From Coriaria nepalensis (taxonomy: Eukaryota > Streptophyta > Magnoliopsida > Cucurbitales > Coriariaceae): a stretch of 64,000 bases of DNA. A program made the translations under genes and the position numbers. The notes beneath the pieces are model-generated. The model saw nothing but the letters and a program-made list of their open reading frames with translations, was not told the DNA's origin and did no database searches. Shown here in pieces: positions 1 to 64,000 of the stretch. Within the stretch, counting starts at the first letter, position 1. Every line of letters begins with the position of its first letter. The stretch lies in NCBI GenBank assembly GCA_027186245.1, contig CP114483.1:18186220-18250219 (forward strand), read 5' to 3'.

Positions 1-884
1 ATCACTTTAGACGAAATTCGCGTTTCAAACATGACTTTCGTGCATAACTTGCAGTTGATCTATTGAAGGCAACAATACATTTACTTCGCCTTAAAATCAT
101 GTCATTGCGGCTCTTCTAGTCATTAAATCATTATAAATGAATTCGAACAAATTATGTTTTTGCCCTTCAAACATGATTTTCTTACATAACCTGCAATTAA
201 TCTATTGAATACAACAATGCATTATTTTAGCCTTAAAGAGCATATCATTTAGTCTTTTCAGATCATTAAATTGTTTGAAAGGACTTCGAACTAATTCTAT
301 TTTCGCATTTAAAACACGACTTTCATGCATACCTTGCAATTGATCGACCGAAGGCAACTATGCATTTTTTTAGTGTTAAAGTCAGATGATTGCATCTCTT
401 TTACTCATTATATCATTCTAAAGCACTTCATACGAAATTCACCTTTTGAACATGCATTTCGTGCATAACTTGCAGTTGATCTATTGAAGGCAACTATGCA
501 TTTACTTAGCGTTAAAATCATGTCAATGAGGCTCTTCTAGTCATTAAATAATTATAAATGAATTCGAACGAATTATATTTTCACCCTTCAAACATGATTT
601 TCTTACATAACTTGTAATTAATCTATTGAAGACAACAATGCATTATTTTAGCCTTAAAGAGCATATCATTCAGTCTTTTCAGATCCTTAAATTGTTTGAA
701 AGCACTTCGAACTAATTCTATTTTTGCATTTAAAACACGGCTTTCATGCATAACTTGCAATTGATCTACTGAAGGCAACTATGCATTTTTTTAGTGTTAA
801 AGTCAAATTATTGCATCTCTTTTACTCATTAAATCATTCTAAATCACTTTAGACGAAATTCGCGTTTCAAACATGACTTTCGTG

Positions 885-923
885 CATAACTTGCAGTTGA
901 TCTATTGAAGGCAACTATGCATT
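885..923 (+). repeat. 39-bp box shared by all three monomers (A example)
   Basis: This segment starts CATAACTTGC and ends ATGCATT. The matching segments are 1027-1065 in B and 1170-1208 in C. By direct count, A and C differ at 2 of 39 positions, and A and B, and B and C, differ at 4 of 39. The rest of the monomers looks only about 60-65% similar. The box is also kept in the inverted arm, which belongs to another subfamily. Either selection or repeated exchange between monomers could keep it alike. It could be a protein-binding site, but no known binding motif is recognised in it. Confidence 0.85.
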
Positions 924-981
924 TACTTAGCGTTAAAATCATGTCAATGAGGCTCTTCTAGTCATTAAATAATTATAAATG

Positions 982-995
982 AATTCGAACGAATT
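982..995. repeat. Short dyad AATTCGAACGAATT in A monomers (example)
   Basis: Arms AATTCG and CGAATT are separated by AA. The dyad recurs once per 421 bp in a large share of left-arm A monomers and is damaged in others (AATTTGAACGAATT). Right-arm A monomers have a different arrangement around GAATTCGTTCG. It may be a binding site or simply ancestral sequence. Confidence 0.6.
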
Positions 996-1014
996 ATATT
1001 TTTACCCTTCAAAC

Positions 1015-1157
1015 ATGATTTTCTAACATAACTTGCAATTAATCTATTGAAGACAACAATGCATTATTTTAGCCTTAAAGAGCATATCATTTAGTCTTTT
1101 CAGATCATTAAATTGTTTGAAAGCACTTCGAACTAATTCTACTTTTGCATTTAAAAC
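1015..1157 (+). repeat. Reference B monomer (143 bp)
   Basis: This is a clean example of the B monomer. It starts ATGATTTTCT and ends GCATTTAAAAC. It is recognised by GCAATTAATCTATTGAAGAC in the conserved box (box at 1027-1065) and by TTTTAGCCTTAAAGAGCATA after it. Two main B variants alternate along the left arm: GAAGACAACAATGCATTA and GAATACAACAATGCTTTA. Confidence 0.95.
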
Positions 1158-1293
1158 ACGACTTTCATGCATAACTTGCAATTGATCTACTGAAGGCAAC
1201 TATGCATTTTTTTAGTGTTAAAGTCAAATTATTGCATCTCTTTTACTCATTAAATCATTCTAAATCACTTTAGACGAAATTCGCGTTTCAAAC
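1158..1293 (+). repeat. Reference C monomer (136 bp)
   Basis: This is a clean example of the C monomer. It starts ACGACTTTCATG and ends GCGTTTCAAAC. It is the shortest of the three and carries a run of seven T after the box (GCATTTTTTTAGTG). It is recognised by GCAATTGATCTACTG in the conserved box (1170-1208). A frequent variant has GATCGACCG or GATCGATCG in place of GATCTACTG. Confidence 0.95.
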
Positions 1294-4200
1294 ATGACTT
1301 TCGTGCATAACTTGCAGTTGATCTATTGAAGGCAACAATACATTTACTTAGCCTTAAAATCATGTCATTGCGGCTCTTCTAGTCATTAAATCATTATAAA
1401 TGAATTCGAACGAATTATATTTTTGCCATCCAAACATGATTTTCTTACATAACCTGCAATTAATCTATTGAATACAACAAGGCATTATTTTAGCCTTAAA
1501 GAGCATATCATTCAGTATTTTCAGATCATTAAATTGTTTGAAAGCACTTCGAACTAATTCTATTTTCGCATTTAAAACACGACTTTCATGCATAACTTGC
1601 AATTGATCGACCGAAGGCAACTATGCATTTTTTTAGTGTTAAAGTCAGATGATTGCATCTCTTTTACTCATTATATCATTCTAAAGCACTTCATACGAAA
1701 TTCACCTTTTGAACATGACTTTCGTGCATAACTTGCAGTTGATCTATTGAAGGCAACTATGCATTTACTTAGCGTTAAAATCATGTCAATGAGGCTCTTC
1801 TAGTCATTAAATAATTATAAATGAATTCGAACGAATTATATTTTTACCCTTCAAACATGATTTTCTAACATAACTTGCAATTAATCTATTGAAGACAACA
1901 ATGCATTATTTTAGCCTTAACGAGCATATCATTTAGTCTTTTCAGATCATTAAACTGTTTGAAAGCACTTCGAACTAATTCTATTTTTGCATTTAAAACA
2001 CGGCTTTCATGCATAACTTGCAATTGATCTACTGAAGGCAACTATGCATTTTTTTAGTGTTAAAGTCAAATTATTGCATCTCTTTTACTCATTAAATCAT
2101 TCTAAATCACTTTAGACGAAATTCGCGTTTCAAACATGACTTTCGTGCATAACTTGCAGTTGATCTATTGAAGGCAACTATGCATTTACTTAGCGTTAAA
2201 ATCATGTCAATGAGGCTCTTCTAGTCATTAAATAATTATAAATGAATTCGAACGAATTATATTTTTACCCTTCAAACATGATTTTCTAACATAACTTGCA
2301 ATTAATCTATTGAAGACAACAATGCATTATTTTAGCCTTAAAGAGCATATCATTTAGTCTTTTCAGATCATTAAATTGTTTGAAAGCACTTCGAACTAAT
2401 TCTATTTTTGCATTTAAAACACGACTTTCATGCATAACTTGCAATTGATCTACTGAAGGCAACTATGCATTTTTTTAGTGTTAAAGTCATATTATTGCAT
2501 CTTTTTTACTCATTCAATAATTCTAAATCACTTCAGACGAAATTCGCCTTTTAAACATGACTTTCGTGCATAACTTGTAGTTGATCTATCGAAGGAAACT
2601 ATACATTTACTTATCCTTAAAAATCATGTCATTGAGGCTCTTCTAGTCATTAAATCACTATAAATGAATTTGAACGACTTATGTTTTTGCCATCCAAACA
2701 TGATTTTCTTACATAACCTGCAATTAATCTATTGAATACAACAAGGCATTATTTTAGCCTTAAAGAGCATATCATTCAGTATTTTCAGATCATTAAATTG
2801 TTTGAAAGCACTTCGAACTAATTCTATTTTCGCATTTAAAACACGACTTTCATGCATAACTTGCAATTGATCGACCGAAGGCAACTATGCATTTTTTTAG
2901 TGTTAAAGTCAGATGATTGCATCTCTTTTACTCATTATATCATTCTAAAGCACTTCATACGAAATTCACCTTTTGAACATGACTTTCGTGCATAACTTGC
3001 AGTTGATCTATTGAAGGCAACTATGCATTTACTTAGCGTTAAAATCATGTCAATGAGGCTCTTCTAGTCATTAAATAATTATAAATGAATTCGAACGAAT
3101 TATATTTTTACCCTTCAAACATGATTTTCTAACATAACTTGCAATTAATCTATTGAAGACAACAATGCATTATTTTAGCCTTAACGAGCATATCATTTAG
3201 TCTTTTCAGATCATTAAACTGTTTGAAAGCACTTCGAACTAATTCTATTTTTGCATTTAAAACACGACTTTCATGCATAACTTGCAATTGATCTACTGAA
3301 GGCAACTATGCATTGTTTTAGTGTTAAATTCATATTATTGCATCTTTTTTACTCATTAAATAATTCTAAATCACTTAAGACGAAATTCGCTTTTTAAACA
3401 TGACTTTCGTGCATAACTTGTAGTTGATCTACTGAAGGAAACTATACATTTACTTACCCTTAAAATCATGTCATTGGGGCTCTTCTAGTCATTAAATTAT
3501 TTTAAATGAATTTGAACGAATTATGTTTTTCCCTTCAAACATGATTTTCTTACATAACTTGCAATTAATCTATTGAATACAACAATGCATTATTTTAGCC
3601 TTAAAGAGCATATCATTCAGTCTTTTCAGATCATTAAATTGTTTGAAAGCACTTCGAACTAATTCTATTTTCGCATTTAAAACACGACTTTCATGCATAA
3701 CTTGCAATTGATCGATCGAAGGCAACTATGCATTTTTTTAGTGATAAAGTCAGATAATTGCATCTCTTTTACTCATTATATCGTTCTAAAGCACTTCCTA
3801 CGAAATTCACCTTTTGAACATGACTTTCGTGCATAACTTGCAGTTGATCTATTGAAGGCAACTATGCATTTACTTAGCGTTAAAATCATGTCAATGAGGC
3901 TCTTCTAGTCACTGAATAATTATAAATGAATTCGAACGAATTATATTTTTACCCTTCAAACATGATTTTCTTACGTAACTTGCAATTAATCTATTGAAGA
4001 CAACAATGCATTATTTTAGCCTTAAAGAGCATATCATTCAGTCTTTTCAGATCATTAAATTGTTTGGAAGCACTTCGAACTAATTCTATTTTTGCATTTA
4101 AAACACGACTTTCATGCATAACTTGCAATTGATCTACTGAAGGCAACTATGCATTTTTTTAGTGTTAAAGTCAGATGATTGCATCTCTTTTACTCATTAT

Positions 4201-5503
4201 ATCATTCTAAAGCACTTCATACGAAATTCACCTTTTGAACATGACTTTCGTGCATAACTTGCAGTTGATCTATTGAAGGCAACTATGCATTTACTTAGCG
4301 TTAAAATCATGTCAATGAGGCTCTTCTAATCATTAAATAATTATAAATGAATTCGAACGAATTATATTTTTACCCTTCAAACATGATTTTCTTACATAAC
4401 TTGGAATTAATCTATTGATGACAACAATGCAGTATTTTAGCCTTAAAGAGCATATCATTCAGTCTTTTCAGATCATTAAATTGTTTGGAAGCACTCCGAA
4501 CTAATTCTATTTTTGCATTTAAAACACGACTTTCATGCATAACTTGCAATTGATCTACTGAAGGCAACTATGCATTTTTTTAGTGTTAAAGTCAAATTAT
4601 TGCATCTCTTTTACTCATTAAATCATTCTAAATCACTTTAGACGAAATTCGCGTTTCAAACATGACTTTCGTGCATAACTTGCAGTTGATCTATTGAAGG
4701 CAACAATACATTTACTTCGCCTTAAAATCATGTCATTGCGGCTCTTCTAGTCATTAAATCATTATAAATGAATTCGAACAAATTATGTTTTTGCCCTTCA
4801 AACATGATTTTCTTACATAACTTGCAATTAATCTATTGATGACAACAATGCAGTATTTTAGCCTTAAAGAGCATATCATTCAGTCTTTTCAGATCATTAA
4901 ATTGTTTGAAAGCACTTCGAACTAATTCTATTTTCGCATTTAAAGCACGACTTTCATGCATAACTTGCAATTGATCGACCGAAGGCAACTATGCATTTTT
5001 TTAGTGTTAAAGTCAGATGATTGCATCTCTTTTACTCATTATATCATTCTAAAGCACTTCATACGAAATTCACCTTTTGAACATGACTTTCGTGCATAAC
5101 TTGCAGTTGATCTATTGAAGGCAACTATGCATTTACTTAGCGTTAAAATCATGTCAATGAGGCTCTTCTAATCATTAAATAATTATAAATGAATTCGAAC
5201 GAATTATATTTTTACCCTTCAAACATGATTTTCTTACATAACTTGCAATTAATCTATTGATGACAACAATGCAGTATTTTAGCCTTAAAGAGCATATCAT
5301 TCAGTCTTTTCAGATCATTAAATTGTTTGGAAGCACTTCGAACTAATTCTATTTTTGCATTTAAAACACGACTTTCATGCATAACTTGCAATTGATCTAC
5401 TGAAGGCAACTATGCATTTTTTTAGTGTTAAAGTCAAATTATTGCATCTCTTTTACTCATTAAATCATTCTAAATCACTTTAGACGAAATTCGCGTTTCA
5501 AAC

Positions 5504-5930
5504 ATGACTTTCGTGCATTACTTGCAGTTGATCTATTGAAGGCAACAATACATTTACTTAGCCTTAAAATCATGTCATTGCGGCTCTTCTAGTCATTAAA
5601 TCATTATAAATGAATTCGAACGAATTATGTTTTTGCCCTTCAAACATGATTTTCTTACATAACCTGCAATTAATCTATTGAATACAACAATGCTTTATTT
5701 TAGCCTTAAAGTGCATATCATTCAGTCTTCTCAGATCATTAAATTATTTGAAAGCACTTCGAACTAATTCTATTTTCGCATTTAAAACACGACTTTCATG
5801 CATTACTTGCAGTTGGTCTATTGAAGGCAACTATGCATTTACTTAGCGTTAAAATCATGTCAATGAGGCACTTCTAGTCATTAAATAATTATAAATGAAT
5901 TCGAACGAATTATATTTTTACCCTTCAAAC
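5504..5930 (+). repeat. A-B dimer (285 bp) followed by C/A hybrid monomer, copy 1
   Basis: A (5504-5645) and B (5646-5788) are followed not by C but by a 142-bp hybrid (5789-5930). It starts as C (ACGACTTTCATGCAT) and continues as A (ACTTGCAGTTG). The switch lies in the conserved box. One whole monomer (about 136 bp) is therefore missing. The preceding A already has the rare CATTACTTGC variant, so the hybrid probably arose by mispairing with that or a sister monomer. Confidence 0.9.
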
Positions 5931-7473
5931 ATGATTTTCTAACATAACTTGCAATTAATCTATTGAAGACAACAATGCATTATTTTAGACTTAAAGAGCA
6001 CATTATTCAGTCTTTTGATATCAATAAATTGTTTGAAAGCACTTCGAACCAATTCTAATTTTGCATTTAAAACACAACTTTCTTGCATAACTTGCAATTG
6101 ATCTACTGAAGGCAACTATGCATTGTTTTAGTGTTAAAGTCATATTATTGCATCTTTTTTACTCATTCAATAATTCTAAATCACTTCAGACGAAATTCGC
6201 CTTTTAAACATGACTTTCGTGCATAACTTGTAGTTGATCTATCGAAGGAAACTATACATTTACTTATCCTTAAAAATCATGTCATTGAGGCTCTTCTAGT
6301 CATTAAATCATTATAAATGAATTTGAACGAATTATGTTTTTGCCCTCCAAACATGATTTTCTTACATAACCTGCAATTAATCTATTGAATACAACAATGC
6401 ATTATTTTAGCCTTAAAGAGCATATCATTCAGTATTTTCAGATCATTAAATTGTTTGAATGCACTACGAACTAATTCTATTTTTGCATTTAAAACACGAC
6501 TTTCAGGCATAACTTGCAATTGATCTACTGAAGGCAACTATGCATTTTTTTAGTGTTAAAGTCAAATTATTGCATCTCTTTTACTCATTAAATCATTCTA
6601 AATCACTTTAGACGAAATTCGCGTTTCAAACATGACTTTCGTGCATAACTTGCAGTTGATCTATTGAAGGCAACAATACATTTACTTCGCCTTAAAATCA
6701 TGTCATTGCGGCTCTTCTAGTCATTAAATCATTATAAATGAATTCGAACAAATTATGTTTTTGCCCTTCAAACATGATTTTCTTACATAACTTGCAATTA
6801 ATCTATTGATGACAACAATGCAGTATTTTAGCCTTAAAGAGAATATCATTCAGTCTTTTCAGATCATTAAATTGTTTGAAAGCACTTCGAACTAATTCTA
6901 TTTTCGCATTTAAAGCACGACTTTCATGCATAACTTGCAATTGATCGACCGAAGGCAACTATGCATTTTTTTAGTTTTAAAGTCAGATGATTGCATCTCT
7001 TTTACTCATTATATCATTCTAAAGCACTTCATACGAAATTCACCTTTTGAACATGACTTTCGTGCATAACTTGCAGTTGATCTATTGAAGGCAACTATGC
7101 ATTTACTTAGCGTTAAAATCATGTCAATGAGGCTCTTCTAATCATTAAATAATTATAAATGAATTCGAACGAATTATATTTTTACCCTTCAAACATGATT
7201 TTCTTACATAACTTGCAATTAATCTATTGATGACAACAATGCAGTATTTTAGCCTTAAAGAGCATATCATTCAGTCTTTTCAGATCATTAAATTGTTTGG
7301 AAGCACTTCGAACTAATTCTATTTTTGCATTTAAAACACGACTTTCATTCATAACTTGCAATTGATCTACTGAAGGCAACTATGCATTTTTTTAGTGTTA
7401 AAGTCAAATTATTGCATCTCTTTTACTCATTAAATCATTCTAAATCACTTTAGACGAAATTCGCGTTTCAAAC

Positions 7474-7900
7474 ATGACTTTCGTGCATTACTTGCAGTTG
7501 ATCTATTGAAGGCAACAATACATTTACTTAGCCTTAAAATCATGTCATTGCGGCTCTTCTAGTCATTAAATCATTATAAATGAATTCGAACGAATTATGT
7601 TTTTGCCCTTCAAACATGATTTTCTTACATAACCTGCAATTAATCTATTGAATACAACAATGCTTTATTTTAGCCTTAAAGTGCATATCATTCAGTCTTC
7701 TCAGATCATTAAATTATCTGAAAGCACTTCGAACTAATTCTATTTTCGCATTTAAAACACGACTTTCATGCATTACTTGCAGTTGGTCTATTGAAGGCAA
7801 CTATGCATTTACTTAACGTTAAAATCATGTCAATGAGGCACTTCTAGTCATTAAATAATTATAAATGAATTCGAACGAATTATATTTTTACCCTTCAAAC
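7474..7900 (+). repeat. A-B dimer followed by C/A hybrid monomer, copy 2
   Basis: This is the same arrangement as at 5504-5930, with the hybrid at 7759-7900. It is a passenger of the 1,970-bp duplication and not an independent event, because the breakpoint and the rare variants are the same. Confidence 0.9.
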
Positions 7901-8440
7901 ATGATTTTCTAACATAACTTGCAATTAATCTATTGAAGACAACAATGCATTATTTTAGACTTAAAGAGCATATTATTCAGTCTTTTGATATCAATAAATT
8001 GTTTGAAAGCACTTCGAACCAATTCTAATTTTGCATTTAAAACACAACTTTCTTGCATAACTTGCAATTGATCTACTGAAGGCAACTATGCATTGTTTTA
8101 GTGTTAAAGTCATATTATTGCATCTTTTTTACTCATTCAATAATTCTAAATCACTTCAGACGAAATTCGCCTTTTAAACATGACTTTCGTGCATAACTTG
8201 TAGTTGATCTATCGAAGGAAACTATACATTTACTTATCCTTAAAAATCATGTCATTGAGGCTCTTCTAGTCATTAAATCATTATAAATGAATTTGAACGA
8301 ATTATGTTTTTGCCCTCCAAACATGATTTTCTTACATAACCTGCAATTAATCTATTGAATACAACAATGCATTATTTTAGCCTTAAAGAGCATATCATTC
8401 AGTATTTTCAGATCATTAAATTGTTTGAAAGCACTTCGAA

Positions 8441-11335
8441 CTAATTCTATTTTTGCATTTAAAACACGACTTTCATGCATAACTTGCAATTGATCGACCG
8501 AAGGCAACTATGCATTTTTTTAGTGTTAAAGTCAGATGATTGCATCTCTTTTACTCATTATATCATTCTAAAGCACTTCATACGAAATTCACCTTTTGAA
8601 CATGACTTTCGTGCATAACTTGCAGTTGATCTATTGAAGGCAACTATGCATTTACTTAGCGTTAAAATCATGTCAATGAGGCTCTTCTAGTCATTAAATA
8701 ATTATAAATGAATTCGAACGAATTATATTTTTACCCTTCAAACATGATTTTCTAACATAACTTGCAATTAATCTATTGAAGACAACAATGCATTATTTTA
8801 GCCTTAAAGAGCATATCATTTAGTCTTTTCAGATCATTAAATTGTTTGAAAGCACTTCGAACTAATTCTATTTTTGCATTTAAAACACGACTTTCATGCA
8901 TAACTTGCAATTGATCTACTGAAGGCAACTATGCATTTTTTTGGTGTTAAAGTCAAATTATTGCATCTCTTTTACTCATTAAATCATTCTAAATCACTTT
9001 AGACGAAATTCGCGTTTCAAACATGACTTTCGTGCATAACTTGCAGTTGATCTATTGAAGGCAACAATACATTTACTTCGCCTTAAAATCATGTCATTGC
9101 GGCTCTTCTAGTCATTAAATCATTATAAATGAATTCGAACAACTTATGTTTTTGCCCTTCAAACATGATTTTCTAACATAACTTGCAATTAATCTATTGA
9201 AGACAACAATGCATTATTTTAGCCTTAAAGAGCATATCATTTAGTCTTTTCAGATCATTAAATTGTTTGAAAGCACTTCGAACTAATTCTATTTTTGCAT
9301 TTAAAACACGACTTTCATGAATAACTTGCAATTGATCTACTGAAGGCAACTATGCATTGTTTTAGTGTTAAATTCATATTATTGCATCTTTTTTACTCAT
9401 TAAATAATTCTAAATCACTTCAGACGAAATTCGCTTTTTAAACATGACTTTCGTGCATAACTTGTAGTTGATCTACTAAAGGAAACTATACATTTACTTA
9501 CCCTTAAAATCATGTCATTGAGGCTCTTCTAGTCATTAAATCATTATAAATGAATTCGAACAAATTATGTTTTTGCCCTTCAAACATGATTTTCTTACAT
9601 AACTTGCAATTAATCTATTGATGACAACAATGCAGTATTTTAGCCTTAAAGAGCATATCATTCAGTCTTTTCAGATCATTAAATTGTTTGAAAGCACTTC
9701 TAACTAATTCTATTTTCGCATTTAAAGCACGACTTTCATGAATAACTTGCAATTGATCGACCGAAGGCAACTATGCATTTTTTTAGTGTTAAAGTCAGAT
9801 GATTGCATCGCTTTTACTCATTATATCATTCTAAAGCACTTCATACGAAATTCACCTTTTGAACATGACTTTCGTGCATAACTTGCAGTTGATCTATTGA
9901 AGGCAACTATGCATTTACTTAGCGTTAAAATCATGTCAATGAGGCTCTTCTAATCATTAAATAATTATAAATGAATTCGAACGAATTATATTTTTACCCT
10001 TCAAACATGATTTTCTTACATAACTTGCAATTAATCTATTGATGACAACAATGCAGTATTTTAGCCTTAAAGAGCATATCATTCAGTCTTTTCAGATCAT
10101 TAAATTGTTTGAAAGCACTTCGAACTAATTCTATTTTTGCATTTAAAACACGACTTTCATGCATAACTTGCAATTGATCTACTGAAGGCAACTATGCATT
10201 GTTTTTGTGTTAAATTCATATTATTGCATCTTTTTTACTCATTAAATAATTCTAAATCACTTCAGACGAAATTCGCTTTTTAAACATGACTTTCGTGCAT
10301 AACTTGTAGTTGATCTACTGAAGGAAACTATACATTTACTTAGCCTTAAAATCATGTCATTGAGGCTCTTCTAGTCATTAAATCATTTTAAATGAATTTG
10401 AACGAATTATGTTTTTCCCTTCAAACATGATTTTCTTACATAACCTGTAATTAATCTATTGAATACAACAATGCATTATTTTAGCCTTAAAGAGCATATC
10501 ATTCAGTCTTTTCAGATCATTAAATTGTTTGAAAGCACTTCGAACTAATTCTATTTTCGCATTTAAAACACGACTTTCATGCATAACTTTCAATTGATCG
10601 ATCGAAGGCAACTATGCATTTTTTTAGTGATAAAGTCAGATAATTGCATCTCTTTTACTCATTATATCATTCTAAAGCACTTCATACGAAATTCACCTTT
10701 TGAACATGACTTTCGTGCATAACTTGCAGTTGATCTATTGAAGGCAACTATGCATTTACTTAGCGTTAAATTCATGTCAATGAGGCTCTTCTAGTCACTA
10801 AATAATTATAAATGAATTCGAACGAATTATATTTTTACCCTTCAAACATGATTTTCTTACATAACTTGCAATTAATCTATTGAAGACAACAATGCATTAT
10901 TTTAGCCTTAAAGAGCATATCATTCAGTCTTTTCAGATCATTAAATTGTTTGAAAGCACTTCGAACTAATTCTATTTTTGCATTTAAAACACGACTTTCA
11001 TGCATAACTTGCAATTGATCTACGGAAGGCAACTATGTGTTTTTTTAGTGTTAATGTCATATTACTGCATCTCTTTTACTCATTAAATCATTCTAAATCA
11101 CTTCGCACGAAATTCACCTTTTGAACATGACTTTCGTGCATAACTTGCAGTTGATCTATTAAAGGGAACTATGCATTTACTTACTGTTAAAATCATGTCA
11201 TTGAGGATCTTCTAGTCATTAAATCATTATAAATGAATTCGAACGAATTATATTTTTGCCCTTCGAACATGATTTTCTTACATAACCTGCAATTAATCTA
11301 TTGAATACAACAATGCTTTATTTTAGCCTTAAAAT
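8441..11335 (+). repeat. Left-arm domain between major amplifications
   Basis: Ordinary trimers with A starts at 8602, 9023, 9444, 9865, 10286, 10706 and 11127. They mix the variants found on both sides (TGCGGCTC, GTAGTTGATCTACTG, ATACGAAATTCACC). I see no clean longer period and no non-satellite sequence. Confidence 0.85.
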
Positions 11336-14300
11336 GCATATCATTCAGTCTTCTCAGATCATTAAATTATTTGAAAGCACTTCGAACTAATTCTATTTTC
11401 GCATTTAAAACACGACTTTCGTGCATAACTTGCAATTGATCTACTGAAGGCAACTATGCGTTTTTTTAGTGTTAATGTCATATTATTGCATCTCTTTTAC
11501 TCATTAAATCATTCTAAATCACTTCGTACGAAATTCACCTTTTGAACATAACTTTCGTGCATAACTTGCAGTTGATCTATTGAAGGCAACTATGCATTCA
11601 CTTAGCGTTGAAATCATGTCAATGAGGCTCTTCTAGTCATTAAATAATTATAAATGAATTCGAACGAATTATATTTTTACCCTTCAAACATGATTTTCTC
11701 ACATAACCTGCAATTAATCTATTGAAGACAACAATGCATTATGTTAGCCTTAAAGAGCATATCATTCAGTCTTTTCAGATCATTAAATTGTTTGAAAGCA
11801 CTTCGAACTAATTCTATTTTTGCATTTAAAACACGACTTTCATGCATAACTTGCAATTGATCTACTGAAGGCAACTATGCATTGTTTTAGTGTTAAATTC
11901 ATATTATTGCATCTTTTTTACTCATTAAATAATTCTAAATCCCTACAGACGAAATTCGCGTTTTAGACAAGACTTTCATGCATAACTTGTAGTTGATCTA
12001 CTGAAGGAAACTATACATTTACTTATCCTTAAAATCATGTCATTGAGGCTCTTCTAGTCATTAAATCATTTTAAATGAATTTCAACGAATTATGTTTTTC
12101 CCTTCAAACATGATTTTCTTACATAACCTGCAATTAATCTATTGAATACAACAATGCATTATTTTAGCCTTAAAGAGCATATCATTCAATCTTTTCAGAT
12201 CATTAAATTGTTTGAAAGCACTTCGAACTAATTCTATTTTCGCATTTAAAACACGACTTTCATGCATAACTTGCAATTGATCGATCGAAGGCAACTATGC
12301 ATTTTTTTTGTGATAAAGTCAGATGATTGCATCTCTTTTACTCATTATATCATTCTAAAGCACTTCATACGAAATTCACCTTTTGAACATGACTTTCGTG
12401 CATAACTTGCAGTTGATCTATTGAAGGCAACTATGCATTTACTTACTGTTAAAATCATGTCGATGAGGCTCTTCTAGTCACTAAATAATTATAAATGAAT
12501 TCGAACGAATTATATTTTTACCCTTCAAACATGATTTTTTTACATAACTTGCAATTAATCTATTGAAGACAACAATGCATTATTTTAGCCTTAAAGAGCA
12601 TATCATTCAGTCTTTTCAGATCATTAAATTGTTTGAAAGCACTTCGAACCAATTCTATTTTTGCATTTAAAACACGACTTTCATGCATAACTTGCAATTG
12701 ATCTACGGAAGGCAACTATGCATTTTTTTAGTGTTAAAGTCAAATTATTGCATCTCTTTTACTCATTAAATCATTCTAAATCACTTTAGACGAAATTCGC
12801 GTTTCAAACATGACTTTCATGCATAACTTGCAGTTGATCTATTGAAGGCAACAATACATTTACTTAGACTTAAAATCATGTCATTGCGGCTCTTCTAGTC
12901 ATTAAATCATTATAAATGAATTCGAACGAATTATGTTTTTCCCCTTCAAACATGATTTTCTTACATAACCTGCAATTAATTTATTGAATACAACAATGCT
13001 TTATTTTAGCCTTAAAGTGCATATCATTCAGTCTTCTCGGATCATTAAATTGTTTGAAAGCACTTCGAACTAATTCTATTTTCGCATTTAAAACACGACT
13101 TTCATGCATAACTTGCAATTCATCTACTGAAGGCAACTATGCGTTTTTTTAGTGTTAATGTCATATTATTGCATCTCTTTTACTCATTAAATCATTCTAA
13201 ATCACTTCGCACGAAATTCACCTTTTGAACATGACTTTCGTGCATAACTTGGAGTTGATTTATTGAAGGGAACTATGCATTTACTTACTGTTAAAATCAT
13301 GTCATTGAGGATCTTCTAGTCATTAAATAATTATAAATGAATTCGAACGAATTATATTTTTGCCCTTCAAACATGATTTTCTTACATAACCTGCAATTAA
13401 TCTATTGAATACAACAATGCATTATTTTAGCCTTAAAGAGCATATCATTCAGTCTTTTCAGATCATTAAATTGTTTGAAAGCACTTCGAACTAATTCTAT
13501 TTTTGCATTTAAAACACGACTTTCATGCAAAACTTGCAATTGATCTACTGAAGGAAACTATGCATTTTTTTAGTGTTAAAGTCAAATTATTGCATCTCTT
13601 TTACTCATTAAATCATTCTAAATCACTTTAGACGAAATTCGCGTTTCAAACATGACTTTCATGCATAACTTGCAGTTGATCTATTGAACGCAAAAATACA
13701 TTTACTTAGCCTTAAAATCATGTCATTGCGGCTCTTCTAGTCATTGAATCATTATAAATGAATTCGAACGAATTATGTTTTTGCCCTTCAAACATGATTT
13801 TCTTACATAACCTGCAATTAATCTATTGAATACAACAATGCTTTATTTTAGCCTTAAAGTGCATATCATTCAGTCTTCTCAGATCATTAAATTATTTGAA
13901 AGCACTTCGAACTAATTCTATTTTCGCATTTAAAACACGACTTTCGTGCATAACTTGCAATTGATCTACTGAAGGCAACTATGCGTTTTTTTAGTGTTAA
14001 TGTCATATTATTGTATCTCTTTTACTCATTAAATCATTCTAAATCACTTCGGACGAAATTCACCTTTTGAACATGACTTTCGTGCATAACTTGCAGTTGA
14101 TCTATTAAAGGAAACTATACCTTTACTTAGGCTTAATATCATGTCATTGAGGCTCTTCCAGTCATTGAATCATTATAAATGAATTTGAACGAATTATGTT
14201 TTTGCCCTTCAAACATGATTTTCTTACATAACCTGCAATTAATCTATTGAATACAACAATGCTTTATTTTAGCCTTAAAGTGCATATCATTCAGTCTTCT

Positions 14301-17300
14301 CAGATCATTAAATTATTTGAAAGCACTTCGAACTAATTCTATTTTCGCATTTAAAACACGACTTTCGTGCATAACTTGCAATTGATCTACTGAAGGCAAC
14401 TATGCGTTTTTTTAGTGTTAATGTCATATTATTGCATCTCTTTTACTCATTAAATCATTCTAAATCACTTCGTACGAAATTCACCTTTTGAACATAACTT
14501 TCGTGCATAACTTGCAGTTGATCTATTGAAGGCAACTATGCATTCACTTAGCGTTGAAATCATGTCAATGAGGCTCTTCTAGTCATTAAATAATTATAAA
14601 TGAATTCGAACGAATTATATTTTTACCCTTCAAACATGATTTTCTCACATAACCTGCAATTAATCTATTGAAGACAACAATGCATTATGTTAGCCTTAAA
14701 GAGCATATCATTCAGTCTTTTCAGATCATTAAATTGTTTGAAAGCACTTCGAACTAATTCTATTTTTGCATTTAAAACACGACTTTCATGCATAACTTGC
14801 AATTGATCTACTGAAGGCAACTATGCATTGTTTTAGTGTTAAATTCATATTATTGCATCTTTTTTACTCATTAAATAATTCTAAATCCCTACAGACGAAA
14901 TTCGCGTTTTAGACAAGACTTTCATGCATAACTTGTAGTTGATCTACTGAAGGAAACTATACATTTACTTATCCTTAAAATCATGTCATTGAGGCTCTTC
15001 TAGTCATTAAATCATTTTAAATGAATTTCAACGAATTATGTTTTTCCCTTCAAACATGATTTTCTTACATAACCTGCAATTAATCTATTGAATACAACAA
15101 TGCATTATTTTAGCCTTAAAGAGCATATCATTCAATCTTTTCAGATCATTAAATTGTTTGAAAGCACTTCGAACTAATTCTATTTTCGCATTTAAAACAC
15201 GACTTTCATGCATAACTTGCAATTGATCGATCGAAGGCAACTATGCATTTTTTTTGTGATAAAGTCAGATGATTGCATCTCTTTTACTCATTATATCATT
15301 CTAAAGCACTTCATACGAAATTCACCTTTTGAACATGACTTTCGTGCATAACTTGCAGTTGATCTATTGAAGGCAACTATGCATTTACTTAGTGTTAAAA
15401 TCATGTCGATGAGGCTCTTCTAGTCACTAAATAATTATAAATGAATTCGAACGAATTATATTTTTACCCTTCAAACATGATTTTTTTACATAACTTGCAA
15501 TTAATCTATTGAAGACAACAATGCATTATTTTAGCCTTAAAGAGCATATCATTCAGTCTTTTCAGATCATTAAATTGTTTGAAAGCACTTCGAACCAATT
15601 CTATTTTTGCATTTAAAACACGACTTTCATGCATAACTTGCAATTGATCTACGGAAGGCAACTATGCATTTTTTTAGTGTTAAAGTCAAATTATTGCATC
15701 TCTTTTACTCATTAAATCATTCTAAATCACTTTAGACGAAATTCGCGTTTCAAACATGACTTTCATGCATAACTTGCAGTTGATCTATTGAAGGCAACAA
15801 TACATTTACTTAGACTTAAAATCATGTCATTGCGGCTCTTCTAGTCATTAAATCATTATAAATGAATTCGAACGAATTATGTTTTTCCCCTTCAAACATG
15901 ATTTTCTTACATAACCTGCAATTAATTTATTGAATACAACAATGCTTTATTTTAGCCTTAAAGTGCATATCATTCAGTCTTCTCGGATCATTAAATTGTT
16001 TGAAAGCACTTCGAACTAATTCTATTTTCGCATTTAAAACACGACTTTCATGCATAACTTGCAATTCATCTACTGAAGGCAACTATGCGTTTTTTTAGTG
16101 TTAATGTCATATTATTGCATCTCTTTTACTCATTAAATCATTCTAAATCACTTCGCACGAAATTCACCTTTTGAACATGACTTTCGTGCATAACTTGGAG
16201 TTGATTTATTGAAGGGAACTATGCATTTACTTACTGTTAAAATCATGTCATTGAGGATCTTCTAGTCATTAAATAATTATAAATGAATTCGAACGAATTA
16301 TATTTTTGCCCTTCAAACATGATTTTCTTACATAACCTGCAATTAATCTATTGAATACAACAATGCATTATTTTAGCCTTAAAGAGCATATCATTCAGTC
16401 TTTTCAGATCATTAAATTGTTTGAAAGCACTTCGAACTAATTCTATTTTTGCATTTAAAACACGACTTTCATGCAAAACTTGCAATTGATCTACTGAAGG
16501 AAACTATGCATTTTTTTAGTGTTAAAGTCAAATTATTGCATCTCTTTTACTCATTAAATCATTCTAAATCACTTTAGACGAAATTCGCGTTTCAAACATG
16601 ACTTTCATGCATAACTTGCAGTTGATCTATTGAACGCAAAAATACATTTACTTAGCCTTAAAATCATGTCATTGCGGCTCTTCTAGTCATTGAATCATTA
16701 TAAATGAATTCGAACGAATTATGTTTTTGCCCTTCAAACATGATTTTCTTACATAACCTGCAATTAATCTATTGAATACAACAATGCTTTATTTTAGCCT
16801 TAAAGTGCATATCATTCAGTCTTCTCAGATCATTAAATTATTTGAAAGCACTTCGAACTAATTCTATTTTCGCATTTAAAACACGACTTTCGTGCATAAC
16901 TTGCAATTGATCTACTGAAGGCAACTATGCGTTTTTTTAGTGTTAATGTCATATTATTGTATCTCTTTTACTCATTAAATCATTCTAAATCACTTCGGAC
17001 GAAATTCACCTTTTGAACATGACTTTCGTGCATAACTTGCAGTTGATCTATTAAAGGAAACTATACCTTTACTTAGGCTTAATATCATGTCATTGAGGCT
17101 CTTCCAGTCATTGAATCATTATAAATGAATTTGAACGAATTATGTTTTTGCCCTTCAAACATGATTTTCTTACATAACCTGCAATTAATCTATTGAATAC
17201 AACAATGCTTTATTTTAGCCTTAAAGTGCATATCATTCAGTCTTCTCAGATCATTAAATTATTTGAAAGCACTTCGAACTAATTCTATTTTCGCATTTAA

Positions 17301-20283
17301 AACACGACTTTCGTGCATAACTTGCAATTGATCTACTGAAGGCAACTATGCGTTTTTTTAGTGTTAATGTCATATTATTGCATCTCTTTTACTCATTAAA
17401 TCATTCTAAATCACTTCGTACGAAATTCACCTTTTGAACATAACTTTCGTGCATAACTTGCAGTTGATCTATTGAAGGCAACTATGCATTCACTTAGCGT
17501 TGAAATCATGTCAATGAGGCTCTTCTAGTCATTAAATAATTATAAATGAATTCGAACGAATTATATTTTTACCCTTCAAACATGATTTTCTCACATAACT
17601 TGCAATTAATCTATTGAAGACAACAATGCATTATTTTAGCCTTAAGGAGCATATCATTCAGTCTTTTCAGATCATTAAATTGTTTGAAAGCACTTCGAAC
17701 TAATTCTATTTTTGCATTTAAAACACGACTTTCATGCATAACTTGCAATTGATCTACTGAAGGCAACTATGCATTGTTTTAGTGTTAAATTCATATTATT
17801 GCATCTTTTTTACTCATTAAATAATTCTAAATCCCTACAGACGAAATTCGCGTTTTAGACAAGACTTTCATGCATAACTTGTAGTTGATCTACTGAAGGA
17901 AACTATACATTTACTTATCCTTAATATCATGTCATTGAGGCTCTTCTAGTCATTAAATCATTTTAAATGAATTTCAACGAATTATGTTTTTCCCTTCAAA
18001 CATGATTTTCTTACATAACCTGCAATTAATCTATTGAATACAACAATGCATTATTTTAGCCTTAAAGAGCATATCATTCAATCTTTTCAGATCATTAAAT
18101 TGTTTGAAAGCACTTCGAACTAATTCTATTTTCGCATTTAAAACACGACTTTCATGCATAACTTGCAATTGATCGATCGAAGGCAACTATGCATTTTTTT
18201 TGTGATAAAGTCAGATGATTGCATCTCTTTTACTCATTATATCATTCTAAAGCACTTCATACGAAATTCACCTTTTGAACATGACTTTCGTGCATAACTT
18301 GCAGTTGATCTATTGAAGGCAACTATGCATTTACTTAGTGTTAAAATCATGTCGATGAGGCTCTTCTAGTCACTAAATAATTATAAATGAATTCGAACGA
18401 ATTATATTTTTACCCTTCAAACATGATTTTTTTACATAACTTGCAATTAATCTATTGAAGACAACAATGCATTATTTTAGCCTTAAAGAGCATATCATTC
18501 AGTCTTTTCAGATCATTAAATTGTTTGAAAGCACTTCGAACCAATTCTATTTTTGCATTTAAAACACGACTTTCATGCATAACTTGCAATTGATCTACGG
18601 AAGGCAACTATGCATTTTTTTAGTGTTAAAGTCAAATTATTGCATCTCTTTTACTCATTAAATCATTCTAAATCACTTTAGACGAAATTCGCGTTTCAAA
18701 CATGACTTTCATGCATAACTTGCAGTTGATCTATTGAAGGCAACAATACATTTACTTAGACTTAAAATCATGTCATTGCGGCTCTTCTAGTCATTAAATC
18801 ATTATAAATGAATTCGAACGAATTATGTTTTTCCCCTTCAAACATGATTTTCTTACATAACCTGCAATTAATTTATTGAATACAACAATGCTTTATTTTA
18901 GCCTTAAAGTGCATATCATTCAGTCTTCTCGGATCATTAAATTGTTTGAAAGCACTTCGAACTAATTCTATTTTCGCATTTAAAACACGACTTTCATGCA
19001 TAACTTGCAATTCATCTACTGAAGGCAACTATGCGTTTTTTTAGTGTTAATGTCATATTATTGCATCTCTTTTACTCATTAAATCATTCTAAATCACTTC
19101 GCACGAAATTCACCTTTTGAACATGACTTTCGTGCATAACTTGGAGTTGATTTATTGAAGGGAACTATGCATTTACTTACTGTTAAAATCATGTCATTGA
19201 GGATCTTCTAGTCATTAAATAATTATAAATGAATTCGAACGAATTATATTTTTGCCCTTCAAACATGATTTTCTTACATAACCTGCAATTAATCTATTGA
19301 ATACAACAATGCATTATTTTAGCCTTAAAGAGCATATCATTCAGTCTTTTCAGATCATTAAATTGTTTGAAAGCACTTCGAACTAATTCTATTTTTGCAT
19401 TTAAAACACGACTTTCATGCAAAACTTGCAATTGATCTACTGAAGGAAACTATGCATTTTTTTAGTGTTAAAGTCAAATTATTGCATCTCTTTTACTCAT
19501 TAAATCATTCTAAATCACTTTAGACGAAATTCGCGTTTCAAACATGACTTTCATGCATAACTTGCAGTTGATCTATTGAACGCAAAAATACATTTACTTA
19601 GCCTTAAAATCATGTCATTGCGGCTCTTCTAGTCATTGAATCATTATAAATGAATTCGAACGAATTATGTTTTTGCCCTTCAAACATGATTTTCTTACAT
19701 AACCTGCAATTAATCTATTGAATACAACAATGCTTTATTTTAGCCTTAAAGTGCATATCATTCAGTCTTCTCAGATCATTAAATTATTTGAAAGCACTTC
19801 GAACTAATTCTATTTTCGCATTTAAAACACGACTTTCGTGCATAACTTGCAATTGATCTACTGAAGGCAACTATGCGTTTTTTTAGTGTTAATGTCATAT
19901 TATTGTATCTCTTTTACTCATTAAATCATTCTAAATCACTTCGGACGAAATTCACCTTTTGAACATGACTTTCGTGCATAACTTGCAGTTGATCTATTAA
20001 AGGAAACTATACCTTTACTTAGGCTTAATATCATGTCATTGAGGCTCTTCCAGTCATTGAATCATTATAAATGAATTTGAACGAATTATGTTTTTGCCCT
20101 TCAAACATGATTTTCTTACATAACCTGCAATTAATCTATTGAATACAACAATGCTTTATTTTAGCCTTAAAGTGCATATCATTCAGTCTTCTCAGATCAT
20201 TAAATTATTTGAAAGCACTTCGAACTAATTCTATTTTCGCATTTAAAACACGACTTTCGTGCATAACTTGCAATTGATCTACT
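11336..20283 (+). repeat. Three near-identical 2,946-bp copies (seven trimers each)
   Basis: A starts are 11548, 11969, 12389, 12810, 13231, 13652, 14073; then the same seven plus 2,946 (14494 to 17019), and again plus 2,946 (17440 to 19965). The rare marker CCCTACAGACG recurs at 11941, 14887 and 17833, each exactly 2,946 apart, together with the mutated start ACAAGACTTTCATG. Copies differ at only a handful of bases by eye (for example ACTTACTG in copy 1 against ACTTAGTG in copy 2 near 12,440 and 15,386). Within each copy the seven units differ much more from one another. This shows amplification of the seven-unit block as one piece. The right end is set by the change GATCTACTG to GATCTACTT near 20,283. 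Confidence 0.93.
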
Positions 20284-23200
20284 TAAGGCAACTATGCATT
20301 TTTTTAGTGTTAATGTCATATTATGGCATCTCTTTTACTCATTAAATCATTCTAAATCACTTCGGGCAAAATTCACCTTTTGAACATAACTTTCGGGCAT
20401 AACTTGCAGTTGATCTATTGAAGGCAACTATGCATTTAGTTAGCGTTAAAATCATGTCAATGAGGCTCTTCTAGTCATTAAATAATTATAAATGAATTCG
20501 AACGAATTATATTTTAACCCTTCAAACATGATTTTCTAACATAACTTGCAATTAATCTATTGAAGACAACAATGCATTATTTTAGCCTTAAAGAGCATAT
20601 CATTCAGTCTTTTCATATCATTAAATTGTTTGAAAGCACTTCGAACTAATTCTATTTTTGCATTTAAAACACGACTTTCATGCATAACTTGCAATTGATC
20701 TACTGAAGGCAACTATGCATTGTTTTAGTGTTAAATTCATATTATTGCATCTTTTTTACTCATGAAATAATTCTAAATCACTTCAGACGAAATTCGCGTT
20801 TTAAACATGACTTTCGTGCATAACTTGTAGTTGATCTACTGAAGGAAACCATACATTTATTTATCCTTAAAATCATGTCATTGAGGCTCTTCTAGTCATT
20901 AAATCATTTTAAATGAATTTGAACGAATTAAGTTTTTCCCTTCAAACATGATTTTCTTACATAACCTGCAATTAATCTATTGAATACAACAATGCATTAT
21001 TTTAGCCTTAAAGAGCATATCATTCAGTCTTTTCAGATCATTAAATTGTTTGAAAGCACTTCGAACTAATTCTATTTTCGCATTTAAAACACGACTTTCA
21101 TGCATAACTTGCAATTGATCGATCGAAGGCAACTATGCATTTTTTTAGTGATAAAGTCAGATGATTGCATCTCTTTTACTCATTATATCATTCTAAAGCA
21201 CTTCATACGAAAATTCACCTTTTGAACATGACTTTCGTGCATAACTTGCAGTTGATCTATTGAAGGCAACTATGCATTTACTTAGCGTTAAAATCATGTC
21301 AATGAGGCTCTTCTAGTCACTAAATAATTATAAATGAATTCGAACGAATTATATTTTTACCCTTCAAACATGATTTTCTTACATAACTTGCAATTAATCT
21401 ATTGAAGACAACAATGCATTATTTTAGCCTTAAAGAGCATATCATTCAGTCTTTTCAGATCATTAAATTGTTTGAAAGCACTTCGAACTAATTCTATTTT
21501 TGCATTTAAAACACGACTTTCATGCATAACTTGCAATTGATCTACTGAAGGCAACTATGCATTGTTTTAGTGTTAAATTCATATTATTGCATCTTTTTTA
21601 CTCATTAAATAATTCTAAATCACTTCAGACGAAATTCGCATTTTAAACATGACTTTCGTGCATAACTTGTAGTTGATCTACTGAAGGAAACTATACATTT
21701 ACTTATCCTTAAAATCATGTCATTGAGGCTCTTCTAGTCATCAAATCATTTTAAATGAATTTGAACGAATTATGTTTTTCGCTTCAAACATGATTTTCTT
21801 ACATAACCTGCAATTAATCTATTGAATACAACAATGCATTATTTTAGCCTTAAAGAGCATATCATTAAGTCTTTTCAGATCATTAAATTGTTTGAAAGCA
21901 CTTCGAACTAATTCTATTTTCGCATTTAAAACACGACTTTCATGCATAACTTGCAATTGATCGATCGAAGGCAACTATGCATTTTTTTAGTGATAAAGTC
22001 AGATGATTGCATCTCTTTTACTCATTATATCATTCTAAAGCACTTCATACGAAATTCACCTTTTGAACATGACTTTCGTGCATAACTTGCAGTTGATCTA
22101 TTGAAGGCAACTATGCATTTACTTAGCGTTACAATCATGTCAATGAGGCTCTTCTAGTCACTAAATAATTATAAATGAATTCGAACGAATTATATTTTTA
22201 CCCTTCAAACATGATTTTCTTACATAACTTGCAATTAATCTATTGAAGACAACAATGCATTATTTTAGCCTTAAAGAGCATATCATTCAGTCTTTTCAGA
22301 TCATTAAATTGTTTGAAAGCACTTCGAACTAATTCTGTTTTTGCATTTAAAACACGACTTTCATGCATAACTTGCAATTGATCTACTGAAGGCAACTATG
22401 CATTGTTTTAGTGTTAAATTCATATTATTGCATCTTTTTTACTCATTAAATAATTCTGAATCACTTCAGACGAAATTCGCGTTTTAAACAAGACTTTCGT
22501 GCATAACTTGCAGTTGATCTATTGAAGGCAACTATTCATTTACTTAGCGTTAAAATCATGTCAATGAGGCTCTTCTAGTCATTAAATAATTATAAATGAA
22601 TTCGAACGAATTATATTTTTACCCTTCAAACATGATTTTCTTACGTAACTTTCAATTAATCTATTTAAGACAACAATGCATTATTTTAGCCTGAAAGAGC
22701 ATATCATTCAGTCTTTTCAGATCATTAAATTGTTTGAAAGCACTTCGAACTAATTCTATTTTTGCATTTAAAACACGACTTTCATGCATAACTTGCAATT
22801 GATCTACTGAAGGCAACTATGCATTGTTTTAGTGTTATAGTCATATTATTGCATCTTTTTTACTCATTAAATCATTCTAAATCACTTCGGACGAAATTCA
22901 CCTTTTGAACATGACTTTCGTGCATAACTTGCAGTTGATCTATTGAAGGGAACTATACATTTACTTAGTGTTAAAATCATGTCATTGAGGCTCTTCTAGT
23001 CATTAAATGATTATAAATGAATTCGAACGAATTATGTTTTTGCCCTTCAAACATGATTTTCTTACATAACCTGCAATTAATCTATTGAAGACAACAATGC
23101 ATTATTTTAGCCTTAAAGAGCATATCATTCAGTCTTTTCAGATCATTAAATTGTTTGAAAGCACTTCGAACTAATTCTATTTTCGCATTTAAAACACGAC

Positions 23201-26200
23201 TTTCATGCATAACTTGCAATTGATCTACTGAAGGCAACTATGCATTTTTTTAGTGTTAATGTCAAATTATTGTATCTCTTTTACTCATTAAATAATTCTA
23301 AATCACTACAGACGAAATTTGCGTTTTAAACATGACTTTCGTGCATAACTTGCAGTTGATCTATTGAAGGGAACTATGCATTTACTTACTGTTAAAATCA
23401 TGTCATTGAGGATCTTCTAGTCATTAAATCATTATAAATGAATTCGAACGAATTATATTTTTTCCCTTCAAACATGATTTTCTTACATAACCTGCAATTA
23501 ATCTATTGAATACAACAATGCATTATTTTAGCCTTAAAGAGCATATCATTCAGTCTTTTCAGATCATTAAATTGTTTGAAAGCACTTCGAACTAATTCTA
23601 TTTTTGCATTTAAAACACGACTTTCATGCATAACTTGCAATTGATCTACTGAAGGCAACTATGCATTGTTTTAGTGTTAAATTCATATTATTGCATCTTT
23701 TTTACTCATGAAATAATTCTAAATCACTTCAGACGAAATTCGCGTTTTAAACATGACTTTCGTGCATAACTTGTAGTTGATCTACTGAAGGAAACCATAC
23801 ATTTATTTATCCTTAAAATCATGTCATTGAGGCTCTTCTAGTCATTAAATCATTTTAAATGAATTTGAACGAATTAAGTTTTTCCCTTCAAACATGATTT
23901 TCTTACATAACCTGCAATTAATCTATTGAATACAACAATGCATTATTTTAGCCTTAAAGAGCATATCATTCAGTCTTTTCAGATCATTATATTGTTTGAA
24001 AGCACTTCGAACTAATTCTATTTTCGCATTTAAAACACGACTTTCATGCATAACTTGCAATTGATCGATCGAAGGCAACTATGCATTTTTTTAGTGATAA
24101 AGTCAGATGATTGCATCTCTTTTACTCATTATATCATTCTAAAGCACTTCATACGAAATTCACCTTTTGAACATGACTTTCGTGCATAACTTGCAGTTGA
24201 TCTATTGAAGGCAACAATGCATTTACTTAGCGTTAAAATCATGTCAATGAGGCTCTTCTAGTCACTAAATAATTATAAATGAATTCGAACGAATTATATT
24301 TTTACCCTTCAAACATGATTTTCTTACATAACTTGCAATTAATCTATTGAAGACAACAATGCATTATTTTAGCCTTAAAGAGCATATCATTCAGTCTTTT
24401 CAGATCATTAAATTGTTTGAAAGCACTTCGAACTAATTCTATTTTTGCATTTAAAACACGACTTTCATGCATAACTTGCAATTGATCTACTGAAGGCAAC
24501 TATGCATTGTTTTAGTGTTAAATTCATATTATTGCATCTTTTTTACTCATTAAATAATTCTAAATCACTTCAGACGAAATTCGCATTTTAAACATGACTT
24601 TCGTGCATAACTTGTAGTTGATCTACTGAAGGAAACTATACATTTACTTATCCTTAAAATCATGTCATTGAGGCTCTTCTAGTCATTAAATCATTTTAAA
24701 TGAATTTGAACGAATTATGTTTTTCGCTTCAAACATGATTTTCTTACATAACCTGCAATTAATCTATTGAATACAACAATGCATTATTTTAGCCTTAAAG
24801 AGCATATCATTAAGTCTTTTCAGATCATTAAATTGTTTGAAAGCACTTCGAACTAATTCTATTTTCGCATTAAAAACACGACTTTCATGCATAACTTGCA
24901 ATTGATCGATCAAAGGCAACTATGCATTTTTTTAGTGATAAAGTCAGATGATTGCATCTCTTTTACTCATTATATCATTCTAAAGCACTTCATACGAAAT
25001 TCACCTTTTGAACATGACTTTCGTGCATAACTTGCAGTTGATCTATTGAAGGCAACTATGCATTTACTTAGCGTTACAATCATGTCAATGAGGCTCTTCT
25101 AGTCACTAAATAATTATAAATGAATTCGAACGAATTATATTTTTACCCTTCAAACATGATTTTCTTACATAACTTGCAATTAATCTATTGAAGACAACAA
25201 TTCATTATTTTAGCCTTAAAGAGCATATCATTCAGTCTTTTCAGATCATTAAATTGTTTGAAAGCACTTCGAACTAATTCTGTTTTTGCATTTAAAACAC
25301 GACTTTCATGCATAACTTGCAATTGATCTACTGAAGGCAACTATGCATTGTTTTAGTGTTAAATTCATATAATTGCATCTTTTTTACCCATTAAATAATT
25401 CTAAATCACTTCAGACGAAATTCGCCTTTTAAACATGACTTTCGTGCATAACTTGTAGTTGATCTATTGAAGGAAACTATACATTTACTTATCCTTAAAA
25501 TCATGTCATTGAGGCTCTTCCAGTCATTAAATCATTTTAAATGAATTTGAACAAATTATGTTTTTGCCCTTCAAACATGATTTTCTTACATAACCTGCAA
25601 TTAATCTATTGAAGAAAACAGTGCATTATTTTAGCCTTAAAGAGCATATCATTCAGTCTTTTCAGATCATTAAATTGTTTGAAAGCACTTCGAACTAATT
25701 CTATTTTTGCATTTAAAACACGACTTTCATGCATAACTTGCAATTGATCTACTGAAGGCAACTATGCGTTTTTTTGGCGTTAATGTCATCTTATTGCACC
25801 TCTTTTACTCATTAAATCATTCTAAATCACTTCGGACGAAATTCACCTTTTGAACATGACTTTCGTGCATAACTTGCAGTTGATCTATTGAAGGGAACTA
25901 TACATTTACTTAGTGTTAAAATCATGTCATTGAGGCTCTTCTAGTCATTAAATGATTATAAATGAATTCGAACGAATTATGTTTTTGCCCTTCAAACATG
26001 ATTTTCTTACATAACCTGCAATTAATCTATTGAAGACAACAATGCATTATTTTAGCCTTAAAGAGCATATCATTCAGTCTTTTCAGATCATTAAATTGTT
26101 TGAAAGCACTTCGAACTAATTCTATTTTCGCATTTAAAACACGACTTTCATGCATAACTTGCAATTGATCTACTGAAGGCAACTATGCATTTTTTTAGTG

Positions 26201-29200
26201 TTAATGTCAAATTATTGCATCTCTTTTACTCATTAAATAATTCTAAATCACTACAGACGAAATTTGCGTTTTAAACATGACTTTCGTGCATAACTTGCAG
26301 TTGATCTATTGAAGGGAACTATGCATTTACTTACTGTTAAAATCATGTCATTGAGGATCTTCTAGTCATTAAATCATTATAAATGAATTCGAACGAATTA
26401 TATTTTTTCCCTTCAAACATGATTTTCTTACATAACCTGCAATTAATCTATTGAATACAACAATGCATTATTTTAGCCTTAAAGAGCATATCATTCAGTC
26501 TTTTCAGATCATTAAATTGTTTGAAAGCACTTCGAACTAATTCTATTTTTGCATTTAAAACACGACTTTCATGCAAAACTTGCAATTGATCTATTGAAGG
26601 AAACTATGCATTTTTTTAGTGTTAAAGTCAAATTATTGCATCTCTTTTACTCATTAAATCATTCTAAATCACTTTAGACGAAATTCGCGTTTCAAACATG
26701 ACTTTCGTGCATAACTTGCAGTTGATATATTGAAGGCAACAATACATTTACTTAGCCTTAAAATCATGTCATTGCGGCTCTTCTAGTCATTGAATCATTA
26801 TAAATGAATTCGAACGAATTATGTTTTTGCCCTTCAAACATGATTTTCTTACATAACCTGCAATTAATCTATTGAATACAACAATTCTTTTTTTTAGCCT
26901 TAAAGTGCATATCATTCAGTCTTCTCAGATCATTAAATTATTTGGAAGCACTTCGAACTAATTCTATTTTCGCATTTAAAACACGACTTTCGTGCATAAC
27001 TTGCAATTGATCTACTGAAGGCACTATGCGTTTTTTTTGTGTTAATGTCAGATTATTGCATCTCTTTTACTCATTAAATCATTCTAAATCACTTCGGACG
27101 AAATTCACCTTTTGAACATGACTTTCGTGCATAACTTGCAGTTGATCTATTGAAGGAAACTATACATTTACTTATCCTTAAAATCATGTCATTGAGGCTC
27201 TTCCAGTCATTAAATCATTTTAAATTAATTTGAACGAATTATGTTTTTGCCCTTCAAACATGATTTTCTTACATAACCTGCAATTAATCTATTGAATACA
27301 ACAATGCTTTATTTTAGCCTTAAAGTGCATATCATTCAGTCTTCTCAGATCATTAAATTATTTGAAAGCACTTCGAACTAATTCTATTTTCGCATTTAAA
27401 ACACGACTTTCGTGCATAACTCGCAATTGATCTACTGAAGGCAACTATGCGTTTTTTTAATGTTAATGTCATATTATTGCATCTCCTTTACTCATTAAAT
27501 CATTCTAAATCACTTCGGACGAAATTCACCTTTTGAACATGACTTTCGTGCATAACCTGCAGTTGATCTATTGAAGGCAACTATTCATTTACTTAGCGTT
27601 AAAATCATGTCAATGAGGCTCTTCTAGTCATTAAATAATTATAAATGAATTCGAACGAATTATATTTTTACCCTTCAAACATGATTTTCTTACGTAACTT
27701 TCAATTAATCTATTGAAGACAACAATGCATTATTTTAGCCTGAAAGAGCATATCATTCAGTCTTTTCAGATCATTAAATTGTTTGAAAGCACTTCGAACT
27801 AATTCTATTTTTGCATTTAAAACACGACTTTCATGCATAACTTGCAATTGATCTACTGAAGGCAACTATGCATTGTTTTAGTGTTATAGTCATATTATTG
27901 CATCTTTTTTACCCATTAAATAATTCTAAATCACTTCAGACGAAATTCGCCTTTTAAACATGACTTTCGTGCATAACTTGTAGTTGATCTATTGAAGGAA
28001 ACTATACATTTACTTATCCTTAAAATCATGTCATTGAGGCTCTTCCAGTCATTAAATCATTTTAAATGAATTTGAACAAATTATGTTTTTGCCCTTCAAA
28101 CATGATTTTCTTACATATCCTGCAATTAATCTATTGAAGACAACAGTGCATTATTTTAGCCTTAAAGAGCATATCATTCAGTCTTTTCAGATCATTAAAT
28201 TGTTTGAAAGGACTTCGAACTAATTCTATTTTTGCATTTAAAACACGACTTTCATGCATAACTTGCAATTGATCTACTGAAGGCAACTATGCGTTTTTTT
28301 GGTGTTAATGTCATATTATTGCACCTCTTTTACTCATTAAATCATTCTAAATCACTTCGGACGAAATTCACCTTTTGAACATGACTTTCGTGCATAACTT
28401 GCAGTTGATCTATTGAAGGGAACTATATATTTACTTAGTGTTAAAATCATGTCATTGAGGCTCTTCTAGTCATTAAATGATTATAAATGAATTCGAACGA
28501 ATTATGTTTTTGCCCTTCAAACATGATTTTCTTACGTAACTTTCAATTAATCTATTGAAGACAACAATGCATTATTTTAGCCTTAAAGTGCGTATCATTC
28601 AGTCTTCTCAGATCATTAAATTATTTGAAAGCACTTCGAACTAATTCTATTTTCGCATTTAAAACACGACTTTCATGCATAACTTGCAATTGATCTACTG
28701 AAGGCAACTATGCATTTTTTCTAGTGTTAATGTCATATTATTGCATCTCTTTTACTCATTAAATCATTCTAAATCACTTTAGACGAAAATCACGTTTCAA
28801 ACATGACTTTCGTGCATAACTTGCAATTGATCTATTGAAGGCAACTATACATTTACTTAGCCTTAAAATCATGTCATTGAGGCTCTTCTAGTCATTAAAT
28901 CATTATAAATGAATTCGAACGAATTATGTTTTTGCCCTTCAAACATGATTTTCTTACGTAACCTGCAATTAATCTATTGAATACAACAATGCTTTATTTT
29001 AGCCTTAAAGTGCGTATCATTCAGTTTTCTCAGATCATTAAATTATTTGAAAGCACTTCGAACTAATTCTATTTTCGCATTTAAAACACGACTTTCATGC
29101 ATAACTTGCAATTGATCTACTGAAGGCAACTATGCGTTTTTTTAGTGTTAATGTCATATTATTGCATCTCTTTTACTCATTAAATCATTCTAAATCACTT

Positions 29201-31200
29201 CGGACGAAATTCACCTTTTGAACATGACTTTCGTGCATAACTTGCAGTTGATCTATTGAAGGGAACTATACATTTACTTAGTGTTAAAATCATGTCATTG
29301 AGGCTCTTCTAGTCATTAAATGATTATAAATGAATTCAAACGAATTATATTTTTGCCCTTCAAACATGATTTTCTTACATAACCTGCAATTAATCTACTG
29401 AATACAACAATGCATTATTTTAGCCTTAAAGTGCGTATCATTCCGTCTTCTCAGATCATTAAATTATTTGAAAGCACTTCGAACTAATTCTATTTTCGCA
29501 TTTAAAACACGACTTTCATGCATAACTTGCAATTGATCTACTGAAGGCAACTCTGCATTTTTTCTAGTGTTAAAGTCAAATTAATGCATCTCTTTTACTC
29601 ATTAAATCATTCTAAATCACTTTAGACGAAATTCGCATTTCAAACATGACTTTCGTGCATAACTTGCAGTTGATCTATTGAAGGCAACTATACATTTACT
29701 TAGCCTTAAAATCATGTCATTGAGGCTCTTCTAGTCATTAAATCATTATAAATGAATTCGAACGAATTATATTTTTGCCCTTCAAACATGATTTTCTTAC
29801 ATAACCTGCAATTAATCTATTGAATACAACAATGCATTATTTTAGCCTTAAAGAGCATATCATTCAGTCTTTTCAGATCATTAAATTGGTTGAAAGCACT
29901 TCGAACTAATTCTATTTTCGCATTTAAAACACGACTTTCATGCATAACTTGCAATTGATCTACTGAAGGCAACTATGCATTTTTTTAGTGTTAAAAGTCA
30001 TAGTATTGCATCTCTTTTACTCACTAAATCATTTTAAATCACTTCAGATGAAATTCACCTTCTAAACATCACTTTCGTGCATAACTTGTAGTTGATCTAT
30101 TGAAGGCAACTATACGTTTACTTAGCCTTAAAATCATGTCATTGAGGCTCTTCTAGTCATTAAATCATAATAAATGAATTCGAACGAATTATATTCTTAC
30201 CCTTCAAACATGATTTTCTTACATAACTTGCAATTAATCTATTTGAGACAACAATGCATTATTTTAGCCTTAAAGAGCATATCATGCAGTCTTTTGATAT
30301 CATTAAATTGTTTGAAAGCACTTCGAACTAATTCTATTTTTGCATTTAAAACACAACTTTCTTGCATAACTTGCAATTGATCTACTGAAGGCAACTATGC
30401 ATTGTTTTAGTGTTAAAGTCATATTATTGCATCTTTTTTACTCATTCAATAATTCTAAATCACTTCAGACGAAATTCGCCTTTTAAACATGACTTTCGTG
30501 CATAACTTGTTGTTGATCTATTGAAGGAAACTATACATTTACTTATCCTTAAAAATCATGTCATTAAGGCTCTTCTAGTCAATAAATCATTATAAATGAA
30601 TTTGAACGAATTATGTTTTTGCCCTTCAAACATGATTTTCTTACATAACCTGCAATTAATCTATTGAATACAACAATGCTTTATTTTAGCCTTAAAGTGC
30701 GTATCATTCAGTTTTCTCAGATCATTAAATTATTTGAAAGCACTTCGAACTAATTCTATTTTCGCATTTAAAACACAACTTTCATGCATAACTTGCAATT
30801 GATCGACCGAAGGCAACTATGCATTTTTTTAGTGTTAAAGTCAGATGATTGCATCTCTTTTACTCATTATATCATTCTAAAGCACTTCATACGAAATTCA
30901 CCTTTTGAACATGACTTTCGTGCATAACTTGCAGTTGATCTATTGAAGGCAACTATGCATTTACTTAGCGTTAAAATCATGTCAATGAGGCTCTTCTAGT
31001 CATTATATAATTATAAATGAATTCGAACGAATTATATTTTTACCCTTCAAACCTGATTTTCTAACGTAACTTGCAATTAATCTATTGAAGACAACAATGC
31101 ATTATTTTAGCCTTAAAGAGCATATCATTCAGTCTTTTCAGATCATTAAATCGTTTGGAAGCACTTCGAACTAATTCTATTTTTGCTTTTAAAACACGAC
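20284..31200 (+). repeat. Left-arm mosaic domain with about 2,946-bp spacing
   Basis: A starts lie at 20386, 20807, 21228, 21649, 22069, 22490, 22911, 23332, 23753, 24173, 24594, 25014, 25435, 25856, 26277, 26698, 27118, 27539, 27960, 28381, 28803, 29224, 29646, 30068, 30489 and 30911. Units from about 20,610 repeat at +2,946 (for example ACTCATGAAATAATTC, with CATG at 20761 and 23707) up to about 26,500. The unit at 22490 is not matched by 25435; it matches 27539 instead, while 25435 matches 27960. The block has therefore been edited by exchange. Several extra single bases give 422-bp units after 28,381. Confidence 0.85.
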
Positions 31201-31230
31201 TTTCATGCATAACTTGCAATTGATCTACTG

Positions 31231-31250
31231 AAGGCAACTAACTATGCATT
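31231..31250 (+). repeat. C monomer with 4-bp AACT duplication (first of six)
   Basis: GCAACTATGC has become GCAACTAACTATGC. The same insertion marks C monomers near 32,505, 33,770, 36,297, 37,141 and 38,826 and explains the 424-425-bp unit lengths there. Four of the six also have ATGC changed to AAGC (33,770 onward). The insertion is a tag for following one lineage of C monomers through the 31-39 kb domain. Confidence 0.85.
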
Positions 31251-34200
31251 GTTTTAGTGTTAAAGTCATATTATTGCATCTTTTTTACTCATTAAATAAT
31301 TCTAAATCACTTCAGACGAAATTCGCGTTTTAAACATGACTTTCGTGCATAACTTGTAGTTGATCTTTTGAAGGAAACTATACATTTACTTATCCTTAAA
31401 ATCATGTCATTGAGGCTCTTCTAGTCATTAAATCATTTTAAATGAATTTGAACGAATTATGTTTTTCCCTTCAAACATGATTTTCTTACATAACCTGCAA
31501 TTAATCTATTGAATACAACAATGCATTATTTTAGCCTTAAAGAGCATATCATTCAGTCTTCTCAGATCATTAAATTATTTGAAAGCACTTCGAACTAATT
31601 CTATTTTCGCATTTAAAACACGACTTTCATGCATAACTTGCAATTGATCTACTGAAGGCAACTATGTATTTGTTTAGTGTTAATGTCATATTATTGCATC
31701 TCTTTTACTCATTAAATCATTCTAAATCACTTCGGACGAAATTCACCTTTTGAACATGACTTTCGTGCATAACTTGCAGTTGATCTATTGAAGGGAACTA
31801 TACATTTACTTAGTGTTACAATCATGTCATTGAGGCTCTTCTAGTCATTAAATGATTATAAATGAATTCTAACGAATTATATTTTTGCCCTTCAAACATG
31901 ATTTTCTTACATAACCTGCAATTAATCTATTGAACACAACAATGCATTATTTTAGCCTTAAAGAGCATATCATTCAGTCTTTTCAGATCATTAAATTGTC
32001 TGAAAGCACTTCACACTAATTCTATTTTCGCATTTAAAACACGACTTTCATGCATAACTTGCAATTGATCTACTGACGGCAACTATGCATTGTTTTAGTG
32101 TTATAGTCATATTATTGCATCTTTTTTACTCATTAAATAATTCTAAATCACTTCAGACGAAATTCGCGTTTTAAACATGACTTTCGTGCATAACTTGTAG
32201 TTGATCTACTGAAGGAAACTATACATTTACTTATCCTTAAAATCATGTCATTGAGGCTCTTCTAGTCATTAAATCATTTTAAATGAATTTGAACGAATTA
32301 TGTTTTTCCTTTCAAACATGATTTTCTTACATAACCTACAATTAATCTATTGAATACAACAATGCATTATTTTAGCCTTAAAGAGCATATCATTCAGTCT
32401 TTTCAGATCATTAAATTGTTTGGAAGCACTTCGAACTAATTCTATTTTTGCATTTAAAACACGACTTTCATGCATAACTTGCAATTGATCTACTGAAGGC
32501 AACTAACTATGCATTGTTTTAGTGTTAAAGTCATATTATTGCATCTTTTTTACTCATTAAATTATTCTAAATCACTTCAGACGAAATTCGCGTTTTAAAC
32601 ATGACTTTCGTGCATAACTTGTATTTGATCTATTGAAGGAAACTATACATTTACTTATCCTTAAAATCATGTCATTGAGGCTCTTCTAGTCATTAAATCA
32701 TTTTAAATGAATTTGAACGAATTATGTTTTTCCCTTCAAACATGATTTTCTTACATAACCTGCAATTAATCTATTGAATACAACAATGCATTATGTTAGC
32801 CTTAAAGAGCATATCATTCAGTCTTCTCAGATCATTAAATTATTTGAAAGCACTTCGAACTAATTCTATTTTCGCATTTAAAACACGACTTTCATGCATA
32901 ACTTGCAATTGATCTACTGAAGGCAACTATGCGTTTGTTTAGTGTTAATGTCATATTATTGCATCTCTTTTACTCATTAAATCATTCTAAATCACTTCGG
33001 ACGAAATTCACCTTTTGAACATGACTTTCGTGCATAACTTGCAGTTGATCTATTGAAGGGAACTATACATTTACTTAGTGTTAAAATCATGTCATTGAGG
33101 CTCTTCTAGTCATTAAATGATTATAAATGAATTCGAACGAATTATATTTTTGCCCTTCAAACATGATTTTCTTACATAACCTGCAATTAATCTATTGAAT
33201 ACAACAATGCATTATTTTAGCCTTAAAGAGCATATCATTCAGTCTTTTCAGATCATTAAATTGTTTGAAATCACTTCACACTAATTCTATTTTCGCATTT
33301 AAAACACGACTTTCATGCATAACTTGCAATTGATCTACTGAAGGCAACTATGCATTGTTTTAGTGTTAAATTCATATTATTGCATCTTTTTTACTCATTA
33401 AATAATTCTAAATCACTTCAGACGAAATTCGCTTTTTAAACATGACTTTTGTGCATAACTTGTAGTTGATCTACTGAAGGAAACTATACATTTACTTACC
33501 CGTAAAATCATGTCATTGAGGCTCTTCTAGTCATTACATAATTTTAAATGAATTTGAACGAATTATGTTTTTCCCTTCAAACATGATTTTCTTACATAAC
33601 CTGCAATTAATCTATTGAATACAACAATGCTTTATTTTAGCCTTAAAGTGCATATCATTCAGTCTTTTCAGATCATTAAATTGTTTGAAAGCACTTCGAA
33701 CTAATTCTATTTTCGCATTTAAAACACGACTTTCATGCATACCTTGCAATTGATCTACTGAAGGCAACTAACTAAGCATTGTTTTAGTGTTAAAGTCATA
33801 TTATTGCATCTTTTTTACTCATTAAATAATTCTAAATCACTTCAGACGAAATTCGCGTTTTAAACATGAGTTTCGTGCATAACTTGTATTTGATCTATTG
33901 AAGGAAACTATACATTTACTTATCCTTAAAATCATGTCATTGAGGCTCTTCTAGTCATTAAATCATTTTAAATGAATTTGAACGAATTATGTTTTTCCCT
34001 TCAAACATGATTTTCTTACATAACCTGCAATTAATCTATTGAATACAACAATGCATTATTTTAGCCTTAAAGAGCATATCATTCAGTCTTCTCAGATCAT
34101 TAAATTATTTGAAAGCACTTCGAACTAATTCCATTTTCGCATTTAAAACACGACTTTCATGCATAACTTGCAATTGATCTACTGAAGGCAACTATGCGTT

Positions 34201-35968
34201 TGTTTAGTGTTAATGTCATATTATTGCATCTCTTTTACTCATTAAATCATTCTAAATCACTTCGGACGAAATTCACCTTTTGAACATGACTTTCGTGCAT
34301 AACTTGCAGTTGATCTATTGAAGGGAACTATACATTTACTTAGTGTTAAAATCATGTCATTGAGGCTCTTCTAGTCATTAAATGATTATAAATGAATTCG
34401 AACGAATTATATTTTTGCCCTTCAAACATGATTTTCTTACATAACCTGCAATTAATCTATTGAATACAACAATGCATTATTTTAGCCTTAAAGAGCATAT
34501 CATTTCGTCTTTTCAGATCATTAAATTGTTTGAAAGCACTTCACACTAATTCTATTTTCGCATTTAAAACACGACTTTCATGCATAACTTGCAATTGATC
34601 TACTGAAGGCAACTATGCATTGTTTTAGTGTTATAGTCATATTATTGCATCTTTTTTACTCATTAAATAATTCTAAATCACTTCAGACGAAATTTGCGTT
34701 TTAAACATGACTTTCGTGCATAACTTGTAGTTGATCTATTGAAGGAAACTATACATTTACTTATCCTTAAAATCATGTCATTGAGGCTCTTCTAGTCATT
34801 AAATCATTTTAAATGAATTTGAACGAATTATGTTTTTCCCTTCAAACATGATTTTCTTACATAACCTGCAATTAATCTATTGAATACAACAATGCATTAT
34901 TTTAGCCTTAAAGAGCATATCATTCAGTCTTCTCAGATCATTAAATTATTTGAAAGCACTTCGAACTAATTCCATTTTCGCATTTAAAACACGACTTTCA
35001 TGCATAACTTGCAATTGATCTACTGAAGGCAACTATGCGTTTGTTTAGTGTTAATGTCATATTATTGCATCTCTTTTACTCATTAAATCATTCTAAATCA
35101 CTTCGGACGAAATTCACCTTTTGAACATGACTTTCGTGCATAACTTGCAGTTGATCTATTGAAGGGAACTATACATTTACTTAGTGTTAAAATCATGTCA
35201 TTGAGGCTCTTCTAGTCATTAAATGATTATAAATGAATTCGAACGAATTATATTTTTGCCCTTCAAACATGATTTTCTTACATAACCTGCAATTAATCTA
35301 TTGAATACAACAATGCATTATTTTAGCCTTAAAGAGCATATCATTTCGTCTTTTCAGATCATTAAATTGTTTGAAAGCACTTCACACTAATTCTATTTTC
35401 GCATTTAAAACACGACTTTCATGCATAACTTGCAATTGATCTACTGAAGGCAACTATGCATTGTTTTAGTGTTATAGTCATATTATTGAATCTTTTTTAC
35501 TCATTAAATAATTCTAAATCACTTCAGACGAAATTCGCGTTTTAAACATGACTTTCGTGCATAACTTGCAGTTGATCTATTGAAGGAAACTATACATTTA
35601 CTTATCCTTAAAATCATGTCATTGAGGCTCTTCTAGTCATTAAATGATTATAAATGAATTCGAACGAATTATATTTTTGCCCTTCAAACATGATTTTCTT
35701 ACATAACCTGCAATTAATCTATTGAATACAACAATGCATTATTTTAGCCTTAAAGAGCATATCATTCAGTCTTTTCAGATCATTAAATTGTTTGAAAGCA
35801 CTTCACACTAATTCTATTTTCGCATTTAAAACACGACTTTCATGCATAACTTGCAATTGATCTACTGAAGGCAACTATGCATTGTTTTAGTGTTATAGTC
35901 ATATTATTGCATCTTTTTTACTCATTAAATAATTCTAAATCACTACAGACGAAATTCGCGTTTTAAAC

Positions 35969-37656
35969 ATGACTTTCGTGCATAACTTGGAGTTGATCTA
36001 TTGAAGGAAACTATACATTTACTTATCCTTAAAATCATGTCATTGAGGCTCTTCTAGTCATTAAATCATTTTAAATGAATTTGAACGAATTATGTTTTTC
36101 CCTTCAAACATGATTTTCTTACATAACCTGCAATTAATCTATTGAATACCACAATGCATTATTTTAGCCTTAAAGTGCATATCATTCAGTCTTTTCAGAT
36201 CATTAAATTTTTTGGAAGCACTTCGAACTAATTCTATTTTTGCATTTAAAACACGACTTTCATGCATAACTTGCAATTGATCTACTGAAGGCAACTAACT
36301 AAGCATTGTTTTAGTGTTAAAGTCATATTATTGCATCTTTTTTACTCATTAAATAATTCTAAATCACTTCAGACGAAATTCGCGTTTTAAACATGAGTTT
36401 CGTGCATAACTTGTATTTGATCTATTGAAGGAAACTATACATTTACTTATCCTTAAAATCATGTCATTGAGGCTCTTCTAGTCATTAAATCATTTTAAAT
36501 GAATTTGAACGAATTATGTTTTTCCCTTCAAACATGATTTTCTTACATAACCTGCAATTAATCTATTGAATACAACAATGCATTATTTTAGCCTTAAAGA
36601 GCATATCATTTCGTCTTTTCAGATCATTAAATTGTTTGAAAGCACTTCACACTAATTCTATTTTCGCATTTAAAACACGACTTTCATGCATAACTTGCAA
36701 TTGATCTACTGAAGGCAACTATGCATTGTTTTAGTGTTATAGTCATATTATTGCATCTTTTTTACTCATTAAATAATTCTAAATCACTACAGACGAAATT
36801 CGCGTTTTAAACATGACTTTCGTGCATAACTTGGAGTTGATCTATTGAAGGAAACTATACATTTACTTATCCTTAAAATCATGTCATTGAGGCTCTTCTA
36901 GTCATTAAATCATTTTAAATGAATTTGAACGAATTATGTTTTTCCCTTCAAACATGATTTTCTTACATAACCTGCAATTAATCTATTGAATACCACAATG
37001 CATTATTTTAGCCTTAAAGTGCATATCATTCAGTCTTTTCAGATCATTAAATTTTTTGGAAGCACTTCGAACTAATTCTATTTTTGCATTTAAAACACGA
37101 CTTTCATGCATAACTTGCAATTGATCTACTGAAGGCAACTAACTAAGCATTGTTTTAGTGTTAAAGTCATATTATTGCATCTTTTTTACTCATTAAATAA
37201 TTCTAAATCACTTCAGACGAAATTCGCGTTTTAAACATGAGTTTCGTGCATAACTTGTATTTGATCTATTGAAGGAAACTATACATTTACTTATCCTTAA
37301 AATCATGTCATTGAGGCTCTTCTAGTCATTAAATCATTTTAAATGAATTTGAACGAATTATGTTTTTCCCTTCAAACATGATTTTCTTACATAACCTGCA
37401 ATTAATCTATTGAATACAACAATGCATTATTTTAGCCTTAAAGAGCATATCATTTCGTCTTTTCAGATCATTAAATTGTTTGAAAGCACTTCACACTAAT
37501 TCTATTTTCGCATTTAAAACACGACTTTCATGCATAACTTGCAATTGATCTACTGAAGGCAACTATGCATTGTTTTAGTGTTATAGTCATATTATTGCAT
37601 CTTTTTTACTCATTAAATAATTCTAAATCACTTCAGACGAAATTTGCGTTTTAAAC
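35969..37656 (+). repeat. Tandem duplication of an 844-bp two-unit block
   Basis: Copies are 35969-36812 and 36813-37656. Both have an A with GCATAACTTGGAGTTG, a B with GAATACCACAATGC and ATTTTTTGGAAGC, a C with the AACTAACTAAGC insertion, then a unit starting ATGAGTTTCGTG with GTATTTGATC. The same two-unit combination, in part, also occurs at about 33,440-34,280 and 38,500-39,340. Confidence 0.88.
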
Positions 37657-40182
37657 ATGACTTTCGTGCATAACTTGTAGTTGATCTATTGAAGGAAACT
37701 ATACATTTACTTATCCTTAAAATCATGTCATTGAGGCTCTTCTAGTCATTGAATCATTTTAAATGAATTTGAACGAATTATGTTTTTCCCTTCAAACATG
37801 ATTTTCTTACATAACCTGCAATTAATCTATTGAATACAACAATGCATTATTTTAGCCTTAAAGAGCATATCATTCAGTCTTCTCAGATCATTAAATTATT
37901 TGAAAGCACTTCGAACTAATTCCATTTTCGCATTTAAAACACGACTTTCATGCATAACTTGCAATTGATCTACTGAAGGCAACTATGCGTTTGTTTAGTG
38001 TTAATGTCATATTATTGCATCTCTTTTACTCATTAAATCATTCTAAATCACTTCGGACGAAATTCACCTTTTGAACATGACTTTCGTGCATAACTTGCAG
38101 TTGATCTATTGAAGGGAACTATACATTTACTTAGTGTTAAAATCATGTCATTGAGGCTCTTCTAGTCATTAAATGATTATAAATGAATTCGAACGAATTA
38201 TATTTTTGCCCTTCAAACATGATTTTCTTACATAACCTGCAATTAATCTATTGAATACAACAATGCATTATTTTAGCCTTAAAGAGCATATCATTTCGTC
38301 TTTTCAGATCATTAAATTGTTTGAAAGCACTTCACACTAATTCTATTTTCGCATTTAAAACACGACTTTCATGCATAACTTGCAATTGATCTACTGAAGG
38401 CAACTATGCATTGTTTTAGTGTTATAGTCATATTATTGAATCTTTTTTACTCATTAAATAATTCTAAATCACTTCAGACGAAATTCGCGTTTTAAACATG
38501 ACTTTCGTGCATAACTTGTAGTTGATCTATTGAAGGAAACTATACATTTACTTATCCTTAAAATCATGTCATTGAGGCTCTTCTAGTCATTAAATCATTT
38601 TAAATGAATTTGAACGAATTATGTTTTTCCCTTCAAACATGATTTTCTTACATAACCTGCAATTAATCTATTGAATACCACAATGCATTATTTTAGCCTT
38701 AAAGTGCATATCATTCAGTCTTTTCAGATCATTAAATTTTTTGGAAGCACTTCGAACTAATTCTATTTTTGCATTTAAAACACGACTTTCATGCATAACT
38801 TGCAATTGATCTACTGAAGGCAACTAACTAAGCATTGTTTTAGTGTTAAAGTCATATTATTGCATCTTTTTTACTCATTAAATAATTCTAAATCACTTCA
38901 GACGAAATTCGCGTTTTAAACATGAGTTTCGTGCATAACTTGTATTTGATCTATTGAAGGAAACTATACATTTACTTATCCTTAAAATTATGTCATTGAG
39001 GCTCTTCTAGTCATTAAATCATTTTAAATGAATTTGAACGAATTATGTTTTTCCCTTCAAACATGATTTTCTTAAATAACCTGCAATTAATCTATTGAAT
39101 ACAACAATGCATTATTTTAGCCTTAAAGAGCATATCATTCAGTCTTCTCAGATCATTAAATTATTTGAAAGCACTTCGAACTAATTCCATTTTCGCATTT
39201 AAAACACGACTTTCATGCATAACTTGCAATTGATCTACTGAAGGCAACTATGCGTTTGTTTAGTGTTAATGTCATATTATTGCATCTCTTTTACTCATTA
39301 AATCATTCTAAATCACTTCGGACGAAATTCACCTTTTGAACATGGCTTTCGTGCATAACTTGCAGTTGATCTATTGAAGGGAACTATACATTTACTTAGT
39401 GTTAAAATCATGTCATTGAGGCTCTTCTAGTCATTAAATGATTATAAATGAATTCGAACGAATTATATTTTTGCCCTTCAAACATGATTTTCTTACATAA
39501 CCTGCAATTAATCTATTGAATACAACAATGCATTATTTTAGCCTTAAAGAGCATATCATTCAGTCTTTTCAGATCATTAAATTGTTTGAAAGCACTTCAC
39601 ACTAATTCTATTTTCGCATTTAAAACACGACTTTCATGCATAACTTGCAATTGATCTACTGAAGGCAACTATGCATTGTTTTAGTGTTATAGTCATATTA
39701 TTGCATCTTTTTTACTCATTAAATAATTCTAAATCACTACAGACGAAATTCGCGTTTTAAACATGACTTTCGTGCATAACTTGGAGTTGATCTATTGAAG
39801 GAAACTATACATTTACTTATCCTTAAAATCATGTCATTGAGGCTCTTCTAGTCATTAAATCATTTTAAATGAATTTGAACGAATTATGTTTTTCCCTCCA
39901 AACATGATTTTCTAACATAACCTGCAATTAATCTATTGAATACAACAATGCATTATTTTAGCCTTAAAGTGCATATCATTCAGTCTTTTCAGATCATTAA
40001 ATTGTTTGAAAGCACTTCGAACTAATTCTATTTTCGCATTTAAAACACAACTTTAATGCATAACTTGCAATTGATCGACCGAAGGCAACTATGCATTTTT
40101 TTAGTGTTAAAGTCAGATGATTGCATCTCTTTTACTCATTATATCATTCTAAAGCACTTCATACGAAATTCACCTTTTGAAC

Positions 40183-43100
40183 ATGACTTTCGTGCATAAC
40201 TTCCAGTTGATCTATTGAAGGCAACTATGCATTTACTTAGCGTTAAAATCATGTCAATGAGGCTCTTCTAGTCATTAAATAATTATAAATGAATTCGAAC
40301 GAATTATATTTTTACCCTTCAAACATGATTTTCTAACATAACTTGCAATTAATCTATTGAAGACAACAATGCATTATTTTAGCCTTAAAGTGCATATCAT
40401 TCAGTCTTTTCAGATCATTAAATTTTTTGAAAGCACTTCGAACTAATTCTATTTTCGCATTTAAAACACAACTTTCATGCATAACTTGCAATTGATCGAC
40501 CGAAGGCAACTATGCATTTTTTTAGTGTTAAAGTCAGATGATTGCATCTCTTTTACTCATTATATCATTCTAAAGCACTTCATACGAAATTCACCTTTTG
40601 AACATGACTTTCGTGCATAACTTGCAGTTGATCTATTGAAGGCAACTATGCATTTACTTAGCGTTAAAATCATGTCAATGAGGCTCTTCTAGTCATTAAA
40701 TAATTATAAATGAATTCGAACGAATTATATTTTTACCCTTCAAACATGATTTTCTAACATAACTTGCAATTAATCTATTGAAGACAACAATGCATTATTT
40801 TAGCCTTAAAGAGCATATCATTCAGTCTTCTCAGATCATTAAATTATTTGAAAGCACTTCGAACTAATTCTATTTTTGCATTTAAAACACGAATTTCATG
40901 CATAACTTGCAATTGATCTACTGAAGGCAACTATGCGTTTTTTTAGTGTTAATGTCATATTATTGCATCTCTTTTACTCATTAAATCATTCTAAATCACT
41001 TCGGACGAAATTCACCTTTTGAACATGACTTTCGTGCATAACTTGCAGTTGATCTATTGAAGGAAACTATACATTTACTTATCCTTAAAATCATGTCATT
41101 GAGGCTCTTCTAGTCATTAAATGATTATAAATGAATTCGAACGAATTATATTTTTGCCCTTCAAACATGATTTTCTTACATAACCTGCAATTAATCTATT
41201 GAATACAACAATGCATTATTTTAGCCTTAAAGAGCATATCATTCAGTCTTTTCAGATCATTAAATTTGTTGAAAGCACTTCGAACTAATTCTATTTTCGC
41301 ATTTAAAACACGATTTTCATGCATAACTTGCAATTGATCTACTGAAGGCAACTATGCATTTTTTTTAGTGTTAAAGTCATATTATTGCATCTCTTTTACT
41401 CATTAAATCATTTTAATTCACTTCAGATGAAATTCACCTTTTAAACATGACTTTCGTGCATAACTTGCAATTGATATATTGAAGGAAACTATACATTGAC
41501 TTTGCGTTAAAATCATGTCATTGAGGCTCTTCTCGTCATTAAATCATTATAAATGATTTCGAACGAATTATATTTTTGCCCTTCAAACATGATTTTCTTA
41601 CATAACCTGCAGTTAATCTATTGAATACAACAATGCATTATTTTAGCCTTAAAGAGCATATCATTCAGTCTTTTCAGATCATTAAATTGTTTGAAAGCAC
41701 TTCAAACTAATTCTATTTTCGCATTTAAAACACGACTTTCATGCATAACTTGCAATTGATCTACTGAAGGCAACTATGCATTTTTTTAGTGTTAAAAGTC
41801 ATATTATTGCATCTCTTTTACTCACTAAATCATTTTAAATCACTTCAGATGAAATTCACCTTTTAAACATTACTTTCGTGCATAACTTGCAGTTGATCTA
41901 TTGAAGGAAACTATACATTTACTTAGTTTTAAAATCATGTCATTGAGGCTCTTCTAGTCATTAAATCATTATAAATGAATTCGAACGAATTATATTTTTA
42001 CCTTTCAAACATGATTTTCTTACATAACTTGCAATTAATCTATTGGAGACAACAATGCATTATTTTAGCCTTAAAGAGCATATCATGTAGTCTTTTGATA
42101 TCATTAAATTGTTTGAAAGCACTTCGAACCAATTCTATTTTTGCATTTAAAACACAACTTTCTTTCATAACTTGCAATTGATCTACTGAAGGCAACTATG
42201 CGTTGTTTTAGTGTTAAAGTCATATTATTGCATCTCCTTTACTCATTAAATCATTCTAAATCACTTTAGACGAAATTCGCATTTCAAACATGACTTTCGT
42301 GCATAACTTGCAGTTGATCTATTGAAGGCAACTATAAATTTACTTAGCCTTAAAACCATGTCATTGAGGCTCTTCTAGTCATTAAATCATTATAAATGAA
42401 TTCGAACGAATTATGTTTTTGCCCTTCAAACATGATTTTCTTACATAACCTGCAATTAATCTATTGAATACAACAATGCTTTATTTTAGCCTTAAAGTGC
42501 ATATCATTCAGTCTTCTCAGATCATTAAATTATTTGAAAGCACTTCGAACTAATTCTATTTTTGCATTTACAACACGACTTTCATGCATAATTCGCAACT
42601 GATCTACTGAAGGCAACTATGCGTTTTTTTAGTGTTAATGTCATATTATTGCATCTCTTTTACTCATTAAATCATTCTAAATCACTTCGGACGAAATTTA
42701 CCTTTTGAACATGACTTTCGTGCATAACTTGTAGTTGATCTACTGAAGGGAACTATACATTTACTTAGTGTTAAAATCATGTCATTGAGGCTCTTCTAGT
42801 CATTAAATGATTATAAATGAATTCGAACGAATTATATTTTTGCCCTTCAAACATGATTTTCTTACATAACCTGCAATTAATCTATTGAATACAACAATGC
42901 ATTATTTTAGCCTTAAAGAGCATATCATTCAGTCTTTTCAGATCATTAAATTGGTTGAAAGCACTTCGAACTAATTCTATTTTCGCATTTAAAACACGAC
43001 TTTCATGCATAACTTGCAATTGATCTACTGAAGGCAACTATGCATTTTTTTAGTGTTAAAAGTCATATTATTGCATCTCTTTTACTCACTAAATCATTTT

Positions 43101-46100
43101 AAATCACTTCAGATGAAATTCACCTTTTAAACATCACTTTTGTGCATAACTTGCAGTTGATCTATTGAAAGAAACTATACATTTACTTAGCGTTAAAATC
43201 ATGTCATTGAGGCTCTTCTAGTCATTAAATCATTATAAATGAATTCGAACGAATTATATTTTTACCTTTCAAACATGATTTTCTTACATAACTTGCAATT
43301 AATCTATTGGAGACAACAATGCATTATTTTAGCCTTAAAGAGCATATCATTCAGTCTTTTCAGATCATTAAATTGTTTGAAAGCACTTCAAACTAATTCT
43401 ATTTTCGCATTTAAAACACAACTTTCATGCATAACTTGCAATTGATCGACCGAAGGCAACTATGCATTTTTTTAGTGTTAAAGTCAGATGATTGCATCTC
43501 TTTTACTCATTATATCATTCTAAAGCACTTCATACGAAATTCACCTTTTGAACATGACTTTCGTGCATAACTTGCAGTTGATCTATTGAAGGCAACTATG
43601 CATTTACTTAGCGTTAAAATCATGTCAATGAGGCTCTTCTAGTCATTAAATAATTATAAATGAATTCGAACGAATTATATTTTTACCCTTCAAACATGAT
43701 TTTCTAACATAACTTGCAATTAATCTATTGAAGACAACAATGCATTATTTTAGCCTTAAAGAGCATATGATTCAGTCTTCTCAGATCATTAAATTATTTG
43801 AAAGCACTTCGAACTAATTCTATTTTTGCATTTAAAACACGAATTTCATGCATAACTTGCAATTGATCTACTGAAGGCAACTATGCGTTTTTTTAGTGTT
43901 AATGTCATATTATTGCATCTCTTTTACTCATTAAATCATTCTAAATCACTTCGGACGAAATTCACCTTTTGAACATGACTTTCGTGCATAACTTGCAGTT
44001 GATGTATTGAAGGAAACTATACATTGAGTTAGCGTTAAAATCATGTCATTGAGGCTCTTCTCGTCATGAAATCATTATAAATGATTTCGAACGAATATAT
44101 TTTTGCCCTTCAAACATGATTTTCTTACATAACCTGCAGTTAATCTATTGAATACAACAATGCATTATTTTAGCCTTAAAGAGCATATCATTCAGTCTTT
44201 TCAGATCATTAAATTGTTTGAAAGCACTTCAAACTAATTCTATTTTCGCATTTAAAACACGACTTTCATGCATAACTTGCAATTGATCTACCGAAGGCAA
44301 CTATGCATTTTTTTTAGTGTTAAAAGTCATATTATTGCATCTCTTTTACTCACTAAATCATTTTAAATCACTTCAGATGAAATTCACCTTTTAAACATCA
44401 CTTTCGTGCATAACTTGCAGTTGATGTATTGAAGGAAACTGTACATTTACTTAGCCTTAAAAGCATGTCATTGAGGCTCTTCTAGTCATTAAATCATTAT
44501 AAATGAATTCGAACGAATTATATTTTTACCTTTCAAACATGATTTTCTAACATAACTTGCAATTAATCTATTGGAGACAACAATGCATTATTTTAGCCTT
44601 AAAGAGCATATCATGCAGTCTTTTGATATCATTAAATTGTTTGAAAGCACTTCGAACCAATTCTATTTTTGTATTTAAAACACAACTTTCTTTCATAACT
44701 TGCAATTGATCTACTGAAGGCAACTATGCATTGTTTTAGTGTTAAAGTCATATTATTGCATCTCCTTTACTCATTAAATCATTCTAAATCACTTCCGATG
44801 AAATTCGTCTTTTAAACATGACTTTCGTGCATAACTTGCAGTTGATCTATTGAAGGCAACTATACATTTACTTAGCCATAAAATCATGTCATTGAGGCTC
44901 TACTAGTCATTAAATCATTATAAATGAATTCGAACGAATTATGTTTTTGCCCTTCAAACATGATTTTCTTAAATAACCTACAATTAATCTATTGAATACA
45001 ACAATGCATTATTTTAGCCTTCAAGAGCATATCATTCAGTCTTTTCAGATAATTAAATTGTTTGAAAGCACTTCGAACTAATTCTATTTTCGTATTTAAA
45101 ACATGACTTTCATGCATAACTTGCAATTGATCTACTAAAGACAACTATGCATTTTTTTAGTGTTAAAGTCGTATTATTGCATTTCTTTTACTCATTAAAT
45201 CATTCTAAATCACTTCGGATGAAATTCGCATTTTAAACATGACTTTCATGCATAACTTTCAGTTGATCTATTGAAGGCAACTATACATTTACTTATCCTT
45301 AAAATCATGTCATTGAGGGTCTTCTAGTCATTAAATCATTATAAATGAATTCGAACGAATTATATTTTTGCCCTTCAAACACGATTTTCTTACATAACTT
45401 ACAATTAATCTATTGAAGACAACAATGCATTATTTTAGCCTTAAATTGCATATCATTCAGTCTTTTCAGATCATTAAATTGTTTGAAAGCAGTACCAACT
45501 AATTCTATTTTTGCATTTAAAACACAATTTTCTTGCATAACTTGCAATTGATCTTTTGAAGGCAACTACCCATTTGTTTAGTGTTAAAGTCATATTATTG
45601 CATCTCTTTTACTCATTAAATCATTCTAAATCACTTCAAACGAAATTCGCCTTTTAAACATGATTTTCATGCATAACTTGCTGTTGATCTATTGAAGGCA
45701 ACTATACATTTACTTAGCCTTAAAATCATGTCATTGAGGCTCTTCTTGTCATTAAATCATTATAAATGAATTCGAACGAATTATATTTTTGCCCTTCAAA
45801 CATGATTTTCTTACATAACTTACAATTAATCTATTGAAGACAACAATGCATTATTTTAGCCTTAAAGAGCATATCATTCAGTCTTTTGATATCATTAAAT
45901 TGTTTGAAAGCACTTCGAACTAATTCTTTTTTTGCATAACTTGCAATTGAAGGCAACTATGCATTGTTTTAGTGTTAAAGTCATATTATTGCATCTCTCA
46001 TTAAATCATTCTAATTCACTTCAGAAAAAATTTGCCTTTTAAACATTACTTTCTTGCGTAACTTGCAGTTGATCTATTGAAGGCAACTATACATTTACTT

Positions 46101-46192
46101 AGCCTTAAAATCATGTCATTGAGCCTCTTCTAGTCATTAAATCATTATAAATGAATTCGAACGAATTATATTTTTGCCCTTCAAACATGATT
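40183..46192 (+). repeat. Left-arm domain next to the inversion
   Basis: A starts lie at 40183, 40604, 41025, 41447, 41869, 42290, 42711, 43133, 43554, 43975, 44397, 44818, 45239, 45660 and 46045. The unit at 43554 matches that at 40604 (spacing 2,950), both having a B ending in an ACGAATTTCATGC context. The units at 43975 and 44397 match those at 41447 and 41869 instead, so the pattern is a mosaic. From about 44,800 to the junction units carry more private substitutions and no long period is visible. Confidence 0.85.
45915..46005 (+). repeat. Decayed C monomer with three small deletions
   Basis: The unit starting at 45660 is 385 bp instead of 421. Three deletions account for the 36 missing bases: 22 bp at about 45,932-45,937 (between two TTGCAT copies), 8 bp at about 45,947-45,953 (between TTGA and CTGA) and 6 bp at about 45,994-46,000 (TCTCTTTTACTC reduced to TCTCTC). 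Each lies between short direct repeats. This is the last C monomer before the orientation switch. Confidence 0.85.
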
Positions 46193-46211
46193 GAAATCAT
46201 TATAATGATTG
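46187..46211. repeat. Array inversion junction with 16-bp perfect palindrome
   Basis: The last forward A monomer ends at 46186. A forward B monomer starts at 46187 (ATGATT) and stops after about six bases. The sequence then runs through the perfect palindrome AATCATTATAATGATT (46195-46210, centre between 46202 and 46203) and continues as an inverted B monomer, of which only about 95 of 143 bases remain (46203-46297). The left half, AAATCATTATA, matches a segment present in the A monomer just upstream (about 46140). This is consistent with fold-back or template switching at a short homology. A forward A (46045-46186) and an inverted A (46298-46438) flank a spacer of about 111 bp, but they are clearly diverged, roughly 80% similar by eye. 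An assembly misjoin is the alternative. Confidence 0.93.
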
Positions 46212-47280
46212 AATAGACAGACTGATATGCTTTTTAAAGCTAAAATAATGCATTGTTGTCTTCAATAGATTAATTGCAATTTATTTAATAAAATCATGTT
46301 TGAAGGGCAAAAATAGAATTCATTTGATTAATTTAGAATGATTTAATGACTTGAAGAGACTTAGTGACATGACTTAAAGGCTAAACAAATGCATTGTTGC
46401 CTTCCATAGATCAACTGCAAGTTATGCACGAAAGTCATGTTTGAAGGCTGAATTTCGTTCGTAGTGATTTAGAAAGATTTAATGACTAAAAGAGACGCAA
46501 TAATATGACTTTAAGGCTAAAAAAATGCATAGTTGCCTTCATTATATCAATTCCAAGTTATGCATGAAATTCGTGTCTTAAATGCAAAAATAGAATTGGT
46601 TCGAAGTGCTTCCAAACAATTTAATGGTATGAAAAGATTGAATGATATGCTTTTTCTGGCTAAAATAATGCATTGTTGTCTTCGACATATTAATTGCAAG
46701 TTATGTAAGAAAATCATGTTTGAAGGGCGAAAATAGAATTCGTTCGATTTAATTTAGGATTATTTAATGACTAGAAGAGACTCATCGACATAACTTTAAG
46801 GCTAAACAAATGCATTGTTGCCTTCAATAGATCAACAGCAAGTTATGCACGAAAGTCATGTTTAAAGGCCGAATTTTGTTCGAAGTGATTTAGAATGATT
46901 TACTGACTAAAAGACACGCAATAAGATGACTTTAAGGCTAAAAAAATGCATAGTTTCCTTTAATAGATCAATTGCAAGTTATGTATGAAAGTCGTGTCTT
47001 AAATGCAAAAATAGTATTGGTTCGAAGTGCTTCCAAACAATTTAATGATATGAAAAGACTGAATGATATGCTTTTGAAGGCTAAAATAATGCATTGTTGT
47101 CTTCAATAGATTAATTGCAAGTTATGTAAGAAAATCATGTTTGAAGGGCAAAAATAGAATTCATTTGACTAAATTTAGAATGATTTAACGATTAGAAGAG
47201 ACTCAGTGACATGACATTCAGGCTAAACAAATGCATTGCTGCCTTCAATAGATCAACTGCAAGTTATGCACGAAAGTCAT

Positions 47281-47559
47281 GTTTAAAGGCCGAATTTCGT
47301 TCGAAGTGATTTAGAATGATTTTCTGACTAAAAGACACGCAATAATATAACTTTAAGGCTAATAAAATGCATAGTTGCCTTCAATAGATCAGTTGCCAGT
47401 TATGTACGAAAGTCGTGTCTTAAATGCACAAATAGAATTGGTTCGAATTGCTTCCAAAGAATTGAATGATATGAAAAGACTGAATGATATACTTTTTAGG
47501 GCTAAAATAATGCATTGTTGTCATCAATAGATCAACTGCAAGTTATGCATGAAAGTCAA
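47281..47559 (-). repeat. 279-bp dimer: C' plus B/A hybrid monomer
   Basis: Read on +, C' is followed by a monomer that begins as B', changes in the conserved box (TTGTTGTCATCAATAGAT then CAACTGCAAG) to A', and ends GTCAAG where A' normally ends GTCATG. The same two marks, GTCGTC or GTCATC before the box and GTCAAG at the end, recur in all seven dimers (also 49244-49521, 58366-58644, 59491-59768, 61035-61313, 62159-62437, 62860-63137). The hybrid therefore most likely formed once and then spread. Confidence 0.88.
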
Positions 47560-49942
47560 GTTTAAAGGGTGAATTTCGTTTAAAGTGTGTTAGAATGATA
47601 TAATGACTAAAAAAAATGCAATAATATGACTTTTAGGCTAAAAAATGCATAGTTGCCTTCAATAGATCAATTGCAAGTTATGCATGAAAGTCGTGTTTTA
47701 AATGCAAAAATTGAATTGGTTCGAAGTGCTTTCAAACAATTTAATGATATGAAAAGACTGAGTGATATACTTTTTAATGCTAAAATAATTCATTGTTGTC
47801 TTGAATACATTAATTGCAAGTTATGTAAGAAAATAATGTTTGAAGGGCGAAAATAAAATTCGTTCGAATTAAATTAGAATGATTTAATGACTACAAGAGA
47901 CTCAGTGACATCACTTTAAAGGCTAAACAAATGCATTGATGCCTTCAATATATCAACTTCAAGTTATGCATGAAAGTCATGTTTAAGGGCCGAATTTCGT
48001 TCAAAGTGATTTAGAAAGATTTAGTGACTAAAAGAGATGCAATAATATGACTTTAAGCTTAAAAAAATGCATAGTTGCCTTCAATAGATCAATTGCAAGT
48101 TATGTATGAAAGTCGTGTCTTAAATGCACAAATAGAATTGGTTCGAAGTGCTTCCAAACAATTTAATGATATGAAAAGACTGAATGATATGCTTTTTAAG
48201 GCTAAAACAATGCATTGTTATCTTCAATAGATTAATTGCAAGTTATGTAAGAAAATCATGTTTGAAGGGCGAAAATAGAATTCATTCTACTTAATTTAGA
48301 ATGATTCAACGACTAGAAGAGACTCAGTGACATGACTTAAATGCTAAACAACTGCATTGTTGCCTTCAATAGATCAACTGCAAGTTATGCACGAAAGTCA
48401 TTTTTAAAGGCCGAATTTCATTCGAAGTGATTTAGAATGATTTATTGACTAAAAGAGACGCAAAAATATAACTTTAAGGCTAAAAAAATGCATAGTTGCC
48501 TTTTATAGATCAATTGCAAGTTATGCATGAAAGTCGTGTGTTAAATGCAAAAATAGAATTGGTTCGTTGTGCTTCCAACCAATTTTTTGATATGAAAAGA
48601 CTAAATGATATGCTTTTTATAGCTAAAATAATGCATTGTTGTCTTCAATATATTAATTGCAAGTTATGTAAGAAAATCATGTTTGAAGGGCGAAAATAGA
48701 ATTCGTTTGACTTAATTTAGAATGATTTAACGACTAGAAGAGACTCATTGAGATGACTTTAAGGCTAAAGAAATGCATTGTTGCCTTCAATAGATCAACT
48801 CCAAGTTATGCACGAAGGTCATGTTTAAAGGCCGAATTTACTTTGAAGTGATTTAGAATGATTTACTGACTAAAATAGATGCAAAAATATGACTTTAAGG
48901 CTAATAAAATGCATAGTTGCCTTCAATAAATCAATTGCAAGTTATGCATGAAAGTCGTGTCTTAAATGTACAAATAGAATTGGTTCAAAGTGCTTCCAAA
49001 CAATTCAATGATATGAAAAGACCAAATGATATGCATTTTATAGCTAAAATAATGCATTGTTGTCTTCAATAGATTAATTGCAAGTTATGTAAGAAAATCA
49101 TGTTTGAAGGGCAAAAATAGAATTCATTCGACTAAATTTATAATGATTTAACGACTAGAAAAGACTCATTGACATGATTTTAAGGCTAAACAAATGCATT
49201 GTTGCCTTCAATAGATCAACTGCAAGTTATGCATGAAAGTCATGTTTAAAGGACGAATTTCGTTCGAAGTGATTTAGAATGATTTACAGACTAAAAGAGA
49301 CGCAAAAATATGACTTTAAGGATAAAAAAATGCATAGTTGCCTTTAATAGATAATTGCAAGTTTTGTATGAAAGTCGTTTCTTAAATGCACAAAAAGAAT
49401 TGGTTCGGAGTGCTTCCAGAGAATTTAATGATATAAAAAGACTGAATGATATACTTTTTAAGGCTAAAATAATGCATTGTTGTCGTCAATAGATCAACTG
49501 CAAGTTATGCACGAAAGTCAAGTTTAAACGGTGAATTTCGTTTGAAGTGTGTTAGAATGATTTAGTGACTAAAGAAGATGCAATAATATGACTTTAAGGC
49601 TAAAAAAATGTATAGTTGCCTTCAAAAGATCTATTGCAAGTTATGCATGAAAGTCGTGTTTTAAACGCAAAGATGGAATTGGTTCGAGGTGCTGTCAAAC
49701 AATTTAATGATATGAAAAGACTTAGTGATATGCTTTTTAATGCTAAAATAATGCATTGTTGTCTTCAATAGATTAATTGCAAGCTATGTGATAACATCAT
49801 GTTTGAAGGGCAAAAATAGAATTGGTTTGAATTAATTTAGAATTATTTAATGACTCGAAGAGACTCAGTGACATGACTTAAAGGCTAAACAAATGCATTG
49901 TTGCCTTCAATAGATCAACTGCAAGTTATGCACGAAAGTCAT

Positions 49943-50507
49943 GTTTGAAGGCCGAATTTCGTTCGAAGTGATATAGAAAGATTTAATGACTAAAAGAGAT
50001 GCAATAATATGACTTTAATGCTAAAAAAAATGCATAGTTGCTTTCAATATATCAATTGCAAGTTATGTATGAAAGTCATGTCTTAAATGCACAAGTAGAA
50101 TTTGTTCGAGGTGCTTCCAAACCATTTAATGATATTAAAAGACTGAATGATATGCTTTTTAAGGCTAAAAAAATGCATAGTTGCCTTCTATAGATCAATT
50201 GCAAGTTATGCATGAAAGTCGTGTATTAAATGGAAAAATAGAATTGGTTCGTAGTGCTTCCAACCAATTTAATGATATGAAAAGACTGAATGATTTGCTT
50301 TTTATAGCTAAAATAATGGAATGTTGTCTTCAATATATTAATTGCAAGTTATGTAAGAAAATCATGTTTGAAGGGCGAAAATAGAATTCGTTTGACTTAA
50401 TTTAGAATGATTTAATGACTTTAAGAGACTCATTGACATGACTTTAAGGCTAAAGAAATGCGATGTTGCCTTCAGTAGATCAACTCCAATTTATGCACGA
50501 AGGTCAT
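49943..50507 (-). repeat. 565-bp tetramer with B/C hybrid monomer
   Basis: Read on +, the order is C', a B/C hybrid, B', A'. The hybrid runs as B' through GATATGCTTTTTAAGGCTAA and then continues as C' (AAATGCATAGTTGCC). The switch lies in the AAGGCTAAAA stretch directly beside the conserved box. A second B' then starts with GTATTAAATGG. The result is one extra monomer of about 144 bp. Confidence 0.85.
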
Positions 50508-51113
50508 GTTTAAAGGCCGAATTTACTTTGAAGTGATTTAAAATGATTTACTGACTAAAAGAGACGCAAAAATATGACTTTAAGGCTAATAAAATGCATA
50601 GTTGCCTTCAATAGATCAATTGCAAGTTATGCATGAAAGTCGTGGCTTAAATGTACAAATAGAATTGGTTCAAAGTGCTTCCAAACAATTTAATGATAAG
50701 AAAAGACGGAATGATATGATTTTTAAGGCTAAAATAATGCATTGTTGTCTTCAATAGATTAATTGCAAGCTATGTAATAAAATCATGTTTGAAGGGCAAA
50801 AATAGAATTCGTTTGAATTAATTTAGAATGATTTAATGACTCGAAGAGACTCAGTGACATGACTTAAAGGCTAAGCAAATGCATTGTTGCCTTCAATAGA
50901 TCAACTGCAAGTTATGCACGAAAGTCATGTTTGAAGGCCGAATTTCGTTCGAAGTGATATAGAAAGATTTAATGACTAAAAGAGACGCAATAATATGACT
51001 TTAAGGCTAAAAAAAATGCATACTTGCCTTCTATAGATCAATTGCAAGTTATGGATGAAAGTCGTGTATTAAATGCAAAAATAGAATTGGTTCGTAGTGC
51101 TTCCAACCAATTT

Positions 51114-51122
51114 AATGATATG
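51114..51122 (-). repeat. Site of 18-bp deletion between AATGATATG repeats
   Basis: B' normally has AATGATATG, then AAAAGACTG, then AATGATATG. Here only one AATGATATG copy remains. This is a simple loss between direct repeats and explains the 404-bp unit (50929-51332). Confidence 0.85.
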
Positions 51123-52316
51123 CTTTTTATAGCTAAAATAATGCAATGTTGTCTTCAATAGATTAATTGCAAGTTATGTAAGAAAATCATGTTTGAAGGG
51201 CGAAAATAGAATTCGTTTGACTTAATTTAGAATGATTTAATGACTAGAAGGGACTCATTGACATGACTTTAAGGCTAAAGAAATGCGATGTTGCCTTCAG
51301 TAGATCAACTCCAAGTTATGCACGAAGGTCATGTTGAAAGGCCGAGTTTACTTCGAAGTGATTTAGAATGATTTACTGACTAAAAGAGACACAAAAATAT
51401 GACTTGAAGGATACAAAAATGCATAGTTGCCTTTAATAGATCAATTGCAAGTTATGTATGAAAGTCGTGTCTTAAATGCACAAATAGTATTGGTTCGAAG
51501 TGCTTCCAAACAATTTAATGATATGAAAAGACGGAATGATTTGCTTTTTAAGGCTAAAATCGTGCATTGTTGTCTTCAATAGATTAATTGCAAGTTATTT
51601 AAGAAAATCATGTTTGAAGGGCAAAAATAGAATTCATTCGACTAAATTTAGAATGATTTAACGGCTAGAAGAGACTCAGTGACATGACTTTAAGGCTAAA
51701 CAAATGCATTGTTTCCCTCAATAGATCAACTGAAAGTTATGCACGAAAGGCATGTTTGAAGGCCAAATTTCGTTCGCAGTGATTTAGAATGATTTACTGA
51801 CTAAGAGAGAGGTAAAAATATGACTTTAAGGCTAAAAAAATGCATAGTTGCCTTCTATAGATCAATTGCAAGTTGTGCATGAAAGTCGTGTATTAAATGC
51901 AAAAATAGAATTGGTTCGTAGTGCTTCCAACCAATTTAATGATATGAAAAGACTGAATGATATCCTTTTTATAGCTAAAATAATGGATTGTTGTCTTCAA
52001 TAGATTAATTGCAGGTTATGTGAGAAAATCATGTTTGAAGGCCGAAAATAGAATTCGTTTGACTTAATTTAGAATGATTTAACGACGAGAAGAGACTCAT
52101 TGACTTGACTTTAAGGCTAAACAAATGAACTGTTGCCTTCAATAGATCAACTGCAAGTTATGTACGAAAGCCGTGTCTTAAATGCACAATAGAATTGGTT
52201 CGTAGTGCTTCCAAAGAATTTATTGATATGAAAAGACTGAATGATATTTTTTTTAAGGCTAAAGTAATGCATTGTTGTCGTCAATAGATCAACTGCAAGT
52301 TATGCACGAAGGTCAA

Positions 52317-52735
52317 GTTTAAAGGGCGAATTTCGTTTGAAGTGTGTTAGAATGATTTAATGACTGAAAAAGATGCAATAATATGACTTTAAGGCTAAAA
52401 AATGCATAGTTGCCTTCAATAGATCAATTGCAAGTTATGCATGAAAGTCGTATTTTAAATGCAAAGATGGAATTGGTTCGAAGTCCTGTTAAACAATTTA
52501 ATGATTGAAAAGACTGAATGATATGCTTTCTAAGGCTAAAATAATGCATTGTTGTCTTCAATAGATTAATTGCAAGTTATGTAAGAAAATAATGTTTGAA
52601 GGGCAAAAAAAGAATACGTTTGAATTAATTTAGAATGATTTAATGACTCGTAGAGACTCAGTGACATGACTTAAAGGCTAAACAAATGCATTGTTGTCGT
52701 CAATAGATCAACTGCAAGTTATGCACGAAAATCAA
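52317..52735 (-). repeat. Trimer whose A' carries the B/A-hybrid tail
   Basis: This unit has full C', B' and A', yet its A' ends with TTGTTGTCGTCAATAGATC and ATCAAG, the marks otherwise seen in B/A hybrids. The start of this A' (GGCTAAACAAATGCATTG) is normal A'. The tail therefore looks transferred by a short exchange or conversion tract that begins at the edge of the conserved box. Confidence 0.75.
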
Positions 52736-55290
52736 GTTTAAAGGGCGAATTTCGTTTGAAGTGTGTTAGAATGATTTAGTGACTAAAAAAGATGTAATAA
52801 TATGACTTTAAGGCTAAAAAACGCATAGTTGCCTTCAATAGATCAATTGCAAGTTATGCATGAAAGTCGCGTTTTAAATGCAAAAAGAGATATGGTTCGA
52901 AGTGCCTTCAAACAACTTAATGATTGAAAAGACTGAGTGATATTATTTTTAATGCTAAAATAATGCATTATTGTCTTCAATAAATTAATTGCAAGTTATG
53001 TAAGTAAATAATGTTTGAAGGGCGAAAATAGAATTCGCTCGACTTAATTTAGAATGATTTAACGACTAGAAGAAACTCATTGACATGACTTTAAGGCTAA
53101 ACAAATGCATTGTTGCCTTCAATAGATCAACTGCAAGTTATGCACCAAAGTCATCTTTAAAGGCCGAATTTCGTTCGAAGTGATTTAGAATGATTTGCTG
53201 ACTAAGAGACACGTAAAAATTTGACTTTAAGGCTAAAAAAATGCGTAGTTGCCTTGTATAGATCAATTGCAAGTTATGCATGACAGTCGTGTATTAAATG
53301 CAAAAATATAATTGGTTCGTAGTGCTTCCAACCAATTTAATGATATGAAAAGACTGAATGATATGCTTTTTATAGCTAAAATAATGCAATGTTGTCTTCA
53401 ATAGATTAATTGCAAGTTATGTAAGAAAATCATGTTTGAAGGGCGAAAATAGAATTCATTAGACTTAGTTTAGAATGATTTAATGACTAGAAGAGACTCA
53501 TTGACATGACTTTAAGGCTAAAAAAATTGATAGTTGCCTTCAATAGATCAATTGCAAGTTATGCATGACAATCGCATTTTAAATGCAAAAAGAAATATGG
53601 TTCGAAGTGCCTTCAAACAATTTAATGATTGAAAAGACTGAGTGATATGCTTTTTAATGGTAAAATAATCCATTGTTGTCGTCAATAGATCAACTGCAAG
53701 TTATGGATGAAAGTCAAGTTTAAAGGGTGAATTTCGTTCGAAGTGAGTTAGAATAATTTAATGACTAAAAAAGAATCAATAATATGACTTTAAGGCTAAA
53801 AAAATGCATAGTTGCCTTCAATAGATCAATTGTAAGTTATGCATGAAAGTCGTGTTTTAAATGCAAAAATGGAATTGGTTCGAAGTGCTTTCAAACAATT
53901 TAATGATATGAAAAGACTGAATGATATGCTTTTTAAGGCAAAAATAATGAATTGTTGTTTTTAATAGATTAATTGCAAGTTATGTAAGAAAATAATGTTT
54001 GAAGGGCGAAAATAGAATTCGTTAGAATTAATTTAGAATGATTTAATGACTAGAAGAGACTCAGTGACATGACTTTAAAGGCTAAACAATTGCATTGTTG
54101 CCTTCAATAGATCAACTTCAAGTTATGCACCAAAGTCATGTTTAAAGGCCGAATTTCGTTCGAAGTGATTTAGAATGATTTGCTGACTAAGAGAGACGTA
54201 AAAATATGACTTTAAGGCTAAAAAAATGCATAGTTGCCTTCTATAGATCAATTGCAAGTTATGCATGAAAGTCGTGTATTAAATGCAAAAATAGAATTAG
54301 TTCGTTGTGCTTCCAACGAATTTAATGATATGAAAAGACTGAATGATTTGCTTTTTATAGCTAAAATAATGCATTGCTGTCTTCAATAGATTAATTGCAA
54401 GTTATATAAGAAAATCATGTTTGAAGGGCGAAAATAGAATTCGTTTGACTTAATTTAGAATGATTTAATGACTAGAAGAGACTCATTGACTTGACTTTAA
54501 GGCTAAAGAAATGCGTTGTTGCCTTCAATAGATCAACTGCAAGTTATGCACGAAAGTCATGTTTAAAGGCCGAAATTCGTTCGAAGTGATTTAGACTGAT
54601 TTACTGACTAAAAGAGACGCAAAAATATGACTTTAAGGATAAAAAAATGCATAGTTGCCTTCAATAGATCAATTGCAAGTTATGTATGAAAGTCGTGTCT
54701 TAAATGCACAAATAGTATTGGTTCGAAGTGTTTCCAAACAATTTAATGATATGAAAACACGGAATCATATGCTTTTTCAGGCTAAAATAATGCATTGTTC
54801 TCTTCAATAGATTAATTGCAAGTTATGTAAGAAAATCATGTTTGAAGGGAAAAAATAGAATTCATTCGACTAAATTTAGAATGATTTAACGACTAGAAGA
54901 GACTCAGTGACATGATTTTAAGGATAAACAAATGCATTGTTTCCCTCAATAGATCAACTGCAAGTTATGCACGAAAGGCATGATTGAAGGCCGAATTTCG
55001 TTCGAAGTGATTTAGAATGATATTTTGATTAAAAAAGAGACAAAAATACGACTGTAAGGCTAAAAAAATGCATAGTTGCCTTCTATAGATCAATTGCAAG
55101 TTATGCATGAAAGTCGTGTATTAAATGCAAAAATATAATTGGTTAGTAGTGCTTCCAACAAATTTAATGATATGAAAAGACTGAATGATATCCTTTTTAT
55201 AGCTAAAATAATGGATTGTTGTCTTCAATAGATTAATTGCAAGTTATGTAAGAAAATCATGTTTGAAGGCCGAAAATAGAATTCGTTTGA

Positions 55291-55300
55291 CTTAATAACG
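55291..55300 (-). repeat. Site of 12-bp deletion in an A/C hybrid monomer
   Basis: CTTAATAACG stands where sister units have CTTAATTTAGAATGATTTAA followed by CG. It accounts for the tetramer length of 552 instead of 563 bp. Confidence 0.75.
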
Positions 55301-57456
55301 ACGAGAAGAGACTCATTGACTTGACTTTAAGGCTAAACAAATGAATTGTTGCCTTCAATAGATCAACTGCAAGTTATGTACGAAAGCCGTGTCTTAAATG
55401 CACAAATAGAATTGGTTCGTAGTGCTTCCAAAGAATTTATTGATATGAAAAGACTGAATGATATTTTTTTTAAGGCTAAAATAATGCATTGTTGTCGTCA
55501 ATAGATCAACTGCAAGTTATGCACGAAGGTCAAGTTTAAAGGGCGAATTTCGTTTGAAGTGTGTTAGAATGATTTAATGACTAAAAAAGATGCAATAATA
55601 TGACTTTAAGGCTAAAAAATGCATAGTTGCCTTCAATAGATCAATTGCAAGTTATGCATGAAAGTCGCGTTTTAAATGCAAAAAGAGATATGGTTCGAAG
55701 TGCCTTCAAACAATTTAATGATTGAAAAGACTGAGTGATATGCTTTTTAATGCTAAAATAATGCATTGTTGTCTTCAATAAATTAATTGCAAGTTATGTA
55801 AGAAAATAATGTTTAAAGGGCGAAAATAGAGTTCGTTCGACTGAATTTAGAATGATTTAACGACTAGAAGAGACTCATTGACATGACTTTAAGGCTAAAC
55901 AAATGCATTGTTGCCTTCAATAGATCAACTTCAAGTTATGCACCAAAGTCATGTTTAAAGGCCGAATTTCGTTCGAAGTGATTTAGAATGATTTGCTGAC
56001 TAAGAGAGAGGTAAAAATATGACTTTAAAGCTAAAAAAATGCATAGTTGCCTTCTATAGATCAATTGCAAGTTATGCATGAAAGTCGTGTATTAAATGCA
56101 AAAATAGAATTGGTTCGTAGTGCTTCCAACCAATTTAATGATATGAAAAGACTGAATGACATGCTTTTTATAGCTAAAATAATGCATTGTTGTCTTCAAT
56201 AGATTAATCGCAAGTTATGTAAGAAAATCATGTTTGAAGGGCGAAAATAGAATTCGTTTCACTTAATTTAGAATGATTTAACGACTAGAAGAGACTCATT
56301 GATTTGACTTTAAGGCTAAACAAATGCATTGCTGCCTTCAATAGATCAACTGCAAGTTATGCAGGAAAGTCATGTTTAAAGGCCGAATTTCATTCGAAGT
56401 GATTTAGAATGATTTACTGACTAAAAAAGACGTAAAAATATGACTTTAAGGCTTAAAAAATGCATAATTGCCTTCAATAGATCAATTGCAAGTTATGCAT
56501 GAAAGTCGCTTTTTAAATGCAAAAAGAGATATGGTTCGAAGTGCCTTCAAACAATTTAATGATTGAAAAGACTGAGTGATATGCTTTTTAATGCTAAAAT
56601 AATGCATTGTTGTCTTCAATAGATTAATTCCAAGCTATGTAACAAAATCATGTTTGAAGGCCAAAAATAGAATTCGTTTGAATTAATTTAGAATGATTTA
56701 ATGACTCGAAGAGACTTAGTGACATGACTTAAAAGCTAAACAAATGCATTGTTGCCTTCAATAGATCAATTGCAAGTTATGCACGAAAGTCGTGTTTTAA
56801 ATGCAAAAATGGAATTGGTTCGAAGTGCTTTCAAACAATTTAATGATATGAAAAGACTGAATGATATGCTTTTTAAGGCAAAAATAATGAATTGTTGTTT
56901 TTAATAGATTAATTGCAAGTTATGTAAGAAAATAATGTTTGAAGGGCGAAAATAGAATTCGTTAGAATTAATTTAGAATGATTTAATGACTAGAAGAGAC
57001 TCAGTGACATGACTTTAAAGGCTAAACAATTGCATTGTTGCCTTCAATAGATCAACTTCAAGTTATGCACCAAAGTCATGTTTAAAGGCCGAATTTCGTT
57101 CGAAGTGATTTAGAAAGATTTAATGACTAAAAGAGACGCAATAATATGACTTTAAGGCTAAAAAAATGCATAGTTGCCTTCTATAGATCAATTGCAAGTT
57201 ATGCATGAAAGTCGTGTATTAAATGCAAAAATATAATTGGTTCGTAGTGCTTCCAGCAAATTTAATGATATGAAAAGACTGAATGATATCCTTTTTATAG
57301 CTAAAATAATGGATTGTTGTCTTCAATAGATTAATTGCAAGTTATGTAAGAAAATCATGTTTGAAGGCCGAAAATAGAATTCGTTTGACTTAATTTAGAA
57401 TGATTTAACGACGAGAAGAGACTCATTGACTTGACTTTAAGGCTAAACAAATGAAT

Positions 57457-57498
57457 TGTTGCCTTCAATAGATCAACTGTTGCCTTCAATAGATCAAC
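57457..57498 (-). repeat. 21-bp tandem duplication inside an A' box
   Basis: TGTTGCCTTCAATAGATC followed by AAC occurs twice in direct succession (57457-57477 and 57478-57498), lengthening this unit to 442 bp. It lies within the conserved box and is the longest local insertion I found in the window. Confidence 0.9.
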
Positions 57499-60190
57499 TG
57501 CAAGTTATGCATGAAAGTCATGTTTAAAGGCCGAAATTCGTTCGTAGTGATTTAGAATGATTTACTGATTAAAAGAGATGCAAAAATATGACTTTAAGGA
57601 TAAAAAAATGCATAGTTGCCTTTAATAGATCAATTGCAAGTTATGTATGAAAGTCGTGTCTTAAATGCACAAATAGTATTGGTTCGAAGTGCTTCCAAAC
57701 AATTTAATGATATGAAAAGGCGGAATGATATGCTTTTTAAGGCTAAAATAATGCATCGTTGTCTTCAATATATTAATTGCAAGTTATGTAAGAAAATCAT
57801 GTTTGAAGGGCAAAAATAGAATTCATTCGACTAAATTTAGAATCATTTAATGACTAGAAGAGACTCAGTGACATGACTTTAAAGGCTAAACAATTGCATT
57901 GTTGCCTTCAATATATCAACTGCAAGTTATGCACGAATGTCATGTTTAAAGGCCGAATTTCGTTCGAAGTGATTTAGAAAGATTTAATGACTAAAAGAGA
58001 CGCAATAATATTACTTTAGGGCTAAAAAAATGCATAGTTGCCTTCAATAGATCAATTGCAAGTTATGCATGAAAGTCATGTCTTAAATGCACAAATATTA
58101 TTAGTTCGAAGTGCTTTGAAACAATTTAATGATATGAAAAGACTGAATGATATGCTTTCTATGGCTAAAATAATGCATTGTTGTCTTCAATAGATTAATT
58201 GCAAGTTATGTAAGAAAATCATGTTTGAAGGGCGAAAATAGAATTCATTCTACTTAATTTAGAATGATTTAATGACTAGAAGAGACTCAGTGCCATGACT
58301 TTAAAGGCTAAACAATTGCATTGCTCCCTTCAACATATCAACTGCAAGTTATGCACGAAAATCATGTTTAAAGGCTGAAATACATTCGAAATGATTTAGA
58401 AAGATTTAATGACTAAAAGAGACGCAATAATATGACTTTAAGGCTAAAAAAAATGCATAGTTGCCTTCAATAGATCAATTGAAAGTTATGCATGAAAGTC
58501 GCATTTTAAATGCAAAAAGAGATATAGTTCGAAATGCCTTCAAACAATTTAATGATTCAAAAGACTGAGTGATATGCTTTTTAATGGTAAAATAATCCAT
58601 TGTTGTCGTCAATAGATCAACTGCAAGTTATGGACGAAAGTCAAGTTTAAAGGGCGAATTTCGTTCGAAGTGAATTAGAATGATTTAATGACTAAAAAAG
58701 ATTCAATAATAATGAGTTTAACGCTAAAAAAATGCATAGTTGCCTTCACTAGATCAATTCTAAGTTATGCATTAAAGTCGTGTTTTAAATGCAAAAATGG
58801 AATTGGTTCGAAGTGCTTTCAAACAATTTAATGATATGAAAACAATGAGTGATATGCTTTTTAAGGCTAAAATAATGCATTGTTGTTTTTAATAGATTAA
58901 TTGCAAGTTATGTAAGAAAATAATGTTTGAAGGGCGAAAATAGAATTCGTTAGAATTAATTTAGAATGATTTAATGACTAGAGGAGACTCAGTGACATGA
59001 CTTTAAAGGCTAAACAATTGCATTGTTGCGTTCAATATACGAACTGCAAGTTATGCACGAAAGTCATGTTTAAAGGCCGAATTTCGTTCGAAGTGATTTA
59101 GAAAGATTTAATGACTAAATGAGACGTAATAATATTACTTTAAGGCTAAACAAAATGCATAGTTGCCTTCAATAGATCAATTGCAAGTTATGCATGAAAG
59201 TCGTGTCTTAAATGCACAAATAGAATTGGTTCGAAGTGCTTCGAAACAATTTAATGATATGAAAAGACTGAATGATATGCTTTTTATGGGTAAAATAATG
59301 CATTGTTGTCTTCAATAGATTAATTGCAAGTTATGTAAGAAAATCATGTTTGAAGGGCAAAAATAGAATTCATTCTACTTAATTTAGAATGATTTCATGA
59401 CTAGAAGAGACTCAGTGACATGACTTTAAAGGCTAAACAAATGCATTGTTGCCTTCAATATATCAACTGCAAGTTATGCACGAAAGTCATGTTTAAAGGC
59501 CGAATTTCATTCGAAGTGATTTAGAAAGATTTAATGACTAAAAGAGACGCAATAATATTACTTTAGGGCTAAAAAAATGCATAGTTGCCTTCAATAGATC
59601 AATTGCAAATTATGCATGAAAGTCGCATTTTAAATGCAAAAAGAAATATGGTTCGAAGTGCCTTCAAACAATATAATGATTGAAAAGACTGAGTGATATG
59701 CTCTTTCATGGTAAAATAATCCATTGTTGTCATCAATAGATCAACTGCAAGTTATGGACGAAAGTCAAGTTTAAAGGGCGAATTTCGTTCGAAGTGAGTT
59801 AGAATGATTTAATGACTAAAAAAGAATCAATAATATGACTTTAAGGCTAAAAAAATGCATAGTTGCCTTCAATAGATCAATTGTAAGTTATGCATGAAAG
59901 TCGTGTTTCAAATGCAAAAATAGAATTGGTTCGAAGCGCTTCCAAACAATTTAATGATATGAAAAGACTGAATGATATGCTTTTTAAGGCTAAAATAATG
60001 CATTGTTGTTTTTAATAGATTAATTGCAAGTTATGTAAGAAAATAATGTTTGAAGGGCGAAAATAGAATTCATTATACTTAATTTAGAATCATTTAATGA
60101 CTAGAAGAGACTCAGTGACATGACTTTAAAGGCTAAACAATTGCATTGTTGCCTTCAATATATCAACTGCAAGTTATGCACGAAAGTCAT

Positions 60191-60612
60191 GTTTAAAGGC
60201 CGAATTTCGTTCAAAGTGATTTAGAAAGATTTAATGACTAAAAGAGACGCAATAATATTACTTTAGGGCTAAAAAAATGCATAGTTGCCTTCAATAGATC
60301 AATTGCAAGTTATGCATGAAAGTCATGTCTTAAATGCACAAATAGAATTAGTTCGAAGTGCTTTGAAACAATTTAATGATATGAAAAGACTGAATGATAT
60401 TCTTTTTATGGCTAAAATAATGCATTGTTGTCTTCAATAGATTAATTGCAAGTTATGTAAGAAAATCATGTTTGAAGGGCGAAAATAGAATTCATTCTAC
60501 TTAATTTAGAATGATTTAATGACTAGAAGAGACTCAGTGACATGACTTTAAAGGCTAAACAATTGCATTGTTGCCTTCAACATATCAACTGCAAGTTATG
60601 CACGAAAGTCAT
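60191..60612 (-). repeat. Reference right-arm trimer (422 bp)
   Basis: Read on +, C' is 60191-60326 (136 bp), B' 60327-60469 (143 bp) and A' 60470-60612 (143 bp). A' is one base longer than in the left arm (GACTTTAAAGGC). The unit shows the right-arm marks CGGCCTTTAAAC in C, GAGTCTC in A and ATTCTATTTTCGCCC in A when turned to the left-arm strand. Confidence 0.9.
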
Positions 60613-63600
60613 GTTTAAAGGCCGAATTTCGTTCAAAGTGATTTAGAAAGATTTAATGACTAAAAGAGACGCAATAATATTACTTTAGGGCTAAAAAAAT
60701 GCATAGTTGCCTTCAATAGATCAATTGCAAGTTATGCATGAAAGTCATGTCTTAAATGCACAAATAGAATTAGTTCAAAGTGCTTTGAAACAATTTAATG
60801 ATATGAAAAGACTGAATGATATGCTTTTTATCGCTAAAATAATGCATTTTTGTCTTCAATAGATTAATTGCAAGTTATGTAAGAAAATCATGTTTGAAGG
60901 GCGAAAATAGAATTCATTCTACTTAATTTAGAATGATTTAATGACTAGAAGAGACTCAGTGACATGACTTTAAAGGCAAAACAATTGCATTGTTGCCCTC
61001 AACATATCAACTGCAAGTTATGCACGAAAATCATGTTTAAAGGCTGAAATACGTTCGAAATGATTTAGAAAGATTTAATGACTAAAAGAGACGCAATAAT
61101 ATGACTTTAAGTCTAAAAAACATGCATAGTTGCCTTCAATAGATCAATTGGAAGTTATGCATGAAAGTCGGATTTTAAATGCAAAAAGAGATATAGTTCG
61201 AAATGCCTTCAAACAATTTAATGATTCAAAAGACTGAGTGATATGCTTTTTAATGGTAAAATAATCCATTGTTGTCGTCAATAGATCAACTGCAAGTTAT
61301 GGACGAAAGTCAAGTTTAAAGGGCGAATTTCGTTCGAAGTGAATTAGAATGATTTAATGACTAAAAAAGATTCAATAATATGAGTTTAACGCTAAAAAAA
61401 TGCATAGTTGCCTTCACTAGATCAATTGTAAGTTATGCATGAAAGTCGTGTTTTAAATGCAAAAATGGAATTGGTTCGAAGTGCTTTCAAACAATTTAAT
61501 GATATGAAAACAATGAGTGATATGCTTTTTAAGGCTAAAATAATGCATTGTTGTTTTTAATAGATTAATTGCAAGTTATGTAAGAAAATAATGTTTGAAG
61601 GGCGAAAATAGAATTCGTTAGAATTAATTTAGAATGATTTAATGACTAGAGGAGACTCAGTGACATGACTTTAAAGGCTAAACAATTGCATTGTTGCGTT
61701 TAATATACGAACTGCAAGTTATGCACGAAAGTCATGTTTAAAGGCCGAATTTCGTTCGAAGTGATTTAGAAAGATTTAATGACTAAATGAGACGTAATAA
61801 TATTACTTTAAGGCTAAACAAAATGCATAGTTGCCTTCAATAGATCAGTTGCAAGTTATGCATGAAAGTCGTGTCTTAAATGCACAAATAGAATTGGTTC
61901 GAAGTGCTTCGAAACAATTTAATGATATGAAAAGACTGAATGATATGCTTTTTATGGGTAAAATAATGCATTGTTGTCTTCAATAGATTAATTGCAAGTT
62001 ATGTAAGAAAATCATGTTTGAAGGGCAAAAATAGAATTCATTCTACTTAATTTAGAATGATTTCATGACTAGAAGAGACTCAGTGACATGACTTTAAAGG
62101 CTAAACAATTGCATTGTTGCCTTCAATATATCAACTGCAAGTTATGCACGAAAGTCATGTTTAAAGGCCGAATTTCGTTCGAAGTGATTCAGAAAGATTT
62201 AATGACTAAAAGAGACGCAATAATATGACTTTAAGGCTAAAAAAATCGCATAGTTGTTTTCAATAGATCAATTGCAAGTTATGCATGAAAGTCGCGTTTT
62301 AAATGCAAAAAGAGATATAGTTCGAAATGCCTTCAAACAATTTAATGATTGAAAAGACTGAGTGATATGCTTTTTAATGGTAAAATAATCCATTGTTGTC
62401 GTCAATAGATCAACTGCAAGTTATGGACGAAAGTCAAGTTTAAAGGGCGAATTTCGTTCGAAGTGAATTAGAATGATTTAATGACTAAAAAAGATTCAAT
62501 AATATGAGTTTAACGCTAAAAAAATGCATAGTTGCCTTCACTAGATCAATTGTAAGTTATGCATGAAAGTCGTGTTTTAAATGCAAAAATGGAATTGGTT
62601 CGAAGTGCTTCCAAACAATTTAATGATATGAAAACAATGAGTGATATGCTTTTTAAGGCTAACATAATGCATTGTTGTTTTTAATAGATTAATTGCAAGT
62701 TATGTAAGAAAATAATGTTTGAAGGGCGAAAATAGAATTCGTTAGAATTAATTTAGAATGATTTAATGACTAGAAGAGACTCAGTGACATGACTTTAAAG
62801 GCTAAACAATTGCATTGTTGCCTTCAATATATCAACTGCAAGTTATGCACGAAAGTCATGCTTAAAGGCCAAATTTCGTTCGAAGTGATTTAGAAAGATT
62901 TAATGACTAAAAGAGACGCAATAATATTACTTTAGGGCTAAAAAAATGCATAGTTGCCTTCAATAGATCAATTGCAAGTTATGCATGAAAGTCGCGTTTT
63001 AAATGCAAAAAGAAATATGGTTCGAAGTGCCTTCAAACAATTTAATGATTGAAAAGACTGAGTGATATGCTTTTTAATGGTAAAATAATCCATTGTTGTC
63101 ATCAATAGATCAACTGCAAGTTATGGACGAAAGTCAAGTTTAAAGGGCGAATTTCGTTCGAAGTGAGTTAGAATGATTTAATGACTAAAAAAGAATCAAT
63201 AATATGACTTTAAGGCTAAAAAAATGCATAGTTGCCTTCAATAGATCAATTGTAAGTTATGCATGAAAGTCGTGTTTTAAATGCAAAAATAGAATTGGTT
63301 CGAAGCGCTTCCAAACAATTTATTGATATGAAAAGACTGAATGATATGCTTTTTAAGGCTAAAATAATGCATTCTTGTTTTTAATAGATTAATTGCAAGT
63401 TATGTAAGAAAATAATGTTTGAAGGCTGAAAATAGAATTCATTATACTTAATTTAGAATCATTTAATGACTAGAAGACACTCAGTGACATGACTTTAAAG
63501 GCTAAACAATTGCATTCTTGCCTTCAATATATCAACTGCAAGTTATGCACGAATGTCATGTTTAAAGGCCGAATTTCGTTCAAAGTGATTTAGAAAGATT

Positions 63601-64000
63601 TAATGACTAAAAGAGACGCAATAATATTACTTTAGGGCTAGAAAAATGCATAGTTGCCTATAATAGATCAATTGCAAGTTATGCATGAAAGTCATGTCTT
63701 AAATGCACAAATAGAATTAGTTCGAAGTGCTTTGAAACAATTTAATGATATGAAAAGACTGAATGATATGCTTTTTATGGCTAAAATAATGCATTGTTGT
63801 CTTCAATAGATTAATTGCAAGTTATGTAAGAAAATCATGTTTGAAGGGCGAAAATAGAATTCATTCTACTTAATTTAGAATGATTTAATGACTAGAAGAG
63901 ACTTAGTGACATGACTTTAAAGGCTAAACAATTGCATTGTTGCCTTCAACATATCAACTGCAAGTTATGCACGAAAATCATGTTTAAAGGCTGAAATACG

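Follow-up and report, generated by a model that had tools for sequence, protein, structure and literature searches.

The division of satellite arrays into subfamilies and the decay of their edges have long called for an explanation. The question is raised by a locus of Coriaria nepalensis, in which one satellite changes its orientation: what joined the two arrays, and what became of them afterwards? The window analysed here, a stretch of 64 kb (C3:18186220-18250219), consists wholly of a single AT-rich satellite with a 421-bp repeat. This higher-order repeat comprises three ~140-bp monomers, A (142 bp), B (143 bp) and C (136 bp), as cut at CATAAC, with a mutual likeness of 75-78%. All 19 samples (600 bp each) from 12.5-20.7 Mb of C3 are A-B-C satellite as well, and the host structure of the junction is a megabase-scale plant satellite. 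With 100 kb fetched on either side, the surroundings of the junction amount to 264 kb (C3:18086220-18350219). This sequence contains no N, and at 2-kb resolution the satellite is uninterrupted and no inserted transposable element is visible across it. A search of prokaryote genome and viral collections gave no matches to the satellite, and no description of the satellite or the junction was found among the open-licence papers listed, including by sequence or repeat size.

Orientation switch and anatomy of the seam

The decomposition of the window into 459 segments revealed one switch only, with the + orientation running from 1 to about 46192 and the - orientation from about 46203 to 64000, and the sign of the GC skew reverses at the switch. 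The sequence-only reading, which had placed a single flip of the window at a short palindrome, was borne out in this respect. The flip is also the sole one within the 264 kb: the left array (L+) reads contiguously and N-free for 146 kb leftward of the junction, and the right array (R-) for 118 kb rightward. The same satellite is thus found in opposite orientations in continuous sequence (0 N in 264 kb), as at an inversion boundary of a satellite array. A call of A+ at 57492 (18 bp, 70% identity) was rejected as a flip; it adjoins a local duplication of 21 bp. This tandem duplication, TGTTGCCTTCAATAGATCAAC, lies within the R- array at 57457-57500 of the window. The features of the junction are listed in the table.

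Features of the arrays and of the seam between them, in coordinates of the window
Feature	Position	Strand	Description
Left array (L+)	1..46192	+	421-bp A-B-C higher-order repeat
Decayed left edge	45814..46192	+	last B, last C, truncated last A
9-bp direct repeat ATGATTGAA	46187..46195 and 46205-46213	first copy +	second copy 18 bp on
Scar GAAATCATTA	46193..46202		~10 bp between arrays
Perfect palindrome AATCATTATAATGATT	46195..46210		16 bp, unique in window
Right array (R-)	46203..64000	-	same A-B-C repeat, more irregular
Truncated B monomer (stub)	46203..46285	-	~83 bp, opens right array

The last monomer of L+ is an A that breaks off near position 136 of its 142, with ...TTCAAACATGATT (46192). 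In the decayed edge the last B has 121 bp, and the last C has 122 bp and agrees with the consensus at 84.6%; the last 43 bases ahead of the scar have exact matches in several other L+ units. On the other side, the stub begins with TAATGATTGAA, which is also present in the R- B monomers at 52499, 53623, 55716, 56557 and 62343, and the right array is traceable back to 46203, or to 46201 if compared with the B- monomer 59672 (TATAATGATTGAA). It had been suggested earlier that stub B sequence remains on both sides of the switch. This holds for the right side and fails for the left one, where the array, cut at CATAAC, ends inside A.

The scar was tried as ordinary diverged B sequence of the R- array, and this found no support: the stub extended across the scar scored 70.0 against a mean of 69.9 in 300 shuffles (p = 0.55). 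The scar equals the A+ motif AAATCATTATAA apart from its first base, G, and its last 8 bases constitute the left half of the palindrome. As was found by comparison within the window, the best match to 46181-46215 is a segment of an A+ monomer at 44067-44086 (19 of 20 positions, one gap). The hexamer ATGATT is common to the L+ end and the start of the R- B monomer; with several possible templates for the ~10-bp scar, microhomology or polymerase-theta-type end joining is a candidate origin. ATGATT may also represent an inverted short match between the L+ end and the R- start, the loop of which is undefinable without mirror arms. The scar can be parsed in at least three ways. It may be a copy of the A motif, given the match at 44067-44086 and the near-palindrome described below; it may have been copied in inverted form from the R- end beside it; or it may derive from the 6-bp match at ATGATT and an insert that arose by slippage, as a copy of ATGATTGAA.

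The palindrome reported earlier at the switch is indeed perfect, and among the perfect palindromes of the 64-kb window, where it has a single copy, it is the longest. It is composed of the last 8 scar bases and TAATGATT from the right array, and a match to its right part is also present in native R- B monomers (TAATGATTGAA). The palindrome was found at four places in the 316-Mb genome, the other three being 3-kb loci without the satellite anchor word. By itself the palindrome is ordinary, since first-order Markov sequence of the same make-up contains on average 3.5 perfect palindromes of at least 16 bp per 64 kb (30 simulations). Its presence at the seam is mildly unusual, because the chance for random joins is only 0.3-2%: a seam-spanning palindrome of at least 16 bp arose in 0.28% of 200,000 random L+/R- joins, and a palindrome no more than 15 bp from the seam was found in 1274 of 59550 joins sharing 4 bp (2.1%), 730 of 42259 sharing 6 bp (1.7%) and 113 of 22730 sharing 7 bp (0.5%).

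One half of the palindrome had been said to be present in every A monomer. The counts contradict this, with AATCATTA occurring in 40 of 111 A+ monomers and AATCATTATAA in 36 of them, and each in 1 of 37 A- monomers. The A+ monomers at 41542 and 44070 contain almost the whole palindrome with one extra base mid-way, and AAATCATTATAAATGATTT in both is a near-palindrome with a 3-base centre. Since a palindrome at a random seam is this infrequent and the observed one is nearly complete in two A+ monomers, the motif may have been used in some step, and the sequences are compatible with a possible template switch using the A motif at the seam. The small palindrome is probably a by-product of the seam and not its cause.

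Two subfamilies and the mirror test

Orientation and subfamily change at one place. The consensus sequences of the L and R arrays differ at 29 sites (12 in A, 8 in B and 9 in C). Polarisation of these sites by the other monomers showed L to be changed at 15 and R at 6, with 8 ambiguous; at sites where all four others agree, the numbers are 11 and 5. As L is the changed one at more of the polarised sites, the R subfamily is probably closer to the ancestral state. The nearest relative of a monomer is in the same orientation in 1868 of 1869 cases in the 264 kb (after removal of 1 interval on the left and 6 on the right with lengths outside 125-155 bp) and in 453 of 454 cases in the window (short segments excluded, one of the 454 being a hybrid segment at the seam). 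The three full A monomers that stand last on the left are L at all 12 sites. In the assigned part of the terminal left A (46057-46161), 9 of the diagnostic sites are L, none is R, and 3 are other or missing. The first full monomers on the right carry R at 10/12 (A), 6/9 (C) and 8/8 (B) sites. R alleles were found in the left-edge B monomers at 44551 (5/8), 45393 (3/8) and 45814 (3/8), the average for left B monomers being 18%; the nearby B monomers at 44128 and 44972 have none. In the samples from elsewhere on C3, L and R both occur in either orientation, and many of these sampled orientations may be scaffold-dependent. The genome search with the L motif alone gave 646 forward and 338 reverse exact matches.

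The monomers beside the seam are strongly diverged. Within 2 kb of it, the mean nearest-neighbour difference on the left is 5.0 (n = 11) against 0.83 (p = 1e-8), which is the highest value of 1028 blocks; on the right it is 7.1 (n = 14) against 1.7 (p = 2e-9), ranking 14 of 818 blocks, with other divergent places in the right arm too. If only the window is considered and the hybrid segment is omitted, the values are 6.5 against 0.95 on the left and 8.0 against 4.5 on the right. The last five full left units (43566, 43987, 44409, 44830 and 45251) demonstrate 1, 9, 15, 24 and 31 differences to the nearest unit, respectively. The rise of divergence at the seam is as expected for rarely renewed array edges.

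Both arrays show signs of recent amplification. At positions 11560-19976 of the window, a block of 7 units (2946 bp) is present three times in tandem, the copies being almost identical (0-3 differences per 421-bp unit); this is a recent amplification inside the L+ array. The mean nearest-neighbour difference in the region C3:18272416-18292416, located 40-60 kb to the right of the junction in R-, is 0.04 per monomer, and this region appears to be the product of a recent duplication of large size in that array.

A fold-back should leave mirror-image arms in one preferred register. At the window junction no mirror register stands out, the eight best alignments having 76-85% identity with arms of 2.1-2.9 kb. 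The highest mirror identity spans 1.3 kb only, and with 20-kb arms identity is ~78%, a value depressed, as in all long arm-to-arm alignments here, by the missing monomers of the R array. The junction does not look like a recent fold-back, and a recent fold-back at the palindrome was rejected as its cause. In the sequence-only reading the switch was explained by a fold-back or a template switch at the motif. The former alternative is left unsupported by the lack of mirror arms in one register and by different subfamilies reaching up to the seam, and the latter is possible, given the match at 44067-44086.

A second flip, flip2 (L+|L-), served as a control. It was found by a junction similarity search, with + matches to C3:16452078 and - matches from 16453032, and is located at C3:16452793-16452814, 1.78 Mb from the window junction, with no N in 25 kb. 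Its arms are 99.77% identical over 2141 bp in one register, compared with 96-97% in other registers. The symmetry is 99.4-100% over six 500-bp steps (~3 kb), beyond which the register does not continue without gaps; the preferred register has 97.3% across 12 kb, against 96.2-96.5% in the others. The loop is ~0.5 kb by hand calculation, and the scar comprises ~22 bp, pieces of which resemble, by eye, the neighbouring arm. Judging by the sequence of flip2, it seems that fold-back inversion happens in the A-B-C satellite.

Six flips were localised on C3, and the window junction and flip2 are those in continuous sequence. The four others (C3:17850408, 17654789, 15924971 and 16705830) all lie at runs of 99-100 N and are probably scaffold joins whose orientation is unsettled in the assembly; seven further apparent flips are implied between samples only. 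The picture of C3 as a patchwork of many real flips was dropped, as all four bisected flips proved to be N runs, and the orientation of the satellite on C3 may be largely unsettled in the assembly. The L+ block would span ~382 kb from 17850508, its left end being the N run 17850408-17850507, with contiguous reading from 18086220 only and samples up to 17.90 Mb. The runs of N at four of the six localised flips are a warning that what looks like a flip in an assembly of this kind may be an unsettled join.

Origin of the junction

The junction is likely to be a real and old inversion boundary, at which oppositely oriented array ends were joined by break repair or template switching and the arms were then homogenised separately. 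A double-strand break would have occurred in the array, and repair over very short homology (ATGATT or ATT), through end joining or a template switch, would have attached the broken end to that of an array with the opposite orientation. This would have left the ~10-bp scar, copied from nearby sequence, perhaps an A monomer, with the palindrome arising from the scar. Afterwards, unequal exchange and break-induced copying would have been confined to each arm, since exchange in register is impossible between units that face opposite ways. With exchange between the arms blocked, the arms would have drifted into different subfamilies and the seam-side units would have decayed like array edges.

A different origin for an equally real boundary is an ancient fold-back, in which a broken end folded on the inverted short match and was copied outward, the mirror being erased later by homogenisation of each arm. 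We consider this unlikely, though it has points in its favour. The anatomy of flip2 on the same chromosome is that of a fold-back which loses its symmetry after ~3 kb, and human fold-back junctions have inverted matches of 2-8 bp (13 cases) and insertions (five) (PMC3907307). The monomer phases at the window junction (A 136 to B 80) permit a loop of 335 bp modulo 421 by hand calculation, but any join fits some loop length modulo 421. Against this origin, no mirror register is left and the arms belong to different subfamilies. An extended version, for which we see a limited chance, places both flips in one series: flips arise as fold-backs, block exchange between the arms and lose the mirror, and the arms become separate subfamilies, so that flip2 would be a young stage and the window junction an old one. 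If this is true, orientation flips are birthplaces of satellite subfamilies, and one chromosome holds both stages.

An assembly misjoin of two unrelated contigs of the same satellite is improbable. It would agree with the N runs at all four other localised flips, which make the orientation of the assembly often unreliable, and with the finding of the full 221-bp junction once in the genome, among the 40 of 2840 candidates that were scored. However, the 264 kb surrounding the seam are free of N, and with opposite orientations and few shared bases there would be no long overlap to join on. The divergence rises toward the seam from both sides, which is unexpected for a random point in a homogeneous array, and hairpin chimeric reads would yield perfect mirrors, which are absent. 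There is very little to commend a functional, selected inversion site, with the diverged monomers and the palindrome as a centromere structure. This reading would follow by analogy the proposal made for Tribolium madens, in whose arrays diverged monomers are found at conserved sites of inversion (PMC13081366). Those sites recur thousands of times nearly unchanged, whereas the junction described here was found once, and flip2, the other N-free flip, carries a different scar.

Comparison with known inversions of satellites

The inversion sites of T. madens TmSat1/TmSat2, named 'macro-dyad symmetries', have 98-99% identity, with flips at a degenerate monomer and arms measuring from several kb up to tens of kb, as at the window junction (PMC13081366). 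The T. madens sites join arms of the same satellite and are recurrent, while the window junction joins two subfamilies. Its palindrome is present in the satellite once, according to an exact search, and the 221-bp junction once among 40 of 2840 candidates. Primate alpha-satellite likewise contains large inverted blocks and distinct evolutionary layers in one satellite region (PMC11062924); those inversions were validated by reads and several haplotypes.

Fold-back inverted duplications of the human genome (PMC3907307) share with flip2 mirror arms, a spacer and a short scar, although the ~0.5-kb loop of flip2 is slightly below the shortest one reported there, 766 bp. The window junction differs from them in having neither mirror arms nor a definable spacer. 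Among plants, monomer identity in Brachypodium is lower beside inserted elements (PMC10910784), and in poplar one centromeric satellite is predominantly on one strand in each centromere (PMC12046899). The N-free, base-resolved seam and a young mirror flip on the same chromosome make it testable whether orientation alone stops homogenisation.

The ingredients of the proposed mechanism, namely microhomology repair, fold-backs, satellite inversions and diverged monomers at flips, are already in print. In maize CEN10, inversions and microhomology-mediated repair were described (PMC4806543; reviewed in PMC8997354). There an array of a centromeric satellite was split by an inversion, as a plant satellite array may have been in the window, and the repair was ascribed to short homology (PMC4806543). 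The maize inversion leaves two satellite clusters 2.6 Mb apart, whereas in the window satellite abuts satellite directly.
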